From Pseudomonas sp. B21-056 (GTDB taxonomy: Bacteria > Pseudomonadota > Gammaproteobacteria > Pseudomonadales > Pseudomonadaceae): 64,000 bases of DNA. Under the pieces are notes generated by a model that worked only from the letters and a program-made list of their open reading frames with translations, searched no databases and was not told the DNA's origin. Below, one piece after another: positions 1 through 64,000 of the stretch. Position numbers and translations under genes: made by a program. Position 1 is the stretch's first letter, and each line of letters starts with the position of its first letter. The stretch covers positions 3,224,001-3,288,000 of the forward strand of contig NZ_CP087203.1 in assembly GCF_026016325.1 (NCBI RefSeq), written 5' to 3'.

Positions 1-1
1 G

Positions 2-1885
2 GCCGTAACAAGCGCCATCCAAGCCAGGGATTACACTTTGCTCAACGGCGATCTCGGCTACGGTCGAAACCGCCTCAGCGCAGCCCGGGGACCGGATGAG
101 CGCGTATTCGACCCCGCGTCCGGCGCCGGCATCAAGCGGCACACGGACACACGACGCGACGATTACTCATCGTTCTTCAGATCGATTCTGGACTATCGCC
201 GCACAACAAAGGCCGAATTCAATTCGACTGCCAGTTATGGTGAATTCTCTGCCGAATTTCACCTCAACTTTGAAAAGAAATACACCTCCCATCAAGACAA
301 CACGGCCGCTGTACGGACCCTGCGCCTCGTCTTCGGCGGCGCGAAGCTCGATGCGGTCTCGGCTGCGGTGCTCTCACCCAGGTTCAGCGCGGAAGTCGCT
401 CGCCTGCCTGCGGCGTTCAACCACGAGGAGGCGCATAAATTCTATCGGTTCTTCGACATGTTCGGGACCGACGTGGTGACCTCGATCACGCTGGGCGGCA
501 ATCTGTATTTCCAGGCCCTGGTGCAGAAATCCAAAGTAACGGAACTGGAAAAGATCAAGGTTGAGCTGGAGGCCGAATACGGCATCTTCTTCACGGCTGA
601 TGGTTCGATCGATGATACGGTCGAGCGCAAGCAGTATATGGAAAGCCGTGACGCCTCGGTCACCACTGAGGGCGGCGACAACGACATCTTCTCCGGCGTC
701 ACCTTCACGAAGCCGAAGAAGTATGACGACAAGACGAACCAATGGATTACCTCGGTCGGGAAAAAACCGATCGTCGTCGGGCGGGAATTCAAGCCGGTCC
801 ACGCCTTCATTGCCGACGACGAGCGACGCATCGCGACACAGAAGGCCCTGGACCACTATATGGGCCGCTCTCTGAGCGTCCATTCGACCTGGCGCTACAG
901 CAGCCTCACCGTCGGCAACATGACTCGGCCAGATCAGACGGCCAATGCTGTTGGCAATCCCGCTATCAAGGTACGGGTGGTTGACCGCAAGACGCTGGAG
1001 GGACGAGAAGCGTACTTCGCGGCGCCCACTGTCGGTAGCGCCGTGTCCGACATCACCCAGTTCTGGAATGCGTTCAAGTCCGGTGTCGAGTCCATGAAAC
1101 TCGAGCAAACCATCGTATTGCTGGCGACGGAGTTCTGGCCGCGGGAAAGCCGCTACAGCCCGCCGGATCACATCATCGCTTTCCTGAAGAATAAATGCGG
1201 CGGCTCGGAGGCAACACTGCATCGCTGGCGCGATGACTCCCTTCGCTGTGTGCCGTGCCCCTATGCCGGCGTCAGCTATGGGCTGATCGGCTACGGCAAC
1301 GGCACCTCCCAGGACAAGGGTGGGGATGTCTACGTGATCGGCTTCGGCGATCCGGAGCGTACGCTGCGGCCGGAGCTGGAGATTTCCGCCGATCTGCATA
1401 CCACTGAAGACGGTACGGCGAAGTTCGCTTGCAATGACATCTTCAAAGGGGAATCCATCTCCTTCCTGAAGTTCCGCAGCCAGCATTGGAACACCTGGCA
1501 GATCGCTGTCGACCCCCATGTCCCGGAACGCACCATTCTGGAAGACGACAGCGCGGGCGATGCTGCCAAGGCACTGTGGTACGCGCAGCCGGCGGGGCCG
1601 AAATACGGCATGCATCCCTTCTATCTGATCAACGCCCAGACCTGCGGCGTCCTGCAATGGGACAGCGGCGGCGCGGCCCTGGAGAAGGAAGCCGTGCTGC
1701 GGCCCTTCGCCCCCAATCTCGACATCAACCTGTGGGACCTGCGCTACCCCCATATTTTGTGCCTGTCTTATCAACCGGATTGGGACCTGCGCGCCTTTGG
1801 AGATCGGCGCGTGAGAGTGGCGTCGTACCGTGGCCGAGACACGGAACTGCGCTGGTCGCCAAGTAACGTCAATCGTGTGCTCTGA
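2..1885 (+). CDS. MACPF-domain (perforin-like) protein, 5' end outside window
   Basis: A pore-forming toxin or effector candidate. The reading frame is open to the window edge; the first possible start inside the window is a TTG at 38, but the true start probably lies upstream. About 142 residues after that TTG is the MACPF signature: FGT, one residue, then VVTSITLGG, matching the family pattern [FY]-G-T-H-[FY]-x6-G-G, except that the usual His is Asp. Bacterial MACPF proteins include insecticidal and antibacterial toxins that oligomerise and insert beta-hairpins into membranes. The roughly 250-residue C-terminal part is not recognised and may be a receptor-binding domain. A small ORF follows 23 bases downstream and probably shares the transcript. 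The family call is firm; target and function are inferred. Confidence 0.8.
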   Translation, partial: AVTSAIQARDYTLLNGDLGYGRNRLSAARGPDERVFDPASGAGIKRHTDTRRDDYSSFFRSILDYRRTTKAEFNSTASYGEFSAEFHLNFEKKYTSHQDNTAAVRTLRLVFGGAKLDAVSAAVLSPRFSAEVARLPAAFNHEEAHKFYRFFDMFGTDVVTSITLGGNLYFQALVQKSKVTELEKIKVELEAEYGIFFTADGSIDDTVERKQYMESRDASVTTEGGDNDIFSGVTFTKPKKYDDKTNQWITSVGKKPIVVGREFKPVHAFIADDERRIATQKALDHYMGRSLSVHSTWRYSSLTVGNMTRPDQTANAVGNPAIKVRVVDRKTLEGREAYFAAPTVGSAVSDITQFWNAFKSGVESMKLEQTIVLLATEFWPRESRYSPPDHIIAFLKNKCGGSEATLHRWRDDSLRCVPCPYAGVSYGLIGYGNGTSQDKGGDVYVIGFGDPERTLRPELEISADLHTTEDGTAKFACNDIFKGESISFLKFRSQHWNTWQIAVDPHVPERTILEDDSAGDAAKALWYAQPAGPKYGMHPFYLINAQTCGVLQWDSGGAALEKEAVLRPFAPNLDINLWDLRYPHILCLSYQPDWDLRAFGDRRVRVASYRGRDTELRWSPSNVNRVL

Positions 1886-1908
1886 CACTAACTGAAAGGA
1901 GTATTGAA

Positions 1909-2109
1909 ATGCCTAAGGGATACCAGTCGTTCCTGCAGAAATCGACCCGCACCACCTACTGCAGCAAAGACAAATATGCCAATCACGACCTCTCTGCAGA
2001 ATGGGTCGCCGCTGCATTGAAGCACTTTAAAATCGAGGCTTCGGACACCAAGGACTACAAATACCCTCTCGACAGCCAGCCGGCCCGGGCCACCATCTGG
2101 CCGAGATAA
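1909..2109 (+). CDS. Small hypothetical protein downstream of the MACPF gene (66 aa)
   Basis: Product not recognised. A strong ribosome binding site (AAAGGAG) lies about 8 bases before the ATG, and a rho-independent terminator follows about 80 bases after the stop, so this looks like a real last gene of the MACPF transcript. The protein is hydrophilic, has one Cys, no signal peptide and no membrane segment. By position it could be an immunity or accessory protein for the pore former, but nothing in the sequence proves this. Confidence 0.65.
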   Translation: MPKGYQSFLQKSTRTTYCSKDKYANHDLSAEWVAAALKHFKIEASDTKDYKYPLDSQPARATIWPR

Positions 2110-2190
2110 CTGCAAACGTTCCAGGCTCGGTGAAGGAGGGCGCCGACCAACCACTTCGTCGATTGGCGAGGATGTAAAGAAGCGGCTCCA

Positions 2191-2250
2191 GGTGGCTAAT
2201 GCCAGTCAGCTTGACTGACCGGCATTAGCCACCTTCGCGGTTCTTTTTTC
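2191..2250 (+). terminator. Rho-independent terminator after the MACPF operon
   Basis: A perfect 13-bp inverted repeat, GGTGGCTAATGCC at 2191-2203 pairing with 2221-2233, is followed by a T-rich tract at 2241-2249. It sits between the small plus-strand ORF and the convergent lipoprotein gene. The T-tract is only on the plus side, so it mainly serves the MACPF transcript. Confidence 0.85.
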
Positions 2251-2252
2251 GA

Positions 2253-2798
2253 TCACTTCAACGCTTGAACGAACTGTGGGTCGCTGTACAGGCCCTTGAG
2301 CAGATCCTGCAGCATGGGGTTGTAGTTGTTCGCGGCCGCCGGAATCGCGATCGGGCCGAAGAAACTGCTGTCCCAATCACGCGCCACGTCCTTGGTGGCC
2401 TCATACAGCACCTGATCACCTTTGCGCAGGGTGACGCGTGCAGCCAGCTCGCCATGGCCGCTGCTCATACCAGCAGTGAGCTGGCTCTTGACCAATTGAA
2501 CCTGTAACTGCCGGTCGGCACGAGGATCCAACAGACCTGCCTGACGGAGCTCATCGTTGATCGCTGCCTGGATGTGCAGTGGAACACTGCCCGCAGGCGA
2601 GGAAATCGGGTTCAGGCGCACCATCAACGAGCCTTGGCCGGAATCAGCATTCACCTGCGCTTCACGTACGTGTTGCAGAGGCGCGTTTTGCTTGAGCTGC
2701 TGAACATTCTGATAATTGGGTTCATAGCGAGCCATGGTCACGCCGCAGCCTTGTAGCAGCAGTGCGCAGAACGGTAGGACCAAGTAGAGCTTCTTCAC
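2253..2798 (-). CDS. Putative lipoprotein (181 aa)
   Basis: An envelope lipoprotein of unknown function. The N-terminus is a short charged stretch (MKK), a hydrophobic core and a lipobox, LLLQGC, with the acylated Cys near residue 18. The mature part has no obvious repeats or catalytic motifs; it looks like a small periplasmic lipoprotein whose C-terminal half alternates short hydrophobic strands. It is transcribed convergently with the MACPF operon and lies downstream of the flavin monooxygenase on the same strand, 58 bases away. Co-transcription is possible but functionally unexplained. Confidence 0.8.
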   Translation of the reverse strand: MKKLYLVLPFCALLLQGCGVTMARYEPNYQNVQQLKQNAPLQHVREAQVNADSGQGSLMVRLNPISSPAGSVPLHIQAAINDELRQAGLLDPRADRQLQVQLVKSQLTAGMSSGHGELAARVTLRKGDQVLYEATKDVARDWDSSFFGPIAIPAAANNYNPMLQDLLKGLYSDPQFVQALK

Positions 2799-2856
2799 AG
2801 CAAATCCTTATGTGCTTTTTTGAGGGGCGTGATTATGAGGGGATAGCTTTAGGCCA

Positions 2857-4404
2857 TCAAGGGTTGGAGCTTCTAGCCAGACGCTGATGCTCAAAGCCGC
2901 GCTCACTGAAATAGCGGCTTAACGTGACGGTGTCTGAGTTGGGATCGGCCAGCGCCACGTAAGTGTCAGGGCGCAACAGATACGCGGCGTCCCTTGCCAT
3001 TCCCGCCTTCCGGTACTCAGGCCGCCAAGTGAAGACATGAAGCGGCATGTCGTGCGTCTTGCACCAATCCACCAGATCGTGCCTGGCTTCACCGTAGACA
3101 TGAACCTGCCACTGAATCGCACGCAAGGGCTCGTAATTATCTGAACCTGGCACAGACACCCATGGCAGACGATCACCGCCCTGGATGTCACCTGCCTTAC
3201 CCTGGCTCAAAGGACTCCCGTGGTAGTTGAGCGTGGTCTGCGAGACTATGCGGAACAGGTACTCGCGCACGGTTTTGCGCTTGTACGCAACGCTCGCAAT
3301 GAGCGGGGCGATGCGGGTTCGTACAAAGTCGGCAAACCCGCCTTGCGCGGTCACAACGGTGAACAGTCTGTCCGTGGTCTTGACAAGCTTGCGGGCAAAG
3401 GCCTGGCGCTCGACCTGATAGCTGTCGAGCAGGGCATCGCAAGCCTTGCCGTTCAGCACTGCCGCCAGCTTCCACGCCAGGTTGACTGCATCCAGGATCC
3501 CCGTATTCATGCCTTGGCCACCAGCTGGGCTGTGGACATGGGCAGCGTCTCCGAGCAGAAACGTTCTGCCATGCCGGAACCGATCTGCAACGCGATGATG
3601 GACGCGATAAGTGGAGAACCAGTTCACCCCGCTGATCTTGATGTTCAGGCCATTGATCGCGTCATGGCCAACATCCGCAAACGTCAGCGTTTCTGGTTGC
3701 TCGGCACGTTCGTCCCGGGCGGTGCCAATCAGGCGGTATCGATCCGCCTCACCGTAAGACAGGAGCAGCACGAACTCGGACTTGTCGAAAGCAATATGCG
3801 CCTCCCCAGCGGGCGCAACGCCGCTGGCTATGACATCCGCGACATAGAAAAGCTGCTTGTAGGTCCCGCCTTCGAAGCCGCCGCCGACCGCATGACGCAC
3901 AAGCGAGCGGGCACCATCGCATCCGGCGAGATAAGACGCTGTGAACGTCTCCTCATGCCCATCGGCATGTCGCAAGAGGGCGGTGACCTGGCTTGCCTCT
4001 TCCTCGAAGGACAACAGTTCGGTCTGGCGTTCGACTTCGATGCCAAGTGACTGGAGTTGTTCTATCAGCAGGCGCTCATGGCTGTCTTGCGGATAGATCA
4101 GAACAAACGGGTAGGGCGAAATCTCTTCGCCCGCATCGATCAATGGGATCCGCGCTTTGCGATTGCCTCGTGCCCACATGTTCATGGCGGGCGTTTTATA
4201 GCCGGCGTCTACGACCGCGTCGGCCATATCGAGCTGACGATAAAGCTCCAGGGTGCGTGCCTGAACCGCCATGGCACGAGACGTCTCACCCGGGCCGCTG
4301 CTCTTATCCACGATTCTTACAGCGACGCCTTGCTTGTTGAGCCAGAGAGCCAGCGTCAATCCGGTAGGGCCGGCTCCAACAATGAGCACGTTGGTCTGCG
4401 GCAT
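2857..4404 (-). CDS. FAD-dependent aromatic monooxygenase (PHBH/MhpA-like)
   Basis: A class A flavoprotein monooxygenase, expected to hydroxylate an aromatic or polyketide-like substrate using NAD(P)H and O2. Visible motifs are the N-terminal Rossmann GAGPTG near residue 9, the GCDGARS (DG) motif near residue 160, and the second FAD motif GDAAHVHSPAGGQGMN near residue 285. The last 130 residues resemble the thioredoxin-like C-terminal domain of the pentachlorophenol hydroxylase/MhpA branch. At 515 aa the length is normal. A GAGG ribosome binding site precedes the ATG. A near-perfect palindrome just upstream suggests repressor control, but no regulator gene is adjacent. Substrate unknown. Confidence 0.9.
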   Translation of the reverse strand: MPQTNVLIVGAGPTGLTLALWLNKQGVAVRIVDKSSGPGETSRAMAVQARTLELYRQLDMADAVVDAGYKTPAMNMWARGNRKARIPLIDAGEEISPYPFVLIYPQDSHERLLIEQLQSLGIEVERQTELLSFEEEASQVTALLRHADGHEETFTASYLAGCDGARSLVRHAVGGGFEGGTYKQLFYVADVIASGVAPAGEAHIAFDKSEFVLLLSYGEADRYRLIGTARDERAEQPETLTFADVGHDAINGLNIKISGVNWFSTYRVHHRVADRFRHGRTFLLGDAAHVHSPAGGQGMNTGILDAVNLAWKLAAVLNGKACDALLDSYQVERQAFARKLVKTTDRLFTVVTAQGGFADFVRTRIAPLIASVAYKRKTVREYLFRIVSQTTLNYHGSPLSQGKAGDIQGGDRLPWVSVPGSDNYEPLRAIQWQVHVYGEARHDLVDWCKTHDMPLHVFTWRPEYRKAGMARDAAYLLRPDTYVALADPNSDTVTLSRYFSERGFEHQRLARSSNP

Positions 4405-4417
4405 GATCTGGCCTCGT

Positions 4418-4449
4418 GAATATCAATGACCTTTGGGTCATCAATATTC
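4418..4449. promoter_or_regulatory. Palindromic operator upstream of the flavin monooxygenase
   Basis: Two 14-base arms, GAATATCAATGACC and GGTCATCAATATTC, flank a 4-base loop and match at 12 of 14 positions as an inverted repeat. The site lies 14 bases upstream of the monooxygenase start. Symmetry and placement are typical of a TetR- or MarR-family repressor site that would occlude the promoter. It is not followed by a T-tract, so it is unlikely to be a terminator. Confidence 0.6.
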
Positions 4450-4627
4450 TTGAAGGCTTGCGATGTCAACGATTCGGCTTGGGAGGCGTCACGTACAAAG
4501 GGGCGCCCGCCCCCTTCATTCGTACTCATTGTGTTCTACTGTGCAGTGGAAATCGCAGAGCAGGATGCGATCATGTTTGTCGAGCTGAATGAGTCAAATC
4601 GCATCAGCACCAATACGAGGATGAAAC

Positions 4628-5026
4628 ATGCGAATGTGGATAGCCGCGGCGGCTGGACCGATCAGCCAATGGATGATGGCAACGGGTATTGGCCTTATCG
4701 CAATCGTAACCAATGTGCAGGCTCAAACCACGCCTCAAGCCACTCAAGAGATAACCGGCTTGCTGGACTTTGTCGAACACAGTGAATGCCGGTTTGTGCG
4801 TAACGGGACGGAATTCCCAGGAACCCAGGCTCGGGAGCATCTGCAGAAGAAGCTGGATTATCTGGAAGGTAAGGACATGGTGAGCAGTGCAGAAGACTTC
4901 ATCGATCTTGCTGCCACTAAAAGCAGCATGAGTGGCAACGCCTATGAGGTGCGATGTCCAGAAGGCGCGCAACTGGCCAGTGCTTGGCTCAAGCGGGAAC
5001 TACAGAGGCAACGGCAGCTTCATTGA
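4628..5026 (+). CDS. DUF5329 family periplasmic protein
   Basis: A small secreted protein of the DUF5329 family, function unknown. The first ~32 residues form a signal peptide with a hydrophobic core and an AQA-type cleavage site. The mature part carries the family landmarks: SECRFVRNG, an AREHLQKKL segment, an S-x-S-G motif followed by YEVRCPEG, and a C-terminal WL. The two Cys (in SEC and RCP) may form a disulfide. The start is chosen because GAGGATGAAAC precedes the ATG. Neighbours give no functional hint. Confidence 0.8.
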   Translation: MRMWIAAAAGPISQWMMATGIGLIAIVTNVQAQTTPQATQEITGLLDFVEHSECRFVRNGTEFPGTQAREHLQKKLDYLEGKDMVSSAEDFIDLAATKSSMSGNAYEVRCPEGAQLASAWLKRELQRQRQLH

Positions 5027-5141
5027 CTGTTGGGGGGATCGAGGGACCTCCATGGTCGTCAAGATACTCTCTGGCGCCATCAGCGATTTCAGTGGCTGGC
5101 GCAAAGCTGAGGCCAAGACCGCCGGGGGGGAGACGGACCGG

Positions 5142-6518
5142 TTAAAAGCGTCCCAACTTGAGGGGGTACTCGATCACGATGTAAATCCGGTCGATGTCAT
5201 CCCCGCCCTGAGCGCGGTTGGCCCGATGGGACACCTGGGACACCTGCACGGACAGATCCTTGGCCGCCCCCGATTGCACGATGTAGTGTAGATCGATATC
5301 CCGCTCCCAATGGCGTCCGCCATCCCCTTGTTGCGGGACGAATCGGCCGGCGTCCGGGTCAAACGGATTGTACGCCCCACCTTGGGGTGCATGGGTGCCG
5401 TCGATGCCGCGGCCGGTGACGTAACGGGTCATGAACTTTAATCCCGGGACACCGAAAGCGCCCAGGTCGAGGTCGTAGCGGGCCTGCCACGAGCGTTCGC
5501 CAGCGCCGTTGAAGTCAGCGTATTTGATGGAGTTGGCGAGGTAGATCGAGTCGCCGCCCACAAAGTCGAAGGGCGTATTGCCATGGATTTTCTGATAGGC
5601 CAGGGTGAATCCCTGAGCGCCGAGGGTGTATTTGCCGGACAGGCTATAGGCAGTGTTATCAATCGCGCCGGCCTCGGCTTTGCCGTAATCCTGGGTGTGG
5701 TAAACGTTGCTGTCGAGAAAGAACCCGGATTGCTTCAGGTGCAGGTTGGCGTAGTACTGATGCCAGGTGTCAGTCAGCTCGGAAGCGTACAGAGCACCAC
5801 CCAACGGCTGGTCTTCGAATAGCTGGGCACCGAGGAAACTGATGCTGCCGGTATCGGTGCTCACCCCATAACCGGTGAAGTCTCCTTTGCGGGTCGAGGC
5901 ATCCTGATTCTTGAAAGCGGTGAAGCGCCCGGCCTGCAAATGCACGGCGTCGAACTCCCGACTGTCGAGCAGAAAACCCGTGGCGTATTCCGGTTGCAGA
6001 CGTTTGTCGGCGGTGTCGAACACCGGGGTTTCCACGGTCATCTCACCGTAGGCCAAAGTGGTTTGAGACGCGCGCAGTTTCAACGCGCCGCCGGCGCTGG
6101 AGAAGTCGCTCTCACTGCGGCCATCCGAATCCAGTGGCAGCAATCCCGTACCGGAATGGCCCTTGCCGCCATCGAGTTTCACACCGAAAAAACCATGGGC
6201 ATCGACACCGAAACCGACGGTGCCGGGGGTAAAACCGGAGGAAAACGAGGCGATGAAGCCTTGAGCCCATTCCTGTTTATAGTTTTTGTCCGCCGGGGAG
6301 GGGGATCGGTAGTCATTCTGCAGGAAGAAATTTCGGCTCAGTACGTTCAGGGTTGAGTCGTCTATAAAGTCTTGCGTCGATGGCTCGACAGCCAGGGCGG
6401 TGCTGCAGGTGCCGATTAGCAACATGGATAACCAGAGTTTGGGTCGTGGCCATGGTTGTGCGCGGGCCTTATTGCTATGAGGGCTCCGGGTTTTCAGTGC
6501 TTGGTTTGCGGTACTCAT
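5142..6518 (-). CDS. OprD-family outer-membrane porin
   Basis: A substrate-specific 18-strand porin of the Pseudomonas Occ (OprD/OpdK) family, which takes up small carboxylates, amino acids or aromatics. After a basic, hydrophobic signal peptide ending at ALA, the mature start DFIDDSTLNVLSRNFF is the OprD hallmark. The rest consists of alternating amphipathic strands, and the protein ends in a Phe (LKLGRF), the outer-membrane insertion signal. The 458-residue length is normal for the precursor. The signal peptide is unusually long, so a start a few codons downstream is possible. Substrate cannot be told from sequence. Confidence 0.9.
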   Translation of the reverse strand: MSTANQALKTRSPHSNKARAQPWPRPKLWLSMLLIGTCSTALAVEPSTQDFIDDSTLNVLSRNFFLQNDYRSPSPADKNYKQEWAQGFIASFSSGFTPGTVGFGVDAHGFFGVKLDGGKGHSGTGLLPLDSDGRSESDFSSAGGALKLRASQTTLAYGEMTVETPVFDTADKRLQPEYATGFLLDSREFDAVHLQAGRFTAFKNQDASTRKGDFTGYGVSTDTGSISFLGAQLFEDQPLGGALYASELTDTWHQYYANLHLKQSGFFLDSNVYHTQDYGKAEAGAIDNTAYSLSGKYTLGAQGFTLAYQKIHGNTPFDFVGGDSIYLANSIKYADFNGAGERSWQARYDLDLGAFGVPGLKFMTRYVTGRGIDGTHAPQGGAYNPFDPDAGRFVPQQGDGGRHWERDIDLHYIVQSGAAKDLSVQVSQVSHRANRAQGGDDIDRIYIVIEYPLKLGRF

Positions 6519-6699
6519 GCTGTAGCCAGTTCGGTGACGAGGGCCTGATTATTGGTCGCGGGGCTCTGGCTGGTGAGTTAAACGTTGTTAATTCTGAGGT
6601 ACGACTCATCGGGCTAACGCCAGCGCAAGCTCGTATGGCATTGAACGCCTCGCAGCGCCTGTCCTCCAATCACTATCAGAAAGAAGAAGGAGAACCAGC

Positions 6700-6858
6700 A
6701 TGCAGCCTAAGACTGAAGGACTTGAAGAGCACGGCCCTAGCGGCGTGCCCTACATAAACGATCCAGACAAGCCCACTTCACCGCCCTTGAACGATGCCGA
6801 CGCCACTGATGGAGCCGAGGCGGAGGAAGATATTCAGGACGAAGCAGAATCCATTTAA
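6700..6858 (+). CDS. Small acidic hypothetical protein (52 aa)
   Basis: An ORF of 52 codons with a strong ribosome binding site (AAGGAG about 7 bases before the ATG). The protein is rich in Asp, Glu and Pro, has no hydrophobic segment and is probably disordered. It ends 17 bases before the next gene's ATG, and the following two genes are close or overlapping, so it looks like the first gene of a three-gene operon with the DUF2188 and HhH proteins. Function unknown. Confidence 0.6.
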   Translation: MQPKTEGLEEHGPSGVPYINDPDKPTSPPLNDADATDGAEAEEDIQDEAESI

Positions 6859-6875
6859 ATGTGAGGAGCAAGGCA

Positions 6876-7100
6876 ATGGACAACTATCACCTGAGCCCTT
6901 CTGCGGATGGCTGGGAACTTAAAAAAGCCGGCGCAGAGCGAGCCTCCAAAAGAGCTGCCACTAAGCAAGAGTTGGTGAGCGCTCTGACAGATTTCTTTGA
7001 TGGTAAAACCGCCTCGGTGAAGATTCACAAAGCCGACGGCTCCATAGAGGAAGAGCGCACCTATCCACGTTCCGCTGACCCCAGGCAATCGAAGGGGTGA
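6876..7100 (+). CDS. DUF2188 domain protein
   Basis: A ~74-residue protein of the DUF2188 type. The pattern is an N-terminal YHL-x-P-x-x-x-GWELKKAGAERA, then a helix, and a C-terminal strand pair with KIHKADGSIEEERTY; proteins of this type are small strand-helix units of unknown role. I chose the ATG at 6876 rather than the GTG at 6861 because GAGGAG sits just before it. Its stop codon overlaps the GTG start of the following HhH protein, which indicates translational coupling. Confidence 0.7.
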   Translation: MDNYHLSPSADGWELKKAGAERASKRAATKQELVSALTDFFDGKTASVKIHKADGSIEEERTYPRSADPRQSKG

Positions 7101-7525
7101 CGCCAATTTCCGCTGCCGACCTGGGTATCGAGATCGACGATCCGAGCGGCCACGGAGTGTATCGGTGGCTGCTCGCCAGTTTTCTGATCGGTAAAAGGAT
7201 TCGTTCCTCTGTCGCCGTTGAGGCGTACCGGAACTTGGTTGATCGGCATGGCCTGGATACGCCTGCGAAGCTCGCCCGGTGCCCACATCGAGATCTTGTC
7301 AGACTCCTCGGGCAAGCGGGCTACGCACGATACGATGAATCCACTGCGCGGCGACTGCACGAGCTGGGTGTAGGCCTGGATGCCGGACTGGAATCTCGAA
7401 TGAACGCTTTGCAGAGCGGGCCAATGGAAGAAGCTGAGTTTGAGCGATGGTTGCTCAGTTTTAACGGCATCGGGCCGAAGACGTTGGAGATCTTCAAGCG
7501 CGAAGTGTCTCTAAGAGACAAATAG
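7097..7525 (+). CDS. Helix-hairpin-helix (endonuclease III-like) protein
   Basis: Resembles the HhH half of endonuclease III/HhH-GPD glycosylases: helices with a KLARCPHRDLVRLLGQAGY stretch and a C-terminal HhH motif SFNGIGPKTLEIFKRE near residues 120-135. It has only 142 residues and stops right after the HhH; the catalytic Asp and the iron-sulfur cluster of endonuclease III (about 211 aa) would lie beyond this point. It may therefore bind DNA without glycosylase activity. The GTG start overlaps the TGA of the DUF2188 gene by 3 bases, so the two are translated together. A base-excision-repair or DNA-binding role is inference. Confidence 0.65.
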   Translation: MTPISAADLGIEIDDPSGHGVYRWLLASFLIGKRIRSSVAVEAYRNLVDRHGLDTPAKLARCPHRDLVRLLGQAGYARYDESTARRLHELGVGLDAGLESRMNALQSGPMEEAEFERWLLSFNGIGPKTLEIFKREVSLRDK

Positions 7526-7588
7526 GTACAATCTGCTTTGGCATGGAAACTCTTACACGGTCGATCGTTTTGATATGGATGTTGTTAA

Positions 7589-8146
7589 GGGATTTTTGTC
7601 GAAAGCCTGGATCAATCCTCTCGGTCGTATGCAATGTGGCGGGTTTCTCCTCTTGCACTTGCCACGCTGAATAACGCGTTGGCCAGCATGGAAAGCGATT
7701 ACGGAAAAAACAGCGACGCCTACAAATTTGTTTCAGGTATGCGTGAGTCGATGAGCGCTGCGCTTGTGGAAAGGAAAGACTGGTTACGACAGCCAGATAC
7801 GCCGTCGCTCGATCAAGACCGCTCTAAGGATTCGAATCCAAAGACATTCAAAGGCCAGCTTGTGCTGGTGACGGATTCATTCTGTGCAAGTGCCTGTCTG
7901 GATTTTGCCGATGCGGTTCTGGCCGCTCCTGGAGCGACCCATTTTGGTTTACCAACGAGTGGTGACACGTTGTATATCGACATTGGCTCTCAGGTCTTAC
8001 CCAGTGGTGCCCAGTTCTGGTTGCCCTTAAAAGTCTGGCGAGAGCGAGTGCGGGGGAATAATCAAGGTTATGACCCGCAATACGTTTTTGATGGAGATAT
8101 AAATGACACGCCAGCCGTTCAGGAGTGGGTGCTTAGTTACTTTTGA
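7589..8146 (+). pseudogene. S41-type (C-terminal processing) peptidase, 5' truncated
   Basis: The frame opens right after a TAA at 7586 and reads into coherent coding sequence (SYAMWRVSPLALATL) before any start; the first ATG is at 7634. The C-terminal half shows the catalytic core of S41-like proteases: GQLVLVTDSFCASACLDFADAV, where the Ser of ASA aligns with the nucleophile region, followed by LPTSGDT. The N-terminal half normally present is absent, so this is a decayed remnant, though translation from 7634 cannot be excluded. No obvious ribosome binding site precedes 7634. Confidence 0.6.
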
Positions 8147-8193
8147 GCGGGGCAGCAGGAAACCAGCCTCCTACCCGCCCACGGTCGCTGCGA

Positions 8194-9819
8194 TTAGACG
8201 CTGAACCGCCGCAGAATCACTTCCAGTCCGTTGGACATTGCCTTGAGTTCCTGGGTCGTTCGCACGATCCCTCCCTGGGCGGCGGCGTTCTCCTCGACAC
8301 TTTGTGCCATTTTTTCGACGCTGCACGCGACCTGCTCACTGGCTGCGCGCTGTTCCTGCAACGACAACGAAATGAAACTGACGGCCGCAAGAGATTCGTC
8401 CAGCGCGCTCTTGATCCTGCTCATGGACTCGCCTGCACTTTCGACCAGTTTCTGGCCATGGGTCACGCGCTCGGAGCCGGCGGCCATGCTCTCTTTGGCT
8501 TTGTTCATGCCGTTTTGAATCGTGTTGACCAACGTAACGATTTCCGTGGTGGATTGAGCGGTGCGGGCGGCCAGGCCGCGAACTTCATCTGCTACTACGG
8601 CAAAACCACGGCCTTGTTCGCCGGCTCGGGCCGCTTCGATGGCGGCATTCAACGCAAGAAGATTGGTCTGTTCAGCGATGCCCCGGATCACACCGACAAT
8701 CAGGCTGATGTCGTTCGACTGAATAGCCAACTGATCGATATCGGATGAGCTTTGCGCAACCAGATTGGCAATGTGTCCCATCTCCTGGATGGACTCGTGC
8801 ATCACCGCCATGCCGTCATCGGTGATTTCTCCTGCTTTCTGCGTGGTGTTCTGGGCCTGTTTTGCGTTGTCGGCAATATGGGTGATGCTCACGGAAAGTT
8901 GTTCTACCGTGGCGGCCATGGACGAGGCTGTCTCGCTTTGCAGAGCGGCGCTGCTCATTCCTTGTTCGGAAGACGCAGATAATTGCAGGGTAGTGCCCTC
9001 GATCTGCTCGGAAGCGTGGCCGATCTTGCCGATCATTTCGCGCAGGCTATGGCGCATAGCCTGAACGGAGTGCAGAACCCCGGTCGACGGCTGTCGCTGA
9101 TCCAGCTGTGTACCGGCCAGTTTTCCTTGGGCGATGTTCGAGCTGATAGCGGCGAGTTCTGTGGGTTCAGCACCGAGTTGGCGGCTCAACAGCCTGGAAA
9201 AGTACAACCCGTAGGCCGCACCGGTGGCCAGCGCCAGGACCAGAATCAACAGGCTGAGTTTGAGGTAAAAGGTGTAGGCGATCTGCTGCTGATCGAACTG
9301 GCTTTTGGCTTCGACCAGTTGCACTTCGATCAGCTCGGAGAATTTGGCTGACAAGGGGTCAATCAGTGGATACAACTGATCGGTCGCAAAGCGTGCGATA
9401 CCGGCATCGTCGTTCTGACGCAACATGCCCTGCAAGTTTTGCAATGGCCCGCGGGAGGCCTCCATCAGCGGCTCGATTTGCGCGATCAGATGCGTTTCTG
9501 CCGGGATCAGTTGCGTCGATTTATAGGCTTGCCATGTTCGATCGATTTCCCGCTGGGCTTGCTCTATACGGGTCAGCGATTCGGCTTTGGTAAAGGTGCC
9601 ATTCCGCGTCTTGTGGGTAGCGTCGACGATGTCCACGGCGTACAGGTCAGCAATTCTCTTCAAGTCCCTCAGGGGTACGACTCGGTCGAGATAGACTGTC
9701 TCCAGGCTGCGTACTGCAGATTGCATTCCAAAGAGCCCGAGGCCGCCGACACACAACAAACCAAACAGTAACGAGCTAGTGAGCAATAGGAGATGGGTCC
9801 TGATTTTCCAGCTTTGCAT
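8194..9819 (-). CDS. Methyl-accepting chemotaxis protein (four-helix-bundle type)
   Basis: An inner-membrane chemoreceptor of 541 aa. A first membrane helix lies at about residues 8-30, then a helical periplasmic domain of about 150 residues resembling the 4HB_MCP/Tar-like ligand domain, a second membrane helix near 185-205, a HAMP linker, and the signalling hairpin with its near-invariant tip [20 protein letters not shown]. It would control CheA/CheW. The ligand cannot be deduced. It is a single-gene unit; the adjacent S41 remnant is convergent. Confidence 0.93.
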
Positions 9820-10045
9820 ATTCCATTATTCCTAATCACCTGGGTCGGGTTTCTGATCGAAAGGGCAGAGCCAGGTGTTGCACGCCCGATGGAGGCACAA
9901 TGATATCGTGTTCTGTGTGATCTAAAGTAAAGGAACGGCGACCCCGCCTTGCCTGATTACGCCGGCTGTCATTTATGCGGCGGCAACTCGTCAAATAGCT
10001 ATTTACTGTTGCCCGATTACGAAGATCTCGTCGAAACGACGCTTA

Positions 10046-10079
10046 GGGTGTGGTGGTTCTTGGGCGTAGCACCACACCC
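10046..10079. terminator. Hairpin downstream of the DapA-family gene
   Basis: A perfect 10-bp inverted repeat, GGGTGTGGTG at 10046-10055 and its complement at 10070-10079, just past the stop of the minus-strand aldolase gene. There is no clear T-tract, so this may be a weak terminator or a 3'-end stabilising structure. A second small hairpin (CGTCG-AAA-CGACG) is at 10029-10041. Confidence 0.45.
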
Positions 10080-10097
10080 ATGAGATCGCCGCCCGAT

Positions 10098-10973
10098 CTA
10101 TGCGCTTTGACAGGTCAAACCTGAAAGCACAGATCTGAGTCGCTCCATTGTCGTTGATGAGCAAGTTTGCATGGGCTCACGAAGCTCGTTGCTGATCAGG
10201 CCGTGGACGCTCAGAGCTGCTTTGATGACAGCCGGGTTAGGCTCAGCGAACGCCATCTTTATCCAAGGCAGGAGGCGGTAAAATGTAGCCCGGGCGCATA
10301 TGACATCGCCTCTATCCATCTCCTGCATCATCTGGACATACAGATTTGGACGGATGTGTGCCGAGGCTGAAATTGCGCCGGCTCCGCCCAGGGCGAGGTT
10401 TGTGAAGATCTGGATATCCTCGCCGGTCAGAATCTCTGCATTGCCGTCCTTGATCAGGGCCATGGTGGTTTCGACATCACCACCGCAGTCCTTGACCGCT
10501 GCGATTTTGGGGTGACGCACGATCCTTCTCAGCGTCTCTCGTTCGATCCTCACGCCTGTTCGGTAGGGGATGTCGTAAAGGACTACCGGGACAGATGAGG
10601 CATCAGCGACTGTTTGGAAAAATGACTCGATGCCTTGTTGCGAAGGCCGGATGTAGTAGGGCGCTGGAACCAGAACGCCGGCGATGTCACGGCTCTGGAT
10701 CTTTTGCTGGAATGCCAGGGCTTCCTGCAGGTTGTTGGCCGACAGCCCCATGATCACCTGGTCAGGTCGAGCGATCTGCAGAACTGCATCCAGTACCTCG
10801 AGCTGTTCATCCTTGTTCATCGCTGCGGCTTCGCCAGTGGTGCCGCATACGACCAGCCCCCTCACGCCTCCTGAAAGGAGCGTTTTCACCAAACTTTCGA
10901 GCGCGTCGAAGTCGACGTGTCCCGAATGAAAGGGCGTGGCCAGTGCAATCCAGATACCGCGAAAATTAGACAT
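10098..10973 (-). CDS. DapA/NanA-family aldolase (4-hydroxy-tetrahydrodipicolinate synthase-like)
   Basis: A TIM-barrel, class I (Schiff-base) lyase of 291 aa. It carries GTTGEAA near residue 45 (pyruvate binding), the YDIPYRTG motif with Tyr near 133, and VKDCGGD with the Schiff-base Lys near 160, matching the numbering of E. coli DapA. Most pseudomonads carry a separate housekeeping dapA, so this copy could instead act on another 2-oxo acid (keto-deoxy-sugar or hydroxyproline catabolism); residues alone do not decide. GAGGAG precedes the ATG. It lies downstream of mdeA and two tiny ORFs on the same strand, but a hairpin separates them. Confidence 0.85.
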   Translation of the reverse strand: MSNFRGIWIALATPFHSGHVDFDALESLVKTLLSGGVRGLVVCGTTGEAAAMNKDEQLEVLDAVLQIARPDQVIMGLSANNLQEALAFQQKIQSRDIAGVLVPAPYYIRPSQQGIESFFQTVADASSVPVVLYDIPYRTGVRIERETLRRIVRHPKIAAVKDCGGDVETTMALIKDGNAEILTGEDIQIFTNLALGGAGAISASAHIRPNLYVQMMQEMDRGDVICARATFYRLLPWIKMAFAEPNPAVIKAALSVHGLISNELREPMQTCSSTTMERLRSVLSGLTCQSA

Positions 10974-11044
10974 GCATTACTCCTCAGGCAGACCGATTAG
11001 TCGACGTCAGAGGAGGGGATGGGAATCAAGCGGGGAGGAGGCCT

Positions 11045-11085
11045 GGCGCTATCTGTCCTGTCAGCTCATCTGACGGGACAGCGCC
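11045..11085 (-). terminator. Hairpin after the small ORFs behind mdeA
   Basis: GGCGCT (11045-11050) and GTCCTGTCAG pair with CTGACGGGACA and GCGCC (ending 11085), with a 4-base bulge and one mismatch. It begins 5 bases after the stop of the 54-codon ORF on the minus strand. No T-tract follows, so the terminator role is tentative, but its position supports the small ORF as a real transcript end. Confidence 0.4.
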
Positions 11086-11089
11086 CCGG

Positions 11090-11254
11090 TCAAATGAGCG
11101 GCTGTTTCTTGGATTTCTTGGCAACGGACACGCATGCGCATGCCTGGGCGCAGAGGCCCTTGGCAGACAGCATGTGGTCAGTGGTGAGAATCATGGTTGA
11201 TCCGTTGCGAAGAGGTACTGCCCGATAGTGCACAGGGTGCGGTGCCTTGGTCAA
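11090..11254 (-). CDS. Candidate small Cys-rich protein (54 aa) behind mdeA
   Basis: Begins at a TTG whose last bases overlap the TGA of the preceding 29-codon ORF (TTGA overlap), so it could be translated by coupling; an internal ATG at 11194 is an alternative start giving 34 aa. The C-terminal third has a striking C-A-Q-A-C-A-C cluster followed by a basic tail (KKSKK). A stable hairpin follows the stop. The product is not recognised. The Cys cluster could bind a metal or be redox-active; this is speculation. Confidence 0.4.
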   Translation of the reverse strand: MTKAPHPVHYRAVPLRNGSTMILTTDHMLSAKGLCAQACACVSVAKKSKKQPLI

Positions 11255-11340
11255 CTATGCAGCGGAAAATTGATCACGCAGTTCGGTTGGGCGCCATGCT
11301 CAACGGCGCGACAATCCACGAGGGGATAAGCGGTGGACAT
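11251..11340 (-). CDS. Candidate 29-residue peptide directly after mdeA
   Basis: A textbook Shine-Dalgarno, AAGGAGG, is embedded in the last codons of mdeA and stands 6 bases before this ATG, which begins 3 bases after the mdeA stop. The ORF has 29 codons, two Cys, and no membrane segment. Its stop overlaps the start of the next small ORF. The strong ribosome binding site is the main evidence; it could alternatively be a leader for the next ORF. Confidence 0.45.
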   Translation of the reverse strand: MSTAYPLVDCRAVEHGAQPNCVINFPLHS

Positions 11341-11342
11341 GT

Positions 11343-12551
11343 TCAACCTCCTTGAGCACAGGCATCCAGCGCTTGGGTGATGTCGGCCAACAGGTCCGCG
11401 ATGTCTTCAAGGCCCACCGACAAACGCACCAACCCCTCGGAAATCCCGTGGTGCGCACGCTCTTCAGGCGTGTAGGTGGAATGGGTCATGCTGGCTGGAT
11501 GCTGGGCCAGGGACTCGGCGTCTCCCAGGCTGACCGCGCGGGCGAACAACTCCAGTGCGTTCATGAAACGCCGGCCGGTGGTCAGGCCGCCCTTGAGTTC
11601 GAAGGCGATCATGCCCCCGGGCAACTTCATTTGCCTCGACGCCAGGTCGTACTGGGCAAAGGAGGGCAGGCCGGGGTAAGTGACCCATTCGACGGCCGGG
11701 TGTGCTTGTAAATACTCGGCGATCACCTGGGCGTTGCTGCAATGGCGCTCCATGCGCAGTGACAGGGTCTTGAGCCCGCGCATCAGCAGAAAAGCGTCCT
11801 GAGGCGACATTACCGCACCGGTCAGGTCCTTGAGGCCTTGCAGGCGAATGCGGTCCGCCAGTGGTTGACTGGCAACCACGATGCCGGCCGTGATATCGCC
11901 ATGGCCACTGAGGTACTTGGTGGCCGAATGCACCACCACATCCGCACCCATTTCCAAGGGGCGTTGCAGGTATGGAGTGCAGTAGGTGTTATCGACCACC
12001 AAGGTGACATTCCGATGATGGTGGGCAATCTTAGCCACCGCGGCGATGTCGACCAACTGCATGTTCGGATTGGCCGGGGATTCGAAATAGATCATGCGCG
12101 TCGAAGGACTGATGGCATCGCGCAGTTCGGCCAAGTTGGACATGTCAACATGGCGCACCTTGACGCCAAACTCGCCGATACCGTGGTGCAGCAGGGCGAA
12201 GGTGCAACCGTACAACGTACGGTTGAGAATGATCTCGTCACCGGGGCGCAGCAGGGTCCAAAAGGTCGCGGCAATGGCTCCCATGCCGGAGCTGAAGGCC
12301 ACCGCCGCCTCGCCGTTTTCCAAAGCCGCCATGCGTGACTCCAACAGAGCCAATGTGGGGTTGGAGATCCGCGTGTAAAAATGCCCGGACTCTTCGCCGG
12401 CGAAACAACCGGCGCCGTACTCGGCGGTAGGGAAGGCGAACGTGGAGGTCAGGTAGATCGGCGGGATCAGTGCGCCGTTGTTGTCCAGCGGGTTATAGCC
12501 GTGATGGATGGCGCGGGTGGAAAAGCCCAGTTCATTGTTTTTATTGTTCAT
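11343..12551 (-). CDS. mdeA: Methionine gamma-lyase
   Basis: A PLP enzyme that splits L-methionine into methanethiol, 2-oxobutyrate and ammonia. At 402 aa it closely follows the Pseudomonas putida enzyme: [10 protein letters not shown] at the N-terminus, [15 protein letters not shown] with the active-site Cys near residue 115 that separates this enzyme from other gamma-family lyases, and [12 protein letters not shown] with the PLP Lys near 211. I chose the ATG at 12551, giving the usual N-terminus; the frame stays open upstream but without support. The divergent Lrp-type gene is its expected activator. The mdeB-type dehydrogenase E1 gene that can follow mdeA is absent here. Confidence 0.93.
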
Positions 12552-12603
12552 GGTGAAAGCTCCTGTATTTCCTACAATGCTATGCTCAATTTCAACAAGA
12601 AAA

Positions 12604-12641
12604 ATTCCAAATTGACCCAGGAATAACCAATCAATTGGAAT
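12604..12641. promoter_or_regulatory. Likely MdeR operator between mdeA and mdeR
   Basis: An inverted repeat, ATTCCAAATTGA at 12604-12615 and TCAATTGGAAT at 12631-12641, lies in the AT-rich 124-bp region between the two divergent genes. Lrp/AsnC proteins bind such AT-rich dyads. The site sits between both start codons, so it could control mdeA activation and mdeR autoregulation. Confidence 0.55.
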
Positions 12642-12675
12642 AAACGCTCTGGAAAACAAAACTTGGAGGCAAGAC

Positions 12676-13146
12676 ATGCCTAATGGCCTGGATCGTACTG
12701 ACAAAGCCTTACTCGAGGCCCTGCAAGGCAACGCCCGGCTGACCATCGCCGAACTGGCCGAACATGTGGCCTTGACCACTTCGCCGTGCTGGCGACGGGT
12801 GAAAATTCTCGAAGAGAACGCAGTGATTACCGGCTACCAGGCGATTCTTTCGCCCAAGGCGCTCGGCCACGGCGTCACCGCATTTGTCAGCGTGATGATG
12901 GAATCCCACAGTCAGGAAATGGCCCGATCCTTCGAACAGCGCCTATTGGAAATCCCGGAGATCGTCGCCTGTCACAACGTTTCCGGGCGCTACGATTTTC
13001 TGCTGGAAGTGGTGGCCAAAGACCTGGAGTCTTTCGGCGAGTTTGCGCGAGAGGTGCTGCAAACCTTGCCGGCGGTCAAAGAGATCTATTCAAGTTTTTC
13101 GTTCAAATCGGTCAAGCCCTCGCGAGTGATTCCGGTGCTGGGCTGA
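12676..13146 (+). CDS. mdeR: Lrp/AsnC-family regulator of mdeA
   Basis: A 156-residue feast/famine regulator. The N-terminal winged helix-turn-helix has DRTDKALLEALQGNARLT, then the recognition region TTSPCWRRVKILEE; residues 65-150 form the RAM ligand-binding/oligomerisation domain, with VSGRYDFLLEV. Divergent orientation to methionine gamma-lyase is the known mdeR/mdeA arrangement, where MdeR activates mdeA in response to methionine. Ribosome binding site GGAGG is 8 bases before the ATG. Confidence 0.88.
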   Translation: MPNGLDRTDKALLEALQGNARLTIAELAEHVALTTSPCWRRVKILEENAVITGYQAILSPKALGHGVTAFVSVMMESHSQEMARSFEQRLLEIPEIVACHNVSGRYDFLLEVVAKDLESFGEFAREVLQTLPAVKEIYSSFSFKSVKPSRVIPVLG

Positions 13147-13610
13147 GCGCGGATTACCTTTGGCTGTCGGTCCGGGCAGGCGCGTTACTTGAGTGGCCAA
13201 GTTCTGATCTAGTTGCGCAATGCTCCATGTTTAACAAGTGGGCGATGTCAGATGTTCATAACCAGCTCCTGAGCCTGAGATTGCTGGCTAACTGCTCTAC
13301 AAATTAACGCAACTGTTCATAGATTGATGTTCATAGATCTAGTTTCCCCACGGTCCTCAGTTACCTCACCCCCGACCTGTAACGGTCCCAGTCCAGAAGG
13401 TAATGAATACTGGTTTTCAAAAAACCATGCCCTCGGCCAAAACCCGGCAAGATGATTTCGTGGGACTTATGCTTTGGGCTCCATCTGATAGGTCAGGGCT
13501 ACCGGCGCGTCGGAATGACTAGGGGGGCGGGCCAGTTACTGATTTCCCTTCGCACATCGTCACCGCTATCATCGCTGGCCATTTACTATGGATAGGGCGA
13601 AGGAGTTGCA
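13147..13610. other. Intergenic region, 464 bp, no gene seen
   Basis: No convincing coding sequence on either strand. It contains a 10-bp direct repeat GTTCATAGAT at 13315-13324 and 13329-13338, with a partial third copy near 13253. The region separates the core mdeR side from the mosaic block to the right and could contain an island boundary, but no attachment repeat could be matched to another place in the window. Confidence 0.4.
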
Positions 13611-14516
13611 ATGGCGGGTTTGTGGGAACCGGCGGGTGGAGTGTTCTGGCGCACTCCACCCGTTGCGTCGGATGAAGGGTTGGCGTTCTGGCCGGTTATC
13701 GCAGTATTGGCGGTGGCGACTATCGCAACTTTGTTAGTGAGGCAGCGCATCCATACAAGGCGCGCTCAAGCAAAACAGAATCAGGAGGAATGGCACCTCC
13801 GCCAGCACATGACGGAAATTGGTGGCGCTGCCACGCTGGTCTACTTGGTCGGCATTGTAGCGCTGACCTGGGGGCGCATCGACACTCTGGGCAGCATACC
13901 CTTGAACGAAGTGGGCGACTTCCTCGCTGGCGCATTTGGTCCGGTGGCGTTCCTCTGGCTGGTCCTGGGCTTCCTGCAGCAGGGTGAGGAATTGAGGCTG
14001 AGTACAAAAGCACTGAACATGCAGGCCGAAGAACTTCAGAAGAGTACCGAAGCGCTGAAGCTTCAAGCAGAAGAACTGAAAAACTCTGTCGAACAGCAGA
14101 CGATCCTGGCCCAGGAGGCGCTGACGCAGAGAGAGGAGCGCCTCCTGGCTATTGAAGCTGACCGAATAAGGCGAGAGAAAGAAATTAAAGTGAAGTTCTC
14201 GATTCAAACCGGCAGCAGTGGCAGTGGCAGAAAGCCCGGCGATGTTAGGAACGAAATCACAGTTCGCAGTGAAGGCTACCATGCTTACAATGTCCTATTG
14301 AGCTTGGACGAGCCTTTCGTAAACTGCAGGAATATCGAGCTTGGAGATATGAAACAGCTTACTGAAAAAACTAAGTCACTGAACTTGATGGGTACCACCT
14401 ACGAACCACGGAGCGGAAATGCGCACTTGAGCTATGAGGACGCTGACGGAAATCCGGGTTCTCAAAAAATCCCATTTATTGTCACATCCGGTCGTGCCGA
14501 ATTCGTGAAACCATAG
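13611..14516 (+). CDS. Two-pass membrane protein with coiled coil, hypothetical
   Basis: Not recognised. A first membrane segment is at about residues 25-43 (WPVIAVLAVATIATLLV), a second at about 72-90, a third hydrophobic stretch near 103-122, then a heptad-type coiled coil with three imperfect repeats (S-T-K-A-L-N-M-Q-A-E-E-L, S-T-E-A-L-K-L-Q-A-E-E-L and a third), and a C-terminal ~100-residue domain that looks beta-rich. GAAGGAG precedes the ATG. Similar small membrane/coiled-coil proteins occur in phage-defence mosaics, but no partner gene is evident here. Confidence 0.7.
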   Translation: MAGLWEPAGGVFWRTPPVASDEGLAFWPVIAVLAVATIATLLVRQRIHTRRAQAKQNQEEWHLRQHMTEIGGAATLVYLVGIVALTWGRIDTLGSIPLNEVGDFLAGAFGPVAFLWLVLGFLQQGEELRLSTKALNMQAEELQKSTEALKLQAEELKNSVEQQTILAQEALTQREERLLAIEADRIRREKEIKVKFSIQTGSSGSGRKPGDVRNEITVRSEGYHAYNVLLSLDEPFVNCRNIELGDMKQLTEKTKSLNLMGTTYEPRSGNAHLSYEDADGNPGSQKIPFIVTSGRAEFVKP

Positions 14517-14550
14517 AGGCGCCACGACATTAAGTGAGAGGCACTCCTGA

Positions 14551-14607
14551 ACGTCCAGTACAGTTGCCAACTCGTCTACCTTCTCGATAGCAGGGCTCTT
14601 CAGACCG
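14551..14607 (-). pseudogene. 57-bp remnant of an XRE-family regulator
   Basis: The minus strand reads GLKSPAIEKVDELATVLDV, which differs at only two positions from the same 19-residue stretch of the intact XRE regulator at 34911-35207 (T for A and S for T). The DNA is also closely similar over the stretch. No start, no helix-turn-helix and no continuation are left. This is a scar of a second copy of that regulator, so related DNA was once inserted here too. Confidence 0.7.
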
Positions 14608-14981
14608 TAGTGGATCAACTGATCCCGGACACGATGTTAAGTCTTTTTCGGACTGAGCTGGTGGCAGTCCGTTATTGAACTGGTATGGCTGAATCCAGCT
14701 ATAGCGATGCAAGAGATAGTGAGTGAGTCTCGCTGGGCCTCCTGGCGGAGGACGTTTGCTGGTGCCAAGGCCCGCCGTATTATATGTCAAAGGTTTCCGA
14801 ACAAGCTTGGAGCTGCTAGGGGTTGCCTCGTCAACTGCAGATCCATTTGCCCATGCTCTCCAGCCGTGAAGGTGAGGCGTCGATATGTGACAATGGCATT
14901 GGCCAGTGGAGTAGAGTGGCCTTTTGCCGCATCGCCATGTGCGGTACCGCCACCTGCAACAGCACAGAAAGGAGACAGGCA

Positions 14982-17900
14982 TTGAAATGGATTACCGCTC
15001 TTCAGTTGGAGCAGTGGGCTGATGCACTGCAATCTCGCGTCCAGATACCTGGTCTAGTAGCAGACTTGATCTGGGCGACCTCGCCAAAAATTAGAAGAAT
15101 CAGATTTCCTCAAGGGGACAAGGGCCAGGTGCGTGGATACGACGGATACCTGGACGCGGATTCTACTTCACCATTTGTTCCTGACGGACGTTCGATCTGG
15201 GAGTTTGGCACAAGTGGGGTCGGTAAGACCAAGGCGAACGCCGACTATGACAAGCGTACCGCTGAGGTAAGTGCTGATGAGAGGGCGGACACTACCTTAG
15301 TATTGGTTACGCCACGGACATGGAACGACACGAGCGCAAAGGTTGAGGATTGGCTAGCAGGAAAAAATGCGAGCGGAGACTGGAAGGGCGTCGTCTATCT
15401 GGAGAGTACGCTGCTGGAAGATTGGCTCTCGAAATGCCCAGCCGTTGCTTCCCGCTGGGCCAAGTTTGAGCTTGAAATCGCTCCTCCGGCCGGAATGCTT
15501 AGCACAGAGGAGTTTTGGCAGTCTTTCTCGACCCGTTTTGAGCCAGCGCTTGTTGAAGACGTATTATTGGCTGGTCGTGAGAAACAGGCGGAAGAGCTTC
15601 TGCAGAAGCTAAGACAAGAGGGTGGGCGGCTGGCATATTCTGCCGATACCACCGATGAGGTGATCGCGTTCACAGTGGCTGCCATCCGCAGTGCGCCGGA
15701 ACCGGTGCGGCATTACCTAGAGTCTCGCACGCTGATTGTTGATACGGCAGATGCCGCAAATGCTCTCTTGAGCAAATCAGGTCTCATTTACTTACCAAGA
15801 AACACCGCCTGTGAGTGTGTGGGGCAAATGCTGTTACGAGGGCCAACCGTGGTGAGCGCCGGAGCCGATGACAAGACCCATGGGCATATCGAGCTACGCC
15901 GTCCATCCAGCAGAGAACTGGGTATCGCAATCGCGAAGATGGGGATGACCGAGGATCAAGGGTACGAAGCGGCACGGATATGTGGACGGAGTCTGGCCGT
16001 GTTAGCTAGGCAGTATCCCAGTGGCACTGCGGTGAAGCCTAAATGGCTCGATGACACGAAACCACTCATCCCTGTCATGCTTGCCGGCGCGTGGGCATCT
16101 GATGCTGAGGAAGATCAGTCCATTATTTCGTCGCTCACTCAGCAGGACTATGAGGATGCGGAAGACGAGCTTCGCAAATTCCTGATTATGCCAGATTCAC
16201 CTATCGAAAACGTGGGCAATTTGTGGGCTACTAGAGCTCCGGTGGATGCATTCCTTTACCTCGCTCCGTATGTCGGCCGCAAACATCTTCAGCTTTTCAA
16301 GGATGCGATTACCACCGTTTTCGCCTCTGCTGTGCGATCGCATAAACCGCCGAGTCCTGATGATCCGTTCGTCCGTCATACTCAGCGTGATACGACCCAC
16401 AGCGAGCATCTTCGAAATGGTCTGATGACTACGTTGTTGCACATGGCGGTACTGCACGTCCCGGCTAAATTCACAGTCCTCGGCGGAAGTCCCAAGACCT
16501 TCGTTGATGACCTCGTCGGGTCATTGCCGGAGCTGTCATCTGACCATCGGCTGATGGCGAGTTTAGGTCAGGATTTAGCGTTGCTTGCGGAAGCATCCCC
16601 TAATTCTTTTCTCGAGGCCCTTGAGCGTCAGCTTGAGGGCCCATCACCTTCCATCCGCCCGATCTTCGATGAATATCCAGGAATGTTAACCCCTGTTACC
16701 TACCACTGCGGCCTACTCTGGACTCTGGAGGTGTTGGCTTGGATTCCTGGAACATTTGATCGAGCAGTGCGTTGCCTAGCGGAGCTTGCTGCGATTGATC
16801 CTGGCGGGAAGATGAGCAACCGGCCGATTAACAGCCTGCGAGCCATTTTTCTCTCATGGATACCCTGCGCTGGAGTTAACACAACGCGGCGTCTAGCTGC
16901 TTTGCAGGCAGTCGTGAAAGACGTACCCACGATCGCCTGGCCCTTGCTCGAGACACTTCTTCCACGATCTGGCGACAACAGTTCCGCCACTGAAAAGCCA
17001 AAATTCCGGGAGTATGAGGAAGGCGGCGGCGAAACCCTGACTTACGGCTTGGTATGGGAAAGCGAAGGCAAGATTGTCGAGCTCGCGATCATAGAGGCGG
17101 GCCATCGTGATGAACGGTGGAAATCGATTATCGACTCGCTTCAGGTGCTTCAAGATTCCGCTTTTGAAGCAGTCGTGGGCGGCCTTGATAGCGCTCTGAA
17201 CTCCGCACCAGAGGAGCCCCGTACACAGATCTGGAAAACTCTGAATCGGGAGGTGAAGCGTCACCAGAAGTTCTCTAAATTCGACTGGGCTATCCCTGAG
17301 GAGCGACTGGGGCAACTTGCGAGCTTAGTGGACAAGTATGCGCCCACAACGCTGTTTGAGCACTATAGCTGGCTTTTCGATGATTGGATGCCCCCCGTGG
17401 AAGGGCAGGCCGACGACGATGTCGACTCAATCACACTAGTTGAGGATGCTCGCCTGAATGCTTTACGAGCTATTCGAGAGGCGCACGGCGTGCAAGGGCT
17501 CCTTGACCTGATGAGGCGCGTCAAAATTCCGCGACTTGTTGGCTATGCCTGCCGAGGGCTAGAGTTACCTTACGACGACCTTGTGGAGCTATTTGAAAAG
17601 ATCGTCACAAGCTCTGTAGCAGAGCTTGAACTTATTGCCGGAGCAGTGTTGGCTGATGGCTTTAGCCGTCTGGGCCAGGCTTGGGAAGAAGCCGGCCGAT
17701 CCTCTGCTCAAAGCTCTGGCTTGAGCTCGCCTCGTTTAGCGTTGGTACTCGAGTCGCTGCCAGAAAACGCACGAGCGTGGTCGTATGCTGCATCGTTTGG
17801 TGAAGAGGTTGAGAACTCCTACTGGTCGCAGAAAACCGCTTATCAAATAGAAGGTAACGTTCAGGATCTATCGTTTGCGATAAAAAAATACAGATGTGCA

Positions 17901-18740
17901 AGCAGGCCGGCCGCAGCTCTTAGTGCGGCCTCGCGGCGTCTCTCTGACGTCCCTACTGTTGATCTTGTTTCGCTGCTAAAGGACAGCATCACTGAGCAGA
18001 ACTCTAAGGGGCATGGTAAGGCTAGCTTGAGTTCTTATGAGGTCGAAAATGCTATCTTGAATTTGTCTGCCCGCATGGACATCTCCTTATCTGATGTGGC
18101 TGCTCTGGAGTTTGCCTACTTCCCTGTTCTTCGAAATGACCCAATGATCTTGCACCGGCTTCTTCTCGAGCAACCAAGCTTCTTTGTGGAAATGCTTTGC
18201 AAGGTGTTTAGGGGTAAGAGTGAGGACCCGAGAGAGATTTCCGAGCACGAGAAAAATTACGCCTCGAATGCCTACCGCTTGCTCAAGAGCTTAAAGACGC
18301 TCCCAGGCCAGTCGGGGGAGGAGGTTGACGAGACGGCATTGCTTGAGTGGTGTCTCGAAGTTCAGAGGTTGTCGAGGGAGCAGGATCGTACAGAGATTAC
18401 GGATCAACTGATCGGACAGGTTCTGGCACATTCCCCACTGAGCACACAAGATGGTGCTTGGCCTCATCAAGCTGTACGGAATGTGATTGAAACATTGGCG
18501 TCCGCTCAGGTCGAGCGTGGGATCAGCATCGAGCGCTTCAATATGAGGGGAGTATTTGGCAAGGCGATAGGAGAAGGGGGCGACCAGGAGCGCGCATTGG
18601 CTAAGCAAACACGGGAATGGGCTGAGGCATCTACGGGATCGGTTCGGACGAGGGCGATGCTTGAGCATATTGCCCAATCTTGGGATCGCGACGCGGAGCG
18701 CTCTGATACTGAGACCCAGCAAAACGCTTTGAGATTTTGA
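14982..18740 (+). CDS. Large (1252 aa) nuclease/STAND-like protein, probable defence factor
   Basis: I recognise only the N-terminal pattern: RIRFPQGDKGQVRGYDGYLD, then SIWEFGTS, then KTKANADYDKRT and TLVLVTPRTW. It recurs at the front of large NTPase-like proteins in defence islands and fits a PD-(D/E)XK nuclease fold (D of YDG, E of WEF, a following K). The next ~150 residues (LLAGREKQAEELLQKL, LIVDTADAANALL, LIYLPR) resemble a degenerate STAND-type NTPase lacking a clean P-loop. The remaining ~850 residues are helical and repeat-like. The start is TTG at 14982 with GGAG 7 bases before it; the frame is open further upstream without a good ribosome site. Single gene; antiphage role inferred. 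Confidence 0.6.
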   Translation: MKWITALQLEQWADALQSRVQIPGLVADLIWATSPKIRRIRFPQGDKGQVRGYDGYLDADSTSPFVPDGRSIWEFGTSGVGKTKANADYDKRTAEVSADERADTTLVLVTPRTWNDTSAKVEDWLAGKNASGDWKGVVYLESTLLEDWLSKCPAVASRWAKFELEIAPPAGMLSTEEFWQSFSTRFEPALVEDVLLAGREKQAEELLQKLRQEGGRLAYSADTTDEVIAFTVAAIRSAPEPVRHYLESRTLIVDTADAANALLSKSGLIYLPRNTACECVGQMLLRGPTVVSAGADDKTHGHIELRRPSSRELGIAIAKMGMTEDQGYEAARICGRSLAVLARQYPSGTAVKPKWLDDTKPLIPVMLAGAWASDAEEDQSIISSLTQQDYEDAEDELRKFLIMPDSPIENVGNLWATRAPVDAFLYLAPYVGRKHLQLFKDAITTVFASAVRSHKPPSPDDPFVRHTQRDTTHSEHLRNGLMTTLLHMAVLHVPAKFTVLGGSPKTFVDDLVGSLPELSSDHRLMASLGQDLALLAEASPNSFLEALERQLEGPSPSIRPIFDEYPGMLTPVTYHCGLLWTLEVLAWIPGTFDRAVRCLAELAAIDPGGKMSNRPINSLRAIFLSWIPCAGVNTTRRLAALQAVVKDVPTIAWPLLETLLPRSGDNSSATEKPKFREYEEGGGETLTYGLVWESEGKIVELAIIEAGHRDERWKSIIDSLQVLQDSAFEAVVGGLDSALNSAPEEPRTQIWKTLNREVKRHQKFSKFDWAIPEERLGQLASLVDKYAPTTLFEHYSWLFDDWMPPVEGQADDDVDSITLVEDARLNALRAIREAHGVQGLLDLMRRVKIPRLVGYACRGLELPYDDLVELFEKIVTSSVAELELIAGAVLADGFSRLGQAWEEAGRSSAQSSGLSSPRLALVLESLPENARAWSYAASFGEEVENSYWSQKTAYQIEGNVQDLSFAIKKYRCASRPAAALSAASRRLSDVPTVDLVSLLKDSITEQNSKGHGKASLSSYEVENAILNLSARMDISLSDVAALEFAYFPVLRNDPMILHRLLLEQPSFFVEMLCKVFRGKSEDPREISEHEKNYASNAYRLLKSLKTLPGQSGEEVDETALLEWCLEVQRLSREQDRTEITDQLIGQVLAHSPLSTQDGAWPHQAVRNVIETLASAQVERGISIERFNMRGVFGKAIGEGGDQERALAKQTREWAEASTGSVRTRAMLEHIAQSWDRDAERSDTETQQNALRF

Positions 18741-19438
18741 TGGAGCCCGAGCTTGACCCAACGCCCCGAGGGAAGTTGGGTCAAGTTGTTAAAGGTGAAT
18801 CGCCCCAGGTTTTCTAGACACTTTCCAAGCTCTACTCCATTGAGGGTAAGGACGCAGAGGACTCACCTCGACGCAGGTTGCTGTTCGGCATACTTGCACG
18901 TCGGCCAAATCCTCTAGAGCATCAACGATGCCCACGGTCTTATCTGGCGTATCAACTGGATGATATGAATGACTGGCAATGGCGCAAAAGCGCGCCCCTA
19001 TCGTTCTGATTGAGGTCGAATTCGACCACTGAATGTCAGGTGGCAAGCGTACCACCCTGACATCAGTACAGCGCTAGGGGCAGGACATTAGTGAGGCCGG
19101 TATGCGTGCTCCAGCCCCTTTGACTTCCTCTAGCGTGTCACGATTGCTTATTCCAGTACCGAACTGATTGCAGCGCCGATTGTCATGCATGTACATGCAT
19201 TCTGCGAAGCGATTACCTTGCTGGCCCCGATTAGAGTAGTCCATTGATTAGTAGATCGCATTTAATGATTGCCGACGGGAGGTCGCGGGGAATATGACCC
19301 AGAGCACAACCAGCTCCAGATGTACTACAGATTGCGTTTGCGCTGCCGATCATAGCCCGTGAGCGACCGACCGAAACTCGACGTTGAAGGCTACGGAAAA
19401 TCAACGAAAGATTAGGAAATTTAGAGAGGCATAAAGCG
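18741..19438. other. Intergenic region, 698 bp, no convincing gene
   Basis: No start-plus-ribosome-site ORF of good character was found. A stretch on the plus strand (18816-19009) reads 64 codons without a stop but is not recognisable. A perfect 16-bp palindrome, ATGCATGTACATGCAT, lies at 19185-19200 and could be a regulator site. No hicA is visible before hicB. Confidence 0.4.
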
Positions 19439-19861
19439 ATGCATCACTACTCGCTAGTGCAGCATACCGAGCCCACCGGTGTGTGGTTGTCATGCACCGA
19501 TATTCCGGAAATGAATGCCGAAGGCAGTACGCTGTGCGAAGCATTTGCCGAAGCCCTAAATGGTTTCGAGTCTGCACTGTCATTGTACGTAGAGCAGCGA
19601 CGCAAGATTCCAGTACCCTCAGTGCCAAGCGCCCCTGCGATGGTGCTGCACTTGCCGGTGCTGACTGCGGCCAAGATCTTGCTATGGAATGCCATGTGTG
19701 ATGAAGGCGTGAGCCGCGCCGAGCTTGCCCGTCGAATGGTCTGTTCGCTGCAGGTTGTCGACCGTTTGGTGGACTTCATCCACACCTCGAAAATTGAGCA
19801 GATCGAGCGTGCGCTTGCATTGCTGGGTCGGCGTCTGTCGCTGGTCCTGGAAGTAGCCTAA
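19439..19861 (+). CDS. hicB: HicB-family antitoxin, orphan
   Basis: A 140-residue protein with the HicB partial RNase-H fold: YSLVQHTEPTGVWLSCTDIPEMNAEGSTLCEA matches the family's Y-x-V-x-x-P-D-x-P-G...G-x-T-x-x-E-A pattern. A C-terminal helix-turn-helix follows (RAELARRMVCSLQVVDRLVD). HicB neutralises the mRNA interferase HicA and represses its own operon. No ~60-codon HicA with the GSHH motif is seen in the preceding 700 or following 680 bases, so it seems to have lost its toxin or to act in trans. GAGAGG precedes the ATG. Confidence 0.8.
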   Translation: MHHYSLVQHTEPTGVWLSCTDIPEMNAEGSTLCEAFAEALNGFESALSLYVEQRRKIPVPSVPSAPAMVLHLPVLTAAKILLWNAMCDEGVSRAELARRMVCSLQVVDRLVDFIHTSKIEQIERALALLGRRLSLVLEVA

Positions 19862-20543
19862 TGCCGGAATCTATCATGTCCCAAGCACACCATTGACGCC
19901 TGCTGTGGGTCTGATACCACCGACGCCCTCGTGTATACCCTAAGGCCGGGCTGGGTAGACCTCGCATTTCAGTGGTCATTCCCGAAAGCTCACTCGAAGA
20001 GTATGTACGTTGCTCAAGCAGCCTCTTCGCAGACCCCAAGCGGTCTAGAGGCTAGCTGTGGGTCGAACGGTTGAATCCACAGCTGAAAGCGGACAGTCAC
20101 GGTTCGTAGCGACTACCTAATAGCAGTAAAAGAGCAACTATGAGTCGTCTCTTGTAGGTCCTACGAACACTAAAATACCTCACCAAATTACTGTTGGTTG
20201 TGGCCTGCGTTCCCGCCAATACCATCCATCAAACGCAACAGCAGACTTTGGTGGAAAACATCCAGAACCTGGGCGTGTTTGAACTGGGCGTAACGTCGGA
20301 AATAGGCCGCGAACTGGGCATCTCGCGGATAACGAGGGCGAGGGTAGTAAGGGGTTCAAACCATTTGGGGTGGTCTGTCCTTCCCGTCACCTCTGGAAGA
20401 TCAACACTGCTTGCTTCAAAGTTCGATGGTGTTGGCTAGCCGAATGCTTGACCTTCTCGATTCCGGACTATTGAATCGACTTCTAGATAAGCTCAATCCG
20501 AAAGCGGCCTTGCATCCTAGTTACTCTCGTTCGCATGTAGCGT
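19862..20543. other. Degraded intergenic region, 682 bp
   Basis: No intact gene seen. It has an 8-bp inverted repeat, AGCTGTGG at 20054-20061 and CCACAGCT at 20077-20084. A coherent open stretch on the minus strand, described separately, is probably a gene remnant. It forms the left flank of the defence locus and may contain the left end of the mobile element. Confidence 0.4.
20188..20355 (-). pseudogene. C-terminal remnant of an unknown gene
   Basis: An open stretch of 55 codons ending in TAA reads like real protein: PRYPRDAQFAAYFRRYAQF and then a helical LDVFHQSLLLRLMDG. It has no start codon and is cut at a TGA on its upstream side. Family not recognised. It looks like the tail of a truncated gene rather than chance, given the amphipathic helical character and absence of rare codons. 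Confidence 0.35.
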
Positions 20544-21443
20544 CTATCGCCTACGCATGGCTCCAAAGAAAGCGGCAAATCTGCGAAGGGACTGATGATT
20601 AGCACTCTTCGGATAATTTAGATACCTTGAGGCAGTACAAAGATCTAGATCTGAATGAGATTCCTTAATTCGAGTGGCGCAGGATACCGAAATTAGAAAT
20701 CCATCTAATTTTTCGTTTTTTTCAACGTAACGATGCAAACTGTGGCGCTGCCCCGATAGAAAATCATCAATGAGGGTCTGTGCATAATTTTCTCCATCTA
20801 TGAAGCAATTAAATTCAAGCACAGTGGAGGGTTCAGCGACAATATCTAAATTTATGGCGATTATTCCTTCCCCATGTCTAAAAAGCTGTTCGCACCCATC
20901 CTTTATTAAATTTTCGAGCCCAGTTGGTGTGTTTAGACGTTTGCATGCGATGGAGTACTCAGCACCATTTATATCAATTTTTATATCTGGCTCAGCAATT
21001 CTAGCACTGATGCCTCGGTGCCTCACATGAGCAAGCATATCTAACTCCCAAGCAGCATCTAGTCCGACCGAAGATTTCGACCGCCCATGCTCCAGAGATT
21101 TCTTGGCAACCCTCCAAAGTAGCAGAACTTCTGAATTTTCAAGCGGGTCTGCTCCTAAAATCAGGTTCATGATGCGCATGGCCTTGAGTACATTGACCTG
21201 AAGAGTTTCAGGTATCTCCTCTGCTTTTTCTTTAAGCGCTACTGCGCTGCATACAGAATTCAAATACAACCCAAGATCGCTGGAGGAATTAATTGAATAA
21301 CCAAGCCATTTGTAAATATCCCTAACCATTATAGATTTTGACTTTAATGCGTCATACGAAAAAAATAGCTCAGGAGGCATAAATAGTCCAGTGTGACAAT
21401 TTTGACGAGGCTTAGTATGCCTAACTTTTTTTGAAGCTTTCAA
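20544..21443 (-). CDS. PD-(D/E)XK nuclease-like protein, last gene of the defence locus
   Basis: Family not named. Residues 130-175 read WELDMLAHVRHRGISARI, then EPDIKIDINGAEYSIACKRL: a P-D followed after about 12 residues by an x-C-K on a strand, which matches the PD-(D/E)XK nuclease core with Cys in place of the usual acidic residue. The N-terminal ~120 residues look helical. Base composition is clearly more AT-rich than the rest of the window, suggesting separate acquisition. It is on the same strand as the DISARM-like genes, 132 bases behind the membrane protein, so it may be a late operon member or an independent gene. Confidence 0.6.
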   Translation of the reverse strand: MKASKKVRHTKPRQNCHTGLFMPPELFFSYDALKSKSIMVRDIYKWLGYSINSSSDLGLYLNSVCSAVALKEKAEEIPETLQVNVLKAMRIMNLILGADPLENSEVLLLWRVAKKSLEHGRSKSSVGLDAAWELDMLAHVRHRGISARIAEPDIKIDINGAEYSIACKRLNTPTGLENLIKDGCEQLFRHGEGIIAINLDIVAEPSTVLEFNCFIDGENYAQTLIDDFLSGQRHSLHRYVEKNEKLDGFLISVSCATRIKESHSDLDLCTASRYLNYPKSANHQSLRRFAAFFGAMRRR

Positions 21444-21575
21444 AGCTCTGCGTTAGAATTCGAGAGACCAATCTGCCATCTACTGAAAGTTACTCAATGA
21501 TGGAAAGGAGTTATCGGGTTCGTGAACGTCCAGATTTACGCTCTGTTGCCAAGATCAACCCGCTATCAGCTAACT

Positions 21576-22211
21576 TCAGTGCCGCGCCCCATTGCCGGGG
21601 CGAGCTGAAAAAGCATCAGGGGGAAGCTCATTTTTCGGCGTTGGGTTTGATCCTGACTGCTCTTCACCAGTCGCAACAGAGCAACAGGTACATAGTGTAG
21701 TTGTCGGAGCTGGAGAGACCGTTTGTGGTTGAGTCGAGCATGATGCAATGGACGGAGCGGTAGGTAGTATATCATTTCTCAGAAAAGCTGCCGAAACAGC
21801 GGCACCTGCACTGACAAGCGCAGCCACCACAGGCACCCACACCTTCCAGCGTTCGGCCCGCATCGCTTCCTTATCGTGTAGTTCGACCGCAATTTCGATC
21901 AGCTTGTTAACCACCGATGGGTCAAGGGGCGCCCTGATCCGCTTGTTATTTTCTGACGAATACAGCAGAACATAACGTGATACGAGGGACACTCGATCGA
22001 CACCGAATTCTTTCAAACGTACCCGAAAGAGCTCTGGGTGATTTTTCGCTACTTCAATCCAAGATATTGCTGAGATTGGAGCGTAGCAGAGTTCTTTTCT
22101 AAGCCCGTCTTCACTTCGACTGGTGTTTCGGTGATACGCGAGCACCTGTATGAGTGCAATAACCTCACCTAATCGCCCGTATTTCAAATAGGAGGAAAGC
22201 TTCCTGCTCAT
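21576..22211 (-). CDS. Single-pass membrane protein in the DISARM-like locus
   Basis: Not recognised. The N-terminal ~110 residues look helical; near residue 120-142 is one clear membrane segment (VWVPVVAALVSAGAAVSAAFL), followed by a Pro/Ser/Cys-rich, low-complexity tail. The chosen ATG at 22211 follows a weak AGGGAT site; the frame remains open to 22313, overlapping the DUF4263 gene. It lies 46 bases after that gene on the same strand. A membrane component is unusual for DISARM-type systems and could serve as an effector or anchor. Confidence 0.6.
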   Translation of the reverse strand: MSRKLSSYLKYGRLGEVIALIQVLAYHRNTSRSEDGLRKELCYAPISAISWIEVAKNHPELFRVRLKEFGVDRVSLVSRYVLLYSSENNKRIRAPLDPSVVNKLIEIAVELHDKEAMRAERWKVWVPVVAALVSAGAAVSAAFLRNDILPTAPSIASCSTQPQTVSPAPTTTLCTCCSVATGEEQSGSNPTPKNELPPDAFSARPGNGARH

Positions 22212-22257
22212 GCCGATCCCTGATAAATGATGAGTCACTATGCCTTTAGGAAGGCTG

Positions 22258-23406
22258 TTAATCTGCAGCCAGGTGCCTAATAAAAAGCTCCAATTTTCGC
22301 AGAAGCTCATCAAAGGTGATTATTTCGACATCTTTGTAGGAACATCTAAACGTCTCAAACGAACGTAGTAGCTTTGACTCGGCGGGGAGGGTTCCTGCGA
22401 TTACCACACAACGGGTATTGTCCGGCCGAGAGCCTGCAAGCACCTCATCATCACGATGAACCCCCCACGCCGTTTGTAGCGAGTGGCGCTGATACAACAC
22501 TTGACTAACTGCCCCGCTTAACTCTGAGTCTGGCGCATGAACCCCGCCGCCATGGCGATACTCTCTTTTCTGTACCAGAGGCGTAGAGGGCTTTTTGATC
22601 TCGACAATTGACAGAACCTGACCGGCTCCTCGAAAAAGATAGTCACCTATTTGGGCTCCTGTCCCTCGGACTCCACTGGGCTGGGCATGAAACTGACCGC
22701 TTACCAAATGCACGGGTCCACAAAACAACATCGTCAGTATAAAAATATTCTGATCGAAGAATTTTTGCCATATGTTCTCGCTCAGCTGTTGAGCAAGCAT
22801 GTTGCGATATGAGTCGATCATTTGCTGCAGCGAGACCCGCTCGATATCTGCATGCAGCGCCATCAAGGTAAGTGGGTGCTCAGCGACAAGCGCCGGAAGA
22901 CTCTCTCGGACTTTTACCACCGCACGCCGGCGAACCTCAGCTGCGTCTGTAGGACCTTGCGATGGACCAATGCGGTTGAGCTCTGAAGTGAAGTCCAATT
23001 CGTTCGTGTTTTCAAACTCCGTTTCTATTTCTGAATTGCTGGGAGCGGGAATCCCCGTCATAACCATCTGCTGTATGCGGATTGGTGATTGATCGCCAGC
23101 ATGACTGACATGTATTCGATAAAGTCGGGCGCCGTGTAAAAAAGGAGCTAACTCCAACGCAAGAACACGATCACCCACTTGCCATTTGTGTGGTGTTGAC
23201 TGCACGAACAAAGTGCACGTTTGACCTATCATCAACGTCCGTTCTACCGCTGCAGCTCGTGCCTGCGGGAGTCCCACACGAGTACAAATGGAATGAATAT
23301 CCAAGGGTACATCTAGCGCGCCTTGACCTGCGGCCTCACATAAGGCGGCGCTGACATCGCAATGTGGGGTGAGTAAATTAAAGGCGTGGAGTAATTCAGC
23401 TTTCAT
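22258..23406 (-). CDS. DUF4263 (Shedu SduA-type) nuclease, coupled to drmB
   Basis: The C-terminal half carries the DUF4263 signature: SENIWQKFFDQNIFIL, then GAQIGDYLFRG followed by LSIVEIKKPSTPL (D...E-x-K, the PD-(D/E)XK active site), SELSGAVSQVLYQRHSL, and VEIITFDELLRKLE. DUF4263 is the nuclease domain of the Shedu antiphage protein. The ~190-residue N-terminal region is probably a separate sensor or adaptor domain. The start codon overlaps the end of the drmB-like gene by 11 bases, so both are translationally coupled and very likely act together. This is the position where one would look for DrmC, a phospholipase-D nuclease; no HxK motif is present here. Confidence 0.8.
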   Translation of the reverse strand: MKAELLHAFNLLTPHCDVSAALCEAAGQGALDVPLDIHSICTRVGLPQARAAAVERTLMIGQTCTLFVQSTPHKWQVGDRVLALELAPFLHGARLYRIHVSHAGDQSPIRIQQMVMTGIPAPSNSEIETEFENTNELDFTSELNRIGPSQGPTDAAEVRRRAVVKVRESLPALVAEHPLTLMALHADIERVSLQQMIDSYRNMLAQQLSENIWQKFFDQNIFILTMLFCGPVHLVSGQFHAQPSGVRGTGAQIGDYLFRGAGQVLSIVEIKKPSTPLVQKREYRHGGGVHAPDSELSGAVSQVLYQRHSLQTAWGVHRDDEVLAGSRPDNTRCVVIAGTLPAESKLLRSFETFRCSYKDVEIITFDELLRKLELFIRHLAAD

Positions 23407-25618
23407 TGTGTTCGTTAGTCATCTCGAGAAAACCGCGAATGTGCTGCCCCTTGTGCGTCCCATCTTCGCGAGGTGGAGGACCACCCTTCAGTACGGCACG
23501 TGACAATAGCTGATTTTGTGCAACGCACGACGTTTCCGGAATCATGATGCAGTCAGGACAGGCGCCTCCCGCTGCGTCGCAAAGCCGACCAGAGTTGCAG
23601 CGATGGATTGAGGCATCTAGGAAACGTCTTAGGAATAGATTGTTTTCGTTCCGCCACAACGATGACAAATTACCCAAGTCCATCGTGGTTCCGTTTCGAT
23701 AGACTACAAATGCGAGATCGAGAGGAAAGATGTACTCCCCCATGGACCCAAGATCCAATCCTGACAGCTCAGCCACGTTTTTCATAAGTGCATGTGCGTA
23801 GGTATGCAAGAGGGTGTACACGTAGCGGTACGTGGTGGCATCCCCTTCTTTGAGAAGGGAGAAATAGCGACCAAAAGGTTCTGCCACCTCCAGCAGCTTT
23901 CCGCCCAGTTTGACTGGGCTGCTGCTGTCCCACTGGGGCAAATCTGATACCCCGATGGCCTGCAACCATTTATACACAACCTCGGGGTCGAGGCGCACAT
24001 AGAGTGCTTCGTTAGCTTGGGTCATGACATAGATAGGGCGTTTGCCATTATTCAACGGCTCAAAGAGCTTCAATCGAACGGGGACATCCTTGTTGCGCTT
24101 GTTCAATATCGGAGTGGCGGAAACACGCGTATACCCATGGGTGAATCGGCACAGGTCAAATTCGCGGATTAAACCCAGATCTGCCATGCCAAGCTTTTTC
24201 ATCAAGTGCAGGGTTTCGGCTTCCTGTTTGGCCTTAGCGTTCGCCCCTTTTGGCGCAAGGTCATCATCAAGATGGTTGAAGCGCACAAACTTAGCGCGCC
24301 CCCCGTCAGGCGGCGCGGAGAGTTTGCCTCTATTCAATGCCTCGTGCTCGACTGCCAGAACGAAGGGGTCGAAGCGGCTAGTGTATTCGCCGCGCGACGC
24401 AAGCTGCTGAGTTATGGCTAGAGGAAGATCGACTCGGGGAGGTATGAGTGGTGGGCTGCTGGTTGTCCATCTCGTGACCAGTTTTTTGAGCTCACTGTCC
24501 ACTACCGCTTTAAGGGACCCATCTCCTGAAACTGCGCTTTCACGCATTAGACAAAGACTCTCGTACGTTTCCCATTCCCCGGTTTTACCGGCAGCCAGCA
24601 AAATGGCCTTCATTTCTGCTGGTGTGAGCTCAGCGCCACCAAATCTGAAGAGGGAACCTATGAAGGCGGCAAGTTGATCATCGTTCTGTGGCTCCAGCAG
24701 AGTGATCAACTGGTGCTCCGACTCTGGAAACAGAACAAACTGTTCCGACTGTGAATAGTATGCAGACGATGCTCTATACGAGATGGGTTCCATCCGTCGT
24801 TCGCCTAGACGGGAACTGGCTTGGTCGCGAAAAAGCTCTGTCGTAAATTTATCTTGCTGACGCCACTCATTTGCCCCTTTGTGCCCGCAAGAAGGTTTAG
24901 CACAGTAGAAGTGCCACTTACCGATTCGGGGCGAATCGGTGTTCAGTTTAAATTCATTGCCTCCGCAAAGCTGGCATTCTTCACCGGAGAGTCTTGGCGT
25001 GTTGTTACGATCATCCCACTCCCAACGACCCGGAGTGACTGGCATCCACTCACCCGACCAATGTACGAAAACCACATCGACCTGCCGCCATTGGCAAGGC
25101 CCCTTGGCGTCCACTGATGTACACCGATTGTTTCGCAGTTGGTCCATGTTCTTGGCCATATCGCGAACGGATGTAAAACGTTTAAAAAGGCTGCATTTAT
25201 TGCAAACGAAGGTCAGAGGTGCCGGTGCGTATTTCATCCGCAGCGGGCTCAAGAATGCCAAGCGATCGGCGCCCAGAGGCGACACAACGCCTCGATTAAG
25301 AATCGCTTCTTCGAGACATTGTTGTGGAACGACCGGACGGTCGGCAGTTCCCGCGGCAGACGCCCTTAAGAACCAGCTCTGCCAGATTTCATGCAGCCTC
25401 AAAATGATTTGCGATTTCGTGACGCTTTGAATAGGTGCATCATCAGTCGTTGCCGTAAGGTCCGGGATTGAAATACACGAACCCAGTCCACCTTCAAATG
25501 TGAAGAACGCGCCAGGGGCATACGCTGATCCAAGTTGACCACGAGATCGTGACATTGTCGGAGCAGTGAGTGTCCTGTCATCGTCATCAGCAGCAAGAAA
25601 GCCTTTACGAGTACCCAT
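23396..25618 (-). CDS. drmB: DrmB-like DUF1998 protein
   Basis: A 740-residue partner of the helicase. The N-terminal half has zinc-ribbon-like Cys pairs: FVCNKCSLFKRF near 140, CQLCGGNEF and YCAKPSCGHKG near 230-260. The C-terminus carries the DUF1998 Cys cluster: C-N-S-G, then C-D-A-A-G-G-A-C-P-D-C, then C-V-A-Q-N-Q-L-L-S-R. A separate DUF1998 protein directly after a DrmA-type helicase is the DISARM core; in Druantia the same domain is fused in DruE. The ATG at 25618 is 1 base after the helicase stop, with GGGAG inside the helicase end, so translation is coupled. Confidence 0.8.
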   Translation of the reverse strand: MGTRKGFLAADDDDRTLTAPTMSRSRGQLGSAYAPGAFFTFEGGLGSCISIPDLTATTDDAPIQSVTKSQIILRLHEIWQSWFLRASAAGTADRPVVPQQCLEEAILNRGVVSPLGADRLAFLSPLRMKYAPAPLTFVCNKCSLFKRFTSVRDMAKNMDQLRNNRCTSVDAKGPCQWRQVDVVFVHWSGEWMPVTPGRWEWDDRNNTPRLSGEECQLCGGNEFKLNTDSPRIGKWHFYCAKPSCGHKGANEWRQQDKFTTELFRDQASSRLGERRMEPISYRASSAYYSQSEQFVLFPESEHQLITLLEPQNDDQLAAFIGSLFRFGGAELTPAEMKAILLAAGKTGEWETYESLCLMRESAVSGDGSLKAVVDSELKKLVTRWTTSSPPLIPPRVDLPLAITQQLASRGEYTSRFDPFVLAVEHEALNRGKLSAPPDGGRAKFVRFNHLDDDLAPKGANAKAKQEAETLHLMKKLGMADLGLIREFDLCRFTHGYTRVSATPILNKRNKDVPVRLKLFEPLNNGKRPIYVMTQANEALYVRLDPEVVYKWLQAIGVSDLPQWDSSSPVKLGGKLLEVAEPFGRYFSLLKEGDATTYRYVYTLLHTYAHALMKNVAELSGLDLGSMGEYIFPLDLAFVVYRNGTTMDLGNLSSLWRNENNLFLRRFLDASIHRCNSGRLCDAAGGACPDCIMIPETSCVAQNQLLSRAVLKGGPPPREDGTHKGQHIRGFLEMTNEHNES

Positions 25619-25619
25619 C

Positions 25620-28600
25620 TCAATCTCCCGTCCGCGCATCTTCTGCGCTGTCGTTATTTGCTACTCCGTGGCGTACGAAATCCATTACCGCCAAGACCTC
25701 ATTGGAGAGTTGTACCTTGCCTTCGCTATCGCAATACGAGGCTTGAATGATGCCAGCCTGATCCACGTCGCGTAGCGATGTCATAGGTTTGGAGATCACT
25801 TCCGTTTGACTTTTGAAATAACCGTCCAGGAAACCGCTGCCCCACATATGGCTGCTCCAAACATTGACTAGTAGATCGCGAGTCCTCCGGTCAATACGTG
25901 CTCGGTAATATTCCTCTCCTTCGGGAGCGAAGACGCCACGCAACCCCACAGCGAGCTCAATGAAATCGTTGATTTCGTTGATAAATGCTTCTCCGCGAAA
26001 CCTGTATTCTTTACGAATGTTGGGAATAACACTGAAATCCGATGTTTTGGCTTTCTGATCTTCTGGTAGCTGAATCAACTCGCGACTTGGCACCACACCA
26101 ACCAAATAAGCCTGAAGCAGGCTGGTGAATACACGCTCGATTGCGCGTTCTGCCCATCGGTCGATGGCCGCGGGCTGCACCATACGTTCAAGGAAGCGGT
26201 GGAAGATGTCGAACACATGAACTATGTGCCGATCACGACGACGCTGTGGCGTGGGTATCAAGACAACGAACCCAATGTGAGCACGACCCACGCGCGAGGA
26301 CGCTTGAATGTACTCGGCAATGTCCGAAGGCATGCCTGCAAAAAACATAGAGTTGAACTCGTCGACGTCGACGCCGTGTGAAATGGCTGATGTCGCGATG
26401 ACTGAGCGCAACTGATCTTGTAGCGGCTGAAAAGGATGCCCTGGATTTACGCGAAGTTGGGCAGTATCCACGACATTTTGAATTTCCCCTTGCTCCACCG
26501 AACCGGTGATCAGTCGAGTATCAAGCCCCCTCAGATCCATTCCTTCATTGAGGTGTCGCTTGCGGGTTTCCTCCGCCTCCGCAGCCATAATCTGATCACC
26601 ACCTTTTTTATTGGTGACGTAAGTCAAGGCTATGCGATGCAGGTCAATGAGAGTGGCCAGTTTTGATGCGCAGGCCTCACCTAATGCGTCCTTGTGCAGC
26701 GCCTCGAGAGCGCCTCGGGAGACGTGCTCCACGAGCAATTGGCGTGCAAATTGGAAAACTTCTGCGTCATTGCTCGTCAGGTCGTTGAACAGGCGGGTGA
26801 CGTTGAAATGAAAGCTCGATAAAACCGCAACACTTGTCGTCGTATGCGGCTTTCCGTTGGTCATGAAGGCTGTGTAAACACGGGCTTGGCTGCTCGCCAC
26901 TTCGATGTCCGGATGCGCTTGACGCTCTACATCCTCCGCTGGAGCGGGTACCGAATAAAATGATTCGTAAAGGGTTGGGCCCGGCTCGGGAAACTGTGTT
27001 GCCGGAATCGAGCGTTGGTACAAGTGCTCCAGCTGCCTCTCAGGAGCAGAGACGGTAGCGGACGCGGCGATCACCTTAGCCCGGCGCCTACGCCCTTGTT
27101 TATCTGTTGCGACCAAGCCGCTGAGTGGCTTGGACAGGTATTCAAAGACGGCATCGAGTGTGGATTCGAAGAGACCGGCGAAGGTGCCCAGCGATTCATC
27201 GAGTAGGTGTGCCTCGTCCTGGATGATAAGGCTGGGGAATGGATCGTGAAAAATGCGCTTTCCAGCCGAATAAGCAGGGTATATCCCCTCCATGCCTTTT
27301 GCGTCAGGCCCCGCAGCTAGCTCACGAGGTTCAGGAACGTACAACCGCCCGCTGACCGGATTCATCCAAGGCGACGCTCCGAACATCGCGTAGATGCGCC
27401 GAATGGTTCGAGCTGAATGGCCAATGAGGGCCAGCTTATCGACGGTACCCAAAAGCACGGACGGTGCTAAATCGTAAATGTCTTCATCGACAATGTAGAA
27501 CGGAAGGGGCCGCCAGCTACCACCGTTTGAATCGCATTGGATATCGGTGCATACATGGCCCAGTATTTGGTCCCTGTTATCAACAAATAGCCGCAAAGCT
27601 GTTTCGCAATTACAGAAAGGGCATTTGGGCAGCTTGCGCCAGGCACGCATGGCAGTGTGATATTTGGCGTCGTTTTCCCGAAGGGCTCGCTCAGCCGCTA
27701 GGAATGGAGGTGCAGACAAAATGGTTGGGATGCTCTTCACCCCCTTAGTATTGTGACGGTTAGGAGAGCCGCCGCTGCCGACCCAGAATCCTATGGACAA
27801 TGGGTTACCACCGTAGCCATGACGATTTCGGACACGCTCAGCATGTGCCAGTACTCGTGCGCACCGCTGGGCCTGTTGGATCGTTAGCAATCGCAACGGG
27901 TAGCGAATGAGCGCAGTGACCCCTAACTGCTTACCTCGAAGCCGATCAAGCATAAGGTTAAAGGTCAGCAGCCCGAAAAAAGCTTCAGATTTGCCGCCGC
28001 CGGTCGCGAAGTAAAGGAGGGTGACAGCGTCGTCTCTGGTTTCGTTGTAGAGGTGCGAATACTCCGGAATTCGCGAGGCCAAAGCAGGAACATTCGCAAT
28101 GATGAAAGCAAGCTGAAACAAGCGCCACTCATTGTCGTCCTGGCCAAAACGGGCCTGCATGAAGTTCGCCATTGTCTCGTTAGTGGCTAGCCAAGCTTCA
28201 TAAACAATTGCTTTTGGGTCAGCCTGCGTGCCTCGCTCGCGCCAAGCCGCACGAGATTCCCTCAAGCAATTCAGGCCGGCAGCGATAGTCGCCATCTCTG
28301 TGGTCCATTTTCGGATGTCGTGGCGAAACGCCTCTTCCTCGCGTGCAATTCCGGCTACGTCGGAAGCGGATAGGCCATCGGCAGGCGACACTTGCTCGGG
28401 TAAATTGTTAAGCCATGTTTGCATGGCTGGCACCAGCGCCTCCAACCCATCAAGTCCATCTGGTTGGGCCAAGGCACGTATTTTTCGCACGACACCAGCA
28501 GCGCTCGTGGGAGTGATTCGCGGCTGGGTGTAACGAGGCGTCCACGTAGTCTCTAGAGTCCGAATCGCAGGGTCGGATTGTAGTTGCACAACTCCGCAGT

Positions 28601-29819
28601 TGTGCCCCATGGCTGGATGTGTCAGGTACTTGTTATAGCGATAGGAAGGGTCAATTCGCTCGAGTTTCAACGGATGGTGAAGCGCAGCCGGAAGCTGTAT
28701 TTGTAGAGAAACGAGGAAGATAGCTTCCTCCGTCTCGTCTACATGCTGAGTCGGCATACTGCTGACGTTTTCAATTGCGAGAAAGAAATTTCGTTTGGAA
28801 GGATCGAGCCAGTCTGTATGCAGCTCGAGATCCCAATCTAAGTGTATCTGCGGCAATGTTATTGGTAGCTGAGACGTGCGCGCACTCTGGAGAAATTCCG
28901 CCCAATTCGAGTATTGACTGGCGGGTATGCTCAACTGGTGCCGATACCCCCACGCCTTACCACCAGAGTCCAGATCATCGCTTTCAGCCCAATCCTGCAG
29001 CCGCTTGTTCACGGCCTCATTCATACGCAAGGACTGGTTGTCGATGTCTTGCTGAAGAGCTTCAATGGATTTCGCGGTATCGAGTTCCAGTGGTGGTAGC
29101 TCCACATCCAATCGCAACCATTTGTGTGGGACCGCCAATGGCTCGAAGTGCTCGTCTTTGATAGGAAGAGCCTCGCGTGAGTTGACGAGCGCTCCCTCCC
29201 TCGTGCTATCACTAAGTTCTTCCATTTCAGCTGAAGAAAAATCCTCGGCTTCGGCCGAATCGTGAGCAAGATCCGAGGTCAGCAGATCTCTCGGGATGCC
29301 TTTCGCTGCGTAGATTTCCTCAACAATCGTCGACCGGATTGCCGTCCACCCGGGATGCTTATATTTCGAGCTATAAGTGCCTTTGGCTTTCTCCCACGCT
29401 TCTTCCAGCCGACGGTTACGTTCAGCCCGAATCTCGTCAACCACAGCCCGGCGCAACATAAAGACAGGACGACAGTTTGGCCTTTTGAGATCCTCTTCAC
29501 GGGGAAGCACGCGCACGTAGACACATAGCCTCGGGAATACCGTTATCACTGAAGACGCGAGGGCATTGAGTTGCATCTGGACCCCGTGCGACGAAATCCA
29601 GATAGGCGATGTCACTTCATCGTCACCGGATTGGTTGCGCTGGGGCAGCAAAAAACCAGAATTTAACAACGTTCTTGGACGAGCTCCGAAGAGATATTGC
29701 CCTGTGGAACCATGGCCGCTGATTTGTGCATACGTCAGATTCAGAAGGCTATCGACGACCGCCTCCTTGAGGGTAGAGGAGATCTTTGCCGGATCGTCAC
29801 GAAGCGTGGGTTGGCTCAT
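25620..29819 (-). CDS. drmA: DrmA-like DEAH-box helicase of a DISARM-related system
   Basis: A 1399-residue superfamily 2 helicase. Walker A is FATGGGKSEAFFG near residue 605, the DEAH box (IIQDEAHLLDESLG) near 867, and motif VI (QASSRVGRAHIG) near 1174, following ATSAISHGVDVDEFNSMFF. The N-terminal 580 residues are unrelated to a helicase core and probably form regulatory domains, as in DrmA. Between motifs I and II a C-P-F-C-N-C zinc-like site occurs. DrmA/DrmB bind and translocate DNA in DISARM; here the same is inferred. Its ATG overlaps the stop of the preceding gene by 4 bases (ATGA). Confidence 0.85.
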   Translation of the reverse strand: MSQPTLRDDPAKISSTLKEAVVDSLLNLTYAQISGHGSTGQYLFGARPRTLLNSGFLLPQRNQSGDDEVTSPIWISSHGVQMQLNALASSVITVFPRLCVYVRVLPREEDLKRPNCRPVFMLRRAVVDEIRAERNRRLEEAWEKAKGTYSSKYKHPGWTAIRSTIVEEIYAAKGIPRDLLTSDLAHDSAEAEDFSSAEMEELSDSTREGALVNSREALPIKDEHFEPLAVPHKWLRLDVELPPLELDTAKSIEALQQDIDNQSLRMNEAVNKRLQDWAESDDLDSGGKAWGYRHQLSIPASQYSNWAEFLQSARTSQLPITLPQIHLDWDLELHTDWLDPSKRNFFLAIENVSSMPTQHVDETEEAIFLVSLQIQLPAALHHPLKLERIDPSYRYNKYLTHPAMGHNCGVVQLQSDPAIRTLETTWTPRYTQPRITPTSAAGVVRKIRALAQPDGLDGLEALVPAMQTWLNNLPEQVSPADGLSASDVAGIAREEEAFRHDIRKWTTEMATIAAGLNCLRESRAAWRERGTQADPKAIVYEAWLATNETMANFMQARFGQDDNEWRLFQLAFIIANVPALASRIPEYSHLYNETRDDAVTLLYFATGGGKSEAFFGLLTFNLMLDRLRGKQLGVTALIRYPLRLLTIQQAQRCARVLAHAERVRNRHGYGGNPLSIGFWVGSGGSPNRHNTKGVKSIPTILSAPPFLAAERALRENDAKYHTAMRAWRKLPKCPFCNCETALRLFVDNRDQILGHVCTDIQCDSNGGSWRPLPFYIVDEDIYDLAPSVLLGTVDKLALIGHSARTIRRIYAMFGASPWMNPVSGRLYVPEPRELAAGPDAKGMEGIYPAYSAGKRIFHDPFPSLIIQDEAHLLDESLGTFAGLFESTLDAVFEYLSKPLSGLVATDKQGRRRRAKVIAASATVSAPERQLEHLYQRSIPATQFPEPGPTLYESFYSVPAPAEDVERQAHPDIEVASSQARVYTAFMTNGKPHTTTSVAVLSSFHFNVTRLFNDLTSNDAEVFQFARQLLVEHVSRGALEALHKDALGEACASKLATLIDLHRIALTYVTNKKGGDQIMAAEAEETRKRHLNEGMDLRGLDTRLITGSVEQGEIQNVVDTAQLRVNPGHPFQPLQDQLRSVIATSAISHGVDVDEFNSMFFAGMPSDIAEYIQASSRVGRAHIGFVVLIPTPQRRRDRHIVHVFDIFHRFLERMVQPAAIDRWAERAIERVFTSLLQAYLVGVVPSRELIQLPEDQKAKTSDFSVIPNIRKEYRFRGEAFINEINDFIELAVGLRGVFAPEGEEYYRARIDRRTRDLLVNVWSSHMWGSGFLDGYFKSQTEVISKPMTSLRDVDQAGIIQASYCDSEGKVQLSNEVLAVMDFVRHGVANNDSAEDARTGD

Positions 29820-32602
29820 TGCAGCGTTTCCTTAGAAAGTCCGACAAACTCGACGGAGGCAATGCTTTCACGCGCCTTGTCGAAAAGCTGATTCAAAGTC
29901 GTTCGCTTGATACTCGAGTTGGCCATAACGGATTCGGGCTGCAGGAGCATGTACGCATAGATGTCGGCGACATGGCGACCATCTAGCCGACGCGAGTTAC
30001 GTACCGCCGTGATGACGCGCTGCCACTGGTAAGCAGCTTCCAACGGAGACAGTCCGAGCACCGTTGCAAATGCCTTGAAAGTCTCCTCGCGCTGTGGCGC
30101 CTGTGGCCGAAGCTGCTCGAACGGGGTGTCGAGTGAGCGTCCTAAATCAATCCACTGGCGCATCGCCTGAGCCCCGGGAAGTTTGGTTTCCAGAAGAGGG
30201 TCAAGCTCAAGCATCTGCTCTCGTATTACGCGTACCTTGTCAGAAAGTGAGCCCTGCGCGAATCGCTTAGCGAGGCATTTCTGGATCTGCTCGTGATAAC
30301 TTCTCAAGGCAGTTTCGAACGTCTTATCCGATTGAATAGGTACGCCCGCTTCACGGAGTACTTGCTCGACCATCTCGCGCAGCTCAGCTGACATGATAAA
30401 AACCTTATCACCCACCTCCAGGGAGCCGACGTGGCAAGTCCGAAAGCCTACATCTGCTGCCCGCGGCGAAGCCGGGTCGTAGACGTACATTTCCGATTTC
30501 TCATGGCGGAACAGCGTCACGTTGCTGTCAAGTCGGATAACCCAAGATTCGGCTCCATCACCATGCCCCTCAGAGGAAACATTGGATGACAACTCGACAC
30601 GAAAGGTAGGTAGCACATAGTCGCTAGTGGAAAGTACAGAAGCGTCTTCCGGGAGATCTTTCAGTTTCCTCAAAATGGATTCCATCCGAGGCTTAAAGGA
30701 TCTGAATTCGGGCATTAGCTCGACGATAGGCTTGAGCGTGGCCCGTAGAAACTGCCCGGCTCGCTGGGTTAGCAAAACCACCGTATGGGAAGGAACACGA
30801 TCATCGGTCAGCAATAGACGAAGGCAGTCCTCGTTTAATCCAGCACAAACCAGTGTCGAGCCTTGCAGCTCATCAAGGCGTTCTTCGAGGTGAGCGGCAC
30901 ACAACAGTTGTACGCGCCCTTGAAAGGAGTCATATATCAGCCCATCGGGATACTGGTCGTACTCCGCGAGGAAGCGTTCGGCGAGGCGCAGATACAGCGC
31001 ACTGGTAAACACGATGGCAACCTTACGCTTTGAGCTCTTTGCAGCGTTGGAAACAAGCTCTGCCAACTTATGCGCGAAAGGCGTCGCCTCGTGATAATTG
31101 CAGAATAGTTGTGAGCTACGCTGAAGACATTCAAAAAGGGCTGGCCCCTGGTCTCCAACGCCAACGGTACGCTCGAACTCCTGTACGTTACCCAGGTGGT
31201 TGAGCCAATCGAAAGCGGCGCGTGTCCGCTGCGACACTTCAATACCTGCCAGATAGTCGGACATATGCCTGACGCCGCAGGGGAGGGCTGCAAGACGAGA
31301 AAGGTACGACGCTGCGTCGATTAGTGGTTTGGCAGACTCTTTGCCCCCCGGTGCAGCATTGGCGATACGTACCAGCTTGTTAGCTGATTTGGCCGTATCC
31401 GCATCAACGATAAAAACATTGAGTTCCCGCGGAGCGGGATGCAGGGTTTCCTGAGCCAATGGCGCCAATAATCCCGCTCCACCGACAGTACTCGGAACAC
31501 CCAAAATTTTGAATTCGTGGGGCGTGTGCCATTGACTTGAAGGGTTCCGCTTGCGGTTCTGCTCCCAGAGTTCCTCCTTGATCCTAAAAGCAGCATGGGG
31601 CTCATCAGTGATTACAATAACGCCAGGGGGGCGACCTTGAAATACGTCCTCCAGCATTATGCAGAAGCGCGCCAGTTGCTTTTTCCAGCTTTTGGCCTCC
31701 ATACGAATTGCTCGGGTAGCCTGGACTAGAACGACCTCCGGTGAGCCAAACCGAGCCAGATCTCTGCAGGCGCGTCGAAGCTCGGTCTCTGACATCCGTC
31801 CATCAAGTGCAAAGAGGGCATCTGGTGCTGTACGCGGATCACCGATGACTGCGCAGTTCAATTTTAAAGCAGTCGCGAGTTTCCTTCTGAGTTTGGCTCG
31901 GATAAGCGCCAAAAGGTGCTCGTCGCAAGATTGCCAACGGTCAAAATCTGGCGTCGCCAAAAAGTGAGGCAGCAGCTCACCAACTGTCGGATTGAATGGG
32001 TCGTCTAGGTTTTGAGGAAAATTACTGTCGGATAGGGAAAAGTAAAAGGCGTCTTTGTCTCCCATGGAGCGAGTCACACTTGCGTTGGCGTCGGCGCTTA
32101 CCTCAAGCAAGTTGTGAGCGATTCGAAGAATGCTTGTCCGATCGAAATGGACGTGATTCAGACCATAAAAGGCATTGCTCTTCACTGGAAAAAGCAAGCC
32201 GCGAACTCCTTGTTTGTCGCCCTGATGCCAGCGTACCAACGTAGCCAACGCGTGTACCAGAGGCAGGGTTTTGGGCGCCGCGGGCCATGCCATCACGATG
32301 TGTCGTGATCGGTGCTCGGCAGCATGCAGATAAAGATCTGCCAGCGCTAAAAGCGTTGAGGAGGGCGCGCTCGGCTGCAAGCTGCCATCTCGGTACATCG
32401 CGATGAGAGCTTCATGTGCACGAGGTACGATGCTAGGAGCGGGCGTTTCTACCGGGACGGTTTGAACCGTTTTACGCGCATGGGTCTTTAGTGCAGGTTT
32501 TGCATGGGCGAGAGGTTTGCGTGCCGCGAACAGCTGCGCAAGTTCCTCGCGCCGTCGCTGTTGCGCTTCCATTAAGTCGTTGAGCTTCTTCCGTGATGCC
32601 AT
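29816..32602 (-). CDS. DrmE-like protein of the DISARM-related operon
   Basis: A 928-residue protein placed directly before drmA. There is no clean P-loop, but two regions have helicase-like alternation of strands and helices: RHIVMAWPAAPKTLPLVHAL at about 98, and KVAIVFTSALYLRLAERFLAEY at about 520, followed by VLLTQRAGQFLRATL. This suggests an inactive helicase fold. Size, order and lack of catalytic motifs fit DrmE, the class 2 DISARM protein of unknown function; identity is not proven. The N-terminus is basic and Ala-rich, probably flexible. The stop overlaps the drmA start, and the methyltransferase lies 53 bases upstream. Confidence 0.6.
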   Translation of the reverse strand: MASRKKLNDLMEAQQRRREELAQLFAARKPLAHAKPALKTHARKTVQTVPVETPAPSIVPRAHEALIAMYRDGSLQPSAPSSTLLALADLYLHAAEHRSRHIVMAWPAAPKTLPLVHALATLVRWHQGDKQGVRGLLFPVKSNAFYGLNHVHFDRTSILRIAHNLLEVSADANASVTRSMGDKDAFYFSLSDSNFPQNLDDPFNPTVGELLPHFLATPDFDRWQSCDEHLLALIRAKLRRKLATALKLNCAVIGDPRTAPDALFALDGRMSETELRRACRDLARFGSPEVVLVQATRAIRMEAKSWKKQLARFCIMLEDVFQGRPPGVIVITDEPHAAFRIKEELWEQNRKRNPSSQWHTPHEFKILGVPSTVGGAGLLAPLAQETLHPAPRELNVFIVDADTAKSANKLVRIANAAPGGKESAKPLIDAASYLSRLAALPCGVRHMSDYLAGIEVSQRTRAAFDWLNHLGNVQEFERTVGVGDQGPALFECLQRSSQLFCNYHEATPFAHKLAELVSNAAKSSKRKVAIVFTSALYLRLAERFLAEYDQYPDGLIYDSFQGRVQLLCAAHLEERLDELQGSTLVCAGLNEDCLRLLLTDDRVPSHTVVLLTQRAGQFLRATLKPIVELMPEFRSFKPRMESILRKLKDLPEDASVLSTSDYVLPTFRVELSSNVSSEGHGDGAESWVIRLDSNVTLFRHEKSEMYVYDPASPRAADVGFRTCHVGSLEVGDKVFIMSAELREMVEQVLREAGVPIQSDKTFETALRSYHEQIQKCLAKRFAQGSLSDKVRVIREQMLELDPLLETKLPGAQAMRQWIDLGRSLDTPFEQLRPQAPQREETFKAFATVLGLSPLEAAYQWQRVITAVRNSRRLDGRHVADIYAYMLLQPESVMANSSIKRTTLNQLFDKARESIASVEFVGLSKETLQ

Positions 32603-32655
32603 GTGCCCTGCTTAAGTCGATTGATTTCAGCTTTTAGGCAGCATAAGCGAAAGGT

Positions 32656-34416
32656 TTACTGCTTTTCCAATGCCTTTCGAGCAGCATTTGCCATGTCTAA
32701 GCCTTGTTCGAGGTAGATCCTGAGCCGGCCAGGATCAGGCAGTCGGAGTTGGTTGAGCTCGAACACTGATACGTTGGTCGCTCCAGAGATACAGCGGAAG
32801 TATCGATCTACGGTCGGCGTCCCAAGCAACTGCACCAACTGAGCAGGTGTCAATGCAGGTTCAGGGGCTATCTGTTCAAGAATCACGGTGTGGTTTTCAC
32901 CAACGAATCCGCCATAGGTCTCTATGAGCTGTGTCGGAACAGTTGCGGCAACTAATCGTCGCGGTTGCTCGTTGGATGTCACGCGTTGCAGTAAGACGCT
33001 GGGGCGGCGAATGATGGAACGATGGTCTTTTGCCCCCATATTTACAAAACAGCCTTCTTTGTTCGCTTTAGCCGCACCGTTAAAGCGCAAGGAACCGTTA
33101 GGTGCAATGTCGCTGGACCAAAGCAGCGGAACCACCGTGTCGCCACGCGCGCCGACAGCCGTTTTCGTCGAGGCGTAGGTTGTGCGTGTGTCACGGTTCC
33201 ACACAAACGCGCCGATACGGGGCGCATAACCGTAGTCCACTAAGCCAGCCTTCGATTTTGCTGCGCTTTTAAGCAGTGCGATGTCGCTCTCCAACCGGGG
33301 GATTGGCCACGCGGCGCCCATGTTGGGCAAGATGCATAGACCCACGTCAATGTAACTACCGTCTTTTGAAACCAACGACACCTTCGCTTCGGTGCTTGGC
33401 GCATGCCCTGTTTTTTCTCGCCGCGCTAACGTCAATGCGGTCTCCTGTTGGACATCCATAAAGACGCCAATACGGTCACCAACCATACCAATACCGAGCA
33501 ACGTGGTTTGCGTCATCATGTAACTTCTCAGCCTGGAGAAGTTCTGACCAGACAAAAAGCTAGTCGGGGTGACCAGTGCGCAGATGCCACCCGTAGCGAG
33601 AAGCTTGATGCACAAGGCAATGAAGAGGGCATACAGATTCGGCTGGCCTTGAACAACGTCTTCAAACTCGTGGACGTACTGACTGACTTCCTCAGCGCGC
33701 ATCTTTCTAAATGGAGGATTGCATACCACCACATCGAGCTTTTCCCACAGGTGCTTGGTTTGTAGAAGCGAGTCGCCCTGGTAGACCTGAAACACGGGGT
33801 AGGTGTCAGTCGCGACAACCTCGTCATGGAGCGCCATCAGCAGGAAGTGCTTTGACAATTCACATAGGGCGGCATCTTGGTCAAATCCCAAAATTCGCTC
33901 TTGAATGTGGCTCACTATCTGTTGGGCGCTTGCACCATGTCGGCGAAGCAAATCACGCATGCGCATAGCGATAGGTGCCAAAAACGCAGCGCCGCCACAC
34001 GCGGGGTCACAAAAACTGCGATTGGAAAAATCGACGCCCTGGGCTGACAGGTCGTCAAGCAAACGCCTCGTTAGCGATGGCGGAGTAAAGAACATCGCCT
34101 GCTGCTTTCTGCGCTCGCTTCCCAACAGTTGCGCGTACGCCGAGGAGAACCAGTAGGTCGACTCGATGAAGTCAAGCTTGCTTACAAACGCCACGAACGC
34201 GCACACGGCAGGCTCGTTCAAGAGGAGGGTTGCTACGGGTAGACCGGACTGTGGCAATCCCGGAAAACAGTTACTGCACCATTTTGCTAATGCGCTGCCC
34301 AGGATCAAGTCCGGCTCTAGCATCCCCTTTTGCATCACCACACGCATGTCGCGGACTAGGCTGTGAAAGTGAGTTTTAGTAGGGAGAGTCATAGGTGGCA
34401 CAGGCCTGGTACGCAT
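32656..34416 (-). CDS. N6-adenine DNA methyltransferase of the DISARM-related system
   Basis: Modifies adenine in host DNA so that the restriction part can tell self from phage. SAM-binding motif I is FCDPACGGAAF near residue 138; the catalytic motif IV is CNPPFRKM near 235, the NPP[FY] type of N6-adenine methylases. Then comes LLATGGICALVTPTSFLSG and a C-terminal ~230-residue region that should be the target-recognition domain. At 586 aa it is smaller than the class 1 DISARM methylase and has no fused nuclease or helicase. Start uncertain: the ATG at 34416 lacks a good ribosome site, and the ATG at 34392 is an alternative. It is first in the tight gene run. Confidence 0.88.
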   Translation of the reverse strand: MRTRPVPPMTLPTKTHFHSLVRDMRVVMQKGMLEPDLILGSALAKWCSNCFPGLPQSGLPVATLLLNEPAVCAFVAFVSKLDFIESTYWFSSAYAQLLGSERRKQQAMFFTPPSLTRRLLDDLSAQGVDFSNRSFCDPACGGAAFLAPIAMRMRDLLRRHGASAQQIVSHIQERILGFDQDAALCELSKHFLLMALHDEVVATDTYPVFQVYQGDSLLQTKHLWEKLDVVVCNPPFRKMRAEEVSQYVHEFEDVVQGQPNLYALFIALCIKLLATGGICALVTPTSFLSGQNFSRLRSYMMTQTTLLGIGMVGDRIGVFMDVQQETALTLARREKTGHAPSTEAKVSLVSKDGSYIDVGLCILPNMGAAWPIPRLESDIALLKSAAKSKAGLVDYGYAPRIGAFVWNRDTRTTYASTKTAVGARGDTVVPLLWSSDIAPNGSLRFNGAAKANKEGCFVNMGAKDHRSIIRRPSVLLQRVTSNEQPRRLVAATVPTQLIETYGGFVGENHTVILEQIAPEPALTPAQLVQLLGTPTVDRYFRCISGATNVSVFELNQLRLPDPGRLRIYLEQGLDMANAARKALEKQ

Positions 34417-34483
34417 TTATAGCGCGGAGCGAACAACAATGTGTGAAGGGGCGGGCCGTACATCATTCCTCTCCTTGGAATAG

Positions 34484-34502
34484 GATAAGTAGCTTGCTTA
34501 TC
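34484..34502. promoter_or_regulatory. Inverted repeat in the methyltransferase upstream region
   Basis: GATAAG at 34484-34489 and CTTATC at 34497-34502 form a 6-bp dyad with a 7-base spacer, about 70 bases before the methyltransferase start. Placement suits a regulator site (possibly the XRE protein encoded upstream) controlling the defence operon. A short dyad like this can also occur by chance. Confidence 0.35.
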
Positions 34503-34627
34503 GAACAGTGGCATTTTGTCAGGTCATCTATCCCAGATCTACAGAACAAGCTTTATGAGTCAGCTTTAGATTCTTAAGCACTCTGAGTTTTAGAACCTTG
34601 GAGGAGCAATCAGCGTGCGCAAATTCT

Positions 34628-34855
34628 TCAAGAAGAGAGGAGTCGCACTTTTTGCTCAGAGGGAAAATTTCGGGGGAGAATTCGTTGACGCCTTGATTCA
34701 GCCGGTTTTCTCATCACTTCTCTCAAACGCTGAGCGGATCCTTCAAGCTCCGAGGGTGACGCGAGGCTAAGAGCAAGCATCAACGCATCGCGACGTTTCC
34801 GCTTCCCCTCTAAAATTTCACTGAGGCTGCTTTCTGACTGAATAGGTTGCTTCAT
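34628..34855 (-). CDS. Small basic hypothetical protein (75 aa) behind the XRE regulator
   Basis: Not recognised. Starts at the ATG at 34855, 55 bases after the XRE stop; the frame is open further upstream, inside the XRE gene, but without a credible start. The protein is rich in Ser, Arg and Lys, has one helix-forming Leu-rich stretch (ALMLALSLASPSELEGSAQRL) and a basic tail. It lies between the regulator and the methyltransferase, so it could be a co-regulator or an inhibitor of the defence genes. Confidence 0.5.
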   Translation of the reverse strand: MKQPIQSESSLSEILEGKRKRRDALMLALSLASPSELEGSAQRLREVMRKPAESRRQRILPRNFPSEQKVRLLSS

Positions 34856-34910
34856 GGTTGCGGATTCCGCCTTCAGTTCAGTTGGGATATTAGCACAAGC
34901 TAGTCGCCCC

Positions 34911-35207
34911 TTAGTCCTCAGATAACCCTTCGATTTCGGTTGATAGCTCCGCTCGGATACGAGAAAACAGCTTCTCAAGGGAAGTCGGCTGATCCTGAAG
35001 CAGATAACAGCCTACGAGTATGGTCAGCGGATGAACGTCCAATACCGATGCCAGTTCGTCTACCTTCTCAATCGTAGGGCTCTTCAGACCGCGCTCTAAG
35101 GTGCTGAGATAGGTCCGACTACTCACGTCGGAGAAATCTTCCTGGGAAAGCTTCCTCTCCGATCTCAGCTTTTTCAGGGCCGCGCCAAATGCCTGTTTCA
35201 GTTCCAT
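34911..35207 (-). CDS. XRE-family transcriptional regulator of the defence locus
   Basis: A 98-residue DNA-binding protein with a lambda-Cro/C-protein type helix-turn-helix at about residues 8-62: FGAALKKLRSERKLSQEDFS, TYLSTLERG and KSPTIEKVDELASVLDV. The C-terminal 35 residues are probably a dimerisation tail. It is the first gene of the minus-strand run leading into the methyltransferase, like control proteins of restriction systems that delay the restriction genes. A 57-bp copy of part of this gene remains at 14551-14607. Confidence 0.85.
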   Translation of the reverse strand: MELKQAFGAALKKLRSERKLSQEDFSDVSSRTYLSTLERGLKSPTIEKVDELASVLDVHPLTILVGCYLLQDQPTSLEKLFSRIRAELSTEIEGLSED

Positions 35208-35249
35208 ATTGCCGACCTCGCAAAAGGAACGATGAAGCCTTTGCGAGCT

Positions 35250-35270
35250 CTATAGGGCTACAATCTATAG
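35250..35270. promoter_or_regulatory. Repeated CTATAG boxes in the XRE divergent promoter
   Basis: Two identical 6-bp palindromes, CTATAG at 35250-35255 and 35265-35270, 15 bases apart, lie in the 85-bp gap between the XRE gene and the divergent 149-codon gene, with a TACAAT -10-like sequence overlapping them. Such paired boxes are typical of autoregulated control proteins. Confidence 0.45.
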
Positions 35271-35292
35271 TGTTCACTTTTGGGATTGCGCT

Positions 35293-35742
35293 ATGTTCAT
35301 CACTCACAAACCAGCAGAGATTTTCCTCAGCGCGTACCTGGGTGATGACTCTATCCAGTACTGGCAGTACGTTGAGCAGACCACTCATTGTCCCTGGTTT
35401 TACGTCAGAGTGGGTCGACAACAAGGCGGTGAAGCGTTGACTAGCATGGTTATGCTTCCCAGCATTTCAGCGCTTGAGAAGCTACTTAACGAACAGGGAG
35501 CAGACATCTGGCTGTTGGATGCGCAGTTGGTTTCACCGGCTTATCTGAACGGAAGTGATGGGTGGAAGATGGAGAGGCTGTTAGAGGTGCGCGAAACAGT
35601 GGATGACATCAGTGAGGAGGCGGCCTACGTGTATAGTCTGGAGGGAGGGCATATCTACACTGAGGCCTTGGGGTCCAGCACATCCGATTTGCAAAACCCT
35701 CGTATCATTTTTTCGGCTACACCGGCATCTCGGCAAGCATGA
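35293..35742 (+). CDS. Hypothetical protein divergent from the XRE regulator (149 aa)
   Basis: Not recognised. No signal peptide or membrane segment; predicted as a mixed alpha/beta soluble protein with a Trp/Tyr-rich start (SIQYWQYVEQTTHCPWFYVRV). It shares a short promoter region with the XRE gene and is the only plus-strand gene in the defence block. It may be a small accessory or anti-defence-sensing protein, but there is no direct evidence. Confidence 0.6.
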   Translation: MFITHKPAEIFLSAYLGDDSIQYWQYVEQTTHCPWFYVRVGRQQGGEALTSMVMLPSISALEKLLNEQGADIWLLDAQLVSPAYLNGSDGWKMERLLEVRETVDDISEEAAYVYSLEGGHIYTEALGSSTSDLQNPRIIFSATPASRQA

Positions 35743-35846
35743 GACCAACACGCTCGATCGGTTAACGGCATCTTCGACGCGCTAGCGGTTAGGCAATCTT
35801 GCCTGCCCGCCGCGTAAGTTGGCGGCGTTGGCAACCTTTCTGCCAC

Positions 35847-36242
35847 TTACCGCTTTCGCAATGGAGTCAGTATGTTTTCGACATCCAATCCTTTCAGCAG
35901 ACAGTTGTGCGCAATTGCCGACAGTGCTTCATAGAGCTGGTCTCGCTGCTTTATCAAGTCGGCATTCTCCGCCTGCAGATTAGCAATACGTTCTTCGAGG
36001 CTTCTTCGGCGGCGGGCACCGTCTGGATCTCTCCCACTCTCCTTGAGTTGTGCGATACGGGCGGACTCGATTCGCCTCCCACGGTCCCCCACTAAGGTAG
36101 CTCGGCTAGTTAGGCCCAATCGACGCTGCACTTCGGGGCGTGAAATAGGCGCGTTCTCTAGTCCTAAGCTAATCATTTGGGCGAGGAGGGCGTCGATCGC
36201 CTCATCCAAGGTCCCGCCTCTCAAGGTCTGTCGATGAGCCAT
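35847..36242 (-). CDS. DUF6262 / Tn554 TnpC-like accessory protein
   Basis: A 131-residue basic protein. The middle carries the landmark region ISRPEVQRRLGLTSRATLV, a helix-turn-helix-like motif, followed by RRRRSLEERIANLQAENADLIKQRDQLYE, a coiled coil. This is the layout of TnpC/DUF6262 proteins that accompany pairs of tyrosine recombinases in Tn554-type elements and assist their action. It begins 8 bases after the stop of the large recombinase reading frame, as the last gene of the recombination module. Confidence 0.8.
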   Translation of the reverse strand: MAHRQTLRGGTLDEAIDALLAQMISLGLENAPISRPEVQRRLGLTSRATLVGDRGRRIESARIAQLKESGRDPDGARRRRSLEERIANLQAENADLIKQRDQLYEALSAIAHNCLLKGLDVENILTPLRKR

Positions 36243-36250
36243 GATCGCCT

Positions 36251-38373
36251 CTAATCATCTGAAACAGAGCTGTGCCGTTTGTCCGTGTCCGCAATCGTCA
36301 TTGGATGCCCATTCGGAAATACGCGTTGCACACCTACATTGGTATCGCGTGCGAGGACGGATTTTAAATTGTTGAGCTTGTCCTCTTGGTCCGCCAGCCA
36401 TACATCGCTGCCTGCCTCTCCGGCGCCGGCATCGCGCATGATGGTAATTGCGGTAGACAAATTCTCGGCTTGTCTCTCAAGATTGGCGCGCTCGGATGGA
36501 GTGCCCATCAGATGGAGATGCGAGCAGCCGTTCCAGCACTGAAGATGCTTAGGGCAGGGCGCTTGGGAGAAATCGTGAATGCAGCCTCCAAAGGGTGTCA
36601 CATGCAGCGCCGTGGCGTGCACGGTGAGGAATGCTTCTGCCCTGGTCGTGCCTTTATCTGACAACAAAGCATGGTAACTGTCGGTCAACGCACCCTGAAT
36701 GCGCCTATCTCTTATGCCTGCATGTAGAAAGTCGATGCGCTCGTGATGGCTATTGAACGCCAAGAACTCCTGATGGGCATCAGTGTTTTCTTCAATGCTT
36801 GTGTGCTGGTAATAGACATTCTGGTCGAGACGTTTTCGACCCAGGGCCAACGCTTGCTGAACATCGCTCATACCGGTCAGGTGGTAAATGGTGTTTCGCC
36901 AGTGTCGAGGTTGGTGGCTTGTTAGCCGAATCGGAGTCCCATCGGATTCAGTTAATGAACGACGCGAAAAAATGGACGTATATTTTTCATCGTCACCTAA
37001 CGCGTGATTGATATCCACGATGGTGACTCGACGCGGGACCGCACGAAACACATTTGCCTCGCGTCCACCGAAACGAAATTGGCCGTCGAAAGCGATGGCA
37101 AGAGTTTCGCTGGTTCTAAGTAGGATACGAAGCTCTCCCCCGACATTTTCTGTTAGTACCGCGTGTCCACGGAGCTTCGGGACGATCAGTCGTTCAATCT
37201 CACCCGCGACGTAGCGTCGATTTAACGACTTTCCTCGTTTCTCATCTGGCTCATCGTCGAACGGATGGACGCCGTTGCGCGTAAGGAAAAGGTACAGATT
37301 TCTGTTTGCATTCCTTGTTTGGCTAAAACCTAACCAATCCAAGACCATTGCCTCGGAGATCACTGATTGAGGAGGGTAGCTCCAAATACGACCTGGGTGG
37401 AGTTCTTGCCAAGCGGCAATCTCTCGCTGCTCTTCGGTTAGCGTCTTTAATCGCTCTACCGCTCGCCTGGCTAAAGGAACGTCGCTTTCAGCCAACCAAT
37501 GAACACGGGATTGAAACTGCTTTTCCGCAAAGTACCTGATCCCACATTCGACCAGAGGGTTGCCATTGGCATCTACAACCAATTCTCCTGTCGTCCCTTT
37601 GATCGGCCTTTCGACCCAGCAATCACAGGGAATTACTGCTACTTCATTGCCTCGTTGCCCAGTCGCGATCAATAAATCGATCACACGCAGCAAAATTTCT
37701 TCTCCATCACTGAGCGGGTTATTCGAACATAGGGCATATGCTTCCATTGCCTCACGAGAAGGCAATCTATCATCAGATTTACGCTGTTTTACCGCACGAT
37801 CAGGATCGTGCAATGAAATGTAGTCGTGGCGACGGTTTTCTGGTTTTGCATCATGCTCAAAATGGATGGCGATCTCGGTTAATTGCAGTTTATCAATCGT
37901 ATCCGCTATTACCTGAAGATGAGAGATCGCGTCGTAAAGGTTTTTGTAGCCACTCTCGCGGAGAAATCCTACGACACGGTCAAAATCGCCCCGCGCCAAC
38001 TGTATGGGGTCGGATACGCCACGTTCAAATAAGGGTTGTACAGCCGCCGGGCGGCAATACTGTATGCAGCGACCATCGAAAACTTCAGACTCCGGGTGCG
38101 CTGCAGATATACGATTAACGCCTTGCAAAAATCCTGAAAATCCAAAGGGAGGGCTGCTTTAGGAGGAACAGAATAGCCATACTTTTCAAGAGATTGTCGG
38201 TGTGTTTCAAAGGTTATGGTCTGTTGCTTTAGGCGTTGAGGCAGCCAGCGCTCGACCGACCACAGCGTTGACCCCCACGACGTTGTAATCGGTAATGACT
38301 GAAAAATCGCTTGTTCCTGGTTAATGAAGCTTTCGAGACTCTGCCTTGCCCTAGACGGCGTCATCTTCGGCAT
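36251..38373 (-). pseudogene. TnpB-like tyrosine recombinase, interrupted by a frameshift
   Basis: Two frames together make one recombinase of about 706 residues. The N-terminal part starts at 38373 (MPKMTPSRARQ) and runs in one frame to SIAARRLYN; the protein logically continues in the next frame as PLFERGVSDPIQLARGDF. The switch is at a run of three G on the plus strand (38033-38035): one base seems lost. The C-terminal catalytic part is intact, with QRGNE (Arg), HQPRHWRNT and YYQH (Tyr). It starts 23 bases inside the preceding gene. Either an inactive gene, a sequencing error in the short homopolymer, or a -1 frameshift. Confidence 0.75.
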
Positions 38374-39647
38374 CCTCCGTGTGCTGCCGGCAGCGCTCGA
38401 TCGTAGCGCTTACCGCCAGGATGGTTGTCTGATGCTGGGCGAGGGGCCGGTTGTGAATGAGATCTCCGGCTTGTTCTGCAATGTCTATGAACCGTTGGGC
38501 TTCTCGTTGCAGCGCCTCTTTCACCTGCTCATGACGGCCGTCAGCAAAGGGGTGAAACTTCTTGCAGGTGTAGCAGGCATAGACGGGATTGTAGGGGCAG
38601 TGCGTATGGACCGGGAGGGCGCATGCACCGATGTCCCCTATGTACTGCGTATCAATGACGCCGCTGATGGCTCGCTCTGGTTTTGCTTCGCTGCGCTGGA
38701 CGATTTCCCCAGTTAGTAAACTGCGCATGATTGAGAGCATCCCCGATCTCTCGCACCGAGAGACGTTTCCCGTCGAGGCTCACAAACAGCGGCTCGCATG
38801 CGCTACCAAAGCGACGTTGATGCCCCAAGATATGCTGTTCAATCTTTTCACCCAGTCGGGTAGTTACTTTGCGGGGCCTTCGTTCTGGTCGGCGTTGACC
38901 AACCTTCTTGGCCATGGGTAACCAAAGGGTGTAGTACTTCTCATCTTCAACGGTTTCTATAACCTCAAAATCCGCAATCTCCAGCGAATGAAATTGAATC
39001 GAACGCGGCCCCAATTCAAAACCCAGGTGGAGCATTATATTGAACTGAGCATCTACCCAGTCATCTGAAGGAACCTTCCGCTCTATACGTTTGAGCAAGC
39101 GAATTTCCTCATCGAGTTCCAAGCCGGACTGAGAGAGAAAAATTCGAGAGTACGGGGCTGAGCGTTCGGTTTTGAAATCCTTGATCTTTAGATAAATGTC
39201 GTTGCTGAATCCGGTGATTCCTCTATCCATTGCCCAGCGATAAAGCGTGCGAAAGACGACTACGTACTCTCTAGAGCAGTTCCAACTGTTGAATGCGCTA
39301 ATAATTGCATCGGCTGCCCATGGGAATTTCAAGGAAATATCACTTTCCGAAACCCGATGGAGCATTCTCGCGCCCCTATATGCAGTTGAAGGGGAGTATT
39401 TCTCTAACATATGGACCATAAATGCTTTGGCTATTTCGATAAACTCTAAATTCAGCTTTAGCCCAGACCAATCAATGTTCATTGCCATGCCGCCGTCGTA
39501 CCACGTCCAGACGCTCAATCGAGTATCGACGTATCTTGGCTGGTCATTAGTGCGAGTTCGAATCGCAACCTGAGCCGGGCCCTCGAACACGTAGGCCGGA
39601 AAAGAGGAGGAGAGTGAAGCCTGTTCTTGATCGGCTGATTTGGTCAC
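38351..39647 (-). pseudogene. Second tyrosine recombinase, catalytic domain deleted
   Basis: Starts at a GTG at 39647 with a perfect AAGGAGG before it. The first ~300 residues read as the N-terminal and early catalytic part of an integrase (SVWTWYDGGMAMNIDW ... EPLFVSLDGKRLSVREIGDALN). The normal C-terminal tail, with SLLTGEIVQ and a CPYNPVYACYTCKKFHPF Cys-containing stretch, continues in another frame from about 38730 to 38351. Between these the segment carrying the H-x-x-R and Tyr residues is missing, so the junction marks an internal deletion. Probably inactive. Confidence 0.7.
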
Positions 39648-39658
39648 GGCGAACCTCC

Positions 39659-40912
39659 TTAACTGTCAAGTCGGCTCCACGCTGCCGAGGCGCGCTGGGC
39701 GTTATGGCGGTTGGCCGACTCGGCTAGATAACGACTTGCATAACGGCGTGGCATCGCCGAAGTATCAGACCAGCCGCAGACACGTCGGAGTTCGTCCGTG
39801 GCGCGCTCGAGGTCATGCCCACTCTTCTCGACCAGGTAAGCCAAGAAACGGTCGGCGAAGGTGTGGCGAAAGTCATGCGCAGAAAGTGTAGGCAACAACC
39901 TCGGATGAGCCAGTTCAATGGTCAGAAACAGCCGATCGAGAACGTTAGACAATGCGCGAATCGACAGCGGGCGGCCTCGGTCAGAGATGAACAGATAGCG
40001 GTACAGCAATTTCATCGGTTTGCCGTCACGCAGAGGACGCCGTTCCCCCTGGATATAGTGCTCGTAGACCTCATACAACTGTGCGGAGATACCTACTGTC
40101 CTTCCGTGTGTTTTCAGCGCAGGCTCTTCAGCGCGCGGATCGCCTGGATCATGTTCGCGGTCATTGATACTGACATAGGCATGCTGAGAACCCTGGTTGA
40201 TATCCGTGGTGTAGAGCTTCAGAAGCTCTCCGCGACGGATACCGGTTTCCAGCAGCAATTCGATCATTAGCCAATTGCGCAACTGCAATCGCTCCGGAAA
40301 CGGATTCTCCGCAGCGCCCGGGCGAATCAGTGTGCGAATGATATGGAGTTGCGTATCTGTCAGGCTGCGGTAACGAGCGTGGTCGGGACGAACATTGATG
40401 ATATGGCTCTCAAAGCGTCGTACAATGACGTCGGCAACATCTGCAAATACTACATCGATGTTAGCCTGGGTGGTTGAGCTCTGACGGGCGCGCGGGATGT
40501 ATCGGGTGACACACCAGGACAGGTACTGCTTCAACAGCCGCAGGTACTGGTCACGGGTGCGCGGATCGATCTGCGGAAAAGATGCCGTTTTAGCTTTGCC
40601 GATTCGGGCGACCAGATTATCCGCCTGACGGCCGCTTTGGAGCCAGATGGCGTAACCGTCCAGTAACGCCAGAATCGCTTCAAAGTGACAGGCAAAGATG
40701 GCCTCATCGATATCCAGCTCCCGGCTTTTGGCATAGGTGTAGAAAGCCTGGATCGCACGCAGGTGCGCTGCGGCGGTGTTGTATGCACGATGCCTGAGCT
40801 TGAGCTGGACGTAGATGAATGGGACTAGCTTGGGCAATGGCGCCGCTAGACCATCCTGCACAAGCAGTGGCACGCGCTGACCGGACGAGAAACGACACTG
40901 AATCAGCTTCAT
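39659..40912 (-). CDS. Intact tyrosine recombinase (TnpA-like integrase)
   Basis: A site-specific recombinase of 417 residues. An N-terminal SAM-like core-binding domain occupies about 1-170; the catalytic domain has Arg in ETGIRRGELL, HDFRHTF (H-x-x-R), a Trp (CGW) at the second His position, and the nucleophile Tyr in YASRYLAES. I chose the ATG at 40912, preceded by GAGGTGG; an in-frame ATG 15 bases upstream lacks this. It is the first of four same-strand recombination genes, 11 bases before the next. Together they match Tn554-family tnpA/tnpB/tnpC modules, which move cargo without terminal inverted repeats. Confidence 0.88.
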   Translation of the reverse strand: MKLIQCRFSSGQRVPLLVQDGLAAPLPKLVPFIYVQLKLRHRAYNTAAAHLRAIQAFYTYAKSRELDIDEAIFACHFEAILALLDGYAIWLQSGRQADNLVARIGKAKTASFPQIDPRTRDQYLRLLKQYLSWCVTRYIPRARQSSTTQANIDVVFADVADVIVRRFESHIINVRPDHARYRSLTDTQLHIIRTLIRPGAAENPFPERLQLRNWLMIELLLETGIRRGELLKLYTTDINQGSQHAYVSINDREHDPGDPRAEEPALKTHGRTVGISAQLYEVYEHYIQGERRPLRDGKPMKLLYRYLFISDRGRPLSIRALSNVLDRLFLTIELAHPRLLPTLSAHDFRHTFADRFLAYLVEKSGHDLERATDELRRVCGWSDTSAMPRRYASRYLAESANRHNAQRASAAWSRLDS

Positions 40913-41048
40913 TGGCAGCCACCTCATTCAATGACGCGCCATGAACACGAAGGACATGGCCCGTTGAGAGAGTGGACGCCAGAAGCGTCTTTGTCTAATC
41001 AGTGCTTTAAGCTGCTCATGAACCTATCTGACATAGCACCTGATTTAA

Positions 41049-41080
41049 CATAATATACATTATGCGTAACAAGATGTTAC
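41049..41080. promoter_or_regulatory. Two adjacent inverted repeats upstream of the integrase module
   Basis: CATAAT-ATAC-ATTATG at 41049-41064 and GTAACA-AGA-TGTTAC at 41066-41080 lie side by side in an AT-rich stretch about 140 bases upstream of the first recombinase. They could be recombinase binding sites at the element end, or operator sites for the integrase promoter. ACCTG and CAGGT flank the pair at larger distance. Confidence 0.45.
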
Positions 41081-41358
41081 CAAACCAGGTGCGATATGAG
41101 CACTCTTCACTCCAACGCTCGCTGGATTTGGATTCACCCGCAGTAACTGACATCGATGTCACCCGCATTTGATCGAGACTAAAACCGGGTACCTGCCGAT
41201 CCCTTTTGAATTCAGCTCACAAACCACTGACATCGCGCTGAGCCAGTCAGGTTTACTTGGCTGCGCACTAACCCTCAAACCGCGACGAAACAGTCTCGCA
41301 ATCCTAGGACCCGGCTAAAAAGCACTTACAATCGTCTCCTTTTACCAGGACCACCATC
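41081..41358. other. Intergenic region at the presumed right end of the mobile element
   Basis: No gene seen. It contains a direct repeat TCACCCGCA at 41134-41142 and 41159-41167, separated by a perfect 14-bp palindrome TGACATCGATGTCA at 41148-41161. Such repeated short motifs occur at ends of transposons that load a transposase, and could equally be a regulator site for the gene at 41359. The junction between element and chromosome is probably in or near this stretch. Confidence 0.4.
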
Positions 41359-41766
41359 ATGCCGCGTTTTTTCCCCCTGGCTTTATTCCTTCTGACCAGC
41401 CAGGCCATGGCGTACCCAGCCCTCAAGGACACCGAGCTTTACACCGAAAAGACCCACGACTGCCAGGATGTCGACCTCGCCATCTGGCAGCATCCAGCGC
41501 GCACCGTGCTCGAGAAAAACGGCATCAAGCTGGAGCGGGTTCAGCTTTGTAATGGTGGGCGTTATCCAATCTTTCAGGGGGAAGTCCCTTACGATCCCCA
41601 AGGCCAGACCAAAGACTTCTTCCTTCCCTTGTACGAGCAACTGAGGAAGGCAAACGGCAAGTGGCCCTACGTGTTGGTCGCCAGCAATTATGGCGAGATG
41701 GTGTATGTCAGCTATCCAAAAAGCGATTCAATTTCACTGGCTTACGAGAACTTTGAGGCGCCTTAG
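41359..41766 (+). CDS. Secreted hypothetical protein (135 aa)
   Basis: Not recognised by family. A clear signal peptide (residues 1-18, ending AMA) predicts export to the periplasm. The mature protein has two Cys (HDCQDV and QLCNGG) likely to form a disulfide and ends with a short beta-rich section (YVLVASNYGEMVYVSY). It looks like a small soluble periplasmic protein. It is the first chromosomal gene to the right of the recombinase module. Confidence 0.65.
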   Translation: MPRFFPLALFLLTSQAMAYPALKDTELYTEKTHDCQDVDLAIWQHPARTVLEKNGIKLERVQLCNGGRYPIFQGEVPYDPQGQTKDFFLPLYEQLRKANGKWPYVLVASNYGEMVYVSYPKSDSISLAYENFEAP

Positions 41767-41812
41767 CCGGCTGTCCACGGCACAGTCGTTCTGCCCTGCC
41801 CCCATCGGCTGA

Positions 41813-41992
41813 TTACCTGGATTGCCGGATTCGGTCCGGCATGAGTTTTTCATAGTATTCATCCAACTCCGCCCTCAAATACGCCAACTTAATGGCGTCG
41901 ATTTTGTCACAATCACCAATATTCAAAATAGCGACGTTTTCCCGACGGAAGGCGGTTGTGCGCCATTGCTGGAGATTCGAAAGAAGGCTCAT
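41813..41992 (-). CDS. Small hypothetical protein (59 aa), minus strand
   Basis: An ORF of 59 codons with protein-like composition: QQWRTTAFRRENVAILN, then DKIDAIKLAYLRAELDEYYE, predicting two helices. AGGCGG lies about 5 bases before the ATG, a weak ribosome site. The frame is open for about 30 codons further upstream without a start. It runs convergent to the secreted protein gene. A hairpin (GCCGGA/TCCGGC) falls inside its 3' end. Real gene likely but unproven. Confidence 0.45.
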   Translation of the reverse strand: MSLLSNLQQWRTTAFRRENVAILNIGDCDKIDAIKLAYLRAELDEYYEKLMPDRIRQSR

Positions 41993-42080
41993 TATCCGCC
42001 TGTCATTGGTACTCGCTTGGGCTCGTCCGAGCTCAATGCAAGGTGCATCAATCGCATTGCTTCGATAGGAGCAACCTCAG

Positions 42081-42323
42081 ATGATGACCGTGTACGTTAT
42101 GGTTATGACCCTCTGCAGGGGCGACGAAGGCTGCGTGGAAGTGCGCAAAACCGAGCCGACCTATGTCACTAAAGAGCTGTGTTTGGCGAAAGCCCGGGAC
42201 ATAGCGCCCCGTAAAGGCGTGAAGTTCAAGTGTCGCAGCGAACGATCCTGGGGGCCGAGCAAGGCGCCCAATTCGGATAGCCTGGATAGTGTGGTTTCGA
42301 CCGATTCCAAGCGACAGCCTTGA
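42081..42323 (+). CDS. Small hypothetical protein (80 aa)
   Basis: Not recognised. TAGGAG lies 9 bases before the ATG. The start is mildly hydrophobic (MMTVYVMVMTLC) and may be a short signal or anchor; the centre has three Cys (CRGDEGC and ELC) plus KFKC, and the tail is Ser-rich. It runs convergently into the YhdH-type reductase gene, with 13 bases between the stops. Confidence 0.55.
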   Translation: MMTVYVMVMTLCRGDEGCVEVRKTEPTYVTKELCLAKARDIAPRKGVKFKCRSERSWGPSKAPNSDSLDSVVSTDSKRQP

Positions 42324-42336
42324 AGCCAGGGTGCGC

Positions 42337-43326
42337 TCACGCGTTGACGTCAACCACCACCCGCCCCCGGACCTGCCCTTGGAGCATCCGCCCCACCACC
42401 GCCGGTACTTCCGAGAGACTGACCACTTGGGTTATCCGCTCGAGTTTGTGCAAATCGAGATCCTTAGCCAGTCGCGCCCAGGCCTGTACCCGGGCCTCTT
42501 GTGGAGCGTTGACCGAGTCGATACCGGCCAGAGTTATGTTGCGCAGGATGAATGGCAAGACCGATCCGGGAAGGTCCATACCCTGAGCCAGGCCGCAAGT
42601 CGTGACCACGCCGCGATATTGGGTACGCGCCAATACGTTTGCCAGCGTATGGCTACCGACTGAGTCCACGGCACCAGCCCACTTCTCGGCTGTTATGGCC
42701 GGGCCTTGGGCAGAAAGCGTTTGACGGTCGATAATTTGCGCGGCACCCAGACTGCTCAGATATTCATGCTCCGCTACGCGTCCAGTGGACGCCACCACGC
42801 GATAGCCGAGTGTCGAGAGAATCGCTATCGCAATAGAACCAACACCACCATTGGCGCCGGTGACCAGAATGTCCCCGCGGGCCGGGGTGAGCCCGCCATG
42901 CTCGAGTGCCAGCACCGACAGCATCGCTGTATAACCTGCGGTGCCGATCGCCATGGCATCCCTGGTGGTGAAAGCATCCGGAAGCTTGACCAGCCACTCG
43001 CCTTTTACCCGTGCTTTCTGAGCAAAGCCGCCGTGATGGGTCTGACTCAGCCCCCAACCATTCGCGACAACACGGTCGCCCACAGCGATGCCAGGATAAG
43101 CCGAGGCTTCCACTGTACCGGCAAAATCGATACCGCCAATCAGCGGAAACTGCTTGATGACGTCGGCATAACCACTCAGGGCCAATGCGTCTTTGTAGTT
43201 CACCGTCGAATAGTCAATTTTGACGGTCACATCGCCAGGCATGAGATCTTGCTCATGCATGCTGATCACTTCCGCCGAAATCTTACTCCCCGTTTTTGTT
43301 GCGAGCAGCGCTTTGAACGTCATCAT
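42337..43326 (-). CDS. YhdH/AcuI-family acrylyl-CoA reductase-like oxidoreductase
   Basis: A zinc-independent medium-chain reductase of 329 aa using NADPH. Family features: STVNYKDALALSG near residue 40, GGIDFAGTVE near 64, and the nucleotide-binding VTGANGGVGSIA near 155, followed by ASTGR, which favours NADPH. AcuI/YhdH proteins reduce acrylyl-CoA to propionyl-CoA and detoxify acryloyl compounds. It lies downstream of a second MDR oxidoreductase on the same strand (62-base gap), perhaps one transcript. Confidence 0.85.
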   Translation of the reverse strand: MMTFKALLATKTGSKISAEVISMHEQDLMPGDVTVKIDYSTVNYKDALALSGYADVIKQFPLIGGIDFAGTVEASAYPGIAVGDRVVANGWGLSQTHHGGFAQKARVKGEWLVKLPDAFTTRDAMAIGTAGYTAMLSVLALEHGGLTPARGDILVTGANGGVGSIAIAILSTLGYRVVASTGRVAEHEYLSSLGAAQIIDRQTLSAQGPAITAEKWAGAVDSVGSHTLANVLARTQYRGVVTTCGLAQGMDLPGSVLPFILRNITLAGIDSVNAPQEARVQAWARLAKDLDLHKLERITQVVSLSEVPAVVGRMLQGQVRGRVVVDVNA

Positions 43327-43388
43327 CTTTCCCCCACGACCCGGCTTGGCCGGGATCGATTTATCAGTTGTTCTACGAAGGATGTGGG

Positions 43389-44390
43389 TTACTTCACCTT
43401 TACGATGACCTTGCCTTTAGCTCGACCCGTCTGAACATAGTCCAGCGCCTCCTGGGTCGACTCGAATGGAAAAACCCTGTCCACGACTGGACGTATGACA
43501 CCGCCATCGATGAGCGCGGTGATCTGGCGCAATTGCTCACCGCTGGCCCGCATGTAAAGGAATGAGTAGATCACCCCACGACGCTTGGCCTTTTTCCGGA
43601 TGCCGTAACTCAATAGGCGCATGACCAGTTTCAGGAATCCAGATAACCCGGCGCTTTTCGCGAAGTCGACATCCGGAGGGCCGGAGATCGAAATCAATCG
43701 TCCACCAGGCTTCAGCACCTGCAGTGACTTTTCGAGGGTGTCGGTACCCAGGCTATTCAAGACCACATCGTAACCTTGCAAGACCTGCTCGAAATCGTCC
43801 TTCTTGTAATCGATCACGATGTCGGCACCAAGCCGTTTCACCCACTCGACGTTCGCGGTGCTCGTAGTGGTCGCCACATAAGCACCCAGATGCTTGGCCA
43901 GTTGTATGGCAACCGTGCCCACGCCGCCGGAGCCTGCATGAATGAGGACCTTTTGACCTTTTTTCAGGCCCGCTTTTTCGACCAGAGCTTGCCAGGCCGT
44001 CAAGGCAACCAGAGGGATGGAAGCGGCGTCTTCCATACTGAGTTCTTTCGGCTTGAGCGCCAGAGAGCTTTCCTTGATCGCGATGAATTCAGCGAAGGTG
44101 CCGATCCGATTGTCGTCGGGCCGTGCACAGACCTCGTCGCCAGGCTTGAAGCGTTGCACTCGTGATCCAACCCGAACGACCACCCCCGCAAAGTCATTGC
44201 CCAGGATGAGCGGCATGCGGTAAGGCAAGATCATCTTGAACTCGCCGTCCCTGATTTTCAGATCCAAGGGGTTTACACCCGCTGCATGGATCTGGACCAG
44301 AACATCGTCCTGGCCCAACTCAGGTTCCGGCAGATTCGTCTCCTGCAGTGCGACCTTTTTCCCGTAACGATCGATGATGAACGCTTTCAT
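43389..44390 (-). CDS. NADP-dependent quinone-oxidoreductase-like MDR protein
   Basis: A medium-chain dehydrogenase/reductase of the zeta-crystallin/quinone reductase branch, 333 aa. It shows HAAGVNPLDLKIRDG near 34, LGNDFAGVV near 63, and the nucleotide-binding IHAGSGGVGTVAIQLAK near 150; no zinc ligands are seen. Such enzymes reduce quinones or alkenals. It probably shares a transcript with the downstream YhdH-like gene. Confidence 0.85.
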   Translation of the reverse strand: MKAFIIDRYGKKVALQETNLPEPELGQDDVLVQIHAAGVNPLDLKIRDGEFKMILPYRMPLILGNDFAGVVVRVGSRVQRFKPGDEVCARPDDNRIGTFAEFIAIKESSLALKPKELSMEDAASIPLVALTAWQALVEKAGLKKGQKVLIHAGSGGVGTVAIQLAKHLGAYVATTTSTANVEWVKRLGADIVIDYKKDDFEQVLQGYDVVLNSLGTDTLEKSLQVLKPGGRLISISGPPDVDFAKSAGLSGFLKLVMRLLSYGIRKKAKRRGVIYSFLYMRASGEQLRQITALIDGGVIRPVVDRVFPFESTQEALDYVQTGRAKGKVIVKVK

Positions 44391-44559
44391 GATGAGGCAG
44401 TATTCCTGAATCCAATTGGATCTGATTCGGCGTGCACCTGATGACCCATGCCCGCCGCTGAATGGTTGCTGATCCCTAGGGGCCGAGAAAGAAAAGCGCC
44501 TGGAAATGAATCAGAGGTTGATCTGCGAACTCGAAAGCGGCGCTCGCGAAGGCCACCGA

Positions 44560-45405
44560 CTACTCATCCAGGAACTGAATGGCATGCTTGAGGAAGCGCT
44601 CGGGATACTGGAACTGCGCGCCGTGCCCGGCATCGGGATAAATCAGTAACTGGGCGTTCGGAATGTTCTGTGCCAGGTGCCAGGAGTTGATCGTCGGGAT
44701 CATGATGTCCTTGACGCCGTTGAGCACCAGCGTGGGTTGCTTGATCGCGTTCAAGAAGGCGTATGGGTTCTCGCCCGGCAGCGGCTGGAGATAGGCGGCG
44801 AAGGCCTCGGCCTGCGCCTGGGCGACAGCCAATGAACTCGGTGGGTCTTGATCGGCGCGCTGGTGGCGCCGCTCCCAGAAAGCCAGGCCCGCCTGCTTGG
44901 CCGCTTCCGAGCGACCGAAGAACAGATAGAGGAAGTCCTCGATGGTCGGCACCGGGTTGCCGGCGACCTTGGGCACCTCCTCATCCATCCTGGGGTCGCC
45001 GCCGCGCAGGCCTGTGCCAAGCAGCAACAGCTTGCGCACCTGTTGCGGATGACGCAGCGCCACCTCCTGAACCTGCAGCCCTCCGATCGAAAAGCCCAGC
45101 AGATCGACCTGGGACAACCCAAGCGCCTGGATCGCCAGGGCGATGTCGTCCGCCATGTCTTCGATGCGGTTGCGAGGCGTGCCGGTGGACGAGGCGATGC
45201 CGCGGCCGTTGAACAGGATGACCTCACGGCCCGCAGCCAGGCCATCGGTCAACACCGGATCCCAGTGATCCAGGCCGGCGCGGAAGTGCGGTACGAAGAA
45301 CACCGGGGGCTGGGTGGATCGAGCATTGCCCCAGCGACGATAGGCGAATCGATTGTTATCGACTTCGATGAAGCGAGTCGATGCTGTCAGGTGCGTGTCG
45401 CTCAT
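44560..45405 (-). CDS. Alpha/beta hydrolase
   Basis: A 281-residue single-domain hydrolase. The nucleophile elbow is GFSIGG with Ser near residue 105; the acid residue is in VKDIMIP and the catalytic His in DAGHGAQF near the C-terminus. The oxyanion region (FVPHF) near 36 lacks the classic HG. Start at ATG 45405 with GAGGA upstream; a TTG six bases earlier is less likely. It is divergent from the TetR gene over a 141-bp region with two dyads, so it is probably the repressor's target. Substrate (ester, lactone or similar) unknown. Confidence 0.85.
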   Translation of the reverse strand: MSDTHLTASTRFIEVDNNRFAYRRWGNARSTQPPVFFVPHFRAGLDHWDPVLTDGLAAGREVILFNGRGIASSTGTPRNRIEDMADDIALAIQALGLSQVDLLGFSIGGLQVQEVALRHPQQVRKLLLLGTGLRGGDPRMDEEVPKVAGNPVPTIEDFLYLFFGRSEAAKQAGLAFWERRHQRADQDPPSSLAVAQAQAEAFAAYLQPLPGENPYAFLNAIKQPTLVLNGVKDIMIPTINSWHLAQNIPNAQLLIYPDAGHGAQFQYPERFLKHAIQFLDE

Positions 45406-45438
45406 GGCCAACGTCCTCTAAAGAGTGCAAGAGCCATA

Positions 45439-45492
45439 ATGATTACCATCATAATCTAAACAGTCAACACCTTTGATGATGATCGACATCAA
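45439..45492. promoter_or_regulatory. Two dyads between hydrolase and TetR genes
   Basis: ATGAT-TACC-ATCAT at 45439-45452 and TTGATG-N8-CATCAA at 45473-45492 lie between the two divergent starts. Both are short inverted repeats in an AT-rich promoter, as expected for TetR operators governing the hydrolase and the regulator itself. Confidence 0.5.
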
Positions 45493-45546
45493 TGTATAGT
45501 TGGCACCTGACTATTGGCGCATGGCGCGCATCAAGGGCACGAAGAA

Positions 45547-46131
45547 ATGAAGGTCACCAAGGCGCAGGCCCAGGCGAACCGGGCGCACATCGTCGAGACA
45601 GCTTCGACGCTGTTCCGTGAACGTGGATACGATGGGGTGGGTGTGGCGGAGCTGATGTCGGCGGCTGGCTTCACCCATGGCGGGTTCTACAAGCACTTCC
45701 GATCCAAGGCGGACCTGATGGCGGAAGCGGCGGCATGTGGTTTTTCACAGACTGCGGCGAAATCCGAAGGCGTCGATGTCACGGAGTTCATCAAGGCCTA
45801 TGTATCCCGCCGGCACCGTGATGCGCGAAGCCAGGGTTGCACCTTGGCCGCACTTGGGGGCGACGCCTCGCGCCAGCCCGACACCATCAAGGCCATTTTC
45901 GCAAACGGCATCGAGCGCCTGCTGGCAGGCATTGAGCGCGATAGCAACGCGATGGATGGTGATGATCACGAGAAAGCGCGAGCCAAGGCGATCGACATGC
46001 TCGCCCGCGCAGTCGGCGCGATTGTGTTGTCACGGGCCTGCCCGGACGACTCGCCTTTGGCGGACGAGATCTTGAAGGTCTGTCGTGACGAACTCCTTGG
46101 GTCACTCACTTGCACGACCTCAACGAGCTAG
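45547..46131 (+). CDS. TetR-family transcriptional repressor
   Basis: A 194-residue repressor. The N-terminal helix-turn-helix runs through NRAHIVETASTLFRERGYDG and AGFTHGGFYKHFRSKADL (residues 9-55); the C-terminal ~130 residues form the ligand-binding domain with one conserved-looking Cys (QGCTLAAL), the layout of the NemR/AcrR-like branch. I chose ATG 45547; a TTG at 45514 would add 11 residues. Divergent to an alpha/beta hydrolase and 54 bases ahead of a thioesterase, which it may also control. Confidence 0.88.
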   Translation: MKVTKAQAQANRAHIVETASTLFRERGYDGVGVAELMSAAGFTHGGFYKHFRSKADLMAEAAACGFSQTAAKSEGVDVTEFIKAYVSRRHRDARSQGCTLAALGGDASRQPDTIKAIFANGIERLLAGIERDSNAMDGDDHEKARAKAIDMLARAVGAIVLSRACPDDSPLADEILKVCRDELLGSLTCTTSTS

Positions 46132-46185
46132 CGTTCGCGTCCCATCAGTTTGTCTACACAACCATAACGAAAAAAGGGGTAACCG

Positions 46186-46722
46186 ATGGAAGTCGATGAG
46201 GTAATCGCTCGCTGGGAAGCCGACGAAGCGCGTGTGCGCGCACGCTTGAGTGCGCCGGACGCGAAGCCCAAGGGAAAGGTATTCGGTCGCTCGGGCATGG
46301 AGATGTTCGAAGCGATCTTTGCCGGCGAGCTGCCACCGGCGCCGATCGGTGACACGCTCGACTTCGTGCCAATACACATGGAGCCGGGAGTCGCGGTCTT
46401 CCAGGGTCGTCCACACCAGCGCCACTACAACCCACTGGGCACCGTGCACGGAGGATGGTTCGCCACGCTGCTTGACTCGGCCGTCGGTTGCGCTGTGCAT
46501 TCGACGTTGCCGGCCGGAAAGGGTTACACCACGCTGGAACTGAAAGTGAACATGGTGCGCGCCTTGAATAGCCAGGTGCCGATGGTACGTGCTGAAGGCA
46601 AGGTGTTACACGCGGGTCGCCAGGTTGCGACTGCCGAGGGTCGTATCGTCGGCCCTGATGGAAAGCTCTACGCACATGCGACGACGACGTGCCTGGTCTT
46701 CGACCATTCTGCGGGTGACTGA
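46186..46722 (+). CDS. PaaI-family hotdog thioesterase
   Basis: A hotdog-fold acyl-CoA thioesterase of 178 aa. The family motif HYNPLGTVHGGWFATLLDSAVGCAV near residues 83-107 carries the conserved H-G-G and the acidic D on the central helix; YTTLELKVNMVRAL follows. Ribosome site AAAGGGG is 7 bases before the ATG. It follows the TetR gene on the same strand, so it is likely part of one regulated unit for acyl or aromatic-acyl CoA turnover. Confidence 0.85.
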   Translation: MEVDEVIARWEADEARVRARLSAPDAKPKGKVFGRSGMEMFEAIFAGELPPAPIGDTLDFVPIHMEPGVAVFQGRPHQRHYNPLGTVHGGWFATLLDSAVGCAVHSTLPAGKGYTTLELKVNMVRALNSQVPMVRAEGKVLHAGRQVATAEGRIVGPDGKLYAHATTTCLVFDHSAGD

Positions 46723-46797
46723 GACCGGAGCTGTTCATCCCTCACCCTCTCAGGTGCTGATGGCAGTAGTCCTGGGGCATCATGCGCGCAACTGCAC

Positions 46798-46830
46798 GAG
46801 GGCGTCCATGCCTTGGCCAAGGACGCCCTC
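46798..46830. terminator. Hairpin between thioesterase and pqqA
   Basis: GAGGGCGTCC (46798-46807) pairs perfectly with GGACGCCCTC (46821-46830). It lies between convergent genes, the thioesterase ending at 46722 and pqqA ending at 46895, and could end either transcript. There is no clear T-tract on either side. Confidence 0.5.
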
Positions 46831-46894
46831 GCCCCCTCAGCATATCGTTGGCGTGCGTAGAGCTCAGTAACGCACGCCAATCCCGTCGGATTTA

Positions 46895-46966
46895 CTACCG
46901 ATTGGCGAAGTACATCGTCACTTCAAAACCAATGCGCATATCGATATAGGCAGGTTTGATCCACAT
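46895..46966 (-). CDS. pqqA: PqqA, precursor peptide of PQQ, stand-alone copy
   Basis: A 23-codon gene whose peptide starts MWIKPAYIDMRIGFEV and ends TMYFANR. It contains the Glu-x-x-x-Tyr (EVTMY) whose side chains are cross-linked by PqqE to form the cofactor pyrroloquinoline quinone. AAGAGG lies about 8 bases before the ATG. PqqA normally heads pqqABCDE, but here the next gene is on the opposite strand, so this is an extra copy, placed behind the PQQ-dependent alcohol dehydrogenase and probably boosting cofactor supply when the enzyme is made. Confidence 0.92.
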   Translation of the reverse strand: MWIKPAYIDMRIGFEVTMYFANR

Positions 46967-47000
46967 GGTTAAATCCTCTTATGGTTTGTTTGTAGGTGAG

Positions 47001-47855
47001 TCAATAGAAGTACGCCAGGCGAAACTGCAGCGAATTATCAATCTTCACGCCCTCACGCACTGACGTGTCATGCATGAGCTGACCTAAGACCTGCACTTGC
47101 TTGCCCAGCATCGTCGCTACGGTGAAGCCAAGTGTGCCGTTGCTGCGACTCGTGGCGAGGGTTTCATGGTCAAGTGTCTCGCGCGCGCCCCAGTTATGTC
47201 GGTAAGAGATTGCGGCATAGGTATCAGGGGTAAAGTTGTAACGCAGATGATTGTGCAACTGAAGCAATGGATCTTTTTTGGCATCAGTAGAACGTTGCTC
47301 GCCATAGAATTCAGTCTCAGCGATCACGTCCCAAGTGATCTTATCGGTCAGTCCCTTGATATAACCGACTTGCAAGTCCAAGGCCCAGCGATTGCTGCTC
47401 AAAGCAAAACCCTGATCTTTCTCGCTGCCGGTAGGCGCGGTAACGAACGCCGACCAGCCTAGATGTTCGTTCTTGGCAAGATCAGCAACGGTCCACACCG
47501 TTCCACCGAAAGTGATATCACCTAAACCTGAGTTTTTGCTGTCGGTGGCACCGACCTTCTGATATCCGAAGGGGATGACTATTTGCGGATCCCATGTTAG
47601 CCCGGTGTTGAAAAACTCGGTGAAGTGAATCAGTCGCAAGACCCCGACAGTCAGATCGAGGTCAAGATTGTCAGCAACTTTCTTTCCGCCGGAGTAGACC
47701 TTATCCCCTCTCGGGTTCTGCTGGTACAACACCACCACATCGGTACCCTGCGGGAGCGCGGTGTAGTCGCCAGGATCTGGTTTGACATCAGCGTGAGCCA
47801 GCGGAGCCAAGCTGGCGACAAGTGCGCTGAACGTCAGAGTGCTAAGTGTTTTCAT
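47001..47855 (-). CDS. SphA-like / phenol meta-degradation-type outer-membrane protein
   Basis: A 284-residue exported beta-barrel-like protein. A signal peptide (residues 1-22, ending AHA) is followed by a Phenol_MetA_deg/SphA-like sequence: GVLRLIHFTEFFNTGLTWDPQIVIPFG, GDITFGGTVW, LDLQVGYIKG, and a C-terminal Tyr (FRLAYFY) typical of outer-membrane proteins. Such proteins often accompany degradation of hydrophobic alcohols or aromatics and may aid uptake. I chose the ATG at 47855. It lies between the alcohol dehydrogenase and pqqA on one strand. Confidence 0.8.
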   Translation of the reverse strand: MKTLSTLTFSALVASLAPLAHADVKPDPGDYTALPQGTDVVVLYQQNPRGDKVYSGGKKVADNLDLDLTVGVLRLIHFTEFFNTGLTWDPQIVIPFGYQKVGATDSKNSGLGDITFGGTVWTVADLAKNEHLGWSAFVTAPTGSEKDQGFALSSNRWALDLQVGYIKGLTDKITWDVIAETEFYGEQRSTDAKKDPLLQLHNHLRYNFTPDTYAAISYRHNWGARETLDHETLATSRSNGTLGFTVATMLGKQVQVLGQLMHDTSVREGVKIDNSLQFRLAYFY

Positions 47856-47882
47856 GGCATGTCTCTTTGTTTTTATTGAAGG

Positions 47883-47916
47883 CATAGCTTCGCTATGACG
47901 ACTCTTTAGGGAGTCG
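47883..47916. terminator. Two small hairpins between alcohol dehydrogenase and SphA-like gene
   Basis: CATAGC-TTC-GCTATG at 47883-47897 and CGACTC-N6-GAGTCG at 47899-47916 are consecutive perfect 6-bp stems in the 87-base gap after the alcohol dehydrogenase stop. They may attenuate read-through or protect processed ends; no T-tract is present. Confidence 0.4.
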
Positions 47917-47942
47917 CCAAGCGCAGGTGAAACAGCATGGAA

Positions 47943-50057
47943 TCAGTTTGAGGCGGTGTGTCCGACGGCCTTGAGATCGGCCTGCAGATCCTGGGTACGC
48001 TTGATCAGGTATTGACGGATCAACTCCATGTCTTCGCGCTGAAGAATATCGGAGAAGTTTGGCATGCCCTTATTGATCAAAGCTCCGCTGACAAAGGCAG
48101 GGAACGCCGCGTGTTTGTTATCGTCCAGATAGCGCAAGTCCGGCACCACTCCGCCGCTGATGGCATTGAGGCCATGGCAGCCGGCACACAGACCATTGAA
48201 AAGACCGCGAGCCTGAGCCAGTTGTTCGGGAGTTGCCGTGAGTGTCTGGTGGGTCATTGGCAAAACAGGCTCAGCCTTTGGCGGCGGTAGCTCCCCATGA
48301 GCACCGAGTTTGAAAGCAATCACCCGTGACTCGGCGCGCACCTTGCCTTTGTTGGTCAATGGTCCGGTCAGCAAGGGTAGGATTCCGCCCCAGCCCACTG
48401 AGAACGCCACGTATTGCTCACCATTGACGGTATAGGTAACAGGCCCTGCCATCACCCCAGAGTTGGCCCGATGCTCCCACAGTTGCTTTCCGGTGTCGGC
48501 GCGGTAAGCGACTACTCGGCCATCGGCAGTGCCCTGGAACACCAGGTTACCCGCTGTGGCGAGCGTACCGCCGTTACCGGCGCTGATGTAGGGCTGCTTC
48601 CAGGCCGCCTTCTGTTTGACCGGATCCCAGGCGATCAGCTCGCCGCTCCAGGCGTCACGGATTTTATTCAAGACCTTTGGATCTTCAGGCAGGTCCGGCA
48701 CATCCAATCCGAAGTTCACCACCGACTTGTTCGACAAGAACATCGGTGCCTTGGCGGCCTTTAGTTCGGCCAAGGTGTACTGGGCAGGAATGTAGACGTA
48801 GCCGGTCTTCGGACTAAACGACATAGGGTGCCAGTTGTGCCCACCGAGGAAACTTGGTTGCACTACTTTCGGCTCTTTGGAATAGTCCGCCGCGCCGGTA
48901 AGGATCGGGCGGCCGGTTTTCATATCGATACCGCTGGCCCAGTTCACCGGAACGAAGTTTTTCGCGGACAGCAACTTACCGTTGGTACGATCGAGGACGT
49001 AGAAAAAACCGTTCTTTGGCGCTTGCATGATCACCTTGCGCACTTTGCCGTCAATCTTGATATCGGCCAGGATCATGTGTTGGGTCGCGGTGAAATCCCA
49101 CTGGTCTTGCGGCGTGATTTGATAATGCCAAACGTATTCACCGGTATCTGGTCGCAGCGCCAGGATCGAAGACACGTACAAGTTGTCACCCTTGCCATTG
49201 CTGCGGAACTGATAGTTCCAGGGCGAGCCGTTGCCAGTGCCCACATAGAGAAGATCGAGTTCTGGATCGTAGGCCATAGAGTCCCAGACCGTCCCGCCAC
49301 CACCCCATTTGACCCAGCCGTCGCCATCCCAGGTTTTCATCGCCTTGGCCATGGCTGGGTTTTCCGGTGGCAGCTTCGGGTCGCCCGGAACGGTATAGAA
49401 ACGCCAAGCCTGTTTCCCGGTCTCGGCATCGTAAGCAGTGACGTAACCGCGAACGCCAAACTCGGCGCCGCCGTTGCCGATCAACACCTTGCCTTTGACG
49501 ATGCGGGGAGCACCTGTGATCGAATAGCTCTTCGTGCGATCAATAATGGTGTCGACGCTCCATACGGGCTGACCACTGGCCGCATCAAGGGCTATCAAGC
49601 GGCCATCAAAACTGCCCACATAGACCTTGCCTTGCCATACCGCAACGCCACGATTGACGGGACCACAGCAACCCTGGCTAAGGTTCTCGGCCGGCACTTT
49701 CGGATCATATTTCCAAAGCAACTCGCCTGTGGCTGCATTGATCGCATAGACAATACTAAAAGCGCCAGTGGTGTACATCACCCCATCGACCACAAGCGGC
49801 GTAGCCTCGGTACCGCTGTCGATATCAAGCTTGGTCGTCCACGCAATACCCAGCTCTCCAACATTGCCAGCATTGACATGGTCTAGCGGGCTGTAACGCT
49901 GCTCACCATAGGTGCGACCATGACTCATCCAGTTGCCCGGTTCTTGGTCGGCCGCGATGATTCGCTGGCCATCAACCTGAGCCGGGCCTTGCGCCGCAGC
50001 CGAGCAGAATGCAGCCGTCAGTAAAGGGATACCTATCAACAGGTTCCGTGATTTCAT
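47943..50057 (-). CDS. PQQ-dependent quinohemoprotein alcohol dehydrogenase (type II)
   Basis: A soluble periplasmic enzyme oxidising primary alcohols, passing electrons from PQQ to its own cytochrome c. The 704-residue precursor has a signal peptide (1-23), a PQQ propeller with tryptophan-docking repeats and the vicinal disulfide in SQGCCGPVNRG near 130, GHNWHPMSFSPKTGYVYIP, and a C-terminal cytochrome c domain with the haem motif CAGCH near 625 and a later Met (GMPNF). This matches QedH/quinohemoprotein ethanol or butanol dehydrogenases. GGAGA precedes the ATG at 50057. An AraC regulator lies directly upstream, and the promoter carries a duplicated block. Confidence 0.92.
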   Translation of the reverse strand: MKSRNLLIGIPLLTAAFCSAAAQGPAQVDGQRIIAADQEPGNWMSHGRTYGEQRYSPLDHVNAGNVGELGIAWTTKLDIDSGTEATPLVVDGVMYTTGAFSIVYAINAATGELLWKYDPKVPAENLSQGCCGPVNRGVAVWQGKVYVGSFDGRLIALDAASGQPVWSVDTIIDRTKSYSITGAPRIVKGKVLIGNGGAEFGVRGYVTAYDAETGKQAWRFYTVPGDPKLPPENPAMAKAMKTWDGDGWVKWGGGGTVWDSMAYDPELDLLYVGTGNGSPWNYQFRSNGKGDNLYVSSILALRPDTGEYVWHYQITPQDQWDFTATQHMILADIKIDGKVRKVIMQAPKNGFFYVLDRTNGKLLSAKNFVPVNWASGIDMKTGRPILTGAADYSKEPKVVQPSFLGGHNWHPMSFSPKTGYVYIPAQYTLAELKAAKAPMFLSNKSVVNFGLDVPDLPEDPKVLNKIRDAWSGELIAWDPVKQKAAWKQPYISAGNGGTLATAGNLVFQGTADGRVVAYRADTGKQLWEHRANSGVMAGPVTYTVNGEQYVAFSVGWGGILPLLTGPLTNKGKVRAESRVIAFKLGAHGELPPPKAEPVLPMTHQTLTATPEQLAQARGLFNGLCAGCHGLNAISGGVVPDLRYLDDNKHAAFPAFVSGALINKGMPNFSDILQREDMELIRQYLIKRTQDLQADLKAVGHTASN

Positions 50058-50064
50058 TGTTATT

Positions 50065-50181
50065 TTCTCCAGCAATAATCGGCTCGGTATCACCCAGCCC
50101 AGGCGATCCAATTAGAGTATTTGCCATGCAGCACGTCTTGACTGAGCCTGCCAAAACACTTGCCATTTCCTGTCATACCGG
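50065..50181. repeat. 117-bp duplicated promoter block, copy 1 (alcohol dehydrogenase)
   Basis: Nearly identical in sequence and same orientation to 53509-53625. It lies directly upstream of the alcohol dehydrogenase and overlaps the end of the AraC gene. Three TGCCA boxes occur on the plus strand at 50122, 50149 and 50161 (read as TGGCA on the coding strand); two are 12 bases apart, the tandem half-site arrangement of AraC-family operators. It also carries the leader up to the GGAGA ribosome site. Confidence 0.85.
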
Positions 50182-51120
50182 CAAGAGGTATTGGCGGAAA
50201 TCTCGGGGGGCGTGCTGGAAATGGCGTTTGAACGCACGGCTGAAATGCGCTGCATCGACAAAACCCCATTTGAAAGCGATCTGAGTGATTGACTCATGAC
50301 GCAGCTCTGGGGCCCGCAGATCCTGCGCCACCCGCTCCAAACGGCGTTGCAGGATGTAGCGAGAGATGCTTTCGTGACGCTGCTCAAAAAGCCGATATAG
50401 CTGTCGGACTGAGACGTTCAAGTGTCGGGCCAGATATTCGGGGCCTAACTCGACCTCTTGCAGGGAAGACTCAACCAAGCGGGTGGCCAAACCATAGATG
50501 TCATCATGGCCCACACAGGCAAATCCAGGCTGTCCATCAGCATGCTCGCTCAGGCCGGCGGCGGCCAATCCGATCAGTGCCTGCTCCAGTGCTGGACCAT
50601 CGTTCTTGCCACCGTAGTCTTTGCTCAACTCCACGTCACCCAACGAACGCACCAGTGCGCGAATCATGTAGGTGGCGACGCTATTACGATCAAGCTTGCC
50701 GAAAAGCTGTTTCTGACCGAATTGGAGGTTGACTTCTTTTCGTGTCAGATGAATCGAAATGTTTTGCACCAAGCCCTGTGGCTCGATCTCAAATGCCTGC
50801 GCCGAGTCAACCAGGGCGATGTCGTTTGGCCGCAACTCGATCACCTGATGTTGTTGGCGAATGCGCTGATGACCACTGCTCTGAAGAATTAGAAAGCAGT
50901 AACGATCATCATCCCCATCAGCGCAGGTACGGTGGCGGCTGATCAACCCTGCATTGGTTCGGATATGTGCCAACTCCAGGCCACAAATATCTTGGCCATG
51001 GACGCTGCCGATAAACAGACTATGCCGATCTGACATCGTTGTGCTGAAGTTACCGCAGACCGCACGCAAGTCGCGATTCCAGCTAGCGAACGCATCGCAA
51101 GAGTGAAGCAGGGCAGACAT
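50173..51120 (-). CDS. AraC-family regulator next to the alcohol dehydrogenase
   Basis: A 315-residue regulator. The N-terminal ~200 residues form an AraC-binding-like/FeaR-type sensor domain (RYCFLILQSSGHQRIRQ, LRPNDIALVDSAQAFEI). The C-terminal ~100 residues carry two helix-turn-helix motifs: LGPEYLARHLNVSVRQLYRLFEQ and ITQIAFKWGFVDAAHFSRAFKRHF. GGGAGGGG precedes the ATG at 51120. Its stop lies inside the duplicated promoter block, so it is the likely activator of the dehydrogenase and, through the second copy, of the chemoreceptor. Confidence 0.88.
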   Translation of the reverse strand: MSALLHSCDAFASWNRDLRAVCGNFSTTMSDRHSLFIGSVHGQDICGLELAHIRTNAGLISRHRTCADGDDDRYCFLILQSSGHQRIRQQHQVIELRPNDIALVDSAQAFEIEPQGLVQNISIHLTRKEVNLQFGQKQLFGKLDRNSVATYMIRALVRSLGDVELSKDYGGKNDGPALEQALIGLAAAGLSEHADGQPGFACVGHDDIYGLATRLVESSLQEVELGPEYLARHLNVSVRQLYRLFEQRHESISRYILQRRLERVAQDLRAPELRHESITQIAFKWGFVDAAHFSRAFKRHFQHAPRDFRQYLLPV

Positions 51121-51337
51121 ACCCCCTCCCACATATTATGCCTATAATATAGTTAATATATTATCTATTTTTGCTTTGCGCAATCACAGCGGCCGACCAC
51201 ACTGAGCCACCGTAGGGATCTCTGGAAAAGAATGGACTCGGATGAGCATTGAGGGGGCCAGGATCCGCTGATCTTTCCTCGGGACCGTTCGGCCGGCGTC
51301 AAGAAACGGATCCGGTTATGCCGGTGCTCGTGTTGAC
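51121..51337. promoter_or_regulatory. AT-rich promoter region of the AraC gene
   Basis: The first 50 bases (51130-51170) are strikingly AT-rich (TTATGCCTATAATATAGT and following), with TATAAT-like -10 sequence, and should hold the AraC promoter. The rest up to 51337 has no gene and no clear terminator for the chemoreceptor ending at 51338. Confidence 0.5.
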
Positions 51338-53452
51338 CTAAATCTTGAATTGCCCAACCAGCGCTCGCTGGTGAAGAGCCAGTTGCATCAGGCTCTGGCT
51401 TGCCGCTGCTGCTCGCTGAGCCCCTTCGCTCACCGAGCCGGAAACGTGGCCTATGTTGGCGACATTAGCACTCAGTGCCTCGGCCACCGTACTCTGCTCT
51501 TCAGCAGCACTGGCAATCTGCGTATTCATGTCTGCAATCAGCGCTACCGACTGGGCAATGCTGTCCAGTGCCTGGGCGGCACACTGCGCCTGTTCGACAC
51601 TGGCGTGAGTGCGGTCATGGCTTTGCCGCATAGCATGCACCACATCCTGAGTACCGGATTGAAGTCGCTCGATCAAGCGCTGGATTTCTTCAGTGGATTG
51701 ATGAGAACGCTGCGCCAGATGGCGCACCTCATCGGCCACTACCGCAAAACCACGCCCCTGTTCACCGGCACGCGCCGCTTCAATAGCTGCATTAAGGGCT
51801 AGCAGATTGGTCTGTTCGGCGAGCTCGCGAATCACGATCAGAATTGCCTGGATATCGTGGCTGCGCCCAGCCAGATCCTCAACCAGCGCCACCGCCCGAC
51901 CGATGTCTTCGGCCAGAGCCTGTACCGCCTCGGCGCTGTACTGCACCAGTTGCTGACCCGACTGTGTCGAACGTTTGGCTTGCTCCGTAGCGGTCGAAGC
52001 CTGCAGAGCACTGCGGGCTACCTCTTGAGCACTGGCTGCCATTTCATTGATCGCGGTGGCAACCTGGTCAACCTCCGCCAATTGTTGCTGGCTGGCATCC
52101 CCGGTCACCTCGGCGATCCGCTGCATGTCTCCAGCTTCGTGACCCAAGCTGCCGACCGAATCGACAACCTGGGCAACCATTTTCTGCAGTTTGCCAAGAA
52201 ACACGTTGAAACCACGGGATATATCACCCAGCTCGTCACGGCGGTGTTGCTCCAGGCGTACCGTCAGATCCCCTTCACCGCGGGCCATATCGTCCAACAC
52301 CTCGTGCATCTGACGCACAGGCTTGACGATACTGCGGGCCACCCACCCCATCGTCGACAATCCGGCCAGCGCAACCAGCAGGCCAATAAACAGGAGCTCG
52401 CGCAGGTTATCGCGCTGCCGGTCAACCATCTGATTTTCAAGCTGGGAAAGGCCGTCCAGCACAACGCTGCGTGGGAGGTGAATCATCATTGTCCAAGGCA
52501 TCTGCTGGTCGCCAATGTCAAATGGCACGTACAGTTCGATCGTATCGCGCTCCTCATTGATGAGATACAGAGGCTCGCGCTGCAGGCTCTCCAAAGCCGC
52601 CAGGCTGCTTGGAGCAAGAAGCTGTTGCGCCGGTTGGTTCAACCGGGAGGCATCATCGCTATAGGCAATCAATCGGTGGTTGCTGGCAAATATCGCGACC
52701 TTCGCCGCGCCGTTGAATAGCTGCTTGCTGGTGTGTTCTACCAGCTGTTGGATGAAGTCGATAGCGGGATCAGCCCCCGCCACGCCGACGAAGTTGCCGT
52801 TAACCAGAATCGGCGCGCTGGCTGTCGGTAGCAGCACAGTCTTGTCGTTGGCCGGATAGCTGACGGGATCCAGCACGCAAAGCCTGCGCTGCTCCTTCGG
52901 GCAGAGGTAGAACTCACCTTCCCGGGCCACCTCCTGGCCTGGTTTTTCGCTTTCCATGCCACGCATATCGGTCACTTCCACCCCACCCTGTGGCGTACGT
53001 AACCAAGCCGGCACAAAGCGCCCCAATGGCGAATGCCCGGGCTGACCGACATAGAGTGCATCCTGACCATCCAGGCCTCCGGGCTCGAGACCGATGAAGG
53101 TCGCCATCATCCGGGGATTCTCAGCCAAGGTTCGCTTGAGCACTTCGCTCAGTGCGTCGCGAGTAAGCCCGTTGCGATTCGATTCGGCAATCAATCCCAC
53201 AGTACGCGCCAGGATCCTTGCAGTTTCGACAGCTTCCATCAGTTGGCGCTGGATTACCGCAACCTGTTCATGCGCCTGCAGCATCAGCCGCTCGCGGATG
53301 TCGGCTTCCTGTTGTCGTCTGACTATTGCCTGCTGCCACTTCTGGTTGGTATCGCTGGAGAAGTAGACGTAAAGCATCAGCGTCGCAATGACCGCCAGCA
53401 TCAGCAGACTGGACCATAACGTAAGGGTGACCTGCAAAGAACGGAGTTTCAT
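51338..53452 (-). CDS. Methyl-accepting chemotaxis protein with Cache sensor domain
   Basis: A 704-residue inner-membrane chemoreceptor. A membrane helix at about 9-30 is followed by a large periplasmic domain of about 300 residues with double-Cache features ([54 protein letters not shown]), a second membrane helix near 360-380, HAMP, and the signalling tip [22 protein letters not shown]. Its promoter is a duplicate of the alcohol dehydrogenase promoter, so it is probably co-induced and may sense the alcohol, aldehyde or acid of that pathway. Confidence 0.92.
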
Positions 53453-53508
53453 GGAGACATCCCAACAAGGACGGACGACGCTGGCGACAGAGAGCGTTAG
53501 ACCGTCCG

Positions 53509-53625
53509 TTCTCCAGCAATAATCGGCTCGGTATCACCCCGACCCAGGCAAGCTATTAGAGTGCTTGCCACGCGGCATGTCTTGACTGAGTCTGCCAGAA
53601 CGCTTGCCATTTCCTGTCATACCGG
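53509..53625. repeat. 117-bp duplicated promoter block, copy 2 (Cache chemoreceptor)
   Basis: Second copy of the block at 50065-50181, same orientation, about 13 mismatches by eye, none in the TGCCA boxes (53566, 53593, 53605). It ends 56 bases before the start of the Cache chemoreceptor, and its far end abuts the HBM chemoreceptor stop. Conservation of the boxes and spacing argues for a shared AraC-type regulator. Confidence 0.85.
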
Positions 53626-53629
53626 TGCT

Positions 53630-55588
53630 TCAAACCCTGAACTGAGCAACAGCCTCCCGCAGCTCATGTTCCAGCCCAGCCAGATCTCCACAAGCCAGCA
53701 CCACTTGCTGATTCACCCCGACACAATGTTCGGCCTCATTGCGCACCTGCATGACATTGCGGCTGACCTCTTCGGCCACGATGCTCTGCTGCTCGGCGCT
53801 GGCGGCGTTCTGCTGGTTCATCTGTTCGATCAACGACACCGCCCCGGTAATGCCGCCCAGGGCGGTGCTCACTTGATCGGCCAACGACACGGTGTCGATC
53901 ATCAGGCGTGCGCAGCCCTGGATCTGTCCGACGCTGTGCTGTGACAGCCGTTGCAAGCCGCTGATCAGCGTCTCGATCTGGCTGGTGGAATCCTGGGTGC
54001 GCCGCGCCAGCGCCCGTACTTCATCGGCAACCACCGCAAAACCACGGCCTTGCTCCCCTGCCCGCGCGGCTTCGATGGCCGCATTGAGCGCAAGCAGGTT
54101 GGTCTGTTCGGCAATCGCGGTGATCACATCAGCCACGGTGCCGATGTTTTCGACCTGCCGTTGCAAGGACTCGATGGCCTGTTCGGAAAGAGCCATTTCC
54201 GCTGCCAGTCGATGGATCTGCTGGCTCGCCAACTGCACGACCTGCTCACCATTGCGTGCCTGGTGATCGGCCTCGCCGGCGGCCTGGGAGGCTTGTTCGG
54301 CGTTCTGCGCGACTTGCGCAACCGTGCTGCTCATTTGCTGCATGGCCGTGGCGGCGTGTTCGGTCTCGACCCTTTGGCGTTGGGCCGCCCCGCTACTCTG
54401 GGCGCTGGATGTGCTCAGGGTCCGGGTCGTTTGCCCAAGGCTCTCGACACTCAGCCCAATGCGCGCCACCAGCCGACGCAGATTGGTCGTCATCTCCCCC
54501 ACTGCCGCCATCAACTGACCCACTTCGTCCCGGCGCATCGTCACGCCTTCGACCGCCTCGCTCAGATCGCCCTGGGCAATCCGCCGGGCAATCAGCAGCG
54601 CCTTGCGCAGCGGCGCGACAATCAGACGGCGGATAACCAGGGATGCGAACAACGCCAGCACTACGATAATCACCGCCCCCAGTGCTTGCAGACGCATCAT
54701 CGAGCTGCCCTGCTCGCCCATCTGCAGTTGCTTCTCGGTGGTTGCTTGTTCGACCTGGTTCAGCACGGTCTGGGCCTGGGCATCCATTTGCCCTGCCGTT
54801 TGCTTGCTCAATGCACGACTGTCGCGATAGCGCTGGAATGCCTTGCGATATTCGACCAGCGCCGCCCGGGCCGCCGCCAGGGACTCTTCGGAACTCTTGT
54901 CCACCCGGCCTTGGAGCAGCTCCAGCGCGTCACTCATTTCCTCCACTGACTCGGTCCAGCTTTGCAGCGTCTCTGCTGCGCCCTCCTCCACATAGAGGAA
55001 CTCCCTGTTGCGGGTGACCAGCAGTTTTCGCTGCAGCGCCGAAGCCTGCTCCGCGAGACTCATCGGGTCGCCCTCCTGAACCTGTCCGCTGTTCAACGTC
55101 TCGCGTACCTGGTCATACATGTCCAGCTCAACGGTTTCGAACTGCAAACGGGCCTGCTCCGCCTGTTCCTGCATATGCCGCAACGCCTCCGCCGCCAGAC
55201 GCTGGTGATCGGTGAAGTGAGCGAACTGTTCCTGATAGCCATCAACGGATTGCTGCAGCGCGGCCAGCAACGTCACACCGTCTTTCGATGTGCCCGTCTT
55301 TGCCTTCTCGAGTTGCGCGCCCAGCGCCTGGATCAGATCCCGGACCTTGCGCAGTGCCGAAGGTTCGGGATCCAGTGCATAGGCTTTCTCCGCATTGCGC
55401 ATCTGCAGCGTCAGGCGGTTGATCTCCACCATGGCGCTGACCTGCCGGCCGTGTTCAAGCAGGCTGGCGCTGGCATACAAGCCCTGGGCGATGGCGGCCA
55501 CCGCGAGCAAGGACACCAGGCCGAAACCGAGCAGCAGCTTCTGCCCCACCGAACAATCGGCAAGCAGCCGGGCCGTTTTCTTCAGCAT
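53630..55588 (-). CDS. Methyl-accepting chemotaxis protein with HBM sensor domain
   Basis: A 652-residue chemoreceptor. After the first membrane helix (about 16-36) comes an all-helical ~250-residue periplasmic region typical of helical bimodular (HBM) sensors such as McpS, with [22 protein letters not shown] and [11 protein letters not shown] second membrane helix near 310-330, HAMP, and the signalling tip [22 protein letters not shown] follow. HBM receptors often bind organic acids. I chose the ATG at 55588, preceded by GAGGAG; it begins 4 bases after the transporter stop, so it is in that operon. Confidence 0.9.
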
Positions 55589-55592
55589 GCGT

Positions 55593-58028
55593 CTACCGCT
55601 CCTCAACCGCCTGCAACGCGCCGCAGGCCTCAGGCTTTTTTGCGAACAACCTCTGCGGCAGCAGGAAGTACGCGAGTGCCGGCAACAGGATCAAGGCGCC
55701 GAGCATGTTCACCAGGAACATGAACGCCAGCAGGATGCCCATATCGGCCTGGAACTTGATCGGTGACCAGGCCCAGGTCGCGACGGCGATGGCCAGGGTG
55801 ATACCGGTCAGCAGCACCACCTTGCCGGTGAACAGCAAGGCGCGGTAATAGGCCTCGGACAGTGAGGCGCCGGCTCGCATGTGCGCCAGGATGATGCTCA
55901 GCACGTAGAGCGCGTAGTCGACGCCGATGCCTACGCCGAGGGCGATCACCGGCAAGGTCGCCACCTTGACGCCCATGCCGAGGCCGACCATCAGCGCCTC
56001 GCACAGAATCGACGTGAGCACCAACGGCAGCACTGCAGCCAGTACCGCGCGCCAGGAGCGGAAGGTCACCCAGCACAGCAAAATCACCGCGCCGTAGACC
56101 CAGAACAGCATCTCGTGCATGGCCTTCTTCACCACGATGTTGGTCGCCGCTTCGATCCCGGCGCTGCCGGCGGCCAGCATGAATTTCACTTCCGGCAGTT
56201 TCTGCTGGGCGATGAAGGCTTCGCTGGTCTGCACCACCCGCTCCAGGGTATCGGCCTTGTGGTCGGCCAGGTACACGTAGAGCGAAAGCAGCGAACAGCC
56301 CTGGTTGAACAGTTCGCGCGGTGCCCGGGTCTGCACGGCGCCGAGGGCACCGTCGTTGGGGATCAACTCGTACCACTTGAAGTTGCCCTCGTTGTAACCG
56401 GCGGCCGCGACTTTACTCATGGCGGCCATGGAGTTGGTGGATTCAACCCCGGGCAACTGCTCCAGTTGCCAGGCCAGCGAATCGACCGCGGCCAGGGTCG
56501 GATAGCGGGTGCACTGGTCCTCCGGGGTTTTCACCATGACCACGAAGATGTCCGAACTGGCCGCGTAGTTTTGCGTCATGAACGCCGCATCGCGGTTGTA
56601 GCGCGAGTCTGGCCGCAGCTCCGGGGCACCGGGGTCCAGATCGCCGATCTTCAGGTGCAGGCTGACGGCAAATCCTCCGGCCGCCAGGGCCAGGCCGACC
56701 AGGCAGGCGGCAACGGCCCAGGAGCGCCGGGTAAAGAGGTCGAGAAAGCTCCACAGCGGATGCTTGGTGTTCGCGGTCAACTCGGCGGTTTCCGCCCGCA
56801 AGCTGCGGGCAGCGGCCTTGGCACCGACGCCGATGTAGCTGAGCAGGATCGGCAGCAGGATCAGGTTGGTGAAGATCAGTACCGCCACGCCGATGCTGGC
56901 GGTGATTGCCAGGTCCTGGATCACCTGGATCTTGATCACGATCAGCACGGCGAAACCCACCGCATCGCAGAGCAGCGCGGTCATGCCGGCGGCGAACAGA
57001 CGGCGGAAGGTGTAGCGTGCCGCGACGACCCGGTGGGTACCACGGCCGATGTCCTGCATGATGCCGTTCATTTTCTGCGCGCCGTGGCTCATGCCGATGG
57101 CGAACACCAGGAACGGAACCAGCGCCGAATACGGGTCGAGGTCGTAGCCAAGGGTGGCGAGCAGGCCGATCTGCCAGAGCACCGCCACCAGGGAACAGAG
57201 CACCACCAGCGCCGTGCTGCGGGCACAGCGGGTGTACCAATAGAGCACCGCCACGGTCACCAGCACGGCGACCGCGAAGAACAGCATGACTTGCCCCAGC
57301 CCGGCGATCAGGTCACCGATGATCTTGGTGAAACCGGTGATATGGATCTGGATGTGCTCGTTCTGGTACTTGTCGCGCAAGGCTTCCAATTGCCGTGAGA
57401 ACTCACCGGCGTCCAGGGCCTTGCCGGTCACCGGGTTGATCTCCAGCAGCGGCACGAAGATCACGCTGGACTGGAAGTTGCCGGCCACCAATTGGCCGAT
57501 CTCACCGGAACGAGCGACGTTGGTCCGCACCTCGTCCAGGCTGGCCGGCGAGCCGTCGTAGCTGTCCGGGATCACCGTGCCGCCATCCAGACCGTCTTCG
57601 GTCACCGCGGTCCAGCGCGTGGTCGGCGTCCACAAGGACTTCATGTAGGGCTTGTCGACACCGGGCAGCAGGTAGATCTCGTCGTTGAGTTTGGCCAGGG
57701 TGTCGAGGTAGTCCTTGTCGAAGATGGTGCCTTCCTTGACCGCCACGGCGACGCGGATCGAGTTGCCGAGGCCGCTCAGTTCACTGCGCTGTTCGAGAAA
57801 ATTGGCGACGTAGGGATGAGAGGTCGGGATGGTCTTCTCGAAACTGGCATTGAGGCCGATCTTGCTGGCCTGGTAACCCAGCACCAGGGTCACCAGCAGG
57901 CAGAGCAGCATGACCCAGAGACGGTGGTTGAAGATCGCCCGCTCGCCGAGGTTGCCGGAACGCGGATCGAAATCCTCCAGGCGGGCCATCACCACTTGCT
58001 GTTCAAGGGAGGAATTATGGTCGTTCAC
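55593..58028 (-). CDS. RND/MMPL-family transporter
   Basis: An inner-membrane exporter of the hydrophobe/amphiphile or MMPL (patched-like) branch, 811 aa. A first membrane helix is at about 35-55, then a periplasmic loop, five helices including the sterol-sensing-like group near 250-400, a second loop, and five more helices near 640-790. [14 protein letters not shown] near 715 is the typical GxxxDY helix of proton-driven RND proteins. I chose the GTG at 58028 (GGAG upstream); an ATG 24 bases earlier is possible. It is part of the run calA-DUF1302-DUF1329-Ycf48-like, as in steroid or lipid-like substrate clusters. Confidence 0.88.
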
Positions 58029-58084
58029 ATCGGACTCCAAATACGGCCGCATGGGCTGTGCAAATAGCGCTCTGGCAAGTGGGT

Positions 58085-59164
58085 TCAGCGTTGCGCCGAG
58101 GCAAGGGCTTGATCGAGGCGGGTCAGCCCGCCCAGGCCGACGCAGATCAGGCTGCCATCCGGGGCGGCCACCAGACCGGCGATCGAGGTGCCGGCCGGTC
58201 CTGAAAGATGCCGCAAGCGGCTTCCTCGACCGGAACTGAGCAACAGGTCACCGGCCTGGCTGGCCAGGACCAGCGCCCCATCGTTCAGTTGCGTACCGGC
58301 GGACAAAGCCACTTCCAGACCGGTTTCGATACGCCGCCAACTGGCCCCCTGATCACCCGACCAGAACGCGTTGCCGCGCAGACCGAAGGCGATCAACTCA
58401 CCGCTGGCACTGCCTTGCAGTCCAAAGAAACTGCCGTCATAGGGCGATTCGAGCGCCTGGAAGCTGCGGCCGTTGTCGTTGGAGCGCAGCAACAAGCCCC
58501 GCTCGCCAACGATGAACAGCTCGCCGCCCAGCGCACGGATGCCGTACAGGTTGAGCCCCTCGGGGTTGTCCAGCTGCTGCATCCACGGTTTCCAGGTCCC
58601 GCCGCCGTCCACGGTATGCAGGATCAGGCCGTAGGCACCGACTACATAGCCGTTGCGGCGGTCGCTGAAATACAGGTCGAGAAATGGCTTGTCCGGCCCG
58701 TCCGCCACCAACCGTTCGGCGTCTTCGATAGGCTTGGGGTCGCCACCCTGATGCGCCACAACCAGCGCCAGTTGCGCCGCCGCGATGCCATCGAGTTGCT
58801 TGGCCCAGGTTTCGCCGCCGTCACTGCTGTGAAGCACCACGCCCATATGGCCGACGGCCCAGCCCTGCTCGTTATCGACGAACTGCACCGCCGTCAGGCT
58901 GACACTGACCGGCACCTGGGCCTGGCGCCAGCTCTTGCCGGAATCGTCGGAGAGCAGGACGATGCCGCGCTCGCCAACCGCCACCAGCCGTTCACCTGCG
59001 CGGGTCACCGCCAGCAACGCGGCGTGGGTTGCCTTGGCACTCTGCAGTGCCGTCTGGTCGAGCAAGGCAATTCGTGGGCTGGCTGCTGTCCAGCCCGACA
59101 TCAGCAAGAACGTCAGCATCAGGATCGCCGACAACGCCCGCCCGAGTGAAAAGTTACCGATCAT
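58085..59164 (-). CDS. Ycf48/Hcf136-like beta-propeller protein, exported
   Basis: A 359-residue protein with a signal peptide (about 1-28, ending TAA) and BNR/Ycf48-type repeats: SDDSGKSWRQ, SSDGGETWAKQ, TVDGGGTWKPW, SNDNGRSFQ, SGDQGASWRR. These Asp-box strands form a beta-propeller. In bacteria, such proteins sit beside RND transporters and DUF1329/DUF1302 proteins, probably as a periplasmic adaptor. The ATG at 59164 follows GGAGCGGG. Confidence 0.88.
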   Translation of the reverse strand: MIGNFSLGRALSAILMLTFLLMSGWTAASPRIALLDQTALQSAKATHAALLAVTRAGERLVAVGERGIVLLSDDSGKSWRQAQVPVSVSLTAVQFVDNEQGWAVGHMGVVLHSSDGGETWAKQLDGIAAAQLALVVAHQGGDPKPIEDAERLVADGPDKPFLDLYFSDRRNGYVVGAYGLILHTVDGGGTWKPWMQQLDNPEGLNLYGIRALGGELFIVGERGLLLRSNDNGRSFQALESPYDGSFFGLQGSASGELIAFGLRGNAFWSGDQGASWRRIETGLEVALSAGTQLNDGALVLASQAGDLLLSSGRGSRLRHLSGPAGTSIAGLVAAPDGSLICVGLGGLTRLDQALASAQR

Positions 59165-59242
59165 ATCCCGCTCCAACCACCACTCAAGGGTTATCCAAAC
59201 GCAACGCGCCGATGCCAGGGCTCCAGCGCGTTGGGTAACGAC

Positions 59243-60604
59243 TCAACGCGAACTGTCGTTGGCCATGGCGTCAGGCGTGAAGAACGAAGAGGCCGGACGT
59301 GGATAGCTCTGGTACTGGACATCCAGGTCGTTGGCCGCAGAGTTCAGGAAGTACGCACCGGTCTCCAGGTTGTAGCTGCCCCACGACATCTGTGCGGTCA
59401 GCGCCGGCATTTCCGGTGCCAGCAGGGTCAGCGAGTAGTTGGTGCGACCCAGTTTGCCCTGCGCGTCGTAACCGTCCACCAGCAGCACTTGCCAGGAATC
59501 CTCATCCACGTAATAGGTCCGTTTCGGCACCACGTGGCGCTTGCCGTCCTTGAGCGTAGCCTCGACGACCCACACCCGGTGCTTCTCCCAGCGCACCAGG
59601 TCCGGGTTGAGGAAGTTCGGCTTGACCAGGTCGTCGCTCTTCGCCGCCGCCGCACGGTTGTTGTTGTAGGGCACCAGCAACTCTTTCTTGCCCACCAGCT
59701 TGAGGTTGTGACGGTCGGTTGGACCAAAGACCATGAACGCCTCATCGAAGAAACCCACGCCCGAGGTGACGAAGTCCGGCGTGTCATAGGCAATGTTCGG
59801 GGCACGCCGCACCCGACGCTGGCCGACCAGATACTGCCAGGCGGCACGCTTGCCGGGGTCCATGTCCCAATGGGTCATCAGGCCCTCGCCGGCCTTGGAT
59901 GACGGCAGCTCCGTGGCCAGCTTGCCGACCAGGAACTTACCGCTGAAGGTTTCGAGGCTGCCTTCCTTGAAGTAGTAAGGGTCCTGGTACCAGAAACGAG
60001 CCCGGGTGGCCTGAATCTTCTTGCCGCCGGCGGTCATCAGCCAGGTGTCGAAAGGCGAATAGAAGGTGTCGGCGCCCTGCCAGGACAAACGATAGTTCCA
60101 CAACACCTCGGCACCGTTCTGCGGCAGCGGGAATGGAATGCCGCCATAGGCACCGCTGACTTTTTCCGAGTCCACGTCGATGCTGGCACGGGTTGCGTTC
60201 TTCAAGGTATTTTCATAGACCCACTGCGGCGCAGCGGCGCTGCGGTGAGTCGGATAGACGTCCAGGCGATAACCCGGGTACTTCTGCAGCAAGGCTTTGA
60301 CGCCGTCGGACAGCTGGTCGGCGTATTGCGCCATGTTGGCCGCGCTGACCGCGTACAGCGGCTTGTCGGCGGCAAAGGGATCGGCGCGTTTGTCGCCGTT
60401 CTTGTAGCCCGCCGGTACCGTGGTATAGCCCCCGGTCCAGGCCGGAATGCTGCCGTCCTTGTTGCCCGCGCGCTCGGCGCCCATGGGGGTGAGGTCGGTA
60501 TTGAGCCGTGCAGCCTGATCAGGGGAAACCGCCGCCTGCACCAGGCCGGCACTCAGCAAGGCAATGGCCAGGGCCGATATACGCAAGGAAAATTGGCTTT
60601 GCAT
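59243..60604 (-). CDS. DUF1329 periplasmic protein
   Basis: A 453-residue exported protein with a signal peptide (1-24, VQA) and typical DUF1329 elements: TPMGAERAGNKDGSIPAW at the mature start, KMF-free TYYVDEDSWQVLLVDGYD in the middle, and RRAPNIAYDTPDF. DUF1329 proteins resemble LolB/outer-membrane lipid-handling folds and pair with DUF1302 barrels and MMPL pumps, presumably carrying a hydrophobic substrate through the envelope. The ATG follows an AGAGG site 18 bases after the preceding gene, so the two are co-transcribed. Confidence 0.9.
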   Translation of the reverse strand: MQSQFSLRISALAIALLSAGLVQAAVSPDQAARLNTDLTPMGAERAGNKDGSIPAWTGGYTTVPAGYKNGDKRADPFAADKPLYAVSAANMAQYADQLSDGVKALLQKYPGYRLDVYPTHRSAAAPQWVYENTLKNATRASIDVDSEKVSGAYGGIPFPLPQNGAEVLWNYRLSWQGADTFYSPFDTWLMTAGGKKIQATRARFWYQDPYYFKEGSLETFSGKFLVGKLATELPSSKAGEGLMTHWDMDPGKRAAWQYLVGQRRVRRAPNIAYDTPDFVTSGVGFFDEAFMVFGPTDRHNLKLVGKKELLVPYNNNRAAAAKSDDLVKPNFLNPDLVRWEKHRVWVVEATLKDGKRHVVPKRTYYVDEDSWQVLLVDGYDAQGKLGRTNYSLTLLAPEMPALTAQMSWGSYNLETGAYFLNSAANDLDVQYQSYPRPASSFFTPDAMANDSSR

Positions 60605-60622
60605 AGGGGATGAAACCTCTTA

Positions 60623-62269
60623 TTAGAATGTGGTTTTCACGTACATGGAGACGAAGTCACGGTCGGCTAGCGATTGCGCATAGCTGAAGTTGCCCGCCTC
60701 GTTCAGCCCTGCCGCAGCCTTGCCGAAGAAGTTCACGTAGTTGATGCCGAAGTCCCAGCGCTGCAGGTAAGTGGCCTTGAGTCCTACGCTCCAGTCACCG
60801 GCGTGGGAATTGCCGAAACCGCCCTTGCTGACGGCCGAGGAGCGACCGTCGAGGCCCACGCCAAAACCGACCGGCACGCTCAGGTCGAGACCGTCGGCCA
60901 CCTGGAAGTAAGCCGGTTCGGCCAGCACCCGCAACGCGGTGGCATCCCGGGTGGTGTTGGGGTCCAGTGCCCCGGGGTTGTCGGTCACGCTGAGGGTGCG
61001 GTTCCAGGCCAGTTCGGCGAGTACCGAGCCACCGTCCCAGAGCGCGCCGGGCGGCAGCAGGTAAATCGTCGACAGGTTGACGTGGGCGGTCTTGCCCTTG
61101 GCGTAGAGCGCGTCGCCGCTGTTGTCCGCCGCGGTGCCCGGTGTCACCACTTGCAGGTTGCTCACCAGCGGCGCATTCCAACGCACCGAGGTTTCACCGG
61201 CGAAGTTGAACGGGCCATAAGCCGTGGAGAAGCTGGCGCCGACGGTCTTGATGTCTTCGGCGTAGACCTGGCGATAGGAGCTCAGGATCGGCAATCCGGT
61301 GGCGGCCGCCGCCGCGCCGTCCAGGTAGGCATACAGCGCACTTGGCGTCTTGTCGTGGTACTGGGCGGCATAGAAACCCAGTTCCAGCTCGGTGCCTTCG
61401 GGCTTGAAGCGCAGTTGCATGCCGCCCTGCCCCGAATTCTTGGCCTCGATATCGGAGGCATGAACGGTGGTGTTGCCAAACACCTCGGTCCAGTCCCCTG
61501 CCCCTTTGCCGATACCATCGTTTTCGCTCAGGTAGCTGCCCGCCCCCGGCACGTTGGAACGCTCCCACTCGAACTGGTAATAGGCCCCGACGGACAACTG
61601 CGGGTTGATCTGCAACTGGCCAGACACTTGATTGACCGGGCGCAGGATTTCCTTGAACTGGGTCCCCGGCACGCTGAGCAGCTTGACCACGTCGGTCGGC
61701 CCTTGCGCCGCGGCAATGCCGTTGCTGCCGTAGAACAGGCTCTCGCCATAGATCAGGCTATGCCGGCCCAGGCGCACGGTGCCCTGGCTTGCGTCGCCGA
61801 CGTCACCGCGCAGGAATACGAACGCGTCGAGCACCTCGGCATCGCGCCCGTGCAGTTCGCGGGTATCGCTGAGGAAATGCGGGTTCGCGCTGTCGTCGGT
61901 GTCCTTGTTATAGATGTCGTCGTACCAGGCCGCGCCGCTGAGACGCAGGCCATAGTGTTCCCGGCTCAGGTCCATTTCACTGAACAGGTCCAGCCGATTG
62001 GAGACCAGGCCACGACTGAAATTCTTGTCGCCCTGCCCCTGGATCGAAGGGTACAGGCCGCCCGCCGTGGAAGCGTTGGTCAGGTTGTCGTCGGCACCTT
62101 GCAGGCGCCAGGCCTGGCTGTACTTGATGGTGTTGTCCCAGCGCAGACGCCAGTCGCTGTCGCCCAGGTCTATCTGTGCGGCCTGAACCTGTGAAGCCAG
62201 GCCGGCGAGGCACACCGAGAGTGCCAGGGTGGAACGCTTGAAGCCCGGATAGCATCGAGTGTTGTGCAT
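60623..62269 (-). CDS. DUF1302 outer-membrane protein
   Basis: A 548-residue precursor with a signal peptide (ending VQA) and mature start IDLGDSDWRLRWDNTIKYS, the hallmark of DUF1302. Then come long beta-barrel-type strands with the conserved RLGRHSLIYGESLFYGSNGI segment and a C-terminal Phe (FVSMYVKTTF) for outer-membrane insertion. Likely an uptake or export channel for the substrate handled by the neighbours. The ATG at 62269 is preceded by TGAGGAAC; upstream in-frame ATGs (62281 and earlier) lack this. Confidence 0.9.
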   Translation of the reverse strand: MHNTRCYPGFKRSTLALSVCLAGLASQVQAAQIDLGDSDWRLRWDNTIKYSQAWRLQGADDNLTNASTAGGLYPSIQGQGDKNFSRGLVSNRLDLFSEMDLSREHYGLRLSGAAWYDDIYNKDTDDSANPHFLSDTRELHGRDAEVLDAFVFLRGDVGDASQGTVRLGRHSLIYGESLFYGSNGIAAAQGPTDVVKLLSVPGTQFKEILRPVNQVSGQLQINPQLSVGAYYQFEWERSNVPGAGSYLSENDGIGKGAGDWTEVFGNTTVHASDIEAKNSGQGGMQLRFKPEGTELELGFYAAQYHDKTPSALYAYLDGAAAAATGLPILSSYRQVYAEDIKTVGASFSTAYGPFNFAGETSVRWNAPLVSNLQVVTPGTAADNSGDALYAKGKTAHVNLSTIYLLPPGALWDGGSVLAELAWNRTLSVTDNPGALDPNTTRDATALRVLAEPAYFQVADGLDLSVPVGFGVGLDGRSSAVSKGGFGNSHAGDWSVGLKATYLQRWDFGINYVNFFGKAAAGLNEAGNFSYAQSLADRDFVSMYVKTTF

Positions 62270-62362
62270 GGTGTTCCTCATTGTTCTTGTTGTTTGGAAG
62301 CATGTTGTCTGGAAAGCACACGGCAATGAGCGGCCCGCGAATGCGCAGGCGTGATTCCTCGT

Positions 62363-63130
62363 TCAGATGTAGGTGGACGCCAGGCCGCCATCGACCGGCA
62401 GGTTGACGCCGTTGATCCAGCGGGATTCGTCGGCACTCAGGAAGGCAATGGCAGCCGCCACCTCATCGGCATAGGCCGGACGCTTCATGCGATGAGCATC
62501 GGCCTCGACCCGTTCCTGGCCGAGCATGCTGACGAAATCGCCCAGGATGGGCGTGAACACCGGACCCGGTGCCACGCTGTTCATGCGCACCGAGGTCTGC
62601 AGGAACCAGGGCTGGGCCTGCACGTAGTTCCAGACGATCAAGGCCTCTTTGAAATACTGGTAGCAGCTCTCTTGGGGCACCGGGTGCTGGGCCAGCCAGG
62701 CTTGTCCCTGGAAGAAGCTTTCAGTGCGGGCCAAGGCCTTGTGCAGTTCCAGCCGCTGCGGCCACTGCGCACCGAGGATCGAGGCGACGTTGACGATGCT
62801 GCCGCCGGCGCGGATCCGCGGCAGCGCCGCTGCGCACAGGTGACGCAGGCCGAGATAGTTGACCTGGGCCACCAACTGCGGATCGGCAGTCCCTGGCACC
62901 CCGGCGATGTTGCACAAACCGTCGATCTGTTCCGGCAACCGGCGCACGGCCGCATCGATGGCCTCGGGATGACTGAGATCAGCCTGGACAAACTCATCCA
63001 GGCTCAGGTTGGGCTCGTTGCGATCCATGCCGATCACAATGGCCCCGTGGGCACGCAGGGTTCGGGCTGTCTCGGCGCCGATGCCCGAGGAGACCCCGGT
63101 CACGACGATCCTTTTGCTGGTCAGCTTCAT
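62363..63130 (-). CDS. calA: Coniferyl-alcohol dehydrogenase (short-chain type)
   Basis: A 255-residue SDR oxidising an alcohol such as coniferyl alcohol to its aldehyde with NAD. The cofactor motif is TGVSSGIG at residues 10-17; the catalytic Tyr-x-x-x-Lys is YQYFK near 158; the structural NIAGVPG replaces the common NNAG. Sequence around IVVTGVSSGIGAETARTL and the C-terminal GVNLPVDGGLASTYI fits CalA of eugenol-degrading Pseudomonas. Close relatives also act on 3-alpha-hydroxysteroids, so the true substrate is open. I chose the ATG at 63130 for the standard length. First gene of the operon behind a sigma-54 promoter. Confidence 0.85.
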   Translation of the reverse strand: MKLTSKRIVVTGVSSGIGAETARTLRAHGAIVIGMDRNEPNLSLDEFVQADLSHPEAIDAAVRRLPEQIDGLCNIAGVPGTADPQLVAQVNYLGLRHLCAAALPRIRAGGSIVNVASILGAQWPQRLELHKALARTESFFQGQAWLAQHPVPQESCYQYFKEALIVWNYVQAQPWFLQTSVRMNSVAPGPVFTPILGDFVSMLGQERVEADAHRMKRPAYADEVAAAIAFLSADESRWINGVNLPVDGGLASTYI

Positions 63131-63199
63131 ACGGGTTTCCCGGTTCGTGCTTGTACTGCCTCCCATGAGGGCGGTAGCCAAGTCATGTTGTTATTGCCG

Positions 63200-63224
63200 A
63201 ACTAGTTAAGCTCGGTAACTAGTT
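63200..63224. promoter_or_regulatory. Pair of AACTAGTT palindromes near the calA promoter
   Basis: Two perfect 8-bp palindromes, AACTAGTT at 63200-63207 and 63217-63224, 17 bases apart, lie just downstream of the sigma-54 promoter and around the expected transcription start. They may be an additional repressor site for the calA operon. Confidence 0.4.
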
Positions 63225-63226
63225 GT

Positions 63227-63242
63227 AGCAAGCGATATGCCA
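63227..63242 (-). promoter_or_regulatory. Sigma-54 promoter of the calA operon
   Basis: On the minus strand the sequence TGGCATATCGCTTGCT matches the -24/-12 consensus TGGCAYG-N4-TTGCW at all but one position, with GG and GC exactly 10 bases apart. It lies about 100 bases before the calA ATG. The divergent XylR-type gene encodes the expected sigma-54 activator, which supports the call. Confidence 0.75.
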
Positions 63243-63404
63243 TCTCTCAGCAACAACGGGAAAACCGCTCAAGCTCGCGCAATACAGGGATTTTTGGTGA
63301 ATATTGGTCCACGGCAAGGAAAACCGCGGCCTGAAAAAAGTGATGATTTCAGCAATTTCATGCTGCACTATGCGGATTATGATTACTCATATTAAGGATT
63401 TCCG

Positions 63405-64000
63405 ATGGCAGACAAGCTGATCTCCCTGGCCGAACTCTCCGGCGGAGTCCGAAAGAAACACCCGCGCGGTGCCAGTGAGCAATTGCCTCCGGGCACGGCC
63501 CCCACGCTGCAGGACCTGACCGAATGCCTGATGTTCAGCCCGGGCGACGGGCGCATCTGGCTGAATGGCGCACGGATGCTGCTGATGCACAGCAGCGGCC
63601 TCGGCGCGATGCGGCGGGAGCTGATTGAAAGCATGGGCCTGGCCCGCGCCCGCGGCATCATGCTGCGCACCGGCTACCATTGCGGTGCGCGGGATGCGGC
63701 GCTGATCAAGGAGCGCTTTCCCGAGGCCGACTTCCTCGCGCTGTTCGCCGCCGGCCCGATCATCCATGCCATCGAAGGCGCGGTGAAGGTCGAGCCAGTG
63801 CATTTCGAATTCGATATGAACCTGGGCACCTATTACGGCGAGTTCCTCTGGCATCACTCCAGCGAGGATGACGAACACATCGCCCAGTTCGGCATCGGCA
63901 CCGAACCGGCCTGCTGGATGCAGACCGGCTATGCCACCGGATACACCTCGGCGATGGTCGGCCGATTGATCCTTTACCGGGAGGTCGAGTGTCGCTCCAC
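63405..64000 (+). CDS. XylR/DmpR-type sigma-54 activator, N-terminal part (continues beyond window)
   Basis: The first 198 residues are in the window. Residues ~35-130 form the XylR_N signal domain (DLTECLMFSPGDGRIWLNGA, ELIESMGLARARGIMLRTGY), and residues ~125-195 the V4R domain with FLWHHSSEDDEHI, EPACWMQTGYATGYTSAMVG and the start of a CRS segment. In XylR, DmpR and relatives these bind an aromatic effector and release the AAA+ domain, which should lie beyond 64000. AAGGATTTC precedes the ATG. Divergent from the calA operon and its sigma-54 promoter. Confidence 0.88.
   Translation, partial: MADKLISLAELSGGVRKKHPRGASEQLPPGTAPTLQDLTECLMFSPGDGRIWLNGARMLLMHSSGLGAMRRELIESMGLARARGIMLRTGYHCGARDAALIKERFPEADFLALFAAGPIIHAIEGAVKVEPVHFEFDMNLGTYYGEFLWHHSSEDDEHIAQFGIGTEPACWMQTGYATGYTSAMVGRLILYREVECRS

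Follow-up and report, generated by a model that had tools for sequence, protein, structure and literature searches.

A DISARM-related operon of Pseudomonas with a Shedu nuclease core in the DrmC position behind a putative docking adapter

Introduction

How do DISARM-type helicase complexes recruit their nuclease? DISARM combines drmA, drmB, and drmC with a methyltransferase (Ofir et al., 2018, cited in PMC9142583). DrmAB of the solved system is described as recognizing DNA by its structure, and nuclease recruitment is left open (PMC9142583). The question arises again for a 64,000-nucleotide stretch of the Pseudomonas sp. B21-056 genome (the window), where the original prediction placed a Shedu-type (DUF4263) nuclease in the position of DrmC. 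Our analysis bears this placement out: a Shedu core fills the slot, and no true DrmC or other PLD gene was found in the window, as all 13 PLD matches in the host's own genome lie outside it. We consider it reasonably probable that the locus is a DISARM-related, methylation-linked defense operon whose effector nuclease domain has been exchanged and whose adapter docks to a DrmAB-like complex.

Results

The putative system comprises five genes, all on the minus strand, at 22258-34416 in the open reading frame (ORF) list of the window. The first gene (32656..34416; P0005) encodes a 586-aa N6-adenine DNA methyltransferase that matches Pfam N6_Mtase (61.8 bits) and Eco57I (52.1 bits) as well as PADLOC MTase_II (508 bits), and contains NPPF and DPACGG, which we take to be methyltransferase motifs. 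The third gene (25620..29819; P0002) encodes a 1399-aa DrmA-like SF2 (YprA-type) helicase with Pfam DEAD and Helicase_C domains. This protein matches DrmA in PADLOC (E=2.2e-86) and the solved DrmA 7s9v_A (E=2.8e-45), and scores 359.7 bits against NCBIfam DrmAS, under the cut-off of 950. The DrmB-like protein is encoded by a separate ORF (23396..25639; P0003). This DUF1998-type protein, 747 aa counted from the first ATG, matches DrmB in PADLOC (E=5.7e-19) and, in a profile search (profile A2), the solved DrmB 7s9v_B (E=4.8e-5), and reaches 45.3 bits against NCBIfam DrmB, whose cut-off is 240. With these matches and the methyltransferase, the predicted relationship to DISARM stands, but the DrmA and DrmB scores are both under the cut-offs curated by NCBI, so the locus is not DISARM in the strict sense.

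The second gene of the system (29816..32602; P0001) is conserved and encodes a 928-aa protein that had been labeled DrmE-like. DrmD and DrmE are the markers of the DISARM classes, and no DrmD, DrmE, or other family was found for this protein at E≤1 in PADLOC or NCBIfam. Its predicted fold resembles a degenerate SF2 helicase, and on both grounds the DrmE label is not supported. Among the operon proteins as a whole, PADLOC gave no DrmC or DrmE match.

The strand, positions, and order of the genes are as originally described, but the genes do not all overlap: 53 bases separate the methyltransferase gene from that of the 928-aa protein. The latter overlaps drmA by 4 bases, and drmA overlaps drmB by 20 bases if drmB starts at its first ATG. 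Comparison across related DrmB proteins places their start 7 codons further on (25618), in which case the drmA/drmB overlap would vanish. The coupling of the nuclease gene to drmB was confirmed as an overlap of 11 bases (23396-23406; ATGAAAGCTGA). Two downstream ORFs that had been counted in the locus (299 aa, 20544-21443; 245 aa, 21576-22313) matched only the window's own DNA among the related loci examined by tblastn (E≤1e-5), and we do not regard them as parts of the system.

A ~28-kb island that bears recombinase genes carries the operon as cargo, and the site of this island is empty in a relative. Four genes lie at the right end of the 28-kb insertion. Their products are a 422-aa protein that matches Phage_integrase, a 331-aa protein with a weak match to integrase_1, and proteins of 625 and 131 aa with no clear family. 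No exact direct repeats of at least 10 bases were found at the island ends. GInt islands carry ginABCD, encoding three tyrosine recombinases and a small protein, at one end (PMC5385486).

The last gene (22258..23406; P0004) encodes a 382-aa protein with three parts. Residues ~150-382 (22258..22959) correspond to the core of a Shedu PD-(D/E)xK nuclease. The protein scores 82.8 bits against Pfam SduA_C (cut-off 27), which we equate with DUF4263 following PADLOC's descriptions, so the predicted domain is present. It also matches PADLOC SduA (E=1.2e-117, 390.7 bits) and, in a profile search, the solved Shedu 8ti8 (E=8.8e-57). The D, E, and K of the B. cereus Shedu motif are present, with D255, E269, and K271 as the candidate catalytic residues. 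The core is ~44-56% identical to Shedu proteins of ~470-500 aa, whose N termini lack the domain found here at residues 1-100 (23107..23406). This domain, which we call the adapter, also occurs in the PLD-type (DrmC-like) nucleases that fill the slot in sister systems; it is 61-72% identical to the N terminus of six ~282-aa PLD proteins, and PADLOC DrmC models match all four of the six that were scanned. The linker between the two (residues 101-149; 22960..23106) is variable and mostly missing from Serratia and Klebsiella relatives, and pLDDT is below 50 at residues 105-151. Among the relatives are copies from Serratia fonticola and Klebsiella aerogenes (P0012, P0014, P0015). Eight stand-alone Shedu loci were examined, and none had DrmA, DrmB, or adapter matches.

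In the model, the adapter forms a winged helix flanked by long helices. The window adapter is 69% and 68% identical to those of two PLD-type systems and 69% and 62% identical to those of two Shedu-type systems, with similar DrmB distances. Over 16 systems (120 pairs), adapter and DrmB identities rise and fall together (r=0.92), a pattern suggestive of docking. A different reading, which we consider unlikely but not negligible, is that the winged helix acts as a sensor, reading either a DNA structure or the methyltransferase's mark, and tells the attached PLD or Shedu nuclease where to cut, without stable contact with DrmAB. Its fold matches are chiefly ArsR/MarR-type winged-helix regulators, the operon includes an adenine methyltransferase, and the winged helices of DpnI and HhiV4I are described as sensing 6mA (PMC11037411). 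However, adapters of most of the 16 systems have a near-neutral pI (5.6-8.6, with a single value of 10.0), and in the window-type adapter the putative recognition helix, LPQARAAAVERTL, is not basic. The correlation with DrmB is also what would be expected of a partner surface, although plain co-inheritance would produce it as well.

Gene order is kept in 47 of 54 related loci, and the slot after drmB could be judged in 47. A PLD gene occupies the slot in 30 of the latter (27 of them full length, at least 280 aa), with the adapter and PLD domain placed directly after an identically ordered set of these four genes in, for example, L004 (Sedimenticola), L006 (Porticoccus), and L026. The slot is of the Shedu type in one locus and holds an interrupted gene, remnants, or nothing in 16 (no nuclease found in 12; an interrupted nuclease or an adapter without a nuclease in 4). 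The predicted pairing of drmB with DUF4263 does recur, as L002 is a second genome with the same arrangement; the full Shedu-type context was found in these two genomes only. The slots that lack an intact nuclease fit a view in which the nuclease is an accessory that the system can do without: DrmAB would provide most of the protection by blocking phage DNA, and loss or exchange of the gene in the slot would be tolerated because it contributes little. DrmC is likewise reported to be dispensable in DISARM (PMC9142583). We find this improbable given the predominance of PLD genes of full length, the D/E/K residues intact in all 11 Shedu-type sequences, and the drmB overlap kept in near relatives.

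That overlap also bears on whether an effector nuclease was truly exchanged. Of 20 adapter-bearing loci examined, 6 share the window's 11-base overlap, with the adapter starting exactly there: L002 (Shedu), L004, L006, L007, and L026 (PLD), and L008 (split PLD). An N-terminal adapter and an overlap shared with near PLD-type sisters are strong evidence for the predicted swap, as opposed to a chance neighbor. Defense genes cluster, and the PADLOC SduA model alone would call the gene Shedu, but it is very improbable that a stand-alone Shedu landed beside a DISARM relative that had lost DrmC, leaving two separate systems, and we rejected this reading because the N-terminal 100 residues group with same-slot PLD proteins and not with stand-alone Shedu, the 11-base overlap has the same length in the nearest PLD-type loci, and L002 shows the same arrangement.

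The deep branches of the DrmB and adapter trees carry PLD, and it is therefore most likely, judging from these sequences, that Shedu replaced PLD in the slot while the adapter and overlap were retained. The best DrmB and adapter trees require two changes, and among 200 bootstraps one-origin trees made up 0% for DrmB and 6% for the adapter, but the AU test does not reject a single origin of the Shedu type (p-AU 0.134 for the DrmB tree, 0.138 for the adapter tree).

Searches of other collections added few relatives. Samples of the order (390) and class (369) each returned the window and one genome, and these extra genomes are apparently relatives already found. No relative was found when the DrmB alignment and the nuclease were compared with viral contigs, DrmB with phage records, or the 3′ end of the operon with E. 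coli genomes. Among plasmids, 129 records matched the nuclease, none spanning 80% of the query, and the best 20 of the 129 all match the Shedu core only. DrmB matched 36 plasmid records, 7 with at least 80% coverage; the closest, 51% identical and the one of the 7 that was examined, has a PLD nuclease.

Discussion

A working model can be drawn from these results. The methyltransferase would mark host DNA, and the DrmA/DrmB-like pair, possibly assisted by the catalytically degenerate helicase-like 928-aa protein, would load onto and travel along unmarked invading DNA. The last gene would supply a two-part effector, in which the winged-helix adapter at the N terminus binds the DrmAB-like complex and the nuclease at the C terminus cuts phage DNA. 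In most sister systems the nuclease part is a PLD (DrmC-like) domain. Here, a Shedu nuclease core would have taken the place of PLD from about residue 100 onward; this core lacks a sensor domain of its own and may be aimed instead by the helicase complex.

We lean, somewhat less firmly, toward a more general view: that DISARM-branch systems have an exchangeable effector slot, in which nucleases of unrelated fold are attached after residue ~100 of a drmB-coupled winged-helix adapter, and that a DrmAB-like helicase drives the Shedu core as one such interchangeable cutter. If true, such a slot would answer how these complexes recruit their nuclease. Because the nuclease changes while the N-terminal domain in front of it stays constant, that domain is the part most likely to recruit, and natural matched pairs of one adapter with two nucleases are available for recruitment tests. 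Judging from this arrangement, a Shedu core may also be retained when its own sensor is gone. For annotation, single-gene Shedu models could list the locus as a lone Shedu, with core proteins that lie under NCBI's DISARM cut-offs. Consistent with the original suggestion that this exact combination may be undescribed, we found no earlier description in a limited literature search, and "Shedu," "DUF4263," and "SduA" are absent from the main text of the preprint PMC12458937.

Several known systems resemble the locus in part. Like DISARM, it has a methyltransferase, a DrmA-type helicase, a DrmB-type protein on its own gene, and a nuclease gene that follows drmB. It differs in carrying a Shedu core where the PLD DrmC stands, in DrmA and DrmB scores under the DISARM cut-offs, and in a 928-aa pseudo-helicase without a DrmD or DrmE match at E≤1. 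DISARM-type DrmC also has an N-terminal helper domain before its nuclease, but this is described as a Cas11-like four-helix bundle ahead of PLD (PMC12458937), whereas the window adapter is predicted to be a winged helix between long helices. The same preprint describes BRIGADE, a YprA-helicase system in which PD-(D/E)xK nucleases occasionally take the place of PLD ones, which gives the swap proposed here a precedent; BRIGADE is, however, archaeal and Dpd-like, and its nucleases lack the N-terminal bundle (PMC12458937). ARMADA, as described there, has a YprA helicase with a C-terminal Vsr (PD-(D/E)xK) domain and a BrxHII-like helicase (PMC12458937). We rejected membership in ARMADA because the domain layout differs: ARMADA fuses helicase and nuclease, whereas the window's helicase and DUF1998 protein are on separate genes, and the 1399-aa protein has no Vsr family at E≤1 in Pfam. 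Finally, the locus shares with Shedu (SduA; B. cereus 8ti8, E. coli 8ps4) the nuclease core and its D, E, and K, but in place of Shedu's own N-terminal sensor it has the adapter of DrmC-like proteins, and its nuclease is the fifth gene of a five-gene operon rather than a single-gene system.

Results

The locus is a tight operon of five genes on the minus strand (22258-34416). A methyltransferase with an N6_Mtase match (34416-32656) is followed by a 928-aa protein (32602-29816) predicted to have a degenerate SF2 helicase fold, a DrmA-like helicase (29819-25620) and a DrmB-like protein (25639-23396). The helicase matches DEAD/Helicase_C, PADLOC DrmA (2.2e-86) and the solved DrmA 7s9v_A (2.8e-45), and the DrmB-like protein matches PADLOC DrmB (5.7e-19) and, with a profile, solved DrmB (4.8e-5). 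Since both fall under the NCBIfam cut-offs (359.7 versus 950 for DrmA; 45.3 versus 240 for DrmB), these scores count against a strict DISARM label. The last gene (23406-22258) occupies the slot after drmB that DrmC normally fills in DISARM, and its product matches PADLOC SduA (1.2e-117) and, with a profile, the solved Shedu structure 8ti8 (8.8e-57). The original prediction had placed a DUF4263 nuclease domain on this 382-aa protein, and SduA_C scores 82.8 bits against a cut-off of 27; the predicted 11-base overlap with drmB is also there, with the pattern ATGnnnnnTGA.

The prediction had begun the locus at 20544, an extension we withdraw, as tblastn (E ≤ 1e-5) found the 299-aa and 211-aa ORFs of that stretch in none of the related loci searched. 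The 299-aa ORF (20544-21443; TTG start, with an ATG about 63 bases further in) gave no convincing family match in Pfam, PADLOC, NCBIfam or phrog searches. It contains EPDIKIDINGAEYSIACKR, which we take to resemble a PD-(D/E)xK nuclease motif. The 211-aa protein (21576-22211; ATG start) has a likely transmembrane stretch, judged by eye, and the longer ORF at 21576-22313 a marginal SLATT match.

A protein search returned 57 homologues of the nuclease. Ten clusters share its build (59-93% identity over almost the full length); six, of about 282 aa, carry a DrmC-like PLD nuclease and align to residues 1-137 (P0045-P0047, P0051-P0053); and the remaining 41, mostly longer Shedu proteins of 460-510 aa, match the Shedu core, mostly from about residue 142. 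Using BLASTP with residues 1-103 alone, we recovered the six PLD proteins (61-72% identity, E 2e-39 to 8e-49) and the ten Shedu-type proteins (59-99%), with no significant match to the other 41. The PLD parts matched PADLOC DrmC models in all four scanned of the six proteins; P0047, scored against NCBIfam DISARM_DrmC_I, reached 39 bits, under the cut-off of 133. The BLASTP results and the DrmC model matches together indicate that, by sequence, the front 100 residues (the adapter, a predicted winged helix) belong with the DrmC-like proteins of the family and the rest with Shedu. In more distant PLD proteins, too, the N-terminus can be aligned to the adapter when profiles are compared (hhalign probability 94, E 1.4e-7, single target).

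Across 398 genomes of the genus, the full-length nuclease occurs in two, the window's own and G093, which we take to be the genome of locus L002. The other 33 match places all start at residue 140 or later in this search, which is limited to four scored candidates per genome and could therefore miss adapter-only proteins. Eight stand-alone Shedu loci among the 33 (12.9-20 kb each) contain no DrmA, DrmB or adapter match, and the window's own genome contains no second match to the nuclease. From equal length of the longest contig, we infer co-occurrence in one genome for Shedu-type P0012 and DrmB P0109, both named Serratia fonticola and both at 227202 bases, and for Shedu-type P0008 and P0185, a homologue of the 928-aa protein, both at 42060 bases. 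PLD-type P0047 and DrmB P0068, at 388099 bases and with consecutive locus tags, likewise appear to share a genome, as do P0045 with DrmB P0071 and P0053 with DrmB P0077. Klebsiella aerogenes has the Shedu-type copies P0014 and P0015.

To survey the slot after drmB, we scanned 84,980 species genomes with two short peptide patterns from the DrmB alignment, a non-exhaustive scan that may omit records of the window's own genome, and obtained 54 loci. Their ORFs were searched with profiles for the adapter, Shedu core, PLD and the other four proteins of the operon, and 4 kb downstream of drmB was searched for remnants by tblastn. These loci are not all independent (the L006 and L007 nucleases are identical; L036 and L037 have near-identical scores). 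The methyltransferase, 928-aa protein, drmA and drmB lie in this order on one strand in 47 of 54, some with fragmented genes; of the exceptions, five are clipped at the contig start (L015, L021, L023, L043, L050), and L052 and L054 have only broken drmA and drmB.

The slot holds the Shedu type in one locus (L002, Pseudomonas sp. 2FG); the recurrence that the prediction called for is seen in this one further genome. In 30 loci the ORF adjoining the drmB end carries PLD, with a significant adapter match in 16 and none in 14; the PLD gene is at least 280 aa in 27, shorter in L045 and L052, and truncated at a contig end in L055. L008 has PLD split by about 2.4 kb, and L009 an adapter remnant. In 12 loci, profiles and tblastn over 4 kb found nothing in the slot, three of them having only 37-39-residue matches inside the drmB end. 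Seven are unjudgeable, the contig ending within drmB or less than 0.8 kb past it (L021, L023, L037, L044, L047, L050, L054); L044 weakly matches the N-terminus of a PLD-type protein.

The last two loci, L003 (12264-12877) and L028 (12111-12872), are Burkholderia copies that resemble each other and have an adapter followed by sequence without a match to the PLD profile or the Shedu profile. The L028 ORF has no Pfam match. These ORFs may have decayed, or they may encode an effector of a third kind. In the sister locus L031, the post-drmB gene (12207-14409) has weak Cap4-nuclease and ABC-three-component matches, under Pfam cut-offs, and no PLD nuclease. A 1097-aa homologue of the 928-aa protein, P0290, has a PLD domain listed, and is either a fusion of the second and last genes or an assembly artefact.

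We examined the direction of the swap in a midpoint-rooted DrmB tree of 33 rows. Of these, 16 carry a label, 3 Shedu and 13 PLD (with L008 taken as PLD). PLD occupies the deep labelled branches, and the three rows of the Shedu type are nested inside. Two changes are needed and single-change trees occur in 0 of 200 bootstraps; a single origin is nonetheless not rejected (p-AU 0.134). The adapter tree (27 rows, 12 Shedu and 15 PLD), which carries a long-branch warning, resembles it, with two changes, one change in 6% of bootstraps and p-AU 0.138.

Adapter and DrmB identities rise together (r = 0.92; 120 pairs from the 16 systems that have both). With the window adapter, that of L002 (Shedu) shares 68.7% identity, that of Serratia (Shedu) 62.1%, and those of two PLD-type systems 68.9% and 68.0%; the corresponding DrmB identities are 79, 73, 79 and 77%. 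The three Shedu-Shedu pairs sit 7 points above the regression line, which counts against a clean separation. The 11-base overlap with its ATGnnnnnTGA pattern, and an adapter that starts exactly there, are found in the window and in six of 20 adapter-bearing loci, which include both nuclease types (L002, L004, L006, L007, L008, L026). L015, L022 and L028 have a possible start at the same position, and other adapter-bearing loci, mainly more distant, have different offsets. On the simplest reading, the nuclease was exchanged by a recombination event behind the adapter, at about residue 100, which would have left the adapter and its coupling to drmB intact.

The operon lies on an island. The related genome G010 aligns to the window through 13167 (95.6%) and again from 41044; the roughly 28 kb between (13168-41043) is replaced by about 200 other bases with both flanks kept, an empty site. 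The right end of the island is a four-gene recombinase module (35847-40927) encoding a 422-aa tyrosine recombinase, a 331-aa protein with a weak integrase match, and 625-aa and 131-aa proteins. GInt islands have a similar four-gene set, ginABCD, in the available text of PMC5385486; since only two of the four module genes were recognised, the GInt assignment remains probable. The 422-aa recombinase also weakly matches the GmtY recombinase of gamma-mobile-trio islands. At 14823-18740, a 1305-aa protein matches the phage-associated family phrog_18693 (function unknown) nearly full length (1060 bits), with a marginal JetC/MukB-like match in PADLOC, and is possibly another defence or phage-derived gene of the island. 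A further 11.3 kb beyond the right flank (42328-53635, ending before 53636) is also missing at that place in G010.

Discussion

By sequence comparison, the exchange of the effector's nuclease domain in this DISARM-branch system is real and recurs; defence activity, adapter docking and cutting by the swapped nuclease are predictions. In the mechanism we propose, the methyltransferase would mark self DNA and the DrmAB-like helicase would locate unmarked or structurally foreign DNA, as Serratia DrmAB does with 5′ overhangs (available text of PMC9142583). The adapter would bring the nuclease to the complex, and the Shedu core would cut DNA. E. coli SduA reportedly finds DNA ends through an N-terminal clamp (review PMC12904381, available part). 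As that clamp is missing here, aiming must come from elsewhere, and would most simply be supplied by the helicase complex. Alternatively, the nuclease may be an optional component, an explanation that gains weight from the 12 loci in which no nuclease was found. A further rival explanation is that the adapter may itself be a DNA sensor.

Literature searches turned up no title or abstract reporting this arrangement; since most subscription papers lay outside this search, novelty is provisional. A paper on McrBC and CoCoNuT mentions a DISARM-like system, without Shedu in the text available (PMC11090510), and a 2026 BREX paper, citing a 2025 Mol Cell paper, links Shedu to BREX (PMC12839542, available part). 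The closest text is a preprint on the YprA family (PMC12458937), whose main text, as available, lacks "Shedu", "DUF4263" and "SduA". The domain-level swap proposed here carries a sharply testable consequence, and its nearest parallels come from that preprint, in which DrmC bears an N-terminal bundle and archaeal BRIGADE systems occasionally substitute a PD-(D/E)xK nuclease for PLD.
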